NCBI GenBank assembly: GCA_003225295.1 | Contig: QHYZ01000077.1 | Coordinates: 1 to 53,417 of the forward strand | Length of the DNA stretch: 53,417 bases | Source of the DNA: Acidobacteriota bacterium | GTDB lineage: Bacteria > Acidobacteriota > Terriglobia > Acidiferrales > UBA7541 | Reading direction: 5' to 3' | Shown here: positions 1 to 53,417 of the stretch, in pieces | Layout of the letters: each line of letters begins with the position of its first letter | How positions within the stretch are numbered: position 1 is the first letter of the stretch | The notes under the pieces: generated by a model | The model's database searches: none | What the model was told of the DNA's origin: nothing | Seen by the model: only the letters and a program-made list of their open reading frames with translations | Position numbers and translations under genes: made by a program

Positions 1-510
1 TGACGCCCCCGCAGAGGTAAAGCTAGCGCTATCGGTACCGGCAGAGGTAATGACTTTGCTATAAGGATAGTTGAACCCAAAGTCGTTGTTCGGATACATG
101 TACCAGTTCAGCTGGCGCACCCTGAACGTTTGTTCATAGGAGGTCAGGATGGCCATCCCCGGTAGCGTATAGACGTAAGCGCCATAGGCAAAGATCACGC
201 CCTGGTAGTAACCGTGGCAGCTGCCATCGGACAACATTGCGGAAGTGATTCCTCCGGTGTTGACGGTCATGTCCAACACGTCGTAAGGCGTGCCCACATA
301 GTCGAGGATCTGCTTGATGGCTGGATAATCCGACTCCGTTTTTCCATTGGTGACAACCAGTAGCTTCATGTCGATCGTAGTTGTCGAGCAGGAAGTCGGG
401 AGGGGCGCGGGAAGCTGGGCTTGCGCGGTTTGTATTGCGACCGAGAAGAGCACAAAGTAGGCGACCAGGACGCCGGCGGAAATAGCACAAAAGCGGGATG
501 GCTGGTTCAT
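1..510 (-). CDS. Secreted protein, N-terminal part only; resembles the CBM87 domain of Agd3-type deacetylases
   Basis: The gene starts at ATG 508-510 and runs off the window edge, leaving 170 codons with no stop. The N-terminus is a clear signal peptide: a short polar start, then a hydrophobic stretch and a likely cleavage site after TAQA. The mature part begins with a beta-alpha fold (IDMKLLVVTNGK), then LDYVGTPYDVLDM, GYYQGVIFAYG and YEQTFRVRQLNWYMYP. The GTPYDVL, YQGVI and YE-x-x-FxVRQ pattern recalls the N-terminal carbohydrate-binding domain (CBM87) of Agd3-like exopolysaccharide deacetylases. That assignment is from memory of the family and is tentative. The catalytic part would lie outside the window, so activity cannot be judged. 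The gene seems real because the frame is open, has a signal peptide and has a convincing fold pattern. Confidence 0.65.
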   Translation of the reverse strand, partial: MNQPSRFCAISAGVLVAYFVLFSVAIQTAQAQLPAPLPTSCSTTTIDMKLLVVTNGKTESDYPAIKQILDYVGTPYDVLDMTVNTGGITSAMLSDGSCHGYYQGVIFAYGAYVYTLPGMAILTSYEQTFRVRQLNWYMYPNNDFGFNYPYSKVITSAGTDSASFTSAGAS

Positions 511-1063
511 ACAATACCTCCGTTACTTCAGAAATCGGGCCCGGACTTCAACGCTAGGCTCGGCAAGTTGCACGGCTGCCACCGAGTAGGCCAGTTCAGC
601 GGAGCAGGATGATCTCTGCCCGGGTAGCGTCGGCTACACACCGGGGAAGTCGCAATCAGGCTAGCGAACAGCAAAAGAGCCCGCAATCCGGTGATTGTTC
701 CAGTTGGCCCAACGAAAAGTTCTGCCTGCAAAGGGTTTAGTCGATTTGAATTAGTCCATTAGATTAGAGCTATAGACTACGCGGGTAGGCGTAATGGTAG
801 ATTCATCCCCGCTGATCATTCTTGGGAAGCTTGAGTGCTTCGACCTCTTCAATGGGCCTCTTGTCCGCTCGAACAATGACTCAAGGCGGCGGAACCAGCA
901 CGTTTTATTCCTTCCGGAGGATGGTCGCCGCTCCGCGCGTAAAGCGAGGCGCGCGGATGGGACTTCGAAGCGCACTTCTTGCGCGTGCTGCAAATAGGCA
1001 ACGATCTCAAACAAGTTGCGAGCCAGTGCGACTCCTAATCCGTTAATGGGCCTCCCCACGAGC
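511..1063. other. Intergenic stretch, no convincing gene
   Basis: This 550-base stretch lies between the secreted-protein gene and the end of the sugar isomerase gene. Short open frames exist on both strands, the longest on the minus strand at 751-1104, but none shows a recognisable domain, signal peptide or good ribosome binding site. It must hold the promoter of the gene at 510 (minus strand). No repeat or RNA structure stood out. Confidence 0.5.
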
Positions 1064-2506
1064 TCAACCGATGACAGTGCATTCCATCCCCAGCAGTTGA
1101 CCAAGCTTGCTCAACTTGCTGGAGATATGGCCGATGCCGATCGCGCAATGATGCGCTGGGCCTTCGGCGTTCCAGGCATTCATGAATGCTCTCGCTCCCA
1201 TCGAAAAACGGTAGCGGCTGTTGGTGTTACCAATCTCGAGAATCGGGCCGGGCTCGGAAACGGCGTCGGCGACCAGCAATTTAAGTTTTCCGTCAGCCGT
1301 TTGAACAACTGCAAGCAATGTTACGGGACCATGCTTAATGGACATCTCAACGGAGAGCCCCCGGCCCACCTTGCCGTGATACACACTCAGCGGGCGAACC
1401 TTGGTCTTGCCTTGGGCAATGGCGATGTGGCCTGGTCCGTCGTGGCCCATGAGGATCACATCGTCGTTGAAATCGCAGGCGTAATACTCCGTGAAAGAAC
1501 CCCCAACTCCGAAGCAATCCATTATCTTCATGGCTTGAGCGTTCTTGATCTCGTATTCGCCGGCCACCGGTATGCCTCGTGCCGTAGCCAGACTGGTTCC
1601 AAGAATGATGGAGCTGATGGCGTCTTCGTTCTCGGCATTACCTACACCTTCATAGTAGTAGGCAAGGGATCCGAGCTTGTGAATCTCGATGAGACGATCC
1701 AGCGCCACTGAAGTGCGCGCGGCACGTTCCAATTCGACCGGCGGACAGTCCGGTTGCACATCGAAAGTTTCCCGAAAATTCTGGACGCGACTGCTGATCT
1801 CCTTGGTCGAGACCTTTCGGCGCAAATCTGCGAGTTCGTCCACCTCGAGCATTTCGATGTGGCCCCCAAAATAAGCGCACTGTTGAGTCAAGTCGGAATA
1901 GATGTCAAGCATTCCCCCGTAATAGTGACCCATCACTCCGAGGCGGTTGTGTTCCATCGTGTGGGCGACTCGGCCTGCATCTATCCACGAGGAAATCTCA
2001 TTCCACGCGAATGGGTCGTTTTCAAGGATTCCGGTGACTTGGAAAAACGGGATGCGGCAACGACGAAATACATTGGCGATTTCAGGCACGGGACAGGCCT
2101 GACAATAAGCCAGCCATTCACCGGTCATTCTGGTTCGGTCACCCATTCGATTGAAGGACTTGTAATCAATTGCCGCAGAGGGCGAAAGATTAAGAAGGAT
2201 CACGGGCACTTTCGCTCTTCTTACCACCGGAAGGACGGTGGACGACAAAGCGTAGGTCGTAACGTATAGAAAGATCAGATCGACATCCTGCCGCCTGAAC
2301 GCATGACCCGCCGTCTCCGCCTTTTCGGGAGAATCCACCAAACCTAGATTGATAACCCGAACGCCCGTTTCTTGTAGGCGGTGGGCCACCTGCTGGGTGT
2401 ATCCCGTCAAGCGCTGCTGCAGCCCTTCAAATTGAGGCCAGTAGGCGTCCAGCCCAATTCCGAACAGCCCCACGGTGAATTCGTGGCCCCTAGAGTCCCC
2501 GCTCAT
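1064..2506 (-). CDS. L-fucose/L-arabinose isomerase family protein
   Basis: About 480 residues with the layout of the L-fucose/L-arabinose isomerase superfamily, metal-dependent aldose-ketose isomerases. The N-terminal Rossmann-like part reads VGLFGIGLDAYWPQFEGL and then VDLIFLYVTTYALSSTVLPVVRRAKVPVILLNL. The C-terminal part has the expected Glu and His residues: SFTEYYACDFNDD, LMGHDGPGHIAI and HHCAIGIGHISS. These are the usual neighbourhoods of the metal-binding Glu and His. It is divergent from classical AraA or FucI, so the substrate is open; a deoxy-sugar or pentose released with rhamnose is plausible. ATG at 2506 is preferred to the GTG at 2518, whose upstream spacing does not suit a ribosome binding site. 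It is divergent from the GH39-like gene, with a putative operator in the shared intergenic region. Confidence 0.8.
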   Translation of the reverse strand: MSGDSRGHEFTVGLFGIGLDAYWPQFEGLQQRLTGYTQQVAHRLQETGVRVINLGLVDSPEKAETAGHAFRRQDVDLIFLYVTTYALSSTVLPVVRRAKVPVILLNLSPSAAIDYKSFNRMGDRTRMTGEWLAYCQACPVPEIANVFRRCRIPFFQVTGILENDPFAWNEISSWIDAGRVAHTMEHNRLGVMGHYYGGMLDIYSDLTQQCAYFGGHIEMLEVDELADLRRKVSTKEISSRVQNFRETFDVQPDCPPVELERAARTSVALDRLIEIHKLGSLAYYYEGVGNAENEDAISSIILGTSLATARGIPVAGEYEIKNAQAMKIMDCFGVGGSFTEYYACDFNDDVILMGHDGPGHIAIAQGKTKVRPLSVYHGKVGRGLSVEMSIKHGPVTLLAVVQTADGKLKLLVADAVSEPGPILEIGNTNSRYRFSMGARAFMNAWNAEGPAHHCAIGIGHISSKLSKLGQLLGMECTVIG

Positions 2507-2564
2507 GTTTACCTGCACCCTCTGGCATGAGTTTCCGATAAGTAGCGCCCATCATACCAGGATT

Positions 2565-2591
2565 CTATAACGAAAAAAATTTACCTATTGA
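2565..2591. promoter_or_regulatory. Putative rhamnose-regulon operator, site A
   Basis: The 14-mer TTTACCTATTGAAA (2580-2593) is identical to the one at 18998-19011 upstream of the TonB receptor. Read on the minus strand the core is TCAATAG, 13 bases, then GTTATAG, a weak second half-site. It sits between the divergent isomerase and GH39-like genes, 89 bases before the latter. It belongs to the motif family described for sites B to E. That the IclR-PBP regulator binds it is inference. Confidence 0.55.
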
Positions 2592-2679
2592 AAAAAGACC
2601 GCGACTGGCTTAATTTATGCCTCGAGAACCCCCCTGACGCCTTGGCAGCTTTGCTGATGCATTCCCGGAGGAGCAGCTC

Positions 2680-4206
2680 ATGAAGCGTTCAAATTTATTT
2701 CGGTTACTGATTGTTCCTTCGTTTATGCTCGCCGCCCTAGGACAGTCCCCAGCGCAAGATGCTCCCGTCCAAATTACAGTCCATTGGGACAAGATAATAC
2801 AGGAATCCAGGACAACTCCCACGTTACAAGTGGTCGTAAATCCACCGCTTCGCCGGGGAACCTCGGTGCACGACAACGCCTACCAATCCCTACACGATCT
2901 CGGGGCAGATTATGTGCGTTACGTTCCATGGCTGCCGTATCCGCAGCTCGGTGTGGCGGAGTTAGAACCTCCGAAGGATGGAAAGACGTCGTGGAATTTC
3001 TCCCTCATCGACCCGATGACAATTGATTTTCTGGAGGCCACCAAGGGGCACTCAGTCGTTCTCAACTTCAGCACCATCCCTCAGTGGATGTACAAGACTA
3101 ACAAACCCGTGGCGTATCCGGATGATCCGAATAAAGCGGTCTGGGACTACGAGCAAGGGACCCAGCTGCGTGACGCCACGTTCCAGGAAGTTGCCGACTA
3201 CTATGCTCGACTCCTGGCTTGGTACACCAAAGGGGGCTTTACAGACGAATACGGAAAGCAGCACGAGTCCGGCCATCACTATTCGATTCCATACTGGGAA
3301 GTTTTGAACGAAGTGGATTTCGAACATCGCATGACGCCACAAACCTATACTCGGCTGTACGATGCGATCGTCAGAGCCATGAAGAAAGTTCAGCCCGAGC
3401 TAAAATTTGTCGGCGTTTCTCTGGCCATCCCCGGCCAAAATCCAGACTTTTTTGAATATTTCTTGAATAGCAAGAACCACGCTTCCGGTGTGCCGATGGA
3501 CTACATTTCCTACCATTTTTACGCCGTACCTACGGCTGACGAGACGCTAGACATTCAGCAACATACCGTTTTTGCGCACGCGGACGGTTTCCTGAATACG
3601 GCCCGCTACATCGAAGCGATTCGCAAGCGACTATCACCTCGAACGGGCACGATGATTAATGAAATTGGGATCATTTCGGCCGATGACATTGCACAAGTCG
3701 ATCCAAATCACGTGGCAAAACCCATTCCTGATTCGTATTGGAATCTTGCGGGCGCCGAATATGCTTACATTTTTGCCGAGCTCACACGGTTGGGCATTGA
3801 CGTCGCGGGAGAATCGCAACTGGTCGGCTATCCAACGCAGTTCCCCAGCGTATCCATGGTCGACTGGAACAACGGAAAACCGAACGCCCGTCTGTGGGTA
3901 TTGAAGCTCTTGCACGACAACTTTGGCCCGGGTGACAAAATTGTGGAGATTGCGCCGGTTAGTCCGGATGCCCCCGATCATCCGTACCTCACTGGGCTTG
4001 CCGTGGTAACTAGGACAGGAAAGCACAAGATGCTTCTCGTGAACAAACGCGATCGGAATTTGGATCTATCTATCGCTGGAGCTGTTGGCGGCCACTTCGA
4101 CTCCGTGGACGTCACCTCAGGATTTCAACCCCCTGCTTCCACCACAGTAGCTTCGGAGAAGTTGATGATCCACGGTTTTTCCGTGGGAGTTCTTACTTTC
4201 CCTTGA
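2680..4206 (+). CDS. Secreted GH39-like (clan GH-A) glycoside hydrolase
   Basis: A 508-residue secreted protein: a signal peptide of about 25 residues ending near SPAQD, then a TIM-barrel glycosidase. The acid/base motif is YWEVLNEVDFEH with Glu211, and the probable nucleophile is Glu328 in MINEIG; both match clan GH-A and look most like GH39. A small beta-rich domain follows the barrel (GLAVVTRTGKHKMLLVNKR), also typical of GH39. ATG 2680 follows GGAGGAGC at a good distance. The substrate is not fixed by sequence; its position directly before the rhamnose mutarotase gene suggests that it trims sugars from rhamnose-containing polysaccharide. GH39 members include xylosidases, iduronidases and enzymes acting on rhamnosides. 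An operator-like motif lies upstream. Confidence 0.85.
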   Translation: MKRSNLFRLLIVPSFMLAALGQSPAQDAPVQITVHWDKIIQESRTTPTLQVVVNPPLRRGTSVHDNAYQSLHDLGADYVRYVPWLPYPQLGVAELEPPKDGKTSWNFSLIDPMTIDFLEATKGHSVVLNFSTIPQWMYKTNKPVAYPDDPNKAVWDYEQGTQLRDATFQEVADYYARLLAWYTKGGFTDEYGKQHESGHHYSIPYWEVLNEVDFEHRMTPQTYTRLYDAIVRAMKKVQPELKFVGVSLAIPGQNPDFFEYFLNSKNHASGVPMDYISYHFYAVPTADETLDIQQHTVFAHADGFLNTARYIEAIRKRLSPRTGTMINEIGIISADDIAQVDPNHVAKPIPDSYWNLAGAEYAYIFAELTRLGIDVAGESQLVGYPTQFPSVSMVDWNNGKPNARLWVLKLLHDNFGPGDKIVEIAPVSPDAPDHPYLTGLAVVTRTGKHKMLLVNKRDRNLDLSIAGAVGGHFDSVDVTSGFQPPASTTVASEKLMIHGFSVGVLTFP

Positions 4207-4292
4207 ACCATGCTATATGTCTGCCGGGTGTCATCTTGACCGTGAACAACGGCCAAGCGATTCGCCTGGTTTGGGAAAGCCAGGAGGTCCAG

Positions 4293-4610
4293 TTGCCTAG
4301 GGTTGCATTTCAATTGCGAATAAAAGCCGGCAAGGAGGCGGAATATGACGCCGCGCACCGGAATGTTTGGCCCGCCTTGCTATCCAAATTGAAGGAAGTC
4401 GGTATTTCCGAATATTCCATCTTCAGGAGAAATCAGGATTTGTTCCTGGTCATGCGGGTCGATGACTTTGACGCAGCCTGGCGCACGCTCGACGAGGACT
4501 CAACCAATCTGAAATGGCAACAAGAGATGGCGAAACTATTCGAGGCAGTGCCGGGGCTGAAGCCAGGAGAAAAGTTCGCGATGATGAAGGAAGTATTTTA
4601 CATGGAGTGA
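4293..4610 (+). CDS. rhaM: L-rhamnose mutarotase
   Basis: A small DUF718-family protein that interconverts the alpha and beta anomers of L-rhamnose, supplying the anomer used by the isomerase. Family landmarks are RVAFQLRIKAGKEAEYDAAH, then VWPALLSKLKEVGISEYSIF, and the end WQQEMAKLFE. From TTG 4293 the product is 105 residues, matching the usual length of about 104. That TTG follows AGGAGG by five bases. A longer frame opens at TTG 4203 but would add 30 residues unlike the family and lacks a ribosome binding site. It follows the GH39-like gene by 86 bases and is probably co-transcribed with it. Confidence 0.92.
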   Translation: MPRVAFQLRIKAGKEAEYDAAHRNVWPALLSKLKEVGISEYSIFRRNQDLFLVMRVDDFDAAWRTLDEDSTNLKWQQEMAKLFEAVPGLKPGEKFAMMKEVFYME

Positions 4611-4612
4611 CC

Positions 4613-4633
4613 GGCCCAGTGACTTTACTGGCC
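4613..4633 (+). terminator. Possible hairpin terminator after rhaM
   Basis: GGCCCAGT and ACTGGCC form a seven-pair stem with one bulged C and a six-base loop, two bases after the rhaM stop. There is no clear U-run after it, so it may only stabilise the mRNA end. Confidence 0.35.
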
Positions 4634-4694
4634 TAATCCCAGATTTAAGGTCATTCGAGAGATGAATCGTGGAAGGCAACTGAGTGTCGCTCTG

Positions 4695-4866
4695 TCAGTG
4701 CCAGCAAGTGATTGGCCAGCCAAAACGGATTGCCGTTGGCACAATGCGGCGCCCTTCTCCGTCGATCGTAGAATTGGCCATCCTGGATGGCCGGGAGGAG
4801 GTTTTTGCGATTCATGAACTTGCCATTCGGCATTTCCAGGTCCACGCCGCCGTTTGCGCACCCCAT
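4695..4866 (-). pseudogene. Remnant of a GH3 beta-glycosidase gene
   Basis: Two minus-strand frames carry consecutive pieces of a GH3 catalytic domain. The first frame (about 4866-4784) reads GVDLEMPNGKFMNRKNLLPA, which matches the typical GH3 pattern DLEMP-x-G-x-F-x-N-x-x-NLLPA. After a frameshift near 4780 the second frame reads STIDGEGRRIVPTAIRFGWP, matching the following GH3 stretch (TIDDKVRRILRTAIRFGW), and stops at 4695-4697. Neither end of a complete gene is present. The fragment has the same orientation as the GH106 gene, which ends 9 bases past it, so it may be what is left of a downstream operon member. Confidence 0.7.
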
Positions 4867-4875
4867 CCGATATCA

Positions 4876-7800
4876 TCACCTCATGTCCTTCGACGCCCGC
4901 ACAGCTTGGATCACTTGCACGGGGCCAAGAAGCCCGGAAGGCTGCAGCGGGGCGTTGGCCTTATAGAACTTCGGCGAAGTGAAGGTATAAGTCTTGGTGG
5001 CGCTTGGCTGGCGATCGCCAATGATGCGATTCGCCCAGCCGTTTGTTACCTTGATTTCGACCGTATTGGCGCCGGGGCGTAATACGTAAGTCGCATTCGC
5101 CCGATAGGGCGTCTTCCACAAGATGCCGAGAGGTTTGCCGTTCACCGACACTTCGGCAAGATTTTTGACCTCACCGAGATCGATCCAAAGTTCGGCACCC
5201 GGCTTGAACCAATCGGAGGCCGCCTGAACCGATTTGGTGTAGGTTCCCGTTCCACTGAAATACCTCACGCCCTCGTCAGTGCTTTCCTGCCAGGGGACAA
5301 GTTTCTCCAAGGTGACTTGCGGAGGCGCTCCACGGTCCGGCTGAAAGCTCAATGGCCACGGACCGGCTATGGTAGCAATTGATTTTTCGACAACTACGGG
5401 TAAAGTGCGCGCTGGCGCTTTCGCCGGATGACGGAAAACGACGAACACGGTTTCCCACGGATCCAGGTGCAAGGGCACCGTGGTTCGACCATTCACGCTC
5501 TTGTAGGAAGCGGGCTCAATCATTCCAGTGTCCGCATGCCAGAGTTCTGCTTCCCTGCCATCGATGCGGAAGGTGGCTTCCAATTCTTCGGAACGATCAT
5601 TGCGATTGTCTACATAATAGAGGTCGGCGCCGTCGAGCCTGCGATGGACAAAGAGTAACTCAGTGTCTGGTCTTGGTTTGCTGTACTCGAAATCCGGCGC
5701 CACCTTTAAGCTGGCTAACACGTCACGCAACTCCTGAGTGCCGTACACCTTCCCCTTGCCAACCTGGTTTCCTGCGCCACCGGGACCCCAGAGTAGATCC
5801 ACGATGCTTTGGAACTCCTTGGTGTCGTCGCTCAAGCTCGGCGTGGCTAACGGCTTGGGCCCACAAACGACAGCCCCAGCCTGCACCACGTCTCGAATCT
5901 TTCGCAAAACCGGGAGTGACATGTGCTGACTGAAGGGATCGAGGGCGAGAACGCGGTATCTCATACCGCTGGAGGTGGCGAGTTCGCCGTTTTCGACAGT
6001 GAGGAGATGCACTAGAGCATCGGCATTGATGTAATCAAAGTTGTAGCCCGCGGGAATCCCAGGACTTTTCGCGCCAAACAAAGCTGTGATGTTCGAGTCC
6101 TCTCCGTAAAAATAAACGATATCGGCGGCGAAACGTCCCTGCTGCAAAAGATAACTGTTGCGCGCAAGGTAAGTCACCCAGGGCTTTGCTTGTTCCGCCC
6201 AAGTCTCGTTACGGGTGAACCACTGCCCAAAGGGGCCCAGAGCAAGACCTGGTTTTTTGTCGAGCAACGGCTGGTGAACCGAGGTGTGAATAACGAATCG
6301 ATTTAACCCCATGGCTAGTTCTTTGTCGGCGGTTGGTTTAAGAGTGGCCGGCGACCAGGCCCAGGCCCCAGAAGCTGCTGTCAGTGATTCCGCTGCCACG
6401 AGGTTCTGACCGTAGAGGTGAGCGACCGAGGCGGATTCTCGGACATCGGCGTTGTAACCGTATAGCTCTTTATTCACGCCAGGAGTCTGGGTCCATGTAG
6501 CGGACATGGGAACGGTGTTGCTCCGTTTTACCTGCATGCCGTCGCCAATGAACGCGCGACCCTCTTCGTGAGATTCGCCATAGTGGCCCATGCCACGCTC
6601 TTTCAAAATCGCGGTGATTAGGTCGTAGTGATACTCGGCGAGCATCTCGGAAAGCGTTAGACGGAAATCCCACAGGAAACGATCGCTGGATTCCGAGCTT
6701 TCGATCACTCGCCCTGCCAGAACGGGCATCCACGGACGCGGATCGTAGCCGCGGCGTTTGGTGAACTCCGCGATCAGGTTGTCGGTCCAGTTCTGCGTGC
6801 CGGCTTCCCAGCTATCGTTGATGACATACTGCAAACCGCGCTTACCCATGAGCGGGCCCACGGCGGTCTGGTAGTTGTCGAGGTACGTGTTCATGTACTC
6901 GCGGACGTAGTCGGGATTCAGCTTGTCGACTTCTAGCCCGGTACCTTCCGGAGACGCCGGATGATTGGTAATGCCGAGCAGGGAGTAGCCAAAGCGCATG
7001 ACCACCCAACGGCCCGGGGGCGGAGTCCAATCGAGCGAGCCGTCCGGGCGCATCTTGGACGTAAGATCCACCACTGCACTTTTCGCGACAGCGTCTGCCG
7101 CCGCTACATTTGGAGTGGGCGCTGTGTAGAGATTCGTCAAAGTTGCGAAGGCAGCTTTTTCTTCCACACGGTTAACACGTGGTCCGGCGTGAAGGGCCAT
7201 TTCCGCAATCGCATAATCCTTCGATGGCGGCGCGTTAAAATCGCCAAAATCAGCGTCGAATTGCATCGCCGGCGGTCCGGTGAATGCAGGCGGGGTAGTA
7301 AAACTCACTCGAAAAAAACGTGCGGTTGTCTCCTGAAAAGAAATGGTGTGCACCTGGGCGCCGTCGTTGGGAATTGTGGAAACTTTCCGGAATGAAATGC
7401 CGTCCTCGCTGGCTTCCAGATCAGGGCCCAGGGCCGCTCCGCCCCTAGTGTCCTGAAATGGATTTACCGGACCTCCCAGAGCGAAGGTAAGCGCGCGAAT
7501 CGTTTGAGGCTTGGCAAAATCGAATTGAACCCAGGCCTGCTGACCGACAGGAGCCTTGGGCAACGCCGTAGTTTTTGTAAAGTCGCCGTCTGCCAGTACA
7601 GAGGAGTCAATGTTTCCGCTGCTGCTGGTCACCTTCGGCCGCAGCTCGGCGTCGGGGACATCAGTTCCCGGCGCGGGGAAAGCGACAACTGCGGTGTCGG
7701 CATAAAATTCAGGCGGGGCCGGAGGTTTTTCGCCGCTGATCATCGCGAGAAAATCAAAGAGCGGAATATTCTGGTAAGGACCGGTGATGGAAGGGGGTTT

Positions 7801-8289
7801 GGGAAGCTTGCCTGAGAAAGGCTGGTCACCCTGGACGAGGGTTTCGCTCCAGACAAATTTTTTCATCCCATGGGAGGGCTGCACCCACGGGCCGCCGGAC
7901 TCGCTCCAACCTGGCGAGCCCGCGATGGCTTCTTCCAACCCGAGTTGGTCGGCAAGGTTGGTCGTGTATTGAAACGCGTCTTTCCATTCCGGAGTCATGT
8001 AAACGAGACGCTTGTCCACCAATCTTGGTGTGTTCAGCGCGGCATCAAAATTCTGAAAACCTCCGATTCCCACGCGCTTCATCCATTCGAGGTCGAGCTT
8101 GATACCTTCCTTGGTGATGTTCCCGTTCATCCAGTGCCACCAGACGCGGGGCTTAGCGCTATCCGGAGGGTTCAGGAATCCACTCTCGAGTGCGTCGCGG
8201 GAGGACTGCCCGTGCGCGCGAAGCATCAGAAAAACTGTCAATATGAGAAGCAGCGAACCCAGTTTCAAAATTTTCCGAGTCCTGGACAT
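4876..8289 (-). CDS. Secreted alpha-L-rhamnosidase, GH106 family
   Basis: A 1137-residue exported enzyme predicted to release terminal alpha-L-rhamnose. A signal peptide (ILKLGSLLLILTVFLML, cleaved near AHG) is followed by the GH106 start PRVWWHWMNGNITKEGIKLDLEWMKR. The long catalytic part has GSPGWSESGGPW, YVINDSWEAGTQNWTDNL and the region around HYGESHEEGR. A galactose-binding or discoidin-like insert lies at roughly residues 215-355 (WVQFDFAKPQTIRALTFALG), and a C-terminal beta-sandwich ends with WKTPYRANATYVL and TNGWANRIIGDRQPS. ATG 8289 has the ribosome binding site GAGGTG. It lies 106 bases downstream of the GH78 gene in the same direction, a likely operon. The two families usually attack different linkages, so they probably complement each other. 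Confidence 0.9.
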   Translation of the reverse strand: MSRTRKILKLGSLLLILTVFLMLRAHGQSSRDALESGFLNPPDSAKPRVWWHWMNGNITKEGIKLDLEWMKRVGIGGFQNFDAALNTPRLVDKRLVYMTPEWKDAFQYTTNLADQLGLEEAIAGSPGWSESGGPWVQPSHGMKKFVWSETLVQGDQPFSGKLPKPPSITGPYQNIPLFDFLAMISGEKPPAPPEFYADTAVVAFPAPGTDVPDAELRPKVTSSSGNIDSSVLADGDFTKTTALPKAPVGQQAWVQFDFAKPQTIRALTFALGGPVNPFQDTRGGAALGPDLEASEDGISFRKVSTIPNDGAQVHTISFQETTARFFRVSFTTPPAFTGPPAMQFDADFGDFNAPPSKDYAIAEMALHAGPRVNRVEEKAAFATLTNLYTAPTPNVAAADAVAKSAVVDLTSKMRPDGSLDWTPPPGRWVVMRFGYSLLGITNHPASPEGTGLEVDKLNPDYVREYMNTYLDNYQTAVGPLMGKRGLQYVINDSWEAGTQNWTDNLIAEFTKRRGYDPRPWMPVLAGRVIESSESSDRFLWDFRLTLSEMLAEYHYDLITAILKERGMGHYGESHEEGRAFIGDGMQVKRSNTVPMSATWTQTPGVNKELYGYNADVRESASVAHLYGQNLVAAESLTAASGAWAWSPATLKPTADKELAMGLNRFVIHTSVHQPLLDKKPGLALGPFGQWFTRNETWAEQAKPWVTYLARNSYLLQQGRFAADIVYFYGEDSNITALFGAKSPGIPAGYNFDYINADALVHLLTVENGELATSSGMRYRVLALDPFSQHMSLPVLRKIRDVVQAGAVVCGPKPLATPSLSDDTKEFQSIVDLLWGPGGAGNQVGKGKVYGTQELRDVLASLKVAPDFEYSKPRPDTELLFVHRRLDGADLYYVDNRNDRSEELEATFRIDGREAELWHADTGMIEPASYKSVNGRTTVPLHLDPWETVFVVFRHPAKAPARTLPVVVEKSIATIAGPWPLSFQPDRGAPPQVTLEKLVPWQESTDEGVRYFSGTGTYTKSVQAASDWFKPGAELWIDLGEVKNLAEVSVNGKPLGILWKTPYRANATYVLRPGANTVEIKVTNGWANRIIGDRQPSATKTYTFTSPKFYKANAPLQPSGLLGPVQVIQAVRASKDMR

Positions 8290-8395
8290 GCATCACCTCG
8301 CTCTGTTTTTCTGAAAACTGGGTTCTTCGGCACCGAGGAGTTGGCTGGTGGACCCACGCCTCTTGGTATGCTTAGCCTGCATTTTTCTAGCGCGC

Positions 8396-11300
8396 TCAAG
8401 GCTGTGCTAATTTGACCTTAAAGGCGTAGGTTCCTGCCGGAACTTCGAACACTTCGTCCGCCCCTTGCTTGCCCATGGCCTTGAGTTTCGAACTCCGCAC
8501 AATGGGGTCGTCATCGAGAATCCAGCGGCTGACCATCTCCGATGAAATCGGCAAGAATCCCTTTGTGTTGGGAGGGAGAGTGATCTTCCAATCCGCTTGA
8601 GTGCCGCTAGCCGACCATGCCGATCGAATCAGCCCAAAGCGAGACTGATATTCAAGTTCCACGCTGCCCAGCTGCGAGTCGAAATTCGGATGGAGATAAA
8701 TGGTGTGAAAGCCGGGATCTGATGCGGTGGTATCAATGCCGGCGGCATAACGGTAGATCCAGTCCGCCACTGCCCCGTAGGCATAGTGATTGTACGAATT
8801 CATGCTGGGATCACTGCGCATCTGATCCCCGTTCCAACGCTCCCACATCGTGGTTGCACCGTGCCCTACCAGGTATCCCCAGGATGGATACTCTGTGCCC
8901 AACAACAATCGATATGCCACACCGGTGTGGCCGGTGTCCGCGAGCGCCTCCAGCAAGTAGGGAGTACCGAGAAAACCGGTGGCCAGCCGCCCATGATTTG
9001 CCGCGATTTTATCTACCAGCCTCTTTGCCGCAGCGCTGCGCAGTGTGTCAGGCAAGAGATTCATCTTCAGGGCAAGCACATAACCGGTCTGAGTATCTAC
9101 GGGTTTATCGCTGAGTTTTGTAGCCGTACCGGAGGCGAAGACGGGCGGAGGAGGCACACCACCCACAAAGCCGTCTGGCCGCACGTAGGCCTGGTTAAAG
9201 GAGCCTTTGATTTTCTCAAAGACTCCTGCGTACTTCTTCTCATCGGCATGCTTGCCTAGTGCGTGTGCCATCTGCTGCATAAGGGTCACGTCATAGGCCC
9301 AATATGCGGTAGCGACAATATCCTCCGGAGTCGGGCCCTCGGGTGACAGCCAATCGCCGAATGGGATTCCGTAGTTCTTCTTCCACAAATAGTCCGGGTT
9401 GGCAGTCTCGATGGCAGTGAGATACTTTTCCATACCGCGCCAGTTTTCTTCGATGATGGATTGGTCGCCGTTTTGAATCCATGAAGTCCAAGGAATGACG
9501 ACGCCGGCGTCGCTCCAACCGGCGCCAAAGCCGGGATTCGGCTGGATCGTACCCGGAGCGAAAATGCCATACATGTCTGAGCCCACCTGCGTGCCCAGCA
9601 GGTCGATTCCGAACTTTCGGGAGAAAGCAGTCAAATCCATATTGTAGGAGGCCGCGCGCCAGAACACCTGGGCATCGGCGGTCCAGCCCAATCGCTCGTC
9701 ACGCTGCGGGCAATCCGTTGGCACACCGACAAAATTTGACCGCTGCCCCCAAAGGATGTTGCTCCACAGCTGATTCAGCATAGAGTTTCCGGTGTGCAGC
9801 TGCGTGGTAAAAGGGGCATCGGTGTGAATGGCGACGGCCTTCAGCGCCTCCGCCGTCGGTTTACCTGGAAAGCCGGTGACCTCCACGTAGCGGAATCCAT
9901 GAAATGTGAACGCAGGCTGATACTCCTCGATGCCTTTCCCGGCGGTGATGAAGTGGTCGGTGGCTTTTGCCGTGCGCAGGTTCTCCACATACATGGTCCC
10001 ATCGGGGTTCAAAACCTCGGCGAATCGCAACTGAATGTCCGTTCCCGGAGGGCCCTGGACGCGCAGTCGCGGCACACCGCTGAGATTCTGGCCAAAATCA
10101 AAAATGAAGACGCCGGGCTTCGGGTTGGTGATGACTTTCGCGGTGAGGATTTTCTCCTGGCGGATGGGCTGAAAGTATTGCGAGACGATTTCCGGCTCTA
10201 GCGGATGAATTTCTTGAGCCACTTCCCAGTGTGAATCGTCAAACGCCGCGGCATCCCAGCCCGGTTGCACGCGGCGGCCATCATAAGTTTCGCCATCGTA
10301 AATTTCCGCAAATAAGATGGGCGAGCGGTCAGCCTTCCAGGACTGGTCCGTGACCACCCATTCCACGGACCCATCGGCTTGCTCGATCCGCAATTGCGCC
10401 TTCAAGGAGGGGGGCGTAGTTCCGTAGTTGTAACCCTGCCCGAACCACTGAAGGGGCGTGGTATACCAGCCGGGCGCGAGAAGTGCCGCGATGGCGTTCT
10501 TCCCCGTCGTAACCTCGCCGGTAACGTCGTACACCTGATAGGCAACGTGCTGACGAAAATCCATCCAGCCGGGTGAAAGAATTTGATCTCCGACCGGCTT
10601 GCCATTGACGCGGAATTTGTACGCCCCCAAAGCTGTCGCATAGAGACGCACGGATTTGGCCGGTTTGTCCACCTGAAAACTTCGACGCAGAATTTCAACC
10701 GGACCTGTGTTCCACGGCTTTCCTAGTTTTGTAGCACGAAGATTTGACGAGGGCGGAACGTAAGCCTCAGCCTCAGCCCAGGAACGGTCATCGAATTGCG
10801 CTGCAAACCATTCGCCCGTCGCGTTCAGCGCCGACTTCCAGGCCTTCCCTCCGGTTGCAAATACTTCGATGGAGCCATCCGTCATTTCGATGTACAGCGT
10901 GGCGCTCATGGGTGTCTGGCCGTTGCCGGCCTGCTCTCGTTGGTTCCGTGGGGCATAGTGAGTCACTTCGATCCCTAGAATATTTCTTCCTGTTTGAAGT
11001 TCCGCAGCAATGCTTTTCTGCTTGTAATGTAGCCACGGCATTTGACCCCACGGCGGCAGGGGGTCCGCGTTCAAAACTTGCTTCCCATTCAACCACGCGG
11101 CGGCCGTGTTCTCGCCGGTCACAAAAAGATCCGCAATCTTCACGGTCTTGGAAACCTCGAAGACCAAACGAAAATCGTGGTGCGTGTCACCGGAAGCTGG
11201 GAAGTTCTCCACCTTGGGATTCGTAACCCAGGCCGCGTCGGCTTCGCGTACGCGTTTGTGCTCCTGCTCTTCCCGTCCAATCCACTTGCCGCGCCATTCT

Positions 11301-11755
11301 CTAGCATCCAGCAGCCCAGTCTCCCACCAGCTTGCGTCACTAGCCGGATACGGTTTTCCATCCTTGTCCCAAACTTTCACGCGCCAAAAGTATCGCTTCT
11401 CGGCAATCAATGCCGGACCAGCGTAGCTTACCCCTGCCGATTGATCCGATTCGACTCGGCCGCTATCCCAAACATCGGGTTTCCCCACCTCGAGAAGTGC
11501 GGGGTTCGAGGCAACTTGGATCTCATAAGCCGTTTGCCGTGCCTCAAAGCGACCATCCCGCAGCTGCCAGGAAAGCCTCGGCTCTTTCGAATCAATTCCC
11601 AGCGGGTTTACCAGCGCGTCGCACTTGAGCTGTACCGGTCTTGACGATGGCGACTGCGCCGATCCAGCTTGCGGGAGCATGGTGACGAGAAGTAAGAGGA
11701 AGATAAGATGACGGAGCGACCAGAAGATGCTTCGTATGGACTGATTTTGATTCAA
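8396..11755 (-). CDS. Secreted alpha-L-rhamnosidase, GH78 family
   Basis: A 1119-residue GH78 rhamnosidase with the normal order of domains: signal peptide (HLIFLLLLVTMLPQAGSAQ), fibronectin-like N-terminal domain, Bac_rhamnosid N domain (EWRGKWIGREEQ), a concanavalin-like beta domain, the (alpha/alpha)6 barrel and a C-terminal beta domain. The signature CPQRDERLGWTADAQVFW, holding the catalytic-site acids of the family, is intact. A longer frame begins at TTG 11767, but TTG 11755 is preferred: it follows GGAGG by five bases, which leads straight into the signal peptide. A decayed TPR gene lies upstream and a putative operator (site C) beyond that. The GH106 gene follows in the same direction. 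Confidence 0.93.
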   Translation of the reverse strand: MNQNQSIRSIFWSLRHLIFLLLLVTMLPQAGSAQSPSSRPVQLKCDALVNPLGIDSKEPRLSWQLRDGRFEARQTAYEIQVASNPALLEVGKPDVWDSGRVESDQSAGVSYAGPALIAEKRYFWRVKVWDKDGKPYPASDASWWETGLLDAREWRGKWIGREEQEHKRVREADAAWVTNPKVENFPASGDTHHDFRLVFEVSKTVKIADLFVTGENTAAAWLNGKQVLNADPLPPWGQMPWLHYKQKSIAAELQTGRNILGIEVTHYAPRNQREQAGNGQTPMSATLYIEMTDGSIEVFATGGKAWKSALNATGEWFAAQFDDRSWAEAEAYVPPSSNLRATKLGKPWNTGPVEILRRSFQVDKPAKSVRLYATALGAYKFRVNGKPVGDQILSPGWMDFRQHVAYQVYDVTGEVTTGKNAIAALLAPGWYTTPLQWFGQGYNYGTTPPSLKAQLRIEQADGSVEWVVTDQSWKADRSPILFAEIYDGETYDGRRVQPGWDAAAFDDSHWEVAQEIHPLEPEIVSQYFQPIRQEKILTAKVITNPKPGVFIFDFGQNLSGVPRLRVQGPPGTDIQLRFAEVLNPDGTMYVENLRTAKATDHFITAGKGIEEYQPAFTFHGFRYVEVTGFPGKPTAEALKAVAIHTDAPFTTQLHTGNSMLNQLWSNILWGQRSNFVGVPTDCPQRDERLGWTADAQVFWRAASYNMDLTAFSRKFGIDLLGTQVGSDMYGIFAPGTIQPNPGFGAGWSDAGVVIPWTSWIQNGDQSIIEENWRGMEKYLTAIETANPDYLWKKNYGIPFGDWLSPEGPTPEDIVATAYWAYDVTLMQQMAHALGKHADEKKYAGVFEKIKGSFNQAYVRPDGFVGGVPPPPVFASGTATKLSDKPVDTQTGYVLALKMNLLPDTLRSAAAKRLVDKIAANHGRLATGFLGTPYLLEALADTGHTGVAYRLLLGTEYPSWGYLVGHGATTMWERWNGDQMRSDPSMNSYNHYAYGAVADWIYRYAAGIDTTASDPGFHTIYLHPNFDSQLGSVELEYQSRFGLIRSAWSASGTQADWKITLPPNTKGFLPISSEMVSRWILDDDPIVRSSKLKAMGKQGADEVFEVPAGTYAFKVKLAQP

Positions 11756-11814
11756 GGCACCCTCCAAGACTCATTGCCCCCAAGATGCCATTCGCTGACC
11801 AGTGCTTCTTCGTG

Positions 11815-12088
11815 CTACGGCTCGACACTCGGGTCGAGCGCTTGTTTGGTAACTTCACTCCGCTGCGTCTGTTCTCTCCTGCGTTCTGCTTCAAGGGTTT
11901 TCTCGTGCCGTCGCTGGCATTCTGGAACGCTCTTTTCTGTTCCACAGTACTGGCGAAAATTCCTTGAACTTGCGAAAGCCAGGAACCCTCGTTTCTGGGT
12001 TCAGTGCGACTGCCTTTTGAACATGCAGTAATGCCTGTTCGGGGTTCTGCAAGGACATGAGCACGGTTGCCAGTCCAAGAGCATAACA
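11815..12088 (-). pseudogene. Decayed C-terminal part of a TPR protein gene
   Basis: Three successive minus-strand frames match the C-terminus of the intact TPR protein at 13997-15208. The first frame reads YALGLATVLMSLQNPEQALL and HVQKAVALNPET, against HLGLAAALIAQQKMQDALPH and LKKAIALNADNE in the intact copy. The second reads LSQVQGIFASTVEQKRAFQ, against LSQVQMAQGNTAEQQKAFA. The third reads ECQRRHEKTLEAERRRE and RSEVTKQALDPSVEP before its stop at 11815-11817, against EFQRLRTQKSSQQEAARE and RSEVTKQKLDSTVPQ. At least two frameshifts separate them and the N-terminal two-thirds is gone. The protein match was made by eye but is continuous and collinear. Confidence 0.8.
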
Positions 12089-12096
12089 TCAGATTA

Positions 12097-12123
12097 TCAA
12101 TAGGCAACTATTTTTCGTATTGC
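12097..12123. promoter_or_regulatory. Putative rhamnose-regulon operator, site C
   Basis: TCAATAG, 13 bases, GTATTGC: the same half-site sequence and exactly the same spacing as site E next to the regulator gene. It lies 65 bases before the CRTAC1-like gene on the plus strand and upstream of the decayed TPR/GH78/GH106 series on the minus strand, so it could serve both directions. Confidence 0.55.
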
Positions 12124-12187
12124 AATGGCGTGTCAATCCCGCACACAATGAGTTGTTCCAACCACGGCGTCTCGAAAGCAACCAACA

Positions 12188-13936
12188 TTGGACACTTCAC
12201 GAAGACTTTTCCTGAGTGGATTTTTAGGCACAGCGGCTTCAGCGTGTTTTGGCCAGGGAGTGGCCACACGCAAGGCCACCGTCCAGCCTCGAGGAAAACT
12301 TTCCGGATTGCCGTTTGGCGCGCGCTTCCAGGACGTCACGGCAAGAGCTGGTTTGCGTCGTGTCACAGTCTACGGCGGCGTTGACCGCAAGGACTACATC
12401 ATCGAGGTGACAGGCTGCGGCTGTGCATTTCTGGACTACGACAACGATGGTTGGCTGGACATTTTTGTCCTCTCTGGAGTTCGCTTGTCGGATACTCCCG
12501 AAGGTACGAGCAATCGCCTTTATAAGAACAACCGCGACGGCACATTCACAGACGTCACCAAGGAATCGGGGTTGCTCAAAACGGGCTGGGCCTGCGGAGT
12601 GTGTGTCGGTGACTATAACAACGACGGTTTCGAAGATTTGTTCGTCACCTACTGGGGACATAACGTTCTCTACCGTAACAATGGCGATGGCACCTTTTCA
12701 GACGTAACCCCATCGGCTGGCCTCGCGGGATCGACCCATCGGTGGGGTTCAGGCTGCACTTTTGTGGACTACAACCGCGACGGACATCTGGATTTGTTTG
12801 TATCCAACTACCTTGAATTTGATTTGGAAAAGGCTCCGAAACCCGGTCAGACGGCGAACTGCGAATATTCTTCCACTCCGGTGTTTTGTGGCCCCCGCGG
12901 ATATCCCCACGGTCAGCACTGTCTTTACCGCAATAACGGCGACGGCACATTCATAGACGTCAGCGCAGTGTCAGGCGTAGCGGCCGTGAGAACCAGTTAT
13001 GGCTTCACGGCAATCGCGGCAGATTTCGACGACGACGGCTGGCCTGACATTTTTGTGGCGTGCGATTCAACACCCAGCTTGTTGTTCATGAACAATCATG
13101 ACGGTACTTTCAGGGAAGAGGGCGCAATCCGCGGCGTCGCCTTTAGCGAGGACGGCCAAGAACAGGGAGGCATGGGAGCTGCCGTCGGTGACTATGATCT
13201 CGATGGGCGCCTCGACATCCTGAAAACGAACTTCATGGATGACACCTCCAATCTCTACCACAATCTCGGTAAGGCTACTTTTGAAGACGCCACCCGCCGG
13301 GCGGGCCTCGGTGTCGAAAATCGATTTGTGAGCTGGGGCGCGGGGATCGTGGATCTCGACAACAACGGGTTGCCTGACCTCTTCATTGTGACCGGCAACG
13401 TCTACGCTGAACTCGAGAAGCACTTCGCCAAATACCCCCTCCGGAGCCAAAGGCTGCTGTTCCGCAACCTCGGGAAGGGCCGTTTTGAGGAACTTCTAGA
13501 GGAAGCCGGACCAGCGATTGCTGACCCTCACGTCAGCCGCGGCTGCGCCTTCGGAGACTTCGACAACGATGGAGACCTGGATATTCTCATCGTCAATCTA
13601 AACGAGCCACCCTCCCTGCTCCGAAATGACGTTACCTCCGGCAATCACTGGCTAAAGGTAAAACTCGTCGGCACGAAGTCAAATCGGAGTGCGATTGGCG
13701 CCCGCGTGGTCGTTAAGGTTGGCGAGGTAACGCAAACGCAGGAACTCTCGAGCCAGTCCAGCTTCCTCTCCTGCAACGATTTTAGACTTCACTTCGGTCT
13801 TGGCTCGGCGATAAAGGCTGAAATCCAGGTGCGCTGGCCAAACGGTATTTGGCAAACGCTCGCGGAGGTCCCCGCGGATCGGCTTGTTACCATTAAGGAA
13901 GGCATTGGAGTCGTCCCCAATGCGGGATGGAAATAG
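12188..13936 (+). CDS. Tat-exported FG-GAP/ASPIC-UnbV (CRTAC1-like) protein
   Basis: A 582-residue predicted beta-propeller protein. The N-terminus SRRLFLSGFLG is a twin-arginine signal, so it is exported folded. At least six FG-GAP/VCBS-type repeats follow, each with a calcium-loop pattern such as DYDNDGWLDIFV, DYNNDGFEDLFV and [12 protein letters not shown], interleaved with LYRNNGDGTF segments. The C-terminus is an ASPIC/UnbV domain (GNHWLKVKLVGTKSNRSAIG, then IQVRWPNGIWQTL). The family is common in acidobacteria and planctomycetes, often beside TPR proteins and SusCD- or Oar-like receptors; its molecular role is not established. TTG 12188 is the only initiation codon before the Tat motif because an in-frame stop lies at 12149-12151. 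It converges on the TPR gene downstream. Confidence 0.88.
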   Translation: MDTSRRLFLSGFLGTAASACFGQGVATRKATVQPRGKLSGLPFGARFQDVTARAGLRRVTVYGGVDRKDYIIEVTGCGCAFLDYDNDGWLDIFVLSGVRLSDTPEGTSNRLYKNNRDGTFTDVTKESGLLKTGWACGVCVGDYNNDGFEDLFVTYWGHNVLYRNNGDGTFSDVTPSAGLAGSTHRWGSGCTFVDYNRDGHLDLFVSNYLEFDLEKAPKPGQTANCEYSSTPVFCGPRGYPHGQHCLYRNNGDGTFIDVSAVSGVAAVRTSYGFTAIAADFDDDGWPDIFVACDSTPSLLFMNNHDGTFREEGAIRGVAFSEDGQEQGGMGAAVGDYDLDGRLDILKTNFMDDTSNLYHNLGKATFEDATRRAGLGVENRFVSWGAGIVDLDNNGLPDLFIVTGNVYAELEKHFAKYPLRSQRLLFRNLGKGRFEELLEEAGPAIADPHVSRGCAFGDFDNDGDLDILIVNLNEPPSLLRNDVTSGNHWLKVKLVGTKSNRSAIGARVVVKVGEVTQTQELSSQSSFLSCNDFRLHFGLGSAIKAEIQVRWPNGIWQTLAEVPADRLVTIKEGIGVVPNAGWK

Positions 13937-13996
13937 AACTGAACCTCTCTCACCGCAGCGCTGCGCAACTCCCTTCCGCATCCACATTCGGATTTC

Positions 13997-15208
13997 TCAC
14001 TGCGGCACCGTAGAGTCCAGCTTCTGCTTGGTGACCTCTGACCGCGAAAACAGTTCTCTGGCAGCCTCCTGCTGGCTCGACTTTTGCGTTCTCAGGCGCT
14101 GAAACTCGGCAAAGGCCTTTTGCTGCTCGGCTGTATTGCCCTGCGCCATCTGAACTTGCGAGAGCCGGTACCAAGACACTTCGTTATCGGCGTTGAGTGC
14201 GATCGCTTTCTTCAGATGGGGCAGGGCATCCTGCATTTTCTGCTGAGCAATGAGCGCCGCGGCCAGTCCCAGGTGGGCGTCCTCAAAGTCTGGATAATAT
14301 TTCAACGCCTGCTCGAAGAGTTGCCTGGCTTCTTCAAACTCTCCCGCATCACGATGCATGTCCGCCAGCTCATACGCGGCGTTGGCATTGGTCGGATCCA
14401 GCTCCAACTCACGTTCGAATTCCTTCGCCGCCTCGTTCGCGTCCCCCGTTGAAGGAGCCTGCTGCGACCTTTTCAACAGGGTACGCCCCAAGCGGAAATG
14501 GATCCCCGGGCGCCCAGGGCCGAGCTCCAAAACGGTTCGGTATTCGCGCACCGCCAGGTCATAGGAGCCCTGGCTTTCAAATGCCTCGGCAGCGGCTTGG
14601 TGCCTCCAAACCGAACCAGGTGCCACCTGGGCGAGTGCCTGCATCGTCAGAAACGCGAAGTTTCCAAACAGTCTGCCCGTGTGGTAGAGAACCTCAGGGT
14701 CTTCTGGATAGAGGCGATTTAACTCGATCGCTACTTCCATGGCTTTGTCGTGACGTTGCATGCCGGTGTAGGTCCGCTCTAGCTGCAGACCGCACATTCG
14801 CTTCACCGCGGAATCGGAGGACGCATGGAAGCCCTTCTCTAACCCTGGCAGCGCTTCGCTATATCGTCCCAACTCCGATAGAGAAATTGCCAACAGGGTC
14901 ACGGACTTAACCAGGCGGGGATTCAGCTTTATCGCTTGGCGTAGGGCGGGTACGGCCTTATCGAATTTCCTCTCTTGAAAATAAATCGCTCCCAGGTTTG
15001 CGTGCACTTCCGCCATTCCTGGTTCCAATTCACGAATTTTTTCGAAGGCTCGTTCGGCTTCCTCGTAGCGCCCCGAGGCAAGCGCTTTCTGCCCTTGTTC
15101 GGTGTAGCGCTGAAGAGAGTTCGCATCATCCGATGGAGCCTGGGTCAAATCAATCAAACAGGAGGACAGTATCGCAGTCTGTAGCAGCCGCCTTCCGATG
15201 TTAAACAT
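13997..15208 (-). CDS. TPR-repeat protein, probable lipoprotein
   Basis: About 400 residues built almost wholly of tetratricopeptide repeats, for example GRYEEAERAFEKIRELEPG, MAEVHANLGAIYFQERKFDK and FEEARQLFEQALKYYPDFED. The N-terminus (RRLLQTAILSSC) ends in a lipobox-like LSSC, suggesting lipid anchoring in an outer or periplasmic membrane leaflet. ATG 15208 is chosen; TTG 15232 is also in frame but adds eight residues ahead of the signal. TPR proteins of this type act as protein-interaction scaffolds; partners cannot be told from sequence. It lies between the TonB receptor and the CRTAC1-like gene, a neighbourhood repeated at 41-52 kb. A truncated, frameshifted relative lies at 11815-12088. 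Confidence 0.85.
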   Translation of the reverse strand: MFNIGRRLLQTAILSSCLIDLTQAPSDDANSLQRYTEQGQKALASGRYEEAERAFEKIRELEPGMAEVHANLGAIYFQERKFDKAVPALRQAIKLNPRLVKSVTLLAISLSELGRYSEALPGLEKGFHASSDSAVKRMCGLQLERTYTGMQRHDKAMEVAIELNRLYPEDPEVLYHTGRLFGNFAFLTMQALAQVAPGSVWRHQAAAEAFESQGSYDLAVREYRTVLELGPGRPGIHFRLGRTLLKRSQQAPSTGDANEAAKEFERELELDPTNANAAYELADMHRDAGEFEEARQLFEQALKYYPDFEDAHLGLAAALIAQQKMQDALPHLKKAIALNADNEVSWYRLSQVQMAQGNTAEQQKAFAEFQRLRTQKSSQQEAARELFSRSEVTKQKLDSTVPQ

Positions 15209-15235
15209 TCTTGTGATGTTAACCCTGAGCAAAGA

Positions 15236-15267
15236 GATCCGCCAGGCCGCTTCCGGCCTGGCGGATC
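15236..15267 (-). terminator. Strong hairpin terminator between TonB receptor and TPR genes
   Basis: A perfect 14-pair stem (GATCCGCCAGGCCG with CGGCCTGGCGGATC) closes a four-base loop. On the minus strand it is followed by TCTTTG, a short U-rich tail. It sits 9 bases after the TonB receptor stop and just before the TPR start, so the TPR gene is probably expressed only by read-through or from its own promoter. Confidence 0.75.
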
Positions 15268-15276
15268 CCGGGGTGG

Positions 15277-18200
15277 TTAAAACTGGAACTTGGCTCCCAG
15301 CTGAAGGATACGTCCGGGTCGGGCGGAGGTGATCGAACCAAATCCCGGCGTACCGAGCGCGCTATTGGGAGCATCGAAGTGTGGGTGATTGAACGTATTG
15401 AATGCGTCCAAACGCAACTGGAAGTGCATCCGCTCCGTGAGTGCCACGCTTTTGGCCAAGGACATGTCCCAGTTGTTGAAGCCTGGTCCCCGCAGATAGT
15501 TCCGAGGCGTCGTGCCATAAATTCCCGCACCAGGTTGGACAAAAGCCGCGGTGTTAAACCATTCCGCGGTGCTCCTGGTGAATCCGCTGTTTGGATTCTG
15601 CCCGGAAACGAGGTTGGCACGATTTAGGCCAGCACAGAAAGGCATGTCCAGTAGACAGTTAAAGTCGTTGGCGCCAATGGAGAATGGGAATCCCTTTTGC
15701 AGCGTTACAATACCGCCCACTTGCCATCCGCCAATCACGGCATCCACTGCACGATTCGCGTTGCTGAGATAGCGTTTGCCGCGGCCAGCAGGCAATTCGT
15801 AAACAAAGTTAGAGACGAAATGACTTTTCACGTCAAAATCCGACAGCCCGTAGTCAAGCTCCGGGCGATGATTGTCCATGAACCCCTGGAATCCTCCGCC
15901 CGAAGCGCCAATCCCGGCTGCTGCGGACTTGTCATCCAGGCTCTTTGACCAAGTGTAAGCGGCCTGGAACGTCAACGAGGTGCTGCGATGCTCCAGTTTT
16001 ACGTTGCCCGATTGATAGTTGGCACGTCCGCGCCACTCGCTGTCGATATAGACCCCGGTAAAGTTCTTGTAGGGCTTCCGGCTGGCTACTGGCGTAATGT
16101 TGTTTGGATCGGGCGCAAAGGCCTGTGCGATGTTGTTCCGCGTAAGAAGATGGGTTCCCTTATTGCCGAGGTAGTTGACCTCAAGCGTGGTGTTCTTGAA
16201 GATCTCTCGCTGCAGGGAAAGAGTCCATTGTTGCACGTAAGGATTCTTTGGATTCTCCGAGATGATCACGGCGATGAACGTGCTCTGTGCTGGGGTTACG
16301 GGAGAGATGGTATTGTTGGGGATGAAGATTTGGTCCGACAGTTTTGGCGCACTGGCCACCGGTTGGGTGGCGGGTGTAACGGCTGCGCGCACCGCGTACG
16401 GATAGATGTCCCCGGAGTCGTCGATCTCGCGGCCTTCGGAAGAGTCGAAAAAGATTCCGTAACCGCCTCGAATCACCGTTTTGTCTCCGCCGAAAGGCCG
16501 GTAAGCAAAGCCGAATCGCGGGGCGAAAGGCTTCTTCGAACCGACGGCGGGATTGTGCCGCCCGCAATATCGGTACATGCTTCCCGCCGGGGCAATCCCT
16601 TTGGTCACCAGCGATGGATCCGCAATACACAGACCACCATCGGGGTTGGACGTGTCCAGCCACCCCATCTTGTTGCTCTGCTCAAAGGGCACGGTGCGGA
16701 AGTCCCACCGAAGCCCCAGGTTTAGCGTCAGACGGCTGCTCACCTTCCAGTCGTCCTGGACGAACGGAGCAAAGTAACTGAAGTGGTACTGATTCAGATT
16801 TCCGATCTGACCGGCCTTACTGAACGGTCCCGGAAGGAAGACGCCCACACTTTGGTAGTAGCCGAGCAGAAAATCGGCAATCGAATTGGCTGTGCCGCAG
16901 GCAGGTGTGGGACACCCGTTCTGGGGACCGGGGATGAAGCCATTGCTGCTACCATTCTGATTGATCAAATCGTTGCGATATGTGAAATCACCAAGGTAGT
17001 CTGCGTTGAGATTGCGCTTTTGTATCCAGTGACGATAGTCTACCCCCATCGTCAGGGTCTGCTTGCCGTGGATGAGCGTCAGTGAGTCGGCAATCTCCCG
17101 CGTGGGTATGTTACTTAGAGTGGTGTCATTGACGGGGCCGCCGACTCGTGAAGTTGGATTGAGAGTGATTCCCGGGTACGAGCGGGCACAATCGGACAGA
17201 TTCGGGAAAGCACCAGTGAACGCAATCGCGTCGACCACGGACTGAGGCACGGCTTGGGAGCACTGGTTTGCCGTTGCCTCAAGCTGGCCGTAGCGCGCCT
17301 GATTGACCAGATGGCTTCCGATGTTTATCGTGTGACCCACTGTCCAGCTTGTCTCCTTCTCAACAAAGCTGCCGTTACCAAGCGGTATCGACACAGTCCC
17401 GCCAGCGTTGGAGTTCGTGTAGTTTGCAAGCGTTCCGCGGCCGAACACCCTTCCAAAGCGGCCCAGATCTTGATCGAGCTTGTAAGTTTGCTGGTTCTGT
17501 GAAGTGGGAGCATTAACAGCTTCCCTGAAGTTTACCGCTGCGCCGCACGTTGTGCAGTTCGGAGCGGGGAATATGTTCTGAGCGAGTGACGTTTTCGCGA
17601 GGCGCGAGAAACTGGTTGACGGAATCTTGTTGCCGGGGAAAGGCGCCCCCGTCGTTGGGTCGATCGGCATACAAGGCAGGTTTGAAGCCAGGGCGGTCGT
17701 GCAGGCAGCACTGCCATACGCGGGCAGCCCGGACGCGGAAAAATCTCCGCCTAACTGCGCGGGATCTGCGACCAGACCTTGCACTGTGGTTCCCAACGTG
17801 GTGCGCCAGCCTTCGTAGTTTGCGAGCCAAAACGTCTTGTTACGTCCGTTGTAAAGCTTCGGCAGGTACGCCGGCCCGCTAGCCACAAAACCGAATTGAT
17901 TTTGCCGCAACTTGGAGTTCTTCCCTGCAAAGGGGGTCTGGGCGTCGAGGGCATCATTTCTTCCGAACCAAAATACTGACCCATGAAGATCGTTGCCACC
18001 ACTCTTGCTCACGATGTTGACCTGATTGGCGCTGAAACCGTACTCGGCTGAGTACGTTGAGGTTTGCTCTTTAAACTCTTGCATTGCATCAATGGACAAA
18101 ATGACGGCTGGGGTATTTAAAGCCGTATCGGTATTCACCAAACCATCTAGCGTATAGTTGTTGGACGTTGGTCGGGCGCCGTTTATGCTGATGGCGTTGC

Positions 18201-18732
18201 CCTTGCCTACGCGCATGCTACCCTGTTCCCCGGTCGTCTCGACAGCACCTGCACCCAGCAACAGAAACTGTGTGAAGTTTCGATCCTGCAAAGGCAGGTT
18301 TTCCACCTGCGTGTTGCCTATGGTCTGCGAAATTGCTGACGTGTCCGTATCCAATGCCAGGGCGCTAGCGTTCACCGTGACTGTCTCCGTCACAGTGCCT
18401 GCCTTCATGGCGGCGTCCACGCGAACGTTTTGGTCGACCGCGAGATTGATGTTGTCCACGACTGTTTTCTGGAATCCCGCAGCTTCGACGGTAATCCGGT
18501 ATGTGCCCGGCCGGAGGTATGGAACGGCGTAATTTCCAGCTTCATTCGATTCCGTCACCTGACTGATATTTGTCGCTGTGTTCGTTACCGTCACTTTCGC
18601 CTTGGCGATAACCGCGGCGGAGCTATCAGTAATCGCCCCTAGAATAGTTCCGACTCCGCCGCCTTGGCCGTAGACCTGGCCGGCCGCTCCCATAGTGAAC
18701 AGTACGCACAACAGAAGACTTCGCCGTTTCAT
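15277..18732 (-). CDS. Oar-like TonB-dependent receptor with carboxypeptidase-regulatory-like N-terminal domain
   Basis: A 1151-residue outer-membrane receptor. A signal peptide (RRSLLLCVLFTMGAAGQVYG) is followed by a Cna-B-like carboxypeptidase regulatory domain (TILGAITDSSAAVIAKAKVT, then AGNYAVPYLRPGTYRITVEA). Next come a plug with the family phrase NNYTLDGLVNTD and a large beta-barrel ending in the aromatic-rich QLRLDAFNTFNHPHFDAP and a terminal LGAKFQF typical of beta-barrel insertion. Such receptors are greatly expanded in acidobacteria and import oligosaccharides or other large ligands with TonB energy. Its place among rhamnosidases suggests uptake of rhamnose-containing oligosaccharides. 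ATG 18732 follows AGGAGGG. A putative operator (site B) lies 246-277 bases upstream. Confidence 0.92.
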   Translation of the reverse strand: MKRRSLLLCVLFTMGAAGQVYGQGGGVGTILGAITDSSAAVIAKAKVTVTNTATNISQVTESNEAGNYAVPYLRPGTYRITVEAAGFQKTVVDNINLAVDQNVRVDAAMKAGTVTETVTVNASALALDTDTSAISQTIGNTQVENLPLQDRNFTQFLLLGAGAVETTGEQGSMRVGKGNAISINGARPTSNNYTLDGLVNTDTALNTPAVILSIDAMQEFKEQTSTYSAEYGFSANQVNIVSKSGGNDLHGSVFWFGRNDALDAQTPFAGKNSKLRQNQFGFVASGPAYLPKLYNGRNKTFWLANYEGWRTTLGTTVQGLVADPAQLGGDFSASGLPAYGSAACTTALASNLPCMPIDPTTGAPFPGNKIPSTSFSRLAKTSLAQNIFPAPNCTTCGAAVNFREAVNAPTSQNQQTYKLDQDLGRFGRVFGRGTLANYTNSNAGGTVSIPLGNGSFVEKETSWTVGHTINIGSHLVNQARYGQLEATANQCSQAVPQSVVDAIAFTGAFPNLSDCARSYPGITLNPTSRVGGPVNDTTLSNIPTREIADSLTLIHGKQTLTMGVDYRHWIQKRNLNADYLGDFTYRNDLINQNGSSNGFIPGPQNGCPTPACGTANSIADFLLGYYQSVGVFLPGPFSKAGQIGNLNQYHFSYFAPFVQDDWKVSSRLTLNLGLRWDFRTVPFEQSNKMGWLDTSNPDGGLCIADPSLVTKGIAPAGSMYRYCGRHNPAVGSKKPFAPRFGFAYRPFGGDKTVIRGGYGIFFDSSEGREIDDSGDIYPYAVRAAVTPATQPVASAPKLSDQIFIPNNTISPVTPAQSTFIAVIISENPKNPYVQQWTLSLQREIFKNTTLEVNYLGNKGTHLLTRNNIAQAFAPDPNNITPVASRKPYKNFTGVYIDSEWRGRANYQSGNVKLEHRSTSLTFQAAYTWSKSLDDKSAAAGIGASGGGFQGFMDNHRPELDYGLSDFDVKSHFVSNFVYELPAGRGKRYLSNANRAVDAVIGGWQVGGIVTLQKGFPFSIGANDFNCLLDMPFCAGLNRANLVSGQNPNSGFTRSTAEWFNTAAFVQPGAGIYGTTPRNYLRGPGFNNWDMSLAKSVALTERMHFQLRLDAFNTFNHPHFDAPNSALGTPGFGSITSARPGRILQLGAKFQF

Positions 18733-18977
18733 TTCGCCCTCCTGTTATTCATCTCCGCAGTCACCCCAAGTTCAACTTCCCCTGCTTCCTAGACACCACC
18801 GACGCCACCAAGCGTGCTTCTACCTTGAAGAGCCGCGAGACCGAGCAGTACTCCCATCCTCGACTTATGGAAAACCCGCAATGCCGTTATTGAACGCGGC
18901 GCCCCGCGGTAGCACCGGCGAAGGCTCCTGGTGGCCCCAACACTGCCGCGCACTGTACTGGCAAAATTTGGATGCTG

Positions 18978-19009
18978 TCAATAGAAAAATGAATTTGTTT
19001 ACCTATTGA
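18978..19009. promoter_or_regulatory. Putative rhamnose-regulon operator, site B, in a 349-base intergenic stretch
   Basis: A perfect inverted pair TCAATAG (18978-18984) and CTATTGA (19003-19009) separated by 18 bases. The right arm is inside the 14-mer TTTACCTATTGAAA, identical to site A. It lies between rhaI and the TonB receptor gene. The rest of 18733-19081 shows no gene. Confidence 0.55.
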
Positions 19010-19081
19010 AACTAGCGCGGATATGGTTTTCTTGCGGCCCTGGAACACACCTATCCGTTGTTTGGTAGGAAGGTCACCTAT

Positions 19082-20272
19082 CTAGGCGTAGGACGCCGTG
19101 GTGCCCGTGTGACGGTCCTGGCGTTCCCGCGTGACTCGCTTCAAGTAGCCACTGTCTCGAAAAGCCTTCATGGGATCTTCGGGCAAACCCTTGGATTTCC
19201 GCCACTCCGCGACGATGGGTCGCACATCCAGCCAGAACGCGCCCCGCAGGCATTCCTCGGCATCCACCAGTGCGCAACTCTGCTGCAGCCCTGCCAACCG
19301 TTCGTGGTCCACTGTGGCCGCCTTGGCGTACAGCTCTTGTGCGCTGCACACCGTCTGAATCATTGCTTCGATTTTTCCTTTGAGGTTGTGGCTCTGGTCC
19401 ACCATGAATGCGATATCTGTTGTCGCACCATTTTCTGCTTCGAAAGCAAGAATCTCGTGAAAGATGCGGAATACCTGATAGGGATCGATGGAACCAAGTG
19501 TGAGGTCGTCGTCGGCATAGCGACGGTCATTGAAATGAAATCCGCCAATCATTTTCTGATGGAGCAGCCAGGCAACGATTTGCTCAATGTTCTGGGCTTG
19601 ATAGTGATGCCCGGTATCCACGAGCACATACGCCTGCGGACCGGCGGCCCTGGCCAAGAGCAAGGCCATGCCCCAATCAGCGATATCCGTGTGATAGAAC
19701 GCCGGCTCAAAGGGTTTGTATTCGACCAGCAGCCTCTGACGGGGCCGCAGAGCCCCATGAACTTCTTTCAATCCCTCCTCAAAATAACCGATCCGCTTTC
19801 GAATGCTCTGAGTCCCCGGATAATTGGAACCATCCGCAAACCAAGGCGAGATATCCCTGCAATTCAGGGTCTCTGCGATTCGGACGCAATCGAGAATATG
19901 CGTTAGCGCTTTCCGGCGAATGGATTCATCTGGATTTCCAAGCGATCCGTATTTGTATTCTTGGTCCTGAAACACATTGGGATTGATCGAACCGGGCTTG
20001 ACACCATGTTTCTTTGCCAGCTCTTTTACTTTGCCCGCATCTTGTGACCCATTCGGAAGGTCCCACTGAACGTGCAATGCCATTGTGGGGCACGCGCCGG
20101 TGACCGCATGCACTTGGGCGGCATCGCTGAATTTTTCTTCAATCGTGCTGGCGGCAGCCAGCTGGATGAACTTGCCAAATCGTGTGCCGGTGTTGGCAAA
20201 GCCCCACGAAGGCAGTTCTATCCGGAGATTGTCCAGCGCCTTCCAAACCGCCTCGGTCTGTTTAGTTTTCAT
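19082..20272 (-). CDS. rhaI: L-rhamnose isomerase, Pseudomonas-type
   Basis: Converts L-rhamnose to L-rhamnulose in the cytoplasm. The protein is a xylose-isomerase-like TIM barrel of the RhaI type rather than the E. coli RhaA type. Visible landmarks are SWGFANTGTRFGKF near the start, TGACPTMALHVQWD, the metal and substrate region LLVEYKPFEPAFYHTD, VLVDTGHHYQAQNIEQ, IGGFHFNDRRYADDDLTLGS and FMVDQSHNLKGKIEAMI. The conserved Glu, His and Asp residues expected to bind the divalent metal fall in these segments. The frame is open to 20368, inside rhaB, but ATG 20272 gives a normal N-terminus and a 396-residue product. It is the last gene of the rhaEW-rhaB-rhaI operon, 49 bases after rhaB. Confidence 0.93.
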   Translation of the reverse strand: MKTKQTEAVWKALDNLRIELPSWGFANTGTRFGKFIQLAAASTIEEKFSDAAQVHAVTGACPTMALHVQWDLPNGSQDAGKVKELAKKHGVKPGSINPNVFQDQEYKYGSLGNPDESIRRKALTHILDCVRIAETLNCRDISPWFADGSNYPGTQSIRKRIGYFEEGLKEVHGALRPRQRLLVEYKPFEPAFYHTDIADWGMALLLARAAGPQAYVLVDTGHHYQAQNIEQIVAWLLHQKMIGGFHFNDRRYADDDLTLGSIDPYQVFRIFHEILAFEAENGATTDIAFMVDQSHNLKGKIEAMIQTVCSAQELYAKAATVDHERLAGLQQSCALVDAEECLRGAFWLDVRPIVAEWRKSKGLPEDPMKAFRDSGYLKRVTRERQDRHTGTTASYA

Positions 20273-20321
20273 CGTGGCCCCAAACCATGTCCGCGCGTCT
20301 GTCGCTTTCCATCGAATTTCC

Positions 20322-21794
20322 TCACACCGTTTCTCGATTCCGAGCTTCTTCAAATACCGGCTCGGCAATTTCCTCCGCCCACCGGGCTACCGCGGAGGCT
20401 GCTACCCCGGTTGTTTCATTCCAACTTCCCTGCAGCGTGGCCATCTGGATGGCAAAATTTCCCAGCGTCGTGCTCTCGGTCGACCCCCGCAGTACTTCCA
20501 ACCCAGTCCGCTCCGCCGTCAAACGATTCAATAGAAAGTTCTTGCCTCCCCCGCCCACAATGAAGAGCCGCTTCAGTCTCTTCCCGGTAATTGTGGCAAT
20601 CGATCGCAGGACCTCTGCATATCTCTCGGCCATGCCGTGAAATATCAGGTTTGCGATCACCGGAATATTTCGGCTTTCCGCCGAAAATGTACGGCGCCCG
20701 GCGCGCTGGAGTTGCGCATTAATTTTCCCCAGCGTCCCGCCGGGACGTGTCAAGGGCGGGTCGTCGACATCGATCAAATAATCGGGAGCCGGAAGCGCCT
20801 CGCACTCTTGCAACAATGCACTCAACGAAATCGCACTCCCGCGTTCTTCCCATTCATCCATGTACTGGCGCAGCAGCCACATCCCGTTCACGTTTTTCAG
20901 AAAGCAGATGGATCTCCCTGCGCCGCCGAGGTTCGTAAAATTCATTTCCCGCGCCTCATCGCCCACGCAAGGACTTTTCAGAACCGTTCCTACCAGCGAC
21001 CATGTCCCCGAGCTGATGAACGCCCAATCCTCGCCGCTCGCGGGAATCGCCGCGATTGCCGATGCTGTGTCATGGCATGCCGGAACGATCAGCTTGGTGC
21101 CTCCTAACGCGGTGAGTTTCGCAAGATCTCCGCCGATGCTGCCGACGATCGAACCCGTAGGCACGATCTTGGGCGCCGCTGAAATATCCAGCCCGAGCGA
21201 CTCAAATATCTCCTCGCACCACTCCTGCCCGCCTAAACGGACCAGCTGGGTGTGCGTTGCGTTGGTGTACTCCGCCACGCGATGTCCGCCCAGTCGGTAG
21301 GTCACATATTCAGGCAGGTTGAGCCAGAATGTCCCGGGACGCCCGCCTGCCAGTTTGTCTGCGTACAACTGATAGAGCGTGTTCAACCCCAGCAACTGAA
21401 TACCGGTCAATGAATAAAGCCGCGACGGAGAGATAATTTCGTGGACCTTTTTTTCTGCCCTCTGTGTTCGTTCATCCCGGTAGCAAAAGGGATCTGCAAG
21501 TGGATCGCCGTTTTCATCCAGGCGAAGGTAATCAACAGCCCAACCATCCACGCCCACGGAGGCGATCCCTTCCGCCGCGGCGTCAGCGCATAAACGCAAC
21601 CCATCTTTCACTCCGTCTAATATCCGTCCAATATCCCACCGCAGTCCGTCCTGTGTAGCAATCGGGCCATTCGGGAAACGATGCATCACCTGCATCTGTG
21701 GTTGGCCTTGCTTCCATCTCAAAAGCGACACACGGCAACTCTGTGCGCCCAAATCTACCGCAACCAGAGCCGCTCTTTTCGCCGACGTCTCCAT
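20322..21794 (-). CDS. rhaB: L-rhamnulose kinase
   Basis: A FGGY-family sugar kinase of 490 residues that phosphorylates L-rhamnulose at C1. The N-terminal phosphate-binding loop is VAVDLGAQSCRVSLL, with the catalytic-base region GVDGWAVDYLRLD. The C-terminal half has SSGTWSLVGT and the adenosine-binding stretch IVGGGGKNFLLNRLTAERTG. GAQSCR at the N-terminus and QLLGLNTLYQLYA fit rhamnulokinases better than xylulose or glycerol kinases. It lies 43 bases after rhaEW in the same operon; a six-pair GC hairpin (21814-21828) occupies the gap. Confidence 0.93.
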   Translation of the reverse strand: METSAKRAALVAVDLGAQSCRVSLLRWKQGQPQMQVMHRFPNGPIATQDGLRWDIGRILDGVKDGLRLCADAAAEGIASVGVDGWAVDYLRLDENGDPLADPFCYRDERTQRAEKKVHEIISPSRLYSLTGIQLLGLNTLYQLYADKLAGGRPGTFWLNLPEYVTYRLGGHRVAEYTNATHTQLVRLGGQEWCEEIFESLGLDISAAPKIVPTGSIVGSIGGDLAKLTALGGTKLIVPACHDTASAIAAIPASGEDWAFISSGTWSLVGTVLKSPCVGDEAREMNFTNLGGAGRSICFLKNVNGMWLLRQYMDEWEERGSAISLSALLQECEALPAPDYLIDVDDPPLTRPGGTLGKINAQLQRAGRRTFSAESRNIPVIANLIFHGMAERYAEVLRSIATITGKRLKRLFIVGGGGKNFLLNRLTAERTGLEVLRGSTESTTLGNFAIQMATLQGSWNETTGVAASAVARWAEEIAEPVFEEARNRETV

Positions 21795-21837
21795 CGTTCT
21801 GGCTCTCGACCGGCCCCGCCTCGCGGGGACACTTACC

Positions 21838-24057
21838 CTACCTCAGAAAAGCTTCCGTAAGACCACCATCCACGGGTATCAGATGACCCGTCGTGCAGCG
21901 AGACTCCGGCCCGGCCAGAAACAGAATCGCTGCCGCGCAATCTTGGGGATCAATGGGCTGATGCGTTAGAGTCCGCCTGGCGTAAAACTCCGCCAGCAGT
22001 CCGCGCAGTTCTTCATCCGTCGCCTGCGAATCAAACTTGATTTCATATTTCGTGAGCGATGCTATCACGCGGTCGCGCGGAAACATCGTCGAACCTTTCA
22101 CTACCGTAGCGGGGCTGATTCCGTTTACTCTCACCTTTGGTGCAAGTGAAATGGCCAGTTCGCGCACAAGATGGCTGAGCGCCGCCTTGCTCACGTCATA
22201 CGCTTCACTGCCGCGCTTTGCCACCACCGCATTCGCGGAGCTTGTCAGCACGACGCTCCCGTCCAGATCCTGCTCGCGCAGAATCTTGGCAAGCTCGTCC
22301 GCCAACCGATGATTAGCGGTCACATTAATGTCCAGCGTCGTGTCCCACTGTCCATCGTGAATCACCCCGTCGGGCGACGATGGGAAAACCGCGGCAGTAT
22401 TGATCAGGATGTCTATCCCGCCATATATGGCGATCACTTCCCGAAATGCCTTGCGAATCGCTTGGCGATCCCGGATATCGATGGACACCACCGTGGCTGC
22501 TTCCTGGCTTGCGGTTTTTTGTAGATGCGCTGCCGTTCTCGCTGCCGCGTCTTTGTCGCGGTCCGCAACCACTACGTGCGCTCCACGTTGCGCCGCCTGT
22601 AGGGCAGTGGCTTGGCCTACTCCATGGCCTCCTCCGACCACCACGACCACCCGCCTACTCAGTCCCTTTTCGGGTGGTTGCCGCCGGATTTTTGCTTCTT
22701 CGAGCTGCCAGTACTCAATACGGAATGCTTCTGAGGGCGGCAGCGCCACGTAATTCTCATGGACGGTAAAAGCCTCCGTGTTTGCCGCTGCCCCCGCTTG
22801 CGGCAAAATCTCGGGAGCCTTCCCGCTTCCGAGAGCGGTCGCGCCTTCCATCACGTGAATCGCGTTGGTGTAAAACTCCCCGGTGATTCTCGCTTCCGTT
22901 TTGTTTTTGCCAAAACTAAACATGCCCATGCCAGGAATCAGCACGACCGTGGGATTCGCATCCCGCATTTTTGGTGAATCGGGGGCCGCATACGAGTCGT
23001 AATACTGCTTGTACTCTTGACGATAGACTTCCAGCCCTCCTTCGAACTTCTCGCGAAGCCCGCTCAACTTGAGCGAAGGTTCCCAATCCACGAACAGCGG
23101 CCGAATTTTCGTTCGAATGAAATGATCGGGACAGCTTGTTCCCAAATGAGCCAGCTTTGCCGCATCTCGCGAATTGACGAATCGCAAGACCTCCGCGCTA
23201 TTGCTGAAGCTTCCTATCATGCGTTGTCGCACGGACACCCGCCCGCGGATGAACGGAAAAATGTCGATTGCCAATTCGTGCTGATTATCGAGCGCCGTTG
23301 TAGCTGCGCCACCAAAGAGCTTGCTTTCCTTCTCTTCCACGTGCTGCACGACAAATTGACCTAGCTGGTCAATGATCGTCAGCGTATTCAAATAGCATTC
23401 CCTCTGCGTCTCTCCCCAGGTGAACAAACCATGCCCGCCCAAAACTATTCCGTCGCATCCCTTGCTGGCGCTCACTGCGTCGCGCAGCATCATCGCCAGT
23501 TCGAATCCCGGCCTCTGCCACGGCAGCCAGATCAACCGGTGCTCAAATCGCCGATTGAACTCCTCCATTTTCTCGCGCCCATTCGCTGCCGCTGCCAAGG
23601 CAATTCCCCAGTCCGGATGTAGGTGATCGATATGATCGATGGGAATAAACCCATGAAGTGGAGTATCAATCGATGCTGCCACAGTGTTGTTCCCAAACGC
23701 GCACAACGGGTACATCTCCACCATTTCGTCTTCAAATTTCACGCCGCGATATCGCTTTGCCGCGGCATGCAACTTCTCGAGATATAACGTCGCGAACCCT
23801 TTCCTTTGAATGCTCCCGACATCTCCGCCGCTTCCCTTGATCCATAAAACTTTTGCTGTGCTTCCGTCCAGTGGGTCTTTCTCTTCAATTTTGGAGCTGG
23901 TGTTCCCGCCGCCGAAATTTGTTATTCGCAGGTCGGATCCCAGTAAGTTCGAGCGGTAGCGCAGCAATTCCGGTTGGTCGAGGCTCTTCACAACCTGGTC
24001 GTCCCACCTATCTTCGAGATATCGCAGTTTCTCTTTAGATTTCTGAGGAGATAGCAT
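21838..24057 (-). CDS. rhaEW: Bifunctional rhamnulose-1-phosphate aldolase / lactaldehyde dehydrogenase
   Basis: A 739-residue fusion of the RhaEW type. Residues 1 to about 420 are a class II aldolase that splits rhamnulose-1-phosphate into DHAP and L-lactaldehyde (NFGGGNTSSKIEE, LWIKGSGGDVGSI, HIDHLHPDWGIALAAAANG, GIVLGGHGLFTWGET). Residues from about 470 onward are a short-chain dehydrogenase, with the cofactor loop VVVGGGHGVGQATA, the catalytic pair in YDVSKAAL, and the end TGHLIPVDGGLTEAFLR. In this family the SDR part oxidises L-lactaldehyde to L-lactate. It is the first gene of a minus-strand operon with rhaB and rhaI and has putative operator site D upstream. Confidence 0.95.
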   Translation of the reverse strand: MLSPQKSKEKLRYLEDRWDDQVVKSLDQPELLRYRSNLLGSDLRITNFGGGNTSSKIEEKDPLDGSTAKVLWIKGSGGDVGSIQRKGFATLYLEKLHAAAKRYRGVKFEDEMVEMYPLCAFGNNTVAASIDTPLHGFIPIDHIDHLHPDWGIALAAAANGREKMEEFNRRFEHRLIWLPWQRPGFELAMMLRDAVSASKGCDGIVLGGHGLFTWGETQRECYLNTLTIIDQLGQFVVQHVEEKESKLFGGAATTALDNQHELAIDIFPFIRGRVSVRQRMIGSFSNSAEVLRFVNSRDAAKLAHLGTSCPDHFIRTKIRPLFVDWEPSLKLSGLREKFEGGLEVYRQEYKQYYDSYAAPDSPKMRDANPTVVLIPGMGMFSFGKNKTEARITGEFYTNAIHVMEGATALGSGKAPEILPQAGAAANTEAFTVHENYVALPPSEAFRIEYWQLEEAKIRRQPPEKGLSRRVVVVVGGGHGVGQATALQAAQRGAHVVVADRDKDAAARTAAHLQKTASQEAATVVSIDIRDRQAIRKAFREVIAIYGGIDILINTAAVFPSSPDGVIHDGQWDTTLDINVTANHRLADELAKILREQDLDGSVVLTSSANAVVAKRGSEAYDVSKAALSHLVRELAISLAPKVRVNGISPATVVKGSTMFPRDRVIASLTKYEIKFDSQATDEELRGLLAEFYARRTLTHQPIDPQDCAAAILFLAGPESRCTTGHLIPVDGGLTEAFLR

Positions 24058-24147
24058 GGTCGGCTTTCACGCGAGCAAGTTGCCCGGTTAATTCACTTTT
24101 CCAGCACCACGAGCGTCCTTGCACGATACGCTCGGGGGAACAAGACT

Positions 24148-24171
24148 GCAATAGGTTAATTCTTTCAATAG
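24148..24171. promoter_or_regulatory. Putative rhamnose-regulon operator, site D
   Basis: GCAATAG (24148-24154) and TCAATAG (24165-24171) lie as a direct pair 17 bases apart, 91 bases upstream of rhaEW. The first is followed by GTTAA, resembling the GTAAA that follows the core in sites A and B. Arrangement as a direct rather than inverted pair makes this the least typical site. Confidence 0.4.
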
Positions 24172-24254
24172 AGAAATAAGGCCCGCCCTGGCCTGGTGCG
24201 TTCGCCGTGATCCCGGAACCGCTCATCCCTGGGCTTGCGCCGCGCCGGTCACCC

Positions 24255-25361
24255 TCAGCTTGCCGCCCGGGCTCTTTTCGCCAGGGACGTGGCCGTAACC
24301 AGCTTGTGGGCAATGTAATTGTAGGGCGGCACGGTCTGCCCATTGAGGATTCCCAATCCCAGTTGGATCAATCGCGGGCCATAGCTACCTGCTTCATGCG
24401 ATACCGAAGCAATGTAGGGTGTGCCCGGAGTCTTCATCTCCTCGAGAGCCTCTTGGATACAATCCTGGCCGACGATCGCAACGTCTTTCTCTCTCTTCAT
24501 ATCCCTTACCGCCTGAAGAGCTCCCAGCCCGCTAGTATCGGTGGCTGCTGCAATCAACAACCCGCGGTTTTTCGAATGCCGGCGAAGGAAGTTTTGCACC
24601 AGCCGGCAGCTCTTTTCTCGCAATCCTTCTCCGTCCACCAAGACGTATGCGTCGTGCTTCAGGCTAGGAAGCCGTGAGCGCACCCCTGCAAATGCGCCGG
24701 TGATGCGGCTCTGCACGAGCGGTCCCGCCTCCTCGATCCCCAACCCAAGGATTTGGCTAACCTGTCCGCCCCAATGGGTCTTGGCAAAAACGGCCAAATA
24801 CTGCCCCGCCTCAAAACCAACCCGGTAATTATCCACTCCAAAATAAGTGGCGTGTGGATGGGGGATGTCTACGGCGATCAGAGGAATCCCTGCTCCGGCG
24901 ATTTTGTCGGCGATAGCCGGCGCGATTCGCTGATCGATCTGAAATTCGATCACCAGGTCAACCTGCTGCCGGACAAATTCTTCCGCATTGCGCACTGCTA
25001 TTTGCGCATCATAGTGGTTGTCCAAGACCAGCAAATCCACTCCCGCCGAATTCGCCGCCGCCTGCAAACTTTCTCTCACTCCTTCGGAGAACGGCATCTC
25101 CGACGATTCGCCGCCGAAGCCAAACCGGACTTTCCTCGGTCGGGAAACCATCCGATACAGGCCATTCTCTGAATGCGCCAGGTAGCCGCGGTGCACCAGC
25201 GTCTTTAGAATCCGGTATACGGTCGTCTTGGAGATCCTGGTTCGTTGATATATTTCCTCGAGCGTCCTCGGACTATTCTCCTTCTGCATCAATTCCAGAA
25301 CGTCCAGTGCTTTAGATAGAACGGGAATCAGGTACAGACGTCCGGGAAAGGATTTGCCCAT
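24255..25361 (-). CDS. Chimeric regulator: IclR-type HTH fused to a sugar periplasmic-binding-protein domain
   Basis: A 368-residue cytoplasmic regulator. Residues about 12-70 are an IclR-type winged helix (LSKALDVLELMQKENSPRTL, then ISKTTVYRILKTLVHRGYLA). Instead of the GAF-like IclR effector domain, residues about 95-360 form a type 1 periplasmic-binding-protein fold of the RbsB/Peripla_BP_4 kind: LLVLDNHYDAQIAVRNAEEF, VDLVIEFQ, IPLIAVDIPHP, TYFGVDNYRVGFEAGQYLA and VAIVGQDCIQEALEEM. No signal peptide precedes it, so it is not an exported binding protein. The likely ligand is L-rhamnose or a pathway intermediate, judged from position. It is divergent from rhaT with putative operator site E between them, suggesting autoregulation. 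LacI-family proteins share the sensor fold but have a different DNA-binding domain. Confidence 0.9.
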   Translation of the reverse strand: MGKSFPGRLYLIPVLSKALDVLELMQKENSPRTLEEIYQRTRISKTTVYRILKTLVHRGYLAHSENGLYRMVSRPRKVRFGFGGESSEMPFSEGVRESLQAAANSAGVDLLVLDNHYDAQIAVRNAEEFVRQQVDLVIEFQIDQRIAPAIADKIAGAGIPLIAVDIPHPHATYFGVDNYRVGFEAGQYLAVFAKTHWGGQVSQILGLGIEEAGPLVQSRITGAFAGVRSRLPSLKHDAYVLVDGEGLREKSCRLVQNFLRRHSKNRGLLIAAATDTSGLGALQAVRDMKREKDVAIVGQDCIQEALEEMKTPGTPYIASVSHEAGSYGPRLIQLGLGILNGQTVPPYNYIAHKLVTATSLAKRARAAS

Positions 25362-25415
25362 GCTGGTTTGCCTCGGCGCGCAAATTCCCAGGAATTATAT
25401 CCCCAACCGCGAGTT

Positions 25416-25442
25416 TCAATACAGATATTCCTTTTGTATTGA
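25416..25442. promoter_or_regulatory. Putative rhamnose-regulon operator, site E
   Basis: A perfect inverted repeat TCAATAC, 13 bases, GTATTGA, extended by one further pair (A and T) inside. It lies between the divergent regulator and rhaT genes, 55 bases before the former and 115 before the latter. It is the cleanest palindrome of the five sites. Confidence 0.65.
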
Positions 25443-25556
25443 CAGCTCGCTTCTCTGGCACTACAGTCGCGTGTCGCCGTCCTTCCCTTTTCGTCTCAAG
25501 GTGTTCCTGGGTGCCCGGCGTCTGCTCCGATTGTCTCAAGAAGAAAAGAGGAACGT

Positions 25557-26759
25557 TTGCTCGCACCAAATCCCCCCCTAGGCGTGTTATTACACTGGCT
25601 TGGTGGCTTGGCGTCCGCTAGCTTTTACGTTCCCTACCGCCGAGTGAAAAGCTGGTCTTGGGAAACCTATTGGTTAGTCGGCGGTTTCTTCAGTTGGATC
25701 ATCGCCCCTTGGTTTTTGGCTTTCGTGATGACCCGCAACGTGGCCCAAGTACTTCATGAGACTCCGGCGAGCAGCCTCTTCTGGACCTACACATTCGGCG
25801 TTCTTTGGGGGCTGGGTGGTCTTACCTTTGGGCTCACCATGCGCTATCTCGGCATGTCCCTGGGTATGGCCGTGGCTCTCGGTTATACCGCCGTTTTCGG
25901 GACGTTGGTGCCGCCCATATTCCGCGGCGAATTTAGATCTGAGGTATTGGGCACCTCCTCAGGGCGAATCATTCTGGTGGGTGTTGTAGTCTGCCTCCTG
26001 GGCATCATTTTTGCCGGCATGGCGGGTATGTCGAAGGAAAAGGAGATGTCAGCGGAGCAGAAGCGCGCCTCAATTAAGGAGTTTGATTTGAAGCGTGGTC
26101 TTTTGGTCGCAACCTTCTCCGGAGTTATGAGCGCGTGTTTCGCCTATGGTCTCGCAGCTGGCGATCCCATCAAGGCCCTCACCGTAAGACATGGCACTTC
26201 GCCCATTTGGCAGGGACTTCCGGCACTAATCGTCGTACTTCTCGGCGGATTCACTACTAACTTCATTTGGTGCGTGATCCTCAATGTGAGAAATCACACT
26301 GGGTATCAATATTTTTCCACTCGCATCCGCAACGCGGGTCCCAACCGAACGGACGAGCCGATTCTAGAAACGGTCACAGATGCCCCCGGCGAGGAAATGG
26401 CTGCAGCCGCCCCAATTTCTGCCAGCAAATCTGCACTAACAAAAGCGCCCATGCTCCCGAACTACTTGTTCTCAGCTCTGGCGGGAACAACTTGGTATTT
26501 TCAGTTTTTCTTCTATACCATGGGTGAAACCCAGATGGGCCGATTCAAATTTTCTAGCTGGACCCTGCACATGGCCAGCATCATTATCTTCAGCACACTG
26601 TGGGGCATTGCCCTCAAGGAATGGAAAGGTGCTGGCGCGCGCACGAAATTGCTGGTGGCCCTCAGCCTGTTGGTACTTGTGGGTTCAACGATGATTGTAG
26701 GCTATGGCAACTACATTGGTACGGCGAGCAAATCAACACAAGCCGCATCTTCATACTGA
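25557..26759 (+). CDS. rhaT: L-rhamnose/proton symporter, RhaT family
   Basis: A 400-residue inner-membrane protein with about ten hydrophobic segments, of the RhaT family in the drug/metabolite transporter superfamily. Landmarks are ASASFYVPYRRVKSWSWETY, WLVGGFFSWIIAPWFLAFVM, WGLGGLTFGLTMRYLGMSLG and the late segment TTWYFQFFFYTMGETQMG. It imports L-rhamnose coupled to protons. The start is TTG 25557, preceded by AAGAGG at five bases. It opens a plus-strand series with the lactate dehydrogenase and HAD genes and is divergent from the regulator. Confidence 0.93.
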   Translation: MLAPNPPLGVLLHWLGGLASASFYVPYRRVKSWSWETYWLVGGFFSWIIAPWFLAFVMTRNVAQVLHETPASSLFWTYTFGVLWGLGGLTFGLTMRYLGMSLGMAVALGYTAVFGTLVPPIFRGEFRSEVLGTSSGRIILVGVVVCLLGIIFAGMAGMSKEKEMSAEQKRASIKEFDLKRGLLVATFSGVMSACFAYGLAAGDPIKALTVRHGTSPIWQGLPALIVVLLGGFTTNFIWCVILNVRNHTGYQYFSTRIRNAGPNRTDEPILETVTDAPGEEMAAAAPISASKSALTKAPMLPNYLFSALAGTTWYFQFFFYTMGETQMGRFKFSSWTLHMASIIIFSTLWGIALKEWKGAGARTKLLVALSLLVLVGSTMIVGYGNYIGTASKSTQAASSY

Positions 26760-26809
26760 ATCAGGTTCGCCAATGAAATTGCGCGTTGCAGTAAAAAATT
26801 CGGTGCGCG

Positions 26810-27991
26810 ATGCCTAGCACACCGCGCTCACTAGCATCTCCCCGCGTCGTTAATATCCACGACCTCCGCCATCTGGCGCAACGCCGTCTCCCCAGAGTAG
26901 TCTTCGACTATCTTGACGGCGGTGCAGAGAGTGAAGTCACTCTTCGGGAAAACTGCCGGATATTCGATGACGTCACCTTTCGCCCTCGGCAAGCCGTTGC
27001 CATTCCCGAATGCGACCTCCGCACTCGGGTTCTCTCCGGCGATTTAGCCTTCCCCGCCATCTTAGCCCCCATTGGTTACAGTAGATTGATGCATCCCGGC
27101 GGAGAAGTCGCGGCGGCAGCCGCAGCGGAGGAGGCGGGCCTTGCCTACACTCTATCCACAATTTCTGGTCACAAACTGGAAAATGTCCGCGCCGCTTCAA
27201 AAGGACCCGTCTGGTATCAACTCTACTTGGTGGGTGGGCGCGAGGTTGCTGAAGCGGCCATTGACCGCGCTCGTCGCGCCGGATTCTCGGCACTGGTCGT
27301 GACTATCGACACTCCCGTGGCGGGAATGCGCGAACGCGATCCGCGCAACGGAATGAAGGAACTCTTGGGCGGCTCAATATTTTCCAAACTGCCTTTCCTG
27401 CCACAGATGTTTACACGTCCTCGATGGCTCGTGTCGTTTCTTATCGATGGGGGCGTGCCAAAGCTAGAGAACATCGTTATTCCAGGTAAAGGACCGATGT
27501 CCCTCATGGACGTCACGGCTGCTCTTGCTCGGGCTGTCGTCACCTGGGAAGACATTCGCTGGCTCAAGCGCATCTGGACCGGGCCGGTGGTGGTCAAAGG
27601 GGTGCTCACTGCCGACGATGCCAGGCGTGCGGTAGACCAAGGCGCAGCCGCAATGGTCGTCTCCAACCATGGGGGACGTCAGTTGGATGGCGCTCCAGCC
27701 ACTTTGAGAGTGCTCCCAGAGGTGGTTGCCGCCGTCAACGGCCAAGCCGAAGTCCTTATGGATGGCGGGATTCGCCGAGGCAGCGATATCGTAAAGGCGA
27801 TTTGTCTTGGTGCACGCGCCGTTCTAGTGGGTCGTGCATACGCATTCGGCCTCGCCGCTGCGGGAAAGCCGGGTGTTGCGCGCGCGCTCGAGATTTTGCG
27901 CCAGGATGTGGAACGTACTCTGCGCCTCCTCGGTTGTTCATCCGTCTCCGCGCTGAATTCCTCCTACTTAAACATTCCTAAGCATTGGTGA
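26810..27991 (+). CDS. lldD: FMN-dependent alpha-hydroxy acid dehydrogenase, probable L-lactate dehydrogenase
   Basis: A 393-residue member of the FMN-dependent alpha-hydroxy acid oxidase/dehydrogenase family. It has the N-terminal VVFDYLDGGAESEVTLREN, then ILAPIGYSRLMHPGGE and the catalytic-base motif SNHGGRQLDG with His287. The FMN phosphate-binding stretch DGGIRRGSDIVKAICLGARA follows. Its position behind rhaT suggests it oxidises the L-lactate made from lactaldehyde to pyruvate, feeding electrons to the respiratory chain. Closely related enzymes act on glycolate, mandelate or other 2-hydroxy acids, so lactate is an inference from context. Confidence 0.87.
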   Translation: MPSTPRSLASPRVVNIHDLRHLAQRRLPRVVFDYLDGGAESEVTLRENCRIFDDVTFRPRQAVAIPECDLRTRVLSGDLAFPAILAPIGYSRLMHPGGEVAAAAAAEEAGLAYTLSTISGHKLENVRAASKGPVWYQLYLVGGREVAEAAIDRARRAGFSALVVTIDTPVAGMRERDPRNGMKELLGGSIFSKLPFLPQMFTRPRWLVSFLIDGGVPKLENIVIPGKGPMSLMDVTAALARAVVTWEDIRWLKRIWTGPVVVKGVLTADDARRAVDQGAAAMVVSNHGGRQLDGAPATLRVLPEVVAAVNGQAEVLMDGGIRRGSDIVKAICLGARAVLVGRAYAFGLAAAGKPGVARALEILRQDVERTLRLLGCSSVSALNSSYLNIPKHW

Positions 27992-28031
27992 GTGCGGCCA
28001 TTTACAATTCCCACAGAGCCAGCGCCGACCG

Positions 28032-28703
28032 ATGCAACCAATACCTCACGATCTACGTGCCATCATCCTCGACTACGGCATGGTTCTCTGCCGCCAGCCT
28101 GCGCTCGGAGAGATTGATCGAATCACCCAAATTTTTGGCGTTGATCACCCCACCTTTTGGCAACTCTACGAAAGGCACCGCGGCGCCTACGACAAGAATG
28201 ATATTGGAGGTAAGGAGTATTGGAGCCGTTTTGCCAGTGACACGAACACTTCTCTCGATGACGATACCCTCAAGAAGTTACTGCGCTGGGACATCGAGAT
28301 ATGGAGCAATCTTGAAGAACCTCTGCTCGCCTGGGCACGGTCCTTGCGAGCAGCAGGTTTTCAGACGGCTCTCCTCTCAAACTTGCACCTCAGATTTTCC
28401 GCTCACATCCGCTCAAATTCAGAATTGTTTGAGTTGTTTGATCACTTGATCTTTTCCTCGGAAGTACGTCTCATTAAGCCCGATCCCGCAATATTTCTTC
28501 ACTGCCTCGAGGCTCTGGGCGTGAAGCCAGAGCAAACTCTGTTCATTGACGATCGGGAGGCGAATGTGGAGACCGCCATGGCGCTGGGAATCTACGCGAT
28601 CAAGTACCAGTCTGTGCCTCAGCTGGCCGCAAATCTAAAGGCTTTGCAATGCCAGCAAGAATTCAAAACAATTCCCAGTATTACCCCCTTCACGGAACCG
28701 TAA
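28032..28703 (+). CDS. HAD-superfamily hydrolase
   Basis: A 223-residue HAD hydrolase. Motif I reads IILDYGMVL: the nucleophile Asp is present and the second Asp of a typical phosphatase is Gly, as in the YihX/epoxide-hydrolase-N-like subgroup. Motif II is TALLSNL, motif III the Lys in RLIKPDPAIF, and motif IV FIDDREANVETAMALG. The cap is small and helical. A sugar-phosphate phosphatase role is plausible. It starts 40 bases after lldD, and its last 14 bases overlap the end of the convergent GH106-like gene. Confidence 0.82.
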   Translation: MQPIPHDLRAIILDYGMVLCRQPALGEIDRITQIFGVDHPTFWQLYERHRGAYDKNDIGGKEYWSRFASDTNTSLDDDTLKKLLRWDIEIWSNLEEPLLAWARSLRAAGFQTALLSNLHLRFSAHIRSNSELFELFDHLIFSSEVRLIKPDPAIFLHCLEALGVKPEQTLFIDDREANVETAMALGIYAIKYQSVPQLAANLKALQCQQEFKTIPSITPFTEP

Positions 28704-31518
28704 CAACGCGATCCAAATCCAGCCGCAAGCCTCCGAGAATTCCGGACGGCAGGGCTTCGAGGTTCACCATATCTTGAGGCACGAATCGTTCGCCATACCT
28801 CTGATGGAGCAATCGATAAGTGGGGAGCGCACGGCCAGCCAACGAATTGATGGCTGTATTGCCCACAATAATGCGCAGGTTATTTTCTCCGGCTCGCAGA
28901 AGCCTGGTTACGTCAATTGTATACGGCGGATGCCACAAGAACCCTGCGCGCTCACCGTTGACCCAAACCTCCGCCGCTTCGCGGACCGGCACTTCAAGAT
29001 AGGCTTTCATGCTGTGCTGCGGCAGCGGAGTGGGTTCCTCAATCGGCGTAGCTCGTCCGAAATCGAGCAGGCCATTGGTTCCTGGGGTCAGGTCCTCGGA
29101 GGAGAGATCGAACGCTTTCAGGTAGCTACCTTGACCGGAATAATACTTGAACGCCGGATCTTCGCCCCAGGAATGAAGCTTGGCCATGGGGATAGTTTGG
29201 TTTCTGCCATTGAATGCAACTTCCCAATCCGTGGTGAGGTCGATTATTTTTGTGCGAGATCGTGCCGTCGGCTGGGCTTTCTTAATTTGAGTCGCGGAAT
29301 CCGTGAGAAGGATCAATCGTGACTCGTAAGGCTGCAAGTCGAACTCCACGGAAGCGGGGTTCTCCACTGGAGAAACCCCGCCCGTAAACGGATCCCACCA
29401 CTCAGCATGTTTCGCGGGGTGTCGAAATGTCGCCTGCACGTGATGCGATTGATTGCTGGTGTTGGCAATGAAATACAAATCTCCAAGCGCCAGCTTTCGA
29501 TGGACGAACCCGATTCGTGGAGCCCTAGGAGAGAAAACGAGATCGGGAGTGAGATAGGTTGCGAGAGAAGCACCAAGCTGCGTCTCATCGGAAATGAAAT
29601 GACCTCCTGTGTCGTTCGCACGGAATAGGTATTGCGAGATTTCTCGAATCCGCCGGCCGTCGGTTTCCGCCTCCAGGAGACCCGGCGCCATGGAGGGCAA
29701 GCTGTGCGCGGCAATGACAATACCTCCGTGCTGGGCATATTCTTTAATTTTCTGGTATGTCGCGAGCGGTAGCCGTTCTACTGCCGGCAGGATCAACGCT
29801 GCGTATGGAATGCCCACGACATCAATTGCTTCTGCGTCGATCAGGTCCACATTGAATCCAGCGTCGAGAACCTGTTGAATAGCAGAACTCACGGGGGAAT
29901 TACCCAGGGATTCATCAATGCTGAAATTCGAGATCGGAGTGTTCAATCCGGCTTGACTTTGACTAATGAGTGGACTCGTGGGATCAATTCTGGCAGAGAA
30001 TGTTGACCAAACATCGTCAGTGGGTAAGAACAACGCCACATCGTTGGCGGGCTTTCCCTGCCGAAGAGCGAAGCTGACGCGTTGAAGATAGCGCGCCAGG
30101 TCCGGCATCACAAAGGACCATGGGTTGTGAGCATTGAGGGCGGACGCCGCATACATCCGCCATCCAGGTTCCCCTGCCTCTTTTGGTGAATACGGCCACC
30201 CGTGCCCAACCAATTGATTGATGCCTTGCAAGAAGTGCAGATCGGCTTCGGCCTTCAGGTCCAGAGGCGTGGCGCGAAACGCGGGGGAATGCAACCACGT
30301 CCAGGTTTCCGAGGAGATGACGGGACTGCCAAAAAGATGGCCGGCCGACGCTGCCCACCGGGTGTCTGAGAATTCTCGCCACATCAACAAGGACGCCTTG
30401 CCCTCGCCTTCTGGAAGATCTTCGTAGCGGTTGCTCGAGAGTGTAACGGGTGGAAATCCATAGGTCTGCGATCGAAGTAAGGTGTGGTGCGCCTGCGCCC
30501 AAGCATGCAACGGAGCAAGGAAGCGCTCGTTCGCCAGTTCAGTGAGCGTCCTTCCCCAATCATGCCGAACGGAGGAAGTGAACGGGCCTGCATCGCCGAT
30601 CAGCGCTGGCAAGTAGGGAGAGAGATCATACCCGCGTCGTGCGCGAAACTGCTCCATCAGATCGCCACTCCAATTGGATCCGTAGTCCTCCAAGCTATCG
30701 CTAAAGACTGCGTATGGAGGTTGCTTGCCAAATGCTTCCATCAACCGGTCCCCCACTGCGTGGAGATGAGTCAGGATCGCCGTTCGATCATAATGGTCGA
30801 GCACGAAACCCTCGGCGCCAACCGCTGGACGCTTCACCATCATCCCGGTCCGACTTGATATAAAGAAAATCGCGCAGCTCGCATCTTTTAACGGAAGAGC
30901 AATTCTCAAACGGCTATCTACGACCGGCGACAGTTGTTTCGCTTCCTGCAACGAAAGCTGGCGTGCTCTCAAGGGAGCTATGAAGACAGTGATCAGCTGC
31001 TCGCCAGTCATAATGTCGGGCACAGCGATTGAGTCTGCCCCGGGCGCGACTGGTATCGTTTCGATACGTAACTCTCCGGCTGCTTGAGTTACTGGTATGT
31101 GCGGGCCGCCAAAAGGCCAGCCGCTCCCCAATGTGATGTCAACGCGCAGGCCAAGTTTCCTAGCCGAAGTGGCGGCAAAGCGAATCGCTTCGATGTGTTC
31201 GTCGGAGAGAAATGGCAGATTGTGGAAGCCAGTTCTCGAGTCATCGAGCGCAAGAGGGTACAGGGTGGCGATCTCGACTCCACCAATGCCTTCCGCCTTC
31301 ATTTGTTCGAGCTCTCGCTGCAATTCGGGCTTCGTGACTGCCGGGCCAAACCACCACCAGCGCATCATAATCCGGCAGTCATCTGGCGGATTCGCGAATG
31401 ACTTTTCGAGAAGCGCCAAGCTTTCGTCCTGGGGCTCCGCGTCCCCGTAAAGTTGCACGAACCAAGCAGACAGAAGAATGAGGATCATCATCTTGCTGTT
31501 GAGCGTGCCATTTTTCAT
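28690..31518 (-). CDS. Secreted GH106-like glycoside hydrolase
   Basis: About 940 residues of the GH106/glycosyl-hydrolase-like family (PF17132 type). The body opens with [20 protein letters not shown] and [15 protein letters not shown], then [36 protein letters not shown] and [22 protein letters not shown]-terminal galactose-binding-like region has [19 protein letters not shown]. The frame extends upstream to 31647, but ATG 31518 begins a proper signal peptide ([16 protein letters not shown]), which the longer version would bury 50 residues in. It shares the fold and overall layout of the enzyme at 4876-8289 but is clearly a different subfamily. A rhamnosidase role is likely but not proven. 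Confidence 0.82.
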
Positions 31519-31884
31519 AAGCGAGACCCTGTTCGAGATTTTGACCTCGAATCGAATCCTGACCGCTGTCGAGCGCACAAACTCAGAGCTGCTGCCACAA
31601 ACAGCAAGCCCGCTTGTATTCTGCTGTTCATGGCCCCATTCTGCCACAGCTTCACTCGGAGTCTGTGGAATGCTGAGGGATGCGAGCTTTGCTCTTTAAC
31701 GCCCGTCCGGGCGGAGGCTATCGGCCGTTGGCCTAGGTTTCCGGGGAGGGGCCCACTTCCTCCTCGGTCGGGTACCGGAGCTCGCTGCGAGAACGCTTCA
31801 GCAGTTGGAGGCCTAGCGCAAGAACCGTAAGTGCGGTCGACCTCCCAGCCTTACCCCATGGCCCTTCCATCCGGAGACTTAGCA
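31519..31884. other. Intergenic stretch between GH106-like and AAR-like genes
   Basis: The stretch must hold the promoter of the GH106-like gene. A six-pair hairpin CGCCCG/CGGGCG lies at 31700-31713; its minus-strand flank TTAAAG is poor as a terminator tail, although its position after the AAR-like gene would suit one. No gene is seen. Confidence 0.4.
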
Positions 31885-33159
31885 TCAGATAAAGTACGGA
31901 GCCGACAGCCCGCCCATAAGATCAGCTCTCACATGGCTGGATCGGCGGTGCCCGCTGGTCCGACGCTCAATCCTCCCGACAGTTCGACTTGGTCTTTCGC
32001 CCATGGACTCATCCTCTCGACCATTCCATCTGGCATCAAGTCCGTCCTCCAATGGTCCGTCGGCATTGTAAAGCGGTGCGAGATAGATCCCATGCCGTGC
32101 AGCAATTGTACCAATCTCGTCGACCCGCTCCTGAGTGATGAATCCTCTTCCCTGAGAGAAAGCCTCGAACCGGTGTTCCAAAGCAAGAGCCATGCCTTCG
32201 AGTAGACAGCCATGAACCACATCGGGGAACGGATGCCGATTCAGAACTCCATGAAAATCCGGCGTGAACTTCATTCCGCCAGTGATTTGTCCCAGACCTC
32301 CGAAGAAGACTTTGGCGTCAAGCATCTCCGCCGTTGGAGACAAGTTCTTCGGGTAGCCCGCATCGCAAACAATTGCGTCAGGCGCGATCCGGCCCAACAG
32401 AAGCGACGGGGACGCCAGACTCGCCGCGCAGATCACGACGTCGGCCTCTGTGGAGAATTGCTGGAGATCCGTCGCGACCTCGACCTGAACTCCATCGTCT
32501 TGCAACTCCGCTGCGAGCCTACGTAGTCGCTCCACTTTGCGTGCGCTGAGCAGCACGCGCTTCACGATCGGCGCCAGACAACGGGCACAGCCGGAACCCA
32601 CATCTCCTGTTGCTCCAACGATGAGCAGCGTTGATCTTGAGAGGTTCCGGCCCTCTAGCGCACACATCTTCTGGATCCCCTGAACGATGAAAGCAACTGT
32701 CAACGTATTGCCTGTCGTGAAGACCGTATGGTGTCTTTCCGGAAGCTGATCGAAGTTGCCCTCAATCAGAATGGAGCTGAATCCGCCGAGACTCACAATT
32801 TTCGCTCCTGCCTTGATGGCGCAGGCGGCCGCCCCTCGGACGCGGGCAATGTTCTCGTGCACGTAGGCTGCTTCCAGACGGTCGGGAGGAATGAAGGAGT
32901 CGATGTACAGGCCGCGCGCCCTCGCGGCCCCGCTCTTCGTGCGGATGATCGATCCGACGTCGACATGGCAGACAGCTCGGGGTGGAATCCAAGGAAGAAT
33001 GTCCTTGATCTCCTCGTCCGGCAGTGGCGTACGCTCGGGTCCGCGCAGGACAGCAAGTACGTCGGCAGCCGTTCGCCAACTCTCCTGATGCCCGATCAGA
33101 GCGAAATCGGCGTCGATCGTCCGCGCTCCCGTAGTTACACTGGCAACTGCGTCACCCAT
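31885..33159 (-). CDS. aar: Fatty aldehyde-forming acyl-ACP reductase homologue (AAR)
   Basis: A 424-residue protein collinear with cyanobacterial long-chain acyl-ACP reductase, which reduces acyl-ACP to fatty aldehyde with NADPH. Matching segments in order are FALIGH (19-24), YIDSFIPPDRLEA (85-97), SLGGFSSILIEGNF (123-136), FTTGNT (147-152), the Rossmann loop VGATGDVGSG (181-190), DAGYPKNL (266-273), the expected catalytic Cys318 in HGCLLEGMALALEH, and ITQERVDEIGTIAARHG near 341-357. ATG 33159 follows GGGGAGGT; it starts 25 bases inside the upstream ADO-like gene, a coupling-type overlap. The protein is about 80 residues longer than the cyanobacterial form, with an Arg-rich tail after residue 365 that has no counterpart there. 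A frameshift near the end cannot be excluded. The comparison was made from memory of the Synechocystis and Synechococcus sequences. Confidence 0.88.
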   Translation of the reverse strand: MGDAVASVTTGARTIDADFALIGHQESWRTAADVLAVLRGPERTPLPDEEIKDILPWIPPRAVCHVDVGSIIRTKSGAARARGLYIDSFIPPDRLEAAYVHENIARVRGAAACAIKAGAKIVSLGGFSSILIEGNFDQLPERHHTVFTTGNTLTVAFIVQGIQKMCALEGRNLSRSTLLIVGATGDVGSGCARCLAPIVKRVLLSARKVERLRRLAAELQDDGVQVEVATDLQQFSTEADVVICAASLASPSLLLGRIAPDAIVCDAGYPKNLSPTAEMLDAKVFFGGLGQITGGMKFTPDFHGVLNRHPFPDVVHGCLLEGMALALEHRFEAFSQGRGFITQERVDEIGTIAARHGIYLAPLYNADGPLEDGLDARWNGREDESMGERPSRTVGRIERRTSGHRRSSHVRADLMGGLSAPYFI

Positions 33160-33893
33160 CTGAGTGTTACCTCCCCGGGTATGCCCAGCATGTCCAGCGT
33201 TTTCAGATACTGTTGCAGCGACGCTCCGCGAAGCTCGGCTGCCGACAAGCTGACCTCGAACAGTGATGGCTTCACGCAGCTGGCGTGGCACACTTCGCAA
33301 TGTCCATCCTTGCATTCCTTCGCCAGCATCTGCGCGAGGGCGGTCATCACATCCAGATGCAGCCGGTAGACCTTGTCGTCGAAGCGCTGCGCGTCTCGGG
33401 CTCGCTCCGCCCTGAGAATCGACATAGCGTGATCGACGTGTTCTCCTTCCTCCGCTGCGATGCGGGCAAAGGTCTCGCCTAGACTCCCCGGTCCCACCTT
33501 CCCGACGCGGGAATAGCTTGCGACGGCGAAGGATTCCAGCATGATTTCCTGGACGATCAGGCAGCCGATAAAGTCCCGCTCGGTGATGCAGCGCAGGAAG
33601 GCGTCGCGGAGCCGCTTCCAATGTTTTGCGTCGACGTTATTGCAGACCTCCACTCCAATCTTGCGGCCCTCGGCAGCGAACGCAGCGGCATGGCCCCGTT
33701 CACACTCCGAATGCTCCAAGGCATCGGCTACTTCTGCGGGATCGTCACAGATCTCCGATAAGGAGGTGTAGTTCATCGCCGCGAGTAGTTCCCCGGTCAT
33801 CGCCTGTGCCAGGATGTCCTGCCAAATCGGAGCACTTGGCGAGAGAGAAGTACATTCCATCGGTGAGCAGTTAACATCAATAAGTGGTTCCAT
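33135..33893 (-). CDS. ado: Aldehyde-deformylating oxygenase homologue (ADO), ferritin-like di-iron protein
   Basis: A 252-residue ferritin-like protein matching cyanobacterial ADO, which converts fatty aldehydes to alkanes plus formate. All six di-iron ligands are visible: Glu35 (TGELLA), Glu65 and His68 (ECERGH), Glu120 (IMLESFA), Glu149 and His152 (EEGEH). The spacings 65-120 and 120-149 equal those of the Prochlorococcus enzyme; one loop is two residues longer between Glu35 and Glu65. CLIVQEIMLESFAVASYSRV mirrors CLLIQALLIEAFAISAYHTY of ADO. The conserved Cys in the FxACGKN region is replaced (AFAAEGRKIG). Near the C-terminus there is an extra cluster of four cysteines (194, 199, 202, 206). 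ATG 33893 has the ribosome binding site AGGAG. It precedes and overlaps the AAR-like gene, in the order found in cyanobacteria. Confidence 0.88.
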   Translation of the reverse strand: MEPLIDVNCSPMECTSLSPSAPIWQDILAQAMTGELLAAMNYTSLSEICDDPAEVADALEHSECERGHAAAFAAEGRKIGVEVCNNVDAKHWKRLRDAFLRCITERDFIGCLIVQEIMLESFAVASYSRVGKVGPGSLGETFARIAAEEGEHVDHAMSILRAERARDAQRFDDKVYRLHLDVMTALAQMLAKECKDGHCEVCHASCVKPSLFEVSLSAAELRGASLQQYLKTLDMLGIPGEVTLRWVTQLPV

Positions 33894-33989
33894 GTTTTCT
33901 CCTGAACAGATAATTAAGCTTTACGGCTGTGTTCCCACGCGTTTTCTATTGCGCGAAGCGCTGAATAAAGATTGCTCGTGCACCGGCTT

Positions 33990-34715
33990 TCATGCCCCGC
34001 TGGCCTGCTCCTTCCATCGTTGTTCGTTCACGCCGAACACGAGGAGCCACAGGAGTAGCGATGCCGCCCCGAGGATGCCGAAAGCCGCAATGTAGGGGAA
34101 CAGACGGTATCCGAGCGGCAGATACAGGAAGCTCAGCCAACCCAAACCTCCAAGTACCGACAACACGCCCAGAATCCGAGGCAGGAAGGTGGACCTGATC
34201 ATGAGGTAGCCCGTCAGGAGTGCATAGAATCCGAAAAATACCAAGGCGATCCCGGCGCCATGGTCATTCACCTTAAGAAAGAGGAGCGCCAGCGCCTGCA
34301 ACTGCTCAGCGCTGAATACATTTAAGTAGTGCGCGCCTCCCAAGACGAATAAGGGCGCGATAAAAAAGACGCGGCTAAAAGTCTTGATGACGCAACCTGC
34401 AAAGCCTAAGAATGCGGCAACCAAGGAGACGCTCCTGCCCGCCGGCTTAAGCAAGTCATAGAAGAGAGCTGTCGTAGCGATCTGGCACGCCATTTCGATG
34501 AGGTAGACTGCGAAACCCAACTGAAACAAGTCCCTGTGTGTAAGTATGTTGGTCGCCGTAGCCGCGGCGTCGCCGTCTACCACCAGGCTGCCGCTCACGA
34601 AACCCTGGGCGAATATTCCGGTCAGTATGGTGAGGAGATAGAAGGCACCGGTAATCCTGGCCTTTAGACGCGGCGACGTTTCTGTGATCCGTTCCATCAT
34701 TACCGCTGTGCCCAT
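33990..34715 (-). CDS. DUF4386 membrane protein, copy 1
   Basis: A 241-residue integral membrane protein with about seven hydrophobic segments and the family start ITETSPRLKARITGAFYLLT. It also has GSLVVDGDAAATATNIL and LGGAHYLNVFSAEQLQALAL, which fit DUF4386. Function is unknown. ATG 34715 follows AAGGAGAAACG. It is a tandem paralogue of the next gene upstream, and even the leader sequence is shared (see repeat). It is 96 bases ahead of the ADO-like gene on the same strand. Confidence 0.85.
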   Translation of the reverse strand: MGTAVMMERITETSPRLKARITGAFYLLTILTGIFAQGFVSGSLVVDGDAAATATNILTHRDLFQLGFAVYLIEMACQIATTALFYDLLKPAGRSVSLVAAFLGFAGCVIKTFSRVFFIAPLFVLGGAHYLNVFSAEQLQALALLFLKVNDHGAGIALVFFGFYALLTGYLMIRSTFLPRILGVLSVLGGLGWLSFLYLPLGYRLFPYIAAFGILGAASLLLWLLVFGVNEQRWKEQASGA

Positions 34716-34718
34716 AAT

Positions 34719-34765
34719 CGTTTCTCCTTAGGCGATCGATCGAATCAGAAGCATGCGAATCAGAT
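34719..34765. repeat. Duplicated leader, copy 1 (second copy at 35634-35680)
   Basis: The 47 bases before the first DUF4386 gene match those before the second at 41 of 47 positions, ending in GCATGCGAATCAGAT in both. The copies include the ribosome binding site. In the second copy the end runs into the ABC permease stop, so the tandem duplication probably included the upstream junction. Confidence 0.75.
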
Positions 34766-34886
34766 GAGTCCAAGGCCAGAGATCGGGCTGAAAACTCATC
34801 TCCATCTATCTCCAGGCTTCTTTACGAAAGTTGCTGGAATATAGGGCCAAAGGAATCACCATCAGATCTTTCCCGTCATGAAAAGA

Positions 34887-35630
34887 TCAGCCCAACGCCA
34901 GGCGCGCTTTCTCGCTCCACTTCGGGACGTTCACGCCCTTCACCATGAGCCACAGGCAAAGTGACAATTCTCCGATTAAGGCAAACACCAGAATGAGGAA
35001 GATCCTCCCTACGTATGCGGGGGCGAGGATGAGCGTGAAGCTATTCGCCAGATAACTCAGACCGGCAATCGCCATCAAAATGCCAAGAGTCCTGGGGAAA
35101 TAACCCGACCTGAAAAGCAAATACCCATACACCAGACATGCAAAGCCAAAAAATACGAGGTCAATGCCAAAGCCGTAGTCATGCAACTTGAGAGAGATTT
35201 TCACTAGAGCGTGCAGCTGATGAGGTTCAAACGCCTTCAGGTAATCTGCGTTCCCCGAAAGGAACAATGCCGCAAAAAGACATAGCTTGCTGACGGCTTC
35301 AATAGGGAATTCAACGATGTTGAAAAACACCGCGACCAAAGCAAGATTCTTGTTCACCGGGCTGAGCAATACATATAAGATCATCGTTAGCGCGACAGCA
35401 CACACAAGCAATATCAGCTCGCCGGCAATACTGATGCGCCACAGCGACTCGGAGGCCGCAATATTGTTGGCTGTGGCTGTAACATCTCCGGACACCACGA
35501 GTTTGTCTCTGACGAAAAACTCACTGCAGAAACCGATGACTATGATAATCAGATACAGCACGCCACCGATTCGTGCGTAAACTTGCGGCGAAGTTTCTGT
35601 GATCCGTTCCTTCATTACATCTGTACTCAT
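34887..35630 (-). CDS. DUF4386 membrane protein, copy 2
   Basis: A 247-residue paralogue of the neighbouring copy with the start MKERITETSPQVYARIGGVL, then KLVVSGDVTATANNIAASES and LSGNADYLKAFEPHQLHAL. It has about seven membrane segments and no catalytic motif that I can recognise. The two copies have drifted well apart in the middle but keep the N-terminal signature. ATG 35630 follows AAGGAGAAACG. It lies 44 bases after the ABC permease gene and may be read from the same transcript. Confidence 0.85.
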   Translation of the reverse strand: MSTDVMKERITETSPQVYARIGGVLYLIIIVIGFCSEFFVRDKLVVSGDVTATANNIAASESLWRISIAGELILLVCAVALTMILYVLLSPVNKNLALVAVFFNIVEFPIEAVSKLCLFAALFLSGNADYLKAFEPHQLHALVKISLKLHDYGFGIDLVFFGFACLVYGYLLFRSGYFPRTLGILMAIAGLSYLANSFTLILAPAYVGRIFLILVFALIGELSLCLWLMVKGVNVPKWSEKARLALG

Positions 35631-35674
35631 ACCCGTTTCTCCTTATGCGAGTGATTGAATCAGGTGCATGCGAA

Positions 35675-36574
35675 TCAGATCGGTTCGCGATAGCGGCGCA
35701 GCCGCACCGCTGCGGCGAGGAATATCGCGGCGACTGCCAGCCCTACCCACAGACCCGGCCTACTGAAAAATTGCACCGGAGTGAGCGCTGACATCATTTC
35801 CATCAGGTTTCCGCTCCGTGCTGTGGTGGTGGAAGGTACCGGCCCGGTCAAGCGGTACTGCAGCATGCCGAGGAAATGCGAAGTTCTGAACGCAATCTTC
35901 TCGACTCCCCAGATCACGAACGGAGGCAAGAACGCCCATATAAACGGTGCGCGTGGTGCCCAAGCTGAAACCAGCAGCAACCAGCCGTAGATGGGCGCGT
36001 ACCACAGGCCATGAACGGTCAGAATGTGGTAGAGCAGCATCAGTGACATGTGGAAGAACGACATCCGTGCCCCGAGTGTCCCGACACTCAGGCCGCTGCC
36101 CAGTAGGACTGCGCTGCTCAGCAGCAGCATGACGAACTGCGTGACAACAGCGATGGCGAAGCTGAGGAGCGGCAAAATGACAAGGGGAATGGCCAACTTC
36201 GAGAGCACCGTGGTGAGGTCGGAAACTGGCAGCGACTTCCAGAACAGGATGCTGCGATCGCGGCGCTCTCCGTACAGCGCGTCGAGAGAGTAGAAAATCC
36301 CGACTATAAAACCCGTCCCCATGATCAGAGCAGCCGCGAATTCGTACGGTATGTCGAGCGGCTCGTGCCGATGCGCCGCGCTGAGCGTCAACCCAGTCAA
36401 GAAGGCGAGCAGAAAAACGGCAGCGGCGGCCAAAGGGGCGATGTAGATCGAGCGGTGCTCCCACAATTCGCGCCGCACCGACCAGTACATGCGCCGACTG
36501 GCGGTGATGACCGCAGGCGCGGTTACTTGCGATTCGAGGGGAGATCCGGGCACGGTGTTTGATGGAGTACTCAT
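35675..36574 (-). CDS. ABC-2 type transporter permease
   Basis: A 299-residue membrane protein with a cytoplasmic N-terminus, about six hydrophobic segments (IYIAPLAAAAVFLLAFLTGL, FAAALIMGTGFIVGIFYSLD and others) and the loop GERRDRSILFWKSLPVSDLT typical of ABC-2 permeases. The frame extends upstream to 36817, but ATG 36574 overlaps the ATPase stop as ATGA, the expected coupled arrangement. A long open frame on the same strand in another phase (35760-36686) is only a shadow. It pairs with the ATPase at 36571-37446; the substrate is unknown. Confidence 0.87.
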   Translation of the reverse strand: MSTPSNTVPGSPLESQVTAPAVITASRRMYWSVRRELWEHRSIYIAPLAAAAVFLLAFLTGLTLSAAHRHEPLDIPYEFAAALIMGTGFIVGIFYSLDALYGERRDRSILFWKSLPVSDLTTVLSKLAIPLVILPLLSFAIAVVTQFVMLLLSSAVLLGSGLSVGTLGARMSFFHMSLMLLYHILTVHGLWYAPIYGWLLLVSAWAPRAPFIWAFLPPFVIWGVEKIAFRTSHFLGMLQYRLTGPVPSTTTARSGNLMEMMSALTPVQFFSRPGLWVGLAVAAIFLAAAVRLRRYREPI

Positions 36575-37446
36575 CGAGCCCCTCCTTGGGCCGCGCCGCT
36601 TTGATTGCTGAGCACGGCAACAAACAAGTCGGCGATACTCGGCGTTCGCACGTCGCCAAGCGCGGCGAGTTGCTGGCGTTCGACACGATCGAACAGCAGG
36701 ATGCTGCGCCCGAACACTTGGCGTTCGTGAATCGGCTTCAGCGCCCGTGCTGCGGCGATCTGCTCGGGATTCACCGTCACTTCCAGATAGCGCGACTCGA
36801 ATTCTTCCATGCTGCAATCGAATACGATGCGGCCGCGGTTAATGAACATGACATCGGTCAGGACGTCCTGAATCTCTTCCACTTGATGGGTGGTCACCAC
36901 GATGGTGCGGCTTCGATCGAAGTAGTCATTCAGCAGCGAATCGTAGAACTGCTTGCGATACAAAATATCCAGGCCAAGCGTCGGCTCGTCCAGCACCAGC
37001 AATTTCGCGTCAATGGCCATGACCAGGGCGAGATGCAGTTGCGCCACCATGCCCTTCGACAATTCCCGGACCTTGCTGGCGCGCCCGATGGTGGTCTTGG
37101 CAAGAAAGCCTTCCGCCTTCGCGCGGTCGAATCGCGGATGCACGCCCGCGAAGTAGTCGAGAGCCTGCCAAACCCTCATCCAGCGCGGCAGCACGGCGAC
37201 ATCGGCAATGAAACAGGCATCGCGCATGAGCTTTTCGCGCTCCGTCCAGGGGTCTCGACCGAGCACCCTCAGCTCACCCTCATATGAGGTGAGGCCTAAA
37301 ATCGCGTTGAGCGCTGTGGTCTTGCCCGCCCCGTTGGGCCCGATAAGTCCGAGGATGCGGCCCTCTTCGACACGCACATTGATGCCGTCCACCGCGATCG
37401 TTGTTCCGAACGCCTTCCGGAGACCACGTGCTTCTATGCATCCCAT
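36571..37446 (-). CDS. ABC transporter ATP-binding protein
   Basis: A 291-residue ABC ATPase. The Walker A motif is GPNGAGKTTALNAI; the signature helix is in VRELSKGMVAQLHLAL, a degenerate LSGGQ as in other YtrB-like ATPases; Walker B is LLVLDEPTLGLD; the switch His is in VVTTHQ. ATG 37446 is preferred because it starts at the nucleotide-binding domain (GCIEARGLRKAFG) and lies four bases after the GntR gene, whose last codons supply AGAGGAG. An earlier start at 37533 would add a Pro/Arg/Lys-rich leader overlapping the GntR gene. Confidence 0.9.
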   Translation of the reverse strand: MGCIEARGLRKAFGTTIAVDGINVRVEEGRILGLIGPNGAGKTTALNAILGLTSYEGELRVLGRDPWTEREKLMRDACFIADVAVLPRWMRVWQALDYFAGVHPRFDRAKAEGFLAKTTIGRASKVRELSKGMVAQLHLALVMAIDAKLLVLDEPTLGLDILYRKQFYDSLLNDYFDRSRTIVVTTHQVEEIQDVLTDVMFINRGRIVFDCSMEEFESRYLEVTVNPEQIAAARALKPIHERQVFGRSILLFDRVERQQLAALGDVRTPSIADLFVAVLSNQSGAAQGGAR

Positions 37447-37450
37447 GGCT

Positions 37451-37870
37451 TTAGCGCTCCTCTTTGCGGGGCTTCGAGTCGGCGGTTTTCGACTGTGCGC
37501 CATCTGATGACGACCTGCGTTTTGCGGCAGCATCTAGTTCTTGCGGGGTCAGGCCGAGCCGCTGAATGGTTGCGTGGACCCGGGGCCATTCTTCGGCAAG
37601 AAACCTCCGCCGTTCGCCCTGCAGCAACAGATTGCGTGCGCCCGTATTGATGTACATGCCGAGGCCTCGCTTGCTCTCTACCAGTCCCTCATCCACTAAT
37701 TGTTGATAGCCCTTCAAAACCGTGAGCGGATTGACACGATATTCGGCCGCGACATTGCGCACCGACGGCAGCGGATCACCTTCCTTGAGCACGCCGTCGA
37801 GTATCATCGCGACGACACGGTCGCGAAGTTGTCGGTAAATCGGCTGACTGTCGTTCCACTCACGGTCCAT
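37451..37870 (-). CDS. GntR-family regulator, YtrA subfamily
   Basis: A 139-residue repressor with an N-terminal winged helix (IYRQLRDRVVAMILDGVLKE, LPSVRNVAAEYRVNPLTVLK, GYQQLVDEGLVESKRG) and only a short helical tail, as in YtrA-type GntR proteins. Members of this group typically control an adjacent ABC transporter operon in which they are encoded, as here. The palindrome at 38608-38627 upstream of the operon is the natural candidate for its operator. Confidence 0.92.
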   Translation of the reverse strand: MDREWNDSQPIYRQLRDRVVAMILDGVLKEGDPLPSVRNVAAEYRVNPLTVLKGYQQLVDEGLVESKRGLGMYINTGARNLLLQGERRRFLAEEWPRVHATIQRLGLTPQELDAAAKRRSSSDGAQSKTADSKPRKEER

Positions 37871-37909
37871 CAGGTTTTCCTGTTGCCCCTTGCTGGAGAC
37901 ACGCCGGCG

Positions 37910-38500
37910 TTATTTTGCCCGCTGCAGGTCGATGTGCGCGTGCACCGGCTTGTCCCCCGGCAGCATGTAGGTCCAGTCCTCAGCGTGATGGTTGGCGTCG
38001 ATGATGGTGAACACCGAGTGGTACATGTGTCCGTACTTATTGCTGCCGGAAAGATCGGCAAAATCGAATTCCAGAGTCTTGCCGTCCGGCGATATTTTGC
38101 CGGTCATGCGTGGCCGGTTCCCCGCGTCGCAATAATGGACCAGCGTAAGCCGGTCTGCGTCAACGTCAACGTACAACATCGTGACGGGATGGTCGTATTT
38201 TGCGGGGTCCAGCGGCGTTCCTGCCTCCTGGAACTCGTGCACGAGGACGTTTCCCCGCGAGGTCACGCGCATCGAGACGTGCAGTGGCTTAATGTCCACT
38301 TTTGCTTCTAGCGGCATGTCCGTCTTCACGGGGCCTTCCCAATCCCCCGCGAGGGTTTTCATGGCGTCGAAGGAAGTCTGCGCCTCGGACTTCGGCGCGG
38401 GAGCCTTGGGCTCAGCCATCTTGTGCGCGTCGGATTGCGCGAAAGCCACGGTGGCGAGCGACATCAGAACAACGGACAACAAAAAACGAAGGGATTTCAT
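37910..38500 (-). CDS. Secreted protein, DUF1579-like, unknown function
   Basis: A 196-residue exported protein: signal peptide (LRFLLSVVLMSLATVAFAQ), a short Ala/Pro/Lys linker, then a domain with MKTLAGDWEGPVKTD, VLVHEFQEAG, MLYVDVDADRLTLVHYCD and TMTGK-like RPRMTGKISPDGKTLEFDF. The phrase LAGDWEG and the beta-rich pattern recall DUF1579 and lipocalin-like proteins. ATG 38500 has AAGGAG-type spacing (TTAAGGAGAATGAAAC on the minus strand). It is the first gene of the GntR/ABC operon, 39 bases before the GntR gene. Confidence 0.75.
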   Translation of the reverse strand: MKSLRFLLSVVLMSLATVAFAQSDAHKMAEPKAPAPKSEAQTSFDAMKTLAGDWEGPVKTDMPLEAKVDIKPLHVSMRVTSRGNVLVHEFQEAGTPLDPAKYDHPVTMLYVDVDADRLTLVHYCDAGNRPRMTGKISPDGKTLEFDFADLSGSNKYGHMYHSVFTIIDANHHAEDWTYMLPGDKPVHAHIDLQRAK

Positions 38501-38607
38501 GTTTCATTCTCCTTAAGAAATTCATTTCTTCCGGATCTCGGGTCGGGGTGATTCGCTGGCTCAGTCACTTGCGATCAATCAGGCTCAACGAACCCCTCGT
38601 CATATGC

Positions 38608-38627
38608 TGTTATAGCTAACTATAACA
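38608..38627 (-). promoter_or_regulatory. Palindromic operator of the YtrA-type GntR operon
   Basis: TGTTATAGCTAACTATAACA is an inverted repeat with eight-base arms and a four-base centre (TGTTATAG, CTAA, CTATAACA). A TTGACA-like element lies just upstream on the minus strand (38638-38643), so the palindrome covers the -10 region. Its position 108 bases ahead of the first gene suits autorepression by the GntR protein. Binding is inferred. Confidence 0.7.
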
Positions 38628-39127
38628 CTACTGCAGATGTCAAGCAGTTTCTTATCTTCATTCCCCGCCGCAATCCACTAGCACCAAGCGTTCTCGTGGT
38701 CGCTGGGTCAAGCGGGCAATTTGACACAGTGGGAGTTCAGGCCTACTCGCCTGGCGAAAAGGACCTAATCCCGGTTAGTTCGGCTTCGACGGCGGGATTA
38801 AGTCCTTCCATGAGTCTTAGAGTTGTATCGGAAGCGCGAAGGGGCTAGGCGCCTGCACGGGCACGCGTGTTCGAAGTCTTGGGGTTGTATAACCAGCCCC
38901 GAACGCAAGGTTCGAGTAGTCAACTCTAACGCGCTGGAACGGCGGCACTTAGCATTTTGGAACAGGGCCTTATTTGGAAAATGATGGAAAACAAAAGCAC
39001 GTAGTTCCCTCTATTGTCAAAATCGAGGCTCTCAAGGCCTAGTTCGGGTATTTTCAGAGAGACAGCACATCGCGCGGAGAGCCTTTCACAAACTCGCTGG
39101 CGCCTGTCTAGAAGTGGCGAAAAACAG
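38628..39127. other. Intergenic stretch with a 13-base imperfect hairpin
   Basis: No gene is seen. At 38761-38773 and 38793-38805 the arms GGACCTAATCCCG and CGGGATTAAGTCC pair at 12 of 13 positions around a 19-base loop. A small CGAAC/GTTCG hairpin follows near 38909-38923. The first could be a REP-like or miniature mobile element or part of an unrecognised RNA; a copy search is needed. Confidence 0.45.
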
Positions 39128-39361
39128 ATGGAGAAACTCGATCGAATCACGACCGATCCTGCTCGGATGAACGGCGAGCCCTGCATCCGGAACCTCCGTC
39201 TTACCGTCCGCCGAGTACTTGAAGCGCTCGCCATCTATCCTGACCGTGCCGAACTGAAGCGCGAATACCCGGAGCTAGAGGACGAAGATATTCGGCAAGC
39301 GCTGGCCCTCGCGGCTGCTTTGGTTGACGACAAGGTTTTGCCCCTGCCGCGCGCTGGATGA
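39128..39361 (+). CDS. DUF433 antitoxin-like protein
   Basis: A 77-residue DUF433 protein (MEKLDRITTDPARMNGEPCI, then RNLRLTVRRVLEALAIY and YPELEDEDIRQALALAAALV). DUF433 proteins are commonly antitoxins of DUF5615 PIN-like toxins. ATG 39128 is chosen over an upstream extension from 39014 because it opens the domain directly. Its stop overlaps the start of the adjacent toxin gene as ATGA, the usual arrangement, but that toxin gene is broken. Confidence 0.87.
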   Translation: MEKLDRITTDPARMNGEPCIRNLRLTVRRVLEALAIYPDRAELKREYPELEDEDIRQALALAAALVDDKVLPLPRAG

Positions 39362-39680
39362 GGCTGCTGCTCGATCAGAGTTCCACAGTCCACCATCTCG
39401 ATGCCGCCGGGGTCGAGTCCGCCCACGTAGCGGAAAAAGGACTAGCCAGTGCGCGCGATGCGAAGATTATCGACTTTGCGCGCCAGGGCGGTTGAATCGT
39501 TGTGACTTTGGATGCAGGCTTCTCTCTGGGGCGACTGGCCCATCCGTGGTTCGCATTCGGATCGAAGGTCAACGCGCAGAGGGGCTTGCCACTTTACTGC
39601 TTAACGTGCTGAAGGTTTGCAAGGACAATCTGATCCAAGGAGCTATGATCTGGAGTGACCGAGAACGGAGCCAGGATTAG
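39358..39680 (+). pseudogene. Broken DUF5615 (PIN-like) toxin gene
   Basis: The reading frame starts with the family pattern MRLLLDQ and AHVAEKGLASARDAKIIDFA, then meets TGA at codon 46 (39493-39495), where the family has a charged residue; a single CGA-to-TGA change would explain it. After the stop the frame continues IVVTLDAGFS, and around 39520-39530 it shifts into another frame that carries the rest of the domain: SGATGPSVVRIRIEGQRAEG, LATLLLNVLKV and LIQGAMIWSDRER, ending at 39680. With one nonsense change and one frameshift the toxin is almost surely dead. Confidence 0.85.
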
Positions 39681-39840
39681 AAGGCTGCCTCTCCTGCGAT
39701 AAGCTTTTTAGGAGAGACTGCGCTCGAAAGATTGTTTCTGGAACGCTTTTATCGACTGCCGCAGCAATTCGCTTGATTTTCAGCAGGCCGGACCTGGCGA
39801 AGGGCGGCGTAGATTGGTTGGAGGGCTTACACACAAGGGC

Positions 39841-40401
39841 TTATCTGTAAAACAGAACTTTCCCGGAAGGATCGAGTTGTTGCAGAAAATCAAAATCAAC
39901 AACATTGCGGGTCAGCACGGAGCAGCCATGCTTTCTAGCTGTGGCAAATAGCAAGGCGTCGTTCAACACCCGGCGTCGCTGGTCGCTCTTGTATCCCTGC
40001 AGCCGGGCGAGTGTACCGGACAGAATTCCCGCTTCACGCCATATCTCGGAATCGGTTGCGAGTGTGCGATGGCTTGGCCGCCGTTCGATCACCGCGACAA
40101 CCTGTTCCGTGATCCCGCGTGTCTGAGCACGTGCGGGGTCAAGTAGACCGCAGGTTGCCGCTAGTTCCGCTTCTGTTACTGGCGAATGCCACGCCTCGGC
40201 CGCCCGGAGCATGGCGTCTCCCCTTCGTGGAAAACGGTTCTGGAGAATGTCGATATAAACCGTGGTGTCGTACAGCAGCTTGGTGGTCCGACCGCCTGCG
40301 GACTCGATGAAGTCGAGTTCCGATTCGGGGCGCGGTTTGAGCGGTGTTCGGTGCTTTTCGGGCTTAAGACGTCTAAGAGCGCTCTGAAATTCAGAATTCA
40401 A
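39841..40401 (-). CDS. PIN-domain toxin (VapC-like)
   Basis: A 186-residue protein with a PIN ribonuclease fold. The first acidic residue is in LLYDTTVYIDILQNRFP; further ones are in VTEAELAATCGLL, RRRVLNDALLFATARKHGC and SVLTRNVVDFDFL, giving the usual Asp/Glu cluster of the active site. The start is probably TTG 40401, which follows GAGG and overlaps the antitoxin end by 11 bases; a longer frame to 40512 would overlap the antitoxin gene for over 100 bases. Partner of the antitoxin at 40391-40699. The target RNA is unknown. Confidence 0.82.
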   Translation of the reverse strand: MNSEFQSALRRLKPEKHRTPLKPRPESELDFIESAGGRTTKLLYDTTVYIDILQNRFPRRGDAMLRAAEAWHSPVTEAELAATCGLLDPARAQTRGITEQVVAVIERRPSHRTLATDSEIWREAGILSGTLARLQGYKSDQRRRVLNDALLFATARKHGCSVLTRNVVDFDFLQQLDPSGKVLFYR

Positions 40402-40699
40402 GGTCAGCCTCGTGGTCGATGGTGCCACGGCGAGCAAGCAGCCACTCAGCGTAGTCGTCTGCGACCGCAATGTTGGCCAGCGCCAGCTCGATGAGATCGG
40501 TATCAGAAACAACTCCGGTGCGCTTCTTTGCCTGTGCCACCAGGGCCTTAGGCATTCTACCCCGGACCACTTGGTCTCTTTCCCCGCGCAACAGGCCTTG
40601 CTCCTCGGCGATGACCATCACCTCACGGAGCTTACCAGGACAGCTAATGCTGGTGCTTTTTCCCATTCTCGAACTGGCAGTTTGAGCAGCACGTTTCAT
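40391..40699 (-). CDS. Antitoxin of the PIN-toxin pair
   Basis: A 102-residue protein with a basic, low-complexity start (MKRAAQTASSRMGKS), a central helix region (LREVMVIAEEQGLLRGERDQ) and a C-terminal part (VVRGRMPKALVAQAKKRTGV, then LIELALANIAVADDYAEWLL) characteristic of small antitoxins encoded ahead of PIN toxins. ATG 40699 follows AGGAG by seven bases; the frame extends to 40732 without a ribosome binding site. The first gene of the pair; its promoter region carries two 10-base direct repeats likely to be its binding sites. Confidence 0.8.
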   Translation of the reverse strand: MKRAAQTASSRMGKSTSISCPGKLREVMVIAEEQGLLRGERDQVVRGRMPKALVAQAKKRTGVVSDTDLIELALANIAVADDYAEWLLARRGTIDHEADLEF

Positions 40700-40723
40700 C
40701 CTGATTCTCCTAGCATTTCTATT

Positions 40724-40755
40724 TTGTAGCACACGCTAGTCCTCATTGTAGCACA
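40724..40755 (-). promoter_or_regulatory. Direct-repeat operator and promoter of the PIN toxin-antitoxin pair
   Basis: TTGTAGCACA occurs at 40724-40733 and again at 40746-40755, exactly 22 bases apart, about two helical turns. Read on the minus strand, the upstream copy contains TGCTACAAT, an extended -10 element (TG, one base, TACAAT). Repression by an antitoxin bound at both repeats would cover this promoter. Confidence 0.6.
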
Positions 40756-40924
40756 GATCTCGACATTCGTCGAACGCTCACCGGTCGCGGTGGTCGCGGT
40801 GCAGCGCTTTGGCAAAGGATAGATGCGGGAATAGCTAACCGGCTGATTCCAATGAAGGGAGTTTCTCTGGTGGGTCAGCCTGCATGGCACTAGCGGTATG
40901 AATTCCTCAGGGCTGTTGCAATAC

Positions 40925-41342
40925 CTACGCTGCGGAAATCTCTGAACTGAGCCCAACTCCCATTCTGACTGGCGAAGATATCTATCTAAAAGAGCCGTTC
41001 CAGGTGCTGTGCGAGAAGCACGCAGTGAGCAAGATCCATCCGGATCTCGCCACTTCGGGCGGAATTTTGGAAACGCACAAGATCGGCGACATATGGCTGA
41101 AGATTACGAGGTACCGATGGCCATGCACTTTGCGGGGAACGCCTTGGTGGTCCTTACTTGTGGAAGAAGGCACGAAGACGCCGATCGTCAACCACGGTTG
41201 GATCGATGTGCCTGACAAGCCTGGCCTTGGTGTGACTCTCAATGAGAGCATAGTCCGCCAGCACTTGGCGCCTGGCACCGGCTACTTCGAATCCACGTCG
41301 TACTGGGATCACGAACGCTCCTGGGATCGACTCTGGAGCTAA
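40925..41342 (+). pseudogene. Remnant of an enolase-superfamily (mandelate racemase/dehydratase) gene
   Basis: The C-terminal part of an MR/MLE-type dehydratase is recognisable in pieces. One frame reads ISELSPTPILTGEDIYLKEP and VSKIHPDLATSGGILETHKI GD. A frameshift near 41093 continues as MAEDYEVPMAMHFAGN, then the first frame resumes with VEEGTKTPIVNHGWIDVPD, KPGLGVTLNES and LAPGTGYFESTSYWD to the stop at 41340-41342. Compared with family members the segment between MAMH and the final domain is much shortened, so there is a deletion as well. The N-terminal capping domain and most of the barrel are gone. Confidence 0.8.
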
Positions 41343-41353
41343 GCGCCACAACT

Positions 41354-43063
41354 TCACACTATGCCCTTTCCCTCGATTATATGGATGTAGCGGTTTGGGG
41401 CCACATTGGCGAATTTGTCAGTACGTTTACTTGGTGCGGGCCAGCGGATCTCGAGCTCGTCAAGTTGGGAGGCGGCGCCGACCCCGAGAACTTCCCGGAG
41501 ATCGTGCGAGGAGAGATAGCTGCCGCCATTGTTCTTCAGGCGCTGGCGTAGTTTGCCGCCTGCTTTCCAAAGGATACGCGCCCCGATAGCATCGCGATTG
41601 CACGTCACGCCTTCCAGCCTGAGACCCAGCCAATTGTTCCCTTTGGCCGCGTTGTTCTTCAAGAGCACGGGAGGGCCGCCGTTGGTTGCAATGAGCACAT
41701 CGAGCGCTCCGTCATTGTCATAGTCGCCCACAGCCAGTCCTCGCGCAGCGAAGCTCTTCTCAAACGCCGTTCCCCCCTCCGAGCTTATATTTTTTAGCTT
41801 GCCGTCTTGGCCCTGATGAAAGAGCAGGAGGGGCTCCTTGTACCGAACCTGGCGCGAGTAACGACCGATCATGTCGTCCGGGTGGCCGTTGGCCAGGATC
41901 AGATCGATAGCTCCGTCGTTGTCATAGTCGAAATACTTTAGGCCCCAACCGCTCAAAAGCCTGGTCGCCTGCGCAACTCCGTGCGAGTGTGCGACATCGT
42001 TAAAGGTCTCGTTTTTGTTGTTGTGGTAAAGCGAAAACATTTCCTGATCGACATTAGCCACAAAGAGATCCTGCCATCCGTGGTTGTCCAAATCGCCGGC
42101 GTCAACGCCCATACCAGAACGAGGCTGGCCATTGTCGCTAAATGCTACCTCGGCCTGCAGTGCGATTTCTTCCCAGCGGGTTTTTCCGGAGGTATCTGGA
42201 CCGCGGTTCACGAATAAAAAATTCTGCACCGTATCGTTAGCGACGAATAGATCCATGCGCCCGTCGTTGTTGATGTCGGTCGCCACCACTCCGAGTCCCT
42301 TGCCTATCCCTCGCGCGATATCTGTGCCTTTGCTTACTTCAGAAAACGTGCCATCGCCATTGTTGTGGTAGAGAAAGCTCGAGGTCCCGCGAAAAACTCT
42401 GGGAATGCAATAATAATGGTTTCCGAGTTGGTTATCGCCGCAAGCAAGCTTCTGCTTCGCGCCATAGTCAACAAAACTGCAGACGAATAAGTCAAGAAGA
42501 CCGTCGTTGTCGAAGTCGAACCAAACTGCGCTAGTGGTCCAGCCGGGAGTAGCAAGGCCGGCTTTCTCGGTCACGTCAGTGAATGTGCCGTTACGATCGT
42601 TCTTGTAAAGAATGCAGCGTCCGTAGGATGTGACGAAAATATCTGGCCATCCGTCGTTGTCGTAGTCGCCGACAGCAACGCCCATTCCGAAAGTTCCGCC
42701 CGCCACGCCAGCTTTCTCGGTCACATCGGTGAATGTTCCATCGCGATTGTTCTTGTAAAGTGCATTGTGAACCGGCTTGCCCGGCGTCCAGAAATCACAC
42801 GGCCCGCTGTTCACCAGGTAGATATCCATCCAACCGTCGTTGTCGAAGTCGAGGAAAGCGCAGCCGGGCCCTAGAGTCTCAGGAAGGTAGCGATTGTCCG
42901 ACATAGCATTTTCGTGGACCCACTCGATGCCACACGATGAGGACGAAACTTCGAGAAACAACGACTCCCCCGGTGCCTGTGGAACCAGAGCAGGCATTCG
43001 GAGGGCTTTCGCAGCGCCAAGAGCCATACCTATTCGAAGAAACCCGCGTCGGGAAAAATTCAT
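41354..43063 (-). CDS. Tat-exported FG-GAP/ASPIC-UnbV (CRTAC1-like) protein, second copy
   Basis: A 569-residue paralogue of the protein at 12188-13936. The N-terminus [20 protein letters not shown] is a twin-arginine signal. The body has at least seven FG-GAP/VCBS-type loops such as [36 protein letters not shown] and [12 protein letters not shown] with intervening [18 protein letters not shown] segments, then an ASPIC/UnbV end ([32 protein letters not shown]). The acidic loops suggest calcium binding. It is the last gene of the minus-strand cluster, 9 bases after the VWFA gene. Function is not established. Confidence 0.9.
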
Positions 43064-43072
43064 TCGTGGATC

Positions 43073-45256
43073 CTATTGCAAAACAAACGTGGTTACTTCC
43101 TCGGCCGTCTCAGCGCCCTGCATGGCATTGAATCGGATCGCATATTCACCCGGCTCGAGCGAGGCGACCGCCACGGTAGCCACGTACTGAATCCGCCCGT
43201 CTTTGTCTGGCTGGCCAAGCTCTGGCGAGCCGCTCCCCAATACCTGGCCGTTTCTGCTGAACTGCATGGACAAGCGGGGAGCCTGAGAGGAGTTTTTGTC
43301 GGGATAGATCACCACGTAAAACGATACGCTGGAATTGCCTGCCTTGCTGACGGTCGGATTGAGCGTCGGCGAAACCACACGGCTCCCAATCACCAGCGGA
43401 TCAGACTGGTCCGTAGAGGCCTCTTTGTCTTTCATATTTCGAACAACACTGACGCTGCTAATGGACAGGGCAGAAGAGGGCGGCGGCATCATCAGACTAT
43501 TTTTTCGAGCGCTAATTCGGTTTCCTTCGCCGTCGAGCACTGCCGTTTCCAGCGTGTAGTGCCCAGGTGGCAAATCGAAGTGTTCTGTGTAAATGAAGTG
43601 TCCTGCCGTAAGCGCATCTCGCTCCGCGTTCGGCACGTGGAAGGGGATGTCGTTTCCAAACTTCTTAATCACTTCACCGCTTCCTTTTTTCACCAGAGCG
43701 ACGTAGGACAGCCGGCCTTCCGACTGATCATTACCCTTCTTCTGAAAGGTCAAATTGGCGAGTGGCACATCCAGCACCAGATCGCACACGGATTGGTTCT
43801 GCGCACCCCGGAAGTGTAAAGCCATAGACTGATATCCAAACGTCTTTGGCAGCTCCGCTGAACTCAAAGCGGTCAGAAGAGGAACCTCGAAGGCGCGCAG
43901 CAAGTTGCCTTGACCGGCGAGTGCGGGAGGCAGAGCGATGTATCCAGATCGCGATTGCACGCGCAAATCGCTCGAATTCATTTTTATGGCGATTTTGCGG
44001 AACGAGCCGTCGTAGCTTTTGATCTCCGGCACATACCCGATCTCGTAATAGGTTTGAATATCCTCGGCGAGTTTACGAAGCGGCGTCCCTACGTCATTCG
44101 TGTTGGCGATCAGCATTCCTCCAGTAGATTCTGCAAGATTCGCCAATGTGTTTTGCGTGTTCGCACGCGTACTCTCAATGCTGGTGTCAAAGAGCTTAGC
44201 TTCGTCGGGTCTGACGGCTTGGCTACCGTCATTGGCCATTTGGTCTTGCGAGGCTCGCGCTGCTCTGTTCAGCGTGTTCATTGCACCGGAACTGGCGCTA
44301 CCGGTTGTCAAACCACGAGCGTCGACCGCGTAGAAACTGACGTTCGAACGGTTGGCCACGCTGATAACGCTCTTGAATGGTTCTTCCATTCCCTGAGGTA
44401 TCACGAAACCACCTTCTCTAAAATAAAGTATGGTTTTCCGTCCCGGCAGGCGGTACTGCTCCTTCACAGCGTCGAGCAAGGCGTAGATGTTCACCCGGCC
44501 GGCTTCCTTCACCCCGCTGCTTTGTTGACTTTCGAGCATTTGCAGCACCATTTGGGCCATCGCCATGTTGACCAGCCCGGCGACGTCCGGCGCCCGCCCC
44601 TGCGCCTGCGCGGCGTTGGTGGCATTCTGGTTGTCGATTTGCCCTTGGATGGACTGCGCTCCGCTCGAGTCCGGACCTACCATTTGCTCCAATTGTTTTT
44701 GAACTATCGCTGTATCAGAGGAGAAATCCGTATTCTCGCTTCGAGTGGCACGGTCGATGGCCTTACGCAATAGGCCTGGATCATTGGTGAATGACTGAAG
44801 AACTTCGAGCTTTCGATCGATGGTCATGACGGACATGTAAACGTTTTGCGGGAGGTCGCCCTTCAAGAGACCGAGGGCCGCGTCATGGGCGAGCCGCCGG
44901 GCGTCATTGTTCCAGCATTGAAAAATCATCGTCACCAGGCGAATCTGACGGAGCGGATCGAGTTGCATCCGCGAACCGCCTGCGGCCACAGCTTCACCGC
45001 CTTGGACGAGGCGAAACGCCATGATTTTCTTTTGTTCGCCGTTGTCGAATATCTGGAAATCTTCAGGCTTGAGGTTGTTAACGGTGTGCCCTTTCTTGTC
45101 GCGAACCACGACATCCAGCAGGACTTCCTCGCTGGTTGTCCGCACAGCGGCGCCTTGCGGCGGTGCAGTTGCGTTTTGCTGGGCGTAACCAGCCGGCAAA
45201 AGAAACAACGCGATTGCCGCGAGCCAAAAGCACATGAGTCTTGGAGAATTTTTCAT
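43073..45256 (-). CDS. VWFA-related acidobacterial-domain protein
   Basis: A 727-residue exported protein of the acidobacterial VWFA-related family. Signal peptide (MCFWLAAIALFLLPAGYAQ), then the signature opening VLLDVVVRDKKGHTVNNLKP and EDFQIFDNGEQKKI. The von Willebrand A-like part has QIRLVTMIFQCWNNDARRLA, GRKTILYFREGGFVIP and SFYAVDARGL; its metal-site DxSxS motif is not preserved in a normal form. The C-terminal half is beta-rich (GHYTLETAVLDGEGNRISA). The family is almost confined to acidobacteria and has no known function; an envelope or adhesion role is a guess. It follows the cytochrome gene by 50 bases. Confidence 0.88.
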   Translation of the reverse strand: MKNSPRLMCFWLAAIALFLLPAGYAQQNATAPPQGAAVRTTSEEVLLDVVVRDKKGHTVNNLKPEDFQIFDNGEQKKIMAFRLVQGGEAVAAGGSRMQLDPLRQIRLVTMIFQCWNNDARRLAHDAALGLLKGDLPQNVYMSVMTIDRKLEVLQSFTNDPGLLRKAIDRATRSENTDFSSDTAIVQKQLEQMVGPDSSGAQSIQGQIDNQNATNAAQAQGRAPDVAGLVNMAMAQMVLQMLESQQSSGVKEAGRVNIYALLDAVKEQYRLPGRKTILYFREGGFVIPQGMEEPFKSVISVANRSNVSFYAVDARGLTTGSASSGAMNTLNRAARASQDQMANDGSQAVRPDEAKLFDTSIESTRANTQNTLANLAESTGGMLIANTNDVGTPLRKLAEDIQTYYEIGYVPEIKSYDGSFRKIAIKMNSSDLRVQSRSGYIALPPALAGQGNLLRAFEVPLLTALSSAELPKTFGYQSMALHFRGAQNQSVCDLVLDVPLANLTFQKKGNDQSEGRLSYVALVKKGSGEVIKKFGNDIPFHVPNAERDALTAGHFIYTEHFDLPPGHYTLETAVLDGEGNRISARKNSLMMPPPSSALSISSVSVVRNMKDKEASTDQSDPLVIGSRVVSPTLNPTVSKAGNSSVSFYVVIYPDKNSSQAPRLSMQFSRNGQVLGSGSPELGQPDKDGRIQYVATVAVASLEPGEYAIRFNAMQGAETAEEVTTFVLQ

Positions 45257-45306
45257 TGTTCGTTTCCTTTTCCTAAGATCCTTATCGTTGAATCGTTATA
45301 ACCGCA

Positions 45307-46350
45307 CTAACCCGGATACTTTTCATTTGGCTTCACGATTCGAATTCGATGATCGGAAAACTTGTGGTGCGCCCCGGGCAACTCGAGTTTTGGCATGTGG
45401 CAGGTCACACATTTTTCTGTGGACACCGGACAAGGTTTCGCACCCAGTTTACCGCCGCCATGACAGGCTTGGCATTTCGCGTCGTAATCGACGAGTTTGC
45501 CGCTCACTTCGTGGTGCGGGTCATGGCACGCGAGGCAGCTAATTCGCGCGTCGTCCGCGTCGTAGCACCTGCTACCCGTCAGGCGGTAAGGCTGGAAGCG
45601 AATGTTTGTAATGCTCAGGTTACCCTGCAAGGCAATTTCTTCCCACGTCCGGTGACACTGTCCGCAGAAGTTAGACACTTGCTCCGCGGATAGTCCATGT
45701 AATTTGAACAAGTCCTTTGGTGCCTCTAGCTCGAGACTATTTAGCAGCTTCGCCGCCATGTGGGTCTCGGCGGATTCATGACAGCGCTCGCACTGCACTC
45801 CGGGAGTCATTTTGTCCAACGTGAGTTGTCTTCCAAAAGTCGCGTTTGTTGCGTGGCACCCGAAGCAGCGCAGTTTATCGTCGCGGCCCATGAGGCGCCC
45901 GGCAGCTTCGTTAATGTCCGATGGGGTAGACCCCTCGGAACCTAGAGTTGGAGCGAGGCCCTTCAGCTCGCTGAAATAGCTGACGCGGCTCTCATAGAAT
46001 TCACCGTCCTTCTCTAGGACGTAAGTTTGGCCAATTGCAGAACTGGCTCCCATCGCCCACCGGATGGGCATGGTCATGGTCTTGATTCCGTCGGAAACCG
46101 AATAACTGCTCTGTGCTCCCTTGCGCTCAATCTTGTAGGAGTATCTGCCAACCTTCGTGGTCAGAACGGGATGATCAATAAGAATCTTGCACTCTCCAAC
46201 CATTTCGAGCGCGTGCGCCATGGAAGTGGCCGGCTGAGACTTCGCCTGTGCGTGACACGGGGCGCACGCAGACACACCGCGCGAATCGGTTTGCGCCACG
46301 GCGGCTGCAGGAAGAACCAAACACAGAAGTTGCCGGCGCCATCTCATCAC
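45307..46350 (-). CDS. Seven-heme c-type cytochrome
   Basis: A 347-residue exported protein with seven CxxCH heme-binding motifs: CAPCH, CFGCH, CERCH, CGQCH, CLACH, CQACH and CVTCH. The N-terminus (RRQLLCLVLPAAAVAQ) is a signal peptide, placing it in the periplasm. The arrangement, with GVQCERCHESAETH and RISCLACHDPHHE, recalls the cytochrome c554/NrfB-like multiheme group often found beside TPR and CRTAC1-like proteins in acidobacteria. It should carry electrons, but donor and acceptor cannot be told. Its first four bases overlap the end of the upstream TPR gene, so the two are translated together. Confidence 0.9.
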   Translation of the reverse strand: MMRWRRQLLCLVLPAAAVAQTDSRGVSACAPCHAQAKSQPATSMAHALEMVGECKILIDHPVLTTKVGRYSYKIERKGAQSSYSVSDGIKTMTMPIRWAMGASSAIGQTYVLEKDGEFYESRVSYFSELKGLAPTLGSEGSTPSDINEAAGRLMGRDDKLRCFGCHATNATFGRQLTLDKMTPGVQCERCHESAETHMAAKLLNSLELEAPKDLFKLHGLSAEQVSNFCGQCHRTWEEIALQGNLSITNIRFQPYRLTGSRCYDADDARISCLACHDPHHEVSGKLVDYDAKCQACHGGGKLGAKPCPVSTEKCVTCHMPKLELPGAHHKFSDHRIRIVKPNEKYPG

Positions 46351-47501
46351 GGTTTGGAAACAGCGACTTCGTTCTGGCCTCTCAGCCGCAAAAACTCCTC
46401 CCGTTCTTTCGCCGCATCCGTCTTGCGGCCCGCCTTGGCGTAAGCGGTGCCCAAGGCAAAATGAACCTGGGGTTGCCAGGGAGCCAACCGCACCGCCGTC
46501 TCCAGCTCATGCGTCCCCCGCGGTACATCCAAGTCTCCTTCCGCCAGAACTTGCCCCAGGATGGCGTGAGCCGCAAAGTAGTTGGGGCTTGCTTCGACAG
46601 CTCTCTCGGCGTAGGGCAGTGCCGTTTGGTATTCACCACGTTTCAAGTACTCCGCTGCAATACTTACGAGCGCTTGCGGGTGCTCGGGCGAAATCGCCAG
46701 TTCAGCGTTCCATTCTTCCAATGCTTTGTCGGAGTCGTTCGCCAGCACCATCGTGCCGGAGATGTAATGAATTTGCGGCGTGTTCGTGTATTTGCGCAGC
46801 AACTCCAACCGATCCCGCTCCGCTTCCGCAGCTCGCCTTGCGGCGGAGTCGCACGTCGCATGTCCGACATCCAGGACTAGTTCGCGCTCGAGCGGTGGGA
46901 GTTCGTTGGGCAGCAGCGGCTTGCGAAGCGCGGCCAGCCCCATCGCTTCGGTGAATTGCGGCGTATCCTTGCCTTGCCTCGCAAAATCGCCAATGATTTT
47001 TACGGCGAATTCGAAACGCCCCGAGCGTATCAGCAAAAGAGCAAGATGGTATCTGGAAACATCATAAAAACCTTGCTCGGTCGGAATCTTAAGCTGATCA
47101 GCCTTCTCCAGATGGGCCAACGCGCTATCAAAATCTTTTGTCTCGAATTCACATAAGCCCAGCATCGCCCATCCCAAGGCCATTTCGGGCTTCAGGCCCG
47201 TCAGATGGCGGAAGGCAGCTCTCCCATCGGGGTATTGATCCGCCTCGTAGTAAAGCATTCCCAGATACCACCAGCCCTCCGCGAATCCTGGCCTCATGCG
47301 AACCACTTGCTTGTATAGCCGCATGGCTTCGTCGGTTTGATCAGCCGCCCGGGCAGCATCCGCCTTCTTAACCAGCGCGTCGAAGCTGGAAGCACTCGTC
47401 GTCCCCGCTGCCCTCCCTGGGGAAGCGCTCTTCGTTTGCGCCACGGCATCGCAAGCCGCAAAAAGGGCAACGAAGATAAGGCCCAACGTCAGCCGTTTCA
47501 T
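46347..47501 (-). CDS. TPR-repeat protein, exported
   Basis: A 384-residue protein with a signal sequence (MKRLTLGLIFVALFAACDAVAQ; FAAC could serve as a lipobox) and about eight tetratricopeptide repeats, for example EAMRLYKQVVRMRPGFAEGW, FDSALAHLEKADQLKIPTEQ and YQTALPYAERAVEASPNYFA. Probably a periplasmic scaffold. Four-base overlaps tie it to the TPR gene upstream (47498-47501) and the cytochrome gene downstream. Confidence 0.88.
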   Translation of the reverse strand: MKRLTLGLIFVALFAACDAVAQTKSASPGRAAGTTSASSFDALVKKADAARAADQTDEAMRLYKQVVRMRPGFAEGWWYLGMLYYEADQYPDGRAAFRHLTGLKPEMALGWAMLGLCEFETKDFDSALAHLEKADQLKIPTEQGFYDVSRYHLALLLIRSGRFEFAVKIIGDFARQGKDTPQFTEAMGLAALRKPLLPNELPPLERELVLDVGHATCDSAARRAAEAERDRLELLRKYTNTPQIHYISGTMVLANDSDKALEEWNAELAISPEHPQALVSIAAEYLKRGEYQTALPYAERAVEASPNYFAAHAILGQVLAEGDLDVPRGTHELETAVRLAPWQPQVHFALGTAYAKAGRKTDAAKEREEFLRLRGQNEVAVSKP

Positions 47502-48661
47502 TGCGTGTTCTTTACCCCTTTTTCGTTCGCCTGTTTCTCGGCGTTCAGTTTTTCCACGATGGCGCGTTCCCGGTCCCCGTCGGCTTTCCTCTTTTCGCGA
47601 TAGTAGGCCGTCGCCAGCGACACGTGCGCCTCCGTAAAATTTGGCGCTTCCGCAACTAGCGATTCAAGGTGAGCGCGCGCTTCCTCCACATGCCCGACAG
47701 ACAATTCAATGGAGGCCATCTGATACCTTACCCCCACGTCGCCGGGCCGTATCTCCAGCGCGTGGCGGATGTACTTCAGCGCCTCGTCGAATTTTTCGTC
47801 CTTGCGCAGTAGCACACCCATTCTCAAGGTCGCATCGAAGTTGTTCGGATCATCCCGCAGAGCGTGCACGAAAGCTTCCTGCGCGCCGGCTTGGTCTCCC
47901 GTGGAGAGCAACGCGGTGCCGTAGTAGGCGTACACCTCCGGAAGATTGGGATTCAGCTCCACGGCTCTTTGCAAATCCGTCAGCGCCCCCGAGAAATCGT
48001 TCACCATCAGCTTCGTCGTTCCCAAGAGAAGCCGCGCCTCCGCGGAATCGCCGTTTTTCAGGATCCTGTCGATCAGAACCTGTCCCTTTTCGGCCTGTCC
48101 GTCGCGAACCAGCGCAGTGCCAAGCATGTACACGATCGCCAAATCGTCCCCGTTCGTTCGGTGCGTCGGGGTCAACAGCTCGATCACCTTCTTGTTTTCC
48201 CCCAGCCGCAGATCGCAATCCGCCTCAAGCATCGTTGGCCGCAGGTCGCCCGGCATCTCTGCGCGCACGTTTTTCAGCTCTGCAACAGCGAGAGAGAGCT
48301 TGGCGGTCTTGTAATAGGCCAGGGCCAGGTTCAACCGGGCCTGTGGGAGCGATTTCAGTTGCAGCGCGCGTTTATACTCGGCGATGGCCTCTTCGTAACG
48401 CCCTGCGCCAGCCAACGCCGCTCCCAGGTCTGATCGAACCGGCGCGACGTCTGGATACTTTTCCAGGAATAAACGGTAGTCTTCAATGGCCTGCGCGAAC
48501 TGGCCGGCCCTGTGAAGCGACGCTGCTTCCTTTAAGATCTCTCCGGGAGCCCGCTGCGTTTGGCCGGTCAGGATGCTTGCGAACAACGCAAAAAAAGTAA
48601 AGCCGTACAGCACTCGCCGCGTCACACACACCACTAAGCGCGAAGCTGAACGGCTTCCCAT
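47498..48661 (-). CDS. TPR-repeat protein, exported
   Basis: A 387-residue protein with an N-terminal hydrophobic segment (YGFTFFALFASILTG) and about nine tetratricopeptide repeats, for example GQFAQAIEDYRLFLEKYPDV, RYEEAIAEYKRALQLKS and FDEALKYIRHALEIRPGDVG. It differs from the following TPR protein in repeat composition, so the two are not a recent duplication. It stands 66 bases after the TonB receptor gene and overlaps the next gene by four bases. Confidence 0.88.
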   Translation of the reverse strand: MGSRSASRLVVCVTRRVLYGFTFFALFASILTGQTQRAPGEILKEAASLHRAGQFAQAIEDYRLFLEKYPDVAPVRSDLGAALAGAGRYEEAIAEYKRALQLKSLPQARLNLALAYYKTAKLSLAVAELKNVRAEMPGDLRPTMLEADCDLRLGENKKVIELLTPTHRTNGDDLAIVYMLGTALVRDGQAEKGQVLIDRILKNGDSAEARLLLGTTKLMVNDFSGALTDLQRAVELNPNLPEVYAYYGTALLSTGDQAGAQEAFVHALRDDPNNFDATLRMGVLLRKDEKFDEALKYIRHALEIRPGDVGVRYQMASIELSVGHVEEARAHLESLVAEAPNFTEAHVSLATAYYREKRKADGDRERAIVEKLNAEKQANEKGVKNTQ

Positions 48662-48727
48662 TTCTCGGCCCTAGAACAGTATAGCGGAGCGTCCGCCCAA
48701 GAGTAGGTGGGCGCTGCGCGGGGAAAA

Positions 48728-51700
48728 CTAGAAGTAGTACTTCAACGCGAGCTGGATGATGCGATTGCCCACCTTGATTGGCGCCACGCCAAAACTTGAG
48801 TTGCTCTGCACCTGACTGCCCGGAGTCGCACCCGGTGCGAAGTTAAGGAACAAATTGCTTGCACCCACGCCGCTCCCCGTGAAGCTCCACATAGGATGGT
48901 TCATGAAGTTATAGGCAGAGAAGCGGAACTGAAACTTCTTGCTTTCTCCCATTTGGAAATTCTTGAAGAGCGACAGGTCGCTCGTCCAGTTCCAGGGCCC
49001 AAAGAACTCAGGCAGCACGATCGGCCCGTTCTTGCCGGGCACCGTGGGAATCGCGAAGCAGTTCCCGTTCAGCCACTGGTGCGGACCCAAATTCTTGGTA
49101 GGATCGCAGGTTAGTATCGGCATCAACGGAATCTGGTCCGTGCCATTGATTGACAAGTTTGTGATTGTTGAGTTGAATGAGTTCTGTACCTTCAAGCTGG
49201 ACGAAATATTGCCGCTGGCATTGAAGCCCGGGTTCGAGCCGTTGGAATTCCCCGTGAGATTGACGCCGCTCTGTACGGATGTGATGCCCGACAACTGCCA
49301 CCCGTTGACGACGCCAGCCAACGCCTTGCTGTTGTGTATCGGTTTCGGCAGTTCGATGGAATACGCTGCGTTAAATAGATGGCGGCGATCGAAAGGCTCC
49401 GCGCCGTAGTCGTTCTGTAAGTTCACCTGATCCAAACCCACAGTACCAAGTGATTTACTAAAAGTGTAATTAACGGAAATGTCGAAATATCCTTTTTGGC
49501 GGACCCAACTCACCTGCATCGAGTTGTAGTTTGAGGACAGATTGTGATTGGCCACACTGATTATTTGATAGATCGGAAATGGGCCGAATTTGTATTCGCC
49601 ACCGTTGTTCAATGTGGATGGATCAATGGGCTTCCCGCTACTGTCGACAACATCAGGTTGATAAAGCCGACCGGCCGGAATGACGTTGGCGTTGGTTCCC
49701 ACGCCGTTTTGGTTCAACCCATACTTGCTCTGGTTTCCCACATAAGACACTTCGAGCAGCGAAGAGAAGAACGGCAGCCGCTGCGAGATGCTAAAGCTGT
49801 AGCTTGTAGTCAGGGGGCTATTGTCGTCCATGCCGCTAACGGCACCGGTGTTGAAAGGTTGCGTCGCGGCCGTGGTTGCCATGATTTGCGTAAACGTCAT
49901 GGCATTTCCAAAGCTAGGATCCTGCACACCGGCAGGTTGGTCGAGACCCTGCGTAAACTGGGCGTTGTGATAATAGAATTGGCCCCAGCCGCCCCGCAGG
50001 ACAGTCTTACCCGTGCCGAAAAGGTCGTAGGCCAAGCCGAACCGCGGCGCATAGTAAAATACACGATTAGGAAACCCCGAAAGCGCTACTTTGCTGTCCT
50101 TCTGGTGCCAATCAAAGCCAGTACCGGCAATCTGCGGCGAACCAGGAACGTACAGGGCCGGATTCCAAATGGCGAAGCCGATACCTTGCCGGTCGTACCA
50201 CCCGCCCAGATGTGACGCGCGGAGACCGTAATCTACGGTCAAGCGTTTGGTCACTTTCCAACTATCCATAGCGAAGAACTCGATCGCCTTGTAGGCCTCA
50301 TTGTGCAAGACATTCTTGTTCTGTTGTTCGTATTGATCAGCATAGCCTCTAATCAGGTCGGCGTACGGATTGCCCGTGGGGCCGGCCCAGCTGGCCTCCA
50401 CGATTCGCCCGTTTGAGTCGCCGTTGCTCGGTTGATTGTTGATCACGTACTCGTAGTAGGCGCCAAACTTTGCCGTATGCGTGCCCCAAACCTTTGAGAC
50501 GTTGTCACTGAACGACGGGAGGTGCTTCTTCGCAAAAAGGCCCTCGGAACCACCGAGCTCAAAACCGCCCGGATTCAAAATGGTGGCCATTTCGCCACCC
50601 CAACTGGTCAGGGAAGGAATCTGGTCGACGTTGTTACTAGGAGAGAGGCCAGTGAAGGGAATATTCAGAGCCTTCTTGCTGACCTTGCTGGCATTCTGGA
50701 ACACGTTCGGGAAGTCGATGTAGGTGTAACCGAACACGAATTCGTTGGATAGCGTGGAGTTGAACACGTGCGTCAGGCTCGTCGAGATCGAGTCGGATTT
50801 GTTCTTTCCTAGAACCGGCGTGGGGTAAGGCACTTGCGCGGAGTTTCTCCACCACAGGCCAATCGGGAACTGTTGCGTCTCTTTCTGCAGGTTGTAGCGA
50901 ACGTACAGCTTTGTGTTATCGCTGATGCTGTAGTCGACTCGAGACAGCCACTGCCAGGAGTTTTGGTCGAAGGCAATTTCTTTGATGTAGTTGTCGCCAT
51001 TGTTCAGGTTCGGGTCGGCGTTTGGCAGGGGGAAAATATTCATCAGCGCCTGCCCGCTTGGATCAATATGATCCGCGGGGATTACATGGTTGGCAGGCGT
51101 TGGATCATTGCAGACGTTGTTGACTGTTGGAGAAAGGCAAGGACCCAACTGCGAGGGGGGCCCGCCACTTGCAGTCTTCGTGCCCAGTTGCGCCAGTTCC
51201 GCTGGGCTAAAATCACCGTTTCGCATTCCAGCCGTCGGCACCGTGGCACCCAAGAGCCCGGTGTCAAGCGTCTGGTAGTAATACTCGAAGCCGCTAAAAA
51301 AGAACAGTTTGTCGCGCTTTCGGTTGAAATCCGTCTTGGGAAGAAGGACGGGACCGCTGATGTTGCCGCCTGGAAAGAAAAACTTGTTCGCGGGCTTAGG
51401 CGTAACCGGGACCGTAGAGTTATTAACCCACCGATTCGCGTTCAACGCGTAATCGCGCGCGCTGAAGTACGCTTCTCCATGAAAATCATGCCCGCCTGCT
51501 TTGGCGATTGAATTGATGACCACGGGACCTTTGGCGTTCTCGGCGCTGAAGTTCGAGGTCAGCACTTTGAACTCCTGGATCATATCTGTGTTTGGGTTGA
51601 CCGGCGTCGCGCAGTTGCAACCCGGGTCAGAGACATGGGCCCCGTCCGCCGTGATGTCCACGTTGCCTGTGCCAACGCCGTTGGCTACGTACGCGCCGTT

Positions 51701-52300
51701 CAGCGGGCTCTGACTGCCACCATCGCCGTTTCCGTTGATTCCAATCACTTCGCCGGAGAAATCTGTTCCGCTCTTGAGCGGGTCACCGTTATTGCGCGGA
51801 GCAAACCCCGGCAGGATCTTGATGAACTCCGCCGCGTTGCGGCCAACGATACTGAAGTCCTGCAACTGCTTTTCGGTGAGCGTCACGGACTTTTCGCCGG
51901 AATCCGTAGCAATGATCTGGTCGGCGACTCCTTCGACCTTAACTTCCGTCGTGGCGGCTCCGATCGCCAGCTTAATGGGGAAACTCAGGCTTGCCGCGCC
52001 AGTGACTGCGATACCTTCCGTTACCGTCTTCTGAAAGCCGCCAGCCTCTACCGTCAAGGTGTACGCACCCGTCGGCACGGATGAAAAGGAATAGTATCCG
52101 TCGGAGTTCGTGGCGCCTCTCCGAGCGTCTCCGGAAGAGACGTTCTTAAGAGTCACATTGGCATTGGCCACAACCGCTCCGGACGGATCGTAAACCGTTC
52201 CGGTGATCGTGCCGTAGATAGATTGTGCCTGCAGCACCCCTACGGCGAGGAGAATCCAGCAGGACAGGACAACCAAAGAGGAGATGAAACGCTTACCCAC
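48728..52300 (-). CDS. Oar-like TonB-dependent receptor, second copy
   Basis: A 1190-residue outer-membrane receptor: signal peptide (VVLSCWILLAVGVLQAQ), carboxypeptidase regulatory-like domain (SIYGTITGTVYDPSGAVVAN, GYYSFSSVPTGAYTLTVEAG), plug region (LQDFSIVGRNAAEFIKILPG) and a large beta-barrel ending in FRFSAYNFMNHPMW and the final LALKYYF. GTG 52300 begins the signal peptide. No carbohydrate-active enzyme lies nearby, so the ligand is open. It heads the minus-strand cluster with two TPR proteins, the cytochrome, the VWFA protein and the CRTAC1-like protein. Confidence 0.92.
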   Translation of the reverse strand: MGKRFISSLVVLSCWILLAVGVLQAQSIYGTITGTVYDPSGAVVANANVTLKNVSSGDARRGATNSDGYYSFSSVPTGAYTLTVEAGGFQKTVTEGIAVTGAASLSFPIKLAIGAATTEVKVEGVADQIIATDSGEKSVTLTEKQLQDFSIVGRNAAEFIKILPGFAPRNNGDPLKSGTDFSGEVIGINGNGDGGSQSPLNGAYVANGVGTGNVDITADGAHVSDPGCNCATPVNPNTDMIQEFKVLTSNFSAENAKGPVVINSIAKAGGHDFHGEAYFSARDYALNANRWVNNSTVPVTPKPANKFFFPGGNISGPVLLPKTDFNRKRDKLFFFSGFEYYYQTLDTGLLGATVPTAGMRNGDFSPAELAQLGTKTASGGPPSQLGPCLSPTVNNVCNDPTPANHVIPADHIDPSGQALMNIFPLPNADPNLNNGDNYIKEIAFDQNSWQWLSRVDYSISDNTKLYVRYNLQKETQQFPIGLWWRNSAQVPYPTPVLGKNKSDSISTSLTHVFNSTLSNEFVFGYTYIDFPNVFQNASKVSKKALNIPFTGLSPSNNVDQIPSLTSWGGEMATILNPGGFELGGSEGLFAKKHLPSFSDNVSKVWGTHTAKFGAYYEYVINNQPSNGDSNGRIVEASWAGPTGNPYADLIRGYADQYEQQNKNVLHNEAYKAIEFFAMDSWKVTKRLTVDYGLRASHLGGWYDRQGIGFAIWNPALYVPGSPQIAGTGFDWHQKDSKVALSGFPNRVFYYAPRFGLAYDLFGTGKTVLRGGWGQFYYHNAQFTQGLDQPAGVQDPSFGNAMTFTQIMATTAATQPFNTGAVSGMDDNSPLTTSYSFSISQRLPFFSSLLEVSYVGNQSKYGLNQNGVGTNANVIPAGRLYQPDVVDSSGKPIDPSTLNNGGEYKFGPFPIYQIISVANHNLSSNYNSMQVSWVRQKGYFDISVNYTFSKSLGTVGLDQVNLQNDYGAEPFDRRHLFNAAYSIELPKPIHNSKALAGVVNGWQLSGITSVQSGVNLTGNSNGSNPGFNASGNISSSLKVQNSFNSTITNLSINGTDQIPLMPILTCDPTKNLGPHQWLNGNCFAIPTVPGKNGPIVLPEFFGPWNWTSDLSLFKNFQMGESKKFQFRFSAYNFMNHPMWSFTGSGVGASNLFLNFAPGATPGSQVQSNSSFGVAPIKVGNRIIQLALKYYF

Positions 52301-52764
52301 GAGGCCACCCCTTTCCTGAATAACGATCTTTTACTACAAGGGGAAATTCTGTTTGATAGCACTTAAATACTAGATACACGCCTTGTCAAGGAAAAATTGT
52401 TAACCTTAACGAACGGCCGCGATTATGGCCACCCGACAAGTGCTTTGAATCACTGGTGTTAGATCGATTTCCGGTCTTCCGGCAAATCCTCTTGCTTCAC
52501 CGATTCCTGCCTTTCATTCAATGAAATCGAGCAATGGGAAGCGCTACCCCCGAACCTTCCCAGTTGTGGGGCGAAGCCATCTTGGTCCTGCAACCGTATC
52601 AATACCTATGCCCGTCCTGGGCAAAAGATAGCCCAAGTCAGAGTTTATGAAGTCCAATCCAATGATCAAGTTGTACTTTTTTATGTGGAATAGGGCTAGT
52701 TCTCCCGCCAGACGTATCGTTGGGTTCGGTCCCCGAGGGGGCCGAACCCAAAATGGGGGAACCA
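52301..52764. other. Intergenic stretch with possible promoter and a strong hairpin
   Basis: On the minus strand TTGACA (52384-52389) with TTAAGT 17 bases further (52361-52366) is a possible promoter for the TonB receptor; the -10 match is weak. At 52722-52749 the arms GGGTTCGG and CCGAACCC form an eight-pair stem, extended by CCCC/GGGG after one unpaired T and G. It lies 15 bases before the recombinase start. No gene is seen. Confidence 0.45.
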
Positions 52765-53417
52765 ATGGCCCTGGAGTTTTCGATTTGTGAAGTTCGATGG
52801 GAGCGATATCGGAGGGTTTCAGAGAATCCCCACACAAGGGAGTGGTTAAAGTTTCAGGCCGCACGCGGTCTAGCCGCGAACACGATCGAAGCCTACGGGC
52901 GAGACCTGGACCGCTATCTCGGTTTTCTGGAGACCGAAAATATCCCGTTTCACTCGGTCATTCGTCCGACGATCGGAGCCTACATTCGGAGCATCACACA
53001 GCTCGAGGTTCCGAGGGTTTCGAGAAAGGGGATGGAAGCAAGAAGCGCTCTCGCGAACGCCACTCTGCAACAGCACCTCACAGTGGTTCGCCTCTTTCAT
53101 GACTTCCTAGTCGAAGAACGTGTCTGTGCGAGAAACCCTCTTCGCCCGCTTATAGGCGGGCGGGGCCTAATCCAACGGCATCACCGGCTTCCGTGGATTC
53201 CAAGCGAGGAAGAGTGGCAGAACATTCTTCAGGTCTGTAAGCAGGAGCCGCTGCGAAATCGAGTGATGCTGGCGATGTCCTACGATGCAGCTCTCCGCCG
53301 CGAGGAGATCTGCTCGCTTGAAGTGGCCGACATCGATCCCGCACATCGCCTGCTGCGAATTCGGCTGGAGGTCACGAAGAACCGACGCGAAAGAGTGGTC
53401 CCATACTCGTTGGCAAC
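52765..53417 (+). CDS. Tyrosine recombinase/integrase, N-terminal part only
   Basis: The frame is open from ATG 52765 (preceded by GGGGGA) to the window edge, 217 codons. It has a core-binding (SAM-like) domain: LKFQAARGLAANTIEAYGRD and LDRYLGFLETENIPF, then NATLQQHLTVVRLFHDFLVE. The start of the catalytic domain follows, with the first active-site Arg (Arg178) in YDAALRREEICSLEVADID, the normal box I of the XerC/XerD and phage-integrase family. The remaining catalytic residues lie outside the window. It could belong to a mobile element or be one of the paired recombinases common in acidobacterial genomes. A hairpin sits directly upstream. Confidence 0.88.
   Translation, partial: MALEFSICEVRWERYRRVSENPHTREWLKFQAARGLAANTIEAYGRDLDRYLGFLETENIPFHSVIRPTIGAYIRSITQLEVPRVSRKGMEARSALANATLQQHLTVVRLFHDFLVEERVCARNPLRPLIGGRGLIQRHHRLPWIPSEEEWQNILQVCKQEPLRNRVMLAMSYDAALRREEICSLEVADIDPAHRLLRIRLEVTKNRRERVVPYSLA

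Follow-up and report, generated by a model that had tools for sequence, protein, structure and literature searches.

A compact six-gene cassette of a soil-type acidobacterium, found also in a small number of close relatives, joins a TonB-dependent receptor and two TPR proteins to a heptaheme cytochrome c, a VWFA protein and a CRTAC1 family protein. It lies in a 53,417-nucleotide stretch of Acidobacteriota DNA (contig QHYZ01000077.1; hereafter the window). The association of TonB receptor, TPR protein, multiheme cytochrome and CRTAC1 is genuine and recurrent, and elements of it turn up in various acidobacteria. We tentatively read the six genes as a TonB-centred uptake cassette, similar to PUL and CUT loci without SusD, which would handle a glycan-type substrate together with an NrfA-superfamily redox partner. 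We put this reading at slightly short of an even chance.

Layout of the cassette

The six collinear ORFs occupy 41354-52300 on the minus strand, each at the place and on the strand given in the initial annotation. From the receptor to CRTAC1, with both flanks, the features are:

52301-52421, minus strand: leader/promoter side, with similarity to congener G027 as far as 52421; includes a TTGACA
48728-52300, minus strand: TonB-dependent receptor, Oar type, 1190 aa; CarboxypepD_reg (PF13620, 1.3e-19) and OMP_b-brl_4 barrel (PF25183, 3.6e-132)
47498-48661, minus strand: TPR protein 1, 387 aa, signal-like N-terminus; TPR_19 (1.3e-29); 4-base overlap with the TPR protein 2 gene
46347-47501, minus strand: TPR protein 2, 384 aa, signal-like N-terminus; named from Pfam; 4-base overlap with the cytochrome gene
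45307-46350, minus strand: heptaheme cytochrome c, 347 aa, seven CXXCH; OcwA/MccA-like and of the NrfA superfamily by AF2 model, fold and profile matches
43073-45256, minus strand: VWFA-related acidobacterial domain protein, 727 aa; TIGR03436 (223.2 bits, cut-off 81.25)
41354-43063, minus strand: CRTAC1 family protein, 569 aa, Tat-like signal; FG-GAP propeller and UnbV_ASPIC (2.6e-54; 1.6e-12)
40938-41353, no strand: downstream edge of the cassette; similarity to G027 stops at 40938

Two 4-base overlaps (47498-47501 and 46347-46350) tie the two TPR genes and the cytochrome gene together, as the initial annotation had claimed, and the remaining intergenic gaps measure 66, 50 and 9 bases. The cytochrome gene starts at a GTG codon; an ATG in the same frame follows three bases later. 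Pfam and NCBIfam back the names of all six proteins; for the VWFA protein Pfam gives nothing at E 0.001, and the name rests on TIGR03436 (NCBIfam). Of the earlier description as six exported proteins in one direction, the common strand and the collinearity are confirmed, while export is likely, judging by eye from the hydrophobic, signal-like N-terminus of each protein. That of the CRTAC1 protein carries a twin-arginine (Tat-like) SRRGFLR, likewise seen by eye. A promoter scan gave 5 sites against a shuffle mean of 5.1, which is not above chance. A terminator scan gave 20 against 14.2 in shuffles (sd 3.8), nothing clearly above the shuffles, and no minus-strand terminator-like site lies within the gaps between the six genes.

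Conservation in congeners

Conservation of the neighbourhood, named beforehand as the test that could refute the link, came out in its favour: the six-gene order is kept in congener G027, and the partners recur at relatives of the cytochrome. In G027 all six genes are collinear and 80-93% identical, with the receptor the least conserved (75% by tblastn to 80.5% over aligned codons) and TPR protein 1 at 91%. The dN/dS values of the cassette genes against G027 (0.075-0.115) indicate purifying selection. Similarity between the window and G027 is confined to 40938-52421, so that synteny ends at the cassette edges, the test at 52421 being limited by the mere 996 bases of window beyond it. Three cassette genes in G028, and four with a piece of a fifth in G011, run up to contig ends. 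The complete order occurs in the window and in G027, and other genomes show parts. Of the 35 congeners, only three have a close ortholog (87% or more) and 13 have a match of any kind at E 1e-30, so the function is dispensable.

Recurrence around relatives of the cytochrome

From at least 147 matches we kept 80 relatives of the cytochrome; L148-L155 largely repeat records among these 80 loci and were not added to the counts. Enough flank (at least 8 kb upstream and 4 kb downstream) was available at 42 of the 80. Here TPR genes were found at 36 loci, TonB at 34, CRTAC1 at 27 and VWFA at 11, with none of the four partners at four loci. In 20 control windows of 20 kb each, the counts were 2, 0, 0 and 0, respectively. 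The neighbourhood survey that had been suggested earlier therefore finds the same kinds of partner around the cytochrome's relatives, far above controls, and chance co-occurrence is rejected on the basis of the control windows and the conserved synteny.

At 41 of the 75 loci with upstream sequence, a TPR gene on the same strand ends no more than 400 bases upstream of the cytochrome gene. Among 42 TPR-cytochrome pairs, measured with slightly different limits, 13 overlap by 4 bases and 11 by 14 bases, and four of the seven heptaheme genes in the window's own genome are heptaheme-TPR fusions. Among culturable carriers, the records KBS 96 (L059) and Terracidiphilus gabretensis (L069) contain the TPR-cytochrome pair, and KBS 83 (L114) combines cytochrome, CRTAC1, TPR and TonB. 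On the cytochrome tree, one half, with 29 rows, is mostly devoid of upstream TPR genes. The tree and its alignment (A3) have 74 rows, comprising the window, two own-genome paralogs and 71 of the 80 loci; L092, L093, L094, L096, L097, L100, L106, L108 and L115, mostly short, partial or near-duplicate, were left out by hand.

A repeated module with optional additions

The own genome (8.13 Mb) holds about 65 OMP_b-brl_4, 39 CRTAC1-like and 25 VWFA places, merged by hand from 68, 54 and 28 match rows. The available text of PMC3174227 names proteins of the TonB, von Willebrand factor A and ASPIC/UnbV kinds among the duplicated genes of Solibacter. With dozens of such paralogs, a six-gene run could in principle arise by chance, and in line with this, the own genome shows no enrichment of VWFA close to CRTAC1, TonB or cytochromes. 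However, collinear conservation under purifying selection, the control windows and the recurrent TPR-cytochrome overlap all speak against coincidence, which was already unlikely for TonB, TPR, CRTAC1 and cytochrome. For VWFA it is weakened by the presence of this gene near the cytochrome in 14 of 60 relatives, where own-genome density predicts about 3%. We consider coincidence very improbable indeed.

At 21 of the 39 own-genome places of CRTAC1, a TonB gene is no more than 8 kb away, against 4.7 expected. TonB, TPR and CRTAC1 are a repeated module of this genome, to which the heptaheme and VWFA are optional add-ons. A core role for VWFA was rejected, since it shows no own-genome enrichment and its presence (14 of 60 rows) changes nine times on the cytochrome tree. 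Of the proposed six-member link, the recurrence of TonB, TPR, cytochrome and CRTAC1 holds up and the notion of six equal partners does not. The earlier remark that the rhamnose locus repeats TonB, TPR and CRTAC1 is correct: a CRTAC1 gene (12188-13936, plus strand) stands opposite in strand to a TPR gene (13997-15232, minus) and a TonB-type receptor (15277-18732, minus), in a locus that also holds GH106, GH78 and RhaT.

A Tat signal as the mark of cytochrome-linked CRTAC1 proteins was unsupported in a simple motif test. The motif occurs in 11 of 25 copies adjacent to a cytochrome, in 7 of 20 that lie 0.4-5 kb from one, in 3 of 13 more distant copies and in 13 of 33 own-genome copies.

Fold and heme motifs of the cytochrome

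In its AF2 model (pLDDT 88.0, pTM 0.83) the cytochrome resembles OcwA and MccA, which places it in the NrfA superfamily. OcwA matches with a Foldseek E of 2.2e-4 and a VIA Z of 14.3 over 266 residues (rmsd 3.9), a Carboxydothermus S-layer cytochrome with Z 12.2, and MccA with Z 9.2 over 244 residues (rmsd 5.0). NrfA itself matches weakly (Z about 5); a score this low may reflect a shared arrangement and nothing more. The profile search returned OcwA (4.2e-9), c554 (1.7e-6) and NrfA (4.2e-6), and its top match was 6r2q_A (2.8e-11), labelled 'Cystathionine beta-synthase' with printed stretches that show heme motifs; we take it to be the decaheme MtrA chain. Multiheme profiles can match each other via CXXCH alone, and so these matches weigh less than the fold. 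When the single cytochrome sequence was searched against the PDB, nothing scored below E 0.04.

Seven CXXCH are present in 69 of the 74 trimmed rows. In the model, strands 62-134 form a beta-rich segment between hemes 1 and 2, and the chain stops 13 residues past His334, with no long helices there. The CHMPK...KFTDH heme motif aligns residue by residue with NrfA. CXXCK is absent from the window cytochrome and the other 73 aligned rows, and the window cytochrome contains neither CX15CH nor CX12[N/A]KGCH. Outside the heme motifs, Cys262 is conserved in 69 of 74 rows and Cys307 in all 74.

These features bear on whether the protein could be a small-molecule reductase or detoxifier of the NrfA/MccA kind, acting on nitrite, hydroxylamine or sulfite independently of the uptake genes. 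MccA has a two-cysteine copper site, which the conserved Cys262 and Cys307 recall, and the NrfA-superfamily fold and the shared CHMPK...FTDH motif would also fit. Against such a role, CXXCK and CX15CH are both missing, the uptake partners recur far above controls, and the loss of Cys262 in 5 of 74 rows that keep Cys307 ill suits an obligatory pair. We think a free-standing reductase decidedly unlikely. An MccA-like copper site could not be established: none of the 33 matches of a C-terminal profile at E 1 was MccA, and in the profile search with the cytochrome MccA stood too far down for its alignment to be shown.

The same fold matches raise the question of extracellular electron transfer. 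Here, an OcwA-like terminal reductase at the surface would pass respiratory electrons to humics or Fe(III), with TonB and CRTAC1 used for delivery, anchoring or chelate handling. The nearest folds are OcwA, proposed as a surface terminal reductase in the available part of PMC6703420, and the Carboxydothermus S-layer cytochrome, and the top profile match points the same way. Yet the cassette has no MtrB-like porin or second cytochrome, it is optional within the genus, and some relatives carry regulators that point to sugars. This explanation is unlikely in our view.

Sugar context and proposed function

A regulator adjoins the TonB gene at 12 of 87 loci, divergently in 11 of these. Six of nine regulators tested singly have a malectin domain; of the three without, one is cut by a contig end. 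LacI-type regulators occur at 11 of 87 loci. Among 100 flanking ORFs of the relatives (A4; from 389 filtered, chosen by proximity, minus very long and some short ones removed manually) there are three GH27, two GH31, two GH97 and two fucosidases; most are unrelated to sugars, and no family exceeds 5 of 100. The own-genome CRTAC1 regions (A8; 58 of 61 ORFs) hold four LacI, three ThuA and two each of GH127, 3-keto-disaccharide hydrolase and Gluconate_2-dh3. None of the five ranks among the 25 most frequent families in 98 control ORFs (A7; from 221, 100 drawn at random and two at edges dropped); these controls came from genomes other than G000, and with 25 of 126 families shown, a lone glycosidase might escape notice. 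No glycosidase, SusD or sugar regulator adjoins the window cassette.

A sugar link could also mean that GMC/gluconate-2-dehydrogenase-type enzymes oxidise TonB-imported sugars in the periplasm, with the heptaheme accepting the electrons. On contig C368, a 3-keto-disaccharide hydrolase and two pairs of GMC + Gluconate_2-dh3 lie within about 26 kb of a group made up of a heptaheme-TPR fusion, TonB, TPRs, two CRTAC1 genes and VWFA. However, this arrangement is found at only one of the genome's seven heptaheme loci. Neither enzyme family is among the 25 commonest of the 100 flanking ORFs, none is in the window cassette, and nine of 11 own-genome Gluconate_2-dh3 matches lie elsewhere. Periplasmic sugar oxidation is thus quite unlikely.

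In the uptake cassette that we favour, the six genes would be expressed as one unit or regulon. The receptor would import a bound substrate, most likely a glycan or glycoconjugate of plant or soil origin. The CRTAC1 propeller, possibly together with the VWFA protein, may act as a lectin-like capture or scaffold protein at the surface or in the periplasm, and the TPR proteins may form docking scaffolds that bring their partners into contact. The cytochrome would be periplasmic or at the surface, translationally coupled to its TPR partner. Its heme 2, probably open and reactive as in OcwA, c554 and MccA, may trade electrons either with the substrate that has been captured or with whatever accompanies it. 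Electrons could flow either way, with the cytochrome as reductase or as acceptor for a periplasmic oxidation.

In a bolder version, which we rate a long shot, an OcwA-type heptaheme would be kept at the outer membrane by the receptor, the lectin-like propeller and the TPR scaffold, and a redox-active substrate would be reduced there during capture. Humic, quinone- or metal-bound glycans are examples of such substrates. If true, uptake would merge with extracellular electron transfer into a single regulated, nutrient-triggered process in soil acidobacteria.

Dozens of TonB, CRTAC1 and VWFA paralogs in this genome lack an assigned role. A conserved cassette under selection that couples an uptake module with an NrfA/OcwA-type cytochrome names partners for joint testing and sets the CRTAC1, TPR and VWFA proteins in a functional framework. 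It also suggests that a reactive c554/OcwA core has been recruited to nutrient loci.

Comparison with known systems

The initial annotation held that no known system explains the link. Indeed, we found no description of a TonB-TPR-multiheme-CRTAC1 link among the matches listed from open-licence literature (titles and abstract starts); the PUL-like layout and the kinship of the cytochrome with OcwA and MccA soften the claim. Sus-type PULs and the verrucomicrobial CUT loci of PMC5615132, both TonB-dependent carbohydrate utilisation loci, share a TonB receptor with binding-type partners, and sugar regulators or glycosidases lie near some relatives of our cassette. In contrast to these loci, the cassette contains heptaheme, VWFA, CRTAC1 and TPR proteins. 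Sus-type PULs have glycosidases in the cluster, whereas the window cassette has none and some lie near relatives' loci. None of the six proteins matches a SusD model (Pfam, NCBIfam), and the receptor is of the Oar type (CarboxypepD_reg + OMP_b-brl_4), with no SusC-specific model matched. Mtr-type conduits pair an outer-membrane porin with a periplasmic multiheme cytochrome, whereas the sole barrel here is the TonB-type receptor.

Within the NrfA superfamily, the pentaheme nitrite reductase NrfA has the CHMPK...KFTDH motif in common with the cytochrome, which differs in heme number and lacks CXXCK and the helical bundle. The octaheme sulfite reductase MccA/SirA (PDB 4rkm) is alike in fold, including the extra beta domain, and the two additional conserved cysteines are a possible further likeness to the copper cysteines of MccA. 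The window protein differs in having seven hemes, no CX15CH/CX12[N/A]KGCH and other gene partners; the available text of PMC6976685 defines the CX15CH-type catalytic heme motif for MccA/SirA. OcwA, the nonaheme of the Thermincola potens outer cell wall (PDB 6i5b), is alike over 266 of 347 residues. Its beta-rich domain after heme 1, an extra domain shared by OcwA and MccA according to the available part of PMC6703420, is present in our model too. OcwA has nine hemes rather than seven and a C-terminal three-helix bundle that is absent here, where the chain ends soon after the last heme. The window cytochrome sits in a TonB/TPR/CRTAC1 cassette, beside a TonB-type outer membrane receptor, and its host therefore has a Gram-negative envelope, unlike the setting of OcwA. 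Lastly, the CRTAC1 model (AF2, pLDDT 89.8) resembles murine CRTAC1 (PDB 9etn) over the whole fold, FG-GAP and C-terminal UnbV_ASPIC (Z 40.0 over 456 residues, rmsd 2.5, 22% identity), while the window protein is bacterial, has a Tat-like signal and belongs to an operon-like cluster.

A discrete cassette

The six genes lie where the initial annotation placed them, one behind the other on the minus strand from 52300 to 41354, and Pfam and NCBIfam concur on their identities:

Gene 1, minus strand: TonB-dependent receptor, Oar type
Genes 2 and 3, minus strand: two TPR proteins
Gene 4, minus strand: c-type cytochrome
Gene 5, minus strand: VWFA-related acidobacterial protein
Gene 6, minus strand: CRTAC1 protein (FG-GAP and UnbV_ASPIC)
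39841-40512: PIN-domain gene flanking the cassette
52720-53415 (contig end): partial phage-type integrase flanking the cassette on the opposite side

The annotated heme count holds, with seven CXXCH motifs in the cytochrome, as do the overlaps claimed among three genes: two four-base overlaps link TPR, TPR and cytochrome. The intergenic gaps are 66, 50 and 9 bases. The six genes are presumably co-expressed.

Among 35 congeners searched, 13 had any cytochrome match at E 1e-30 and three carried a cytochrome 87-93% identical (G011, G027 and G028). In G027 the full set of six is present with unchanged order; G011 has four and a piece of a fifth, and G028 three, both up to a contig end. DNA similarity to G027 is confined to 40938-52421, and the window extends 996 bases past 52421. 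Between these two, dN/dS is 0.075-0.115 for every cassette gene; divergence is greatest in the receptor, which keeps 80.5% identity across aligned codons and has a dS of 1.21 versus 0.44-0.59 for the other five. The collinearity, the similarity edges, dN/dS and the few carriers thus define a discrete, selected but optional cassette. The flanking integrase and PIN-domain gene may bear on its patchy spread.

Recurrence across acidobacteria

Scanning a single genome for each species gave at least 147 cytochrome relatives, of which the best 80 were kept; these are labelled acidobacterial. Neighbours were classed in phmmer searches that used proteins of the window and of paralogous loci as queries, and counted at the 42 of these 80 loci whose flanks reach 8 kb or more upstream and 4 kb or more downstream. 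In this survey, which the initial annotation had proposed, the partners recur: TPR at 36 loci, a TonB-type receptor at 34, CRTAC1 at 27 and VWFA at 11, with four loci lacking all of them. Twenty 20-kb control windows, taken from other parts of contigs that carry a cytochrome in seven genomes, contained TPR in two cases and TonB, CRTAC1 or VWFA in none (Fisher p 1e-8, 3e-10, 7e-7 and 0.012 for TPR, TonB, CRTAC1 and VWFA, kinship among loci ignored). Together with the G027 collinearity, this makes the proposed link between TonB receptor, TPR, cytochrome and CRTAC1 a real one.

A same-strand TPR gene ends directly upstream of the cytochrome at 41 of 75 loci from the same best 80; among 42 such pairs, taken with slightly different limits, 13 overlap by four bases and 11 by 14. 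One half of the cytochrome tree (45 rows) consists mostly of this TPR-coupled type, which is scarce in the other half (29 rows). In 14 of 60 tree rows VWFA is no more than 5 kb from the cytochrome, requiring nine changes on the tree; it is therefore a repeated add-on.

Five loci (L008, L090, L091, L099 and L102), forming one tree group (98/92), encode cytochromes with glycine at the Cys262 position; all but L102 carry a GH27-type gene cluster. At L187 (11451-14348), two CRTAC1 genes flank the gene of a TPR protein in which CXXCH occurs five times.

The heptaheme cytochrome

Foldseek searches with the AlphaFold2 model (pLDDT 88.0) returned the nonaheme cytochrome OcwA of Thermincola as the sole match under E 0.001 (E 2.2e-4). 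VIA comparison gave Z 14.3 for OcwA (266 residues, rmsd 3.9), 12.2 for the Carboxydothermus S-layer undecaheme (rmsd 6.3), 9.2 for the octaheme sulfite reductase MccA (rmsd 5.0) and a weak value of about 5 for the nitrite reductase NrfA. The family profile, whose matches lean on heme motifs, hit 6r2q_A (2.8e-11; presumably MtrA), OcwA (4.2e-9), cytochrome c554 (1.7e-6) and NrfA (4.2e-6), and its alignment places a CHMPK...FTDH heme motif in both NrfA and the cassette cytochrome. One rival reading of the cassette makes humics or iron the terminal electron acceptor.

The model has a beta-rich segment between hemes 1 and 2 (residues 62-134). A motif search of the cytochrome found neither an NrfA-type CXXCK nor an MccA-type CX15CH, and of OcwA's nine hemes and helical bundle it lacks two hemes and the bundle. 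By motifs and model, it therefore belongs to the OcwA/MccA/NrfA superfamily, outside these named families. The OcwA study describes an extra beta domain common to OcwA and MccA, a correspondence of OcwA hemes 1-4 to c554, heme 2 as an open active site, and reduction of nitrite and hydroxylamine by OcwA (PMC6703420). Small-molecule reduction is another rival for the cassette.

Among the His and Met residues other than the CXXCH histidines, those nearly always kept across 74 rows are Met44, His197, His279, His328, His334 and Met319, with His60 kept in 59. Met319 sits immediately after a CXXCH. Were it not a ligand, no more than six conserved distal ligands would be left for the seven hemes, a count that would fit an open heme, the model itself containing no hemes. 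The invariant or nearly invariant Glu120, Arg251, Tyr255, Arg256, Ser260, Cys307 and Asp333 may line a pocket.

Paralogs and sugar context

The 8.13-Mb genome to which the window contig belongs has seven heptaheme genes, each with exactly seven CXXCH: three free-standing and four with a fused C-terminal TPR region, confirmed by Pfam for one.

L010, L011, L012 and L013 (own-genome contigs C8, C368, C94 and C216): heptaheme-TPR fusions, 550-606 aa

These fusions support TPR proteins as heptaheme partners. CRTAC1 and TonB genes are clustered in this genome. Measured against simulated uniform placement, with match rows merged by hand, a TonB gene lies no more than 8 kb from 21 of 39 CRTAC1 places (4.7 expected) and from 6 of 7 cytochromes (0.85 expected), and CRTAC1 is equally near 3 of 7 cytochromes (0.5 expected); VWFA showed no enrichment.

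The rhamnose locus, noted initially as repeating part of the theme, is indeed one such TonB/CRTAC1-type module, with GH106, GH78, RhaT and sugar-catabolic genes alongside:

2680-31647: rhamnose-type locus with GH39-like, two GH106, GH78, CRTAC1, TPR, TonB receptor, xylose-isomerase-like, FGGY kinase, RhaT, FMN dehydrogenase and an aldolase II-short-chain dehydrogenase fusion

A regulator at 24258-25361 combines an IclR-type HTH with a LacI/periplasmic-binding sugar domain.

GH27, GH31, GH97 and fucosidases are among the ORFs that flank cytochrome loci; around the CRTAC1 genes of the own genome, flanking ORFs include LacI, ThuA, GH127, 3-keto-disaccharide hydrolase and others. None of these families is among the 25 commonest of 126 in control ORFs, which come from other genomes. 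LacI-type regulators occur at 11 of 87 loci. A further family, which we read as a regulator, adjoins a TonB gene at 12 of 87 (L052:2002-3600 and 11 others); judging by how the classified genes are ordered, the two are divergent at 11 of these. Its N-terminal part has no Pfam match; six of nine members tested singly contain a malectin domain and three do not, and the domain also occurs in 2 of 100 flanking ORFs. Beside the window cassette itself, none of these regulators or sugar genes is present.

With Z 40.0, murine CRTAC1 matches the CRTAC1 model (pLDDT 89.8); next in Foldseek come GlcNAc-binding fungal lectins, a rhamnogalacturonan lyase and, with Z 28.0, aldos-2-ulose dehydratase. In VIA, several non-sugar propellers score equal to or above the sugar-related ones; since propellers match many propellers, a lectin role is only suggested.

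Proposed mechanism

Best supported is uptake centred on TonB, probably of a glycan or glycoconjugate, by a cassette that an NrfA-superfamily heptaheme would have joined as redox partner. Gene content, the cohesion of the cassette, its selection, its recurrence and the predicted folds are established; co-expression, the substrate, protein contacts and an open heme with its chemistry are inferred. Alternatively, the cytochrome could take up electrons from sugars oxidised in the periplasm, and candidate enzymes do lie near one own-genome locus, on C368. The island there (9697-39995) carries a heptaheme-TPR gene, TonB genes, TPRs, VWFA and two CRTAC1 genes, as well as two GMC and Gluconate_2-dh3 pairs and a 3-keto-disaccharide hydrolase.

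The initial view that no known system explains the link is softened: the literature searched contains no description of it, but the arrangement varies a familiar layout and is not wholly unexplained.
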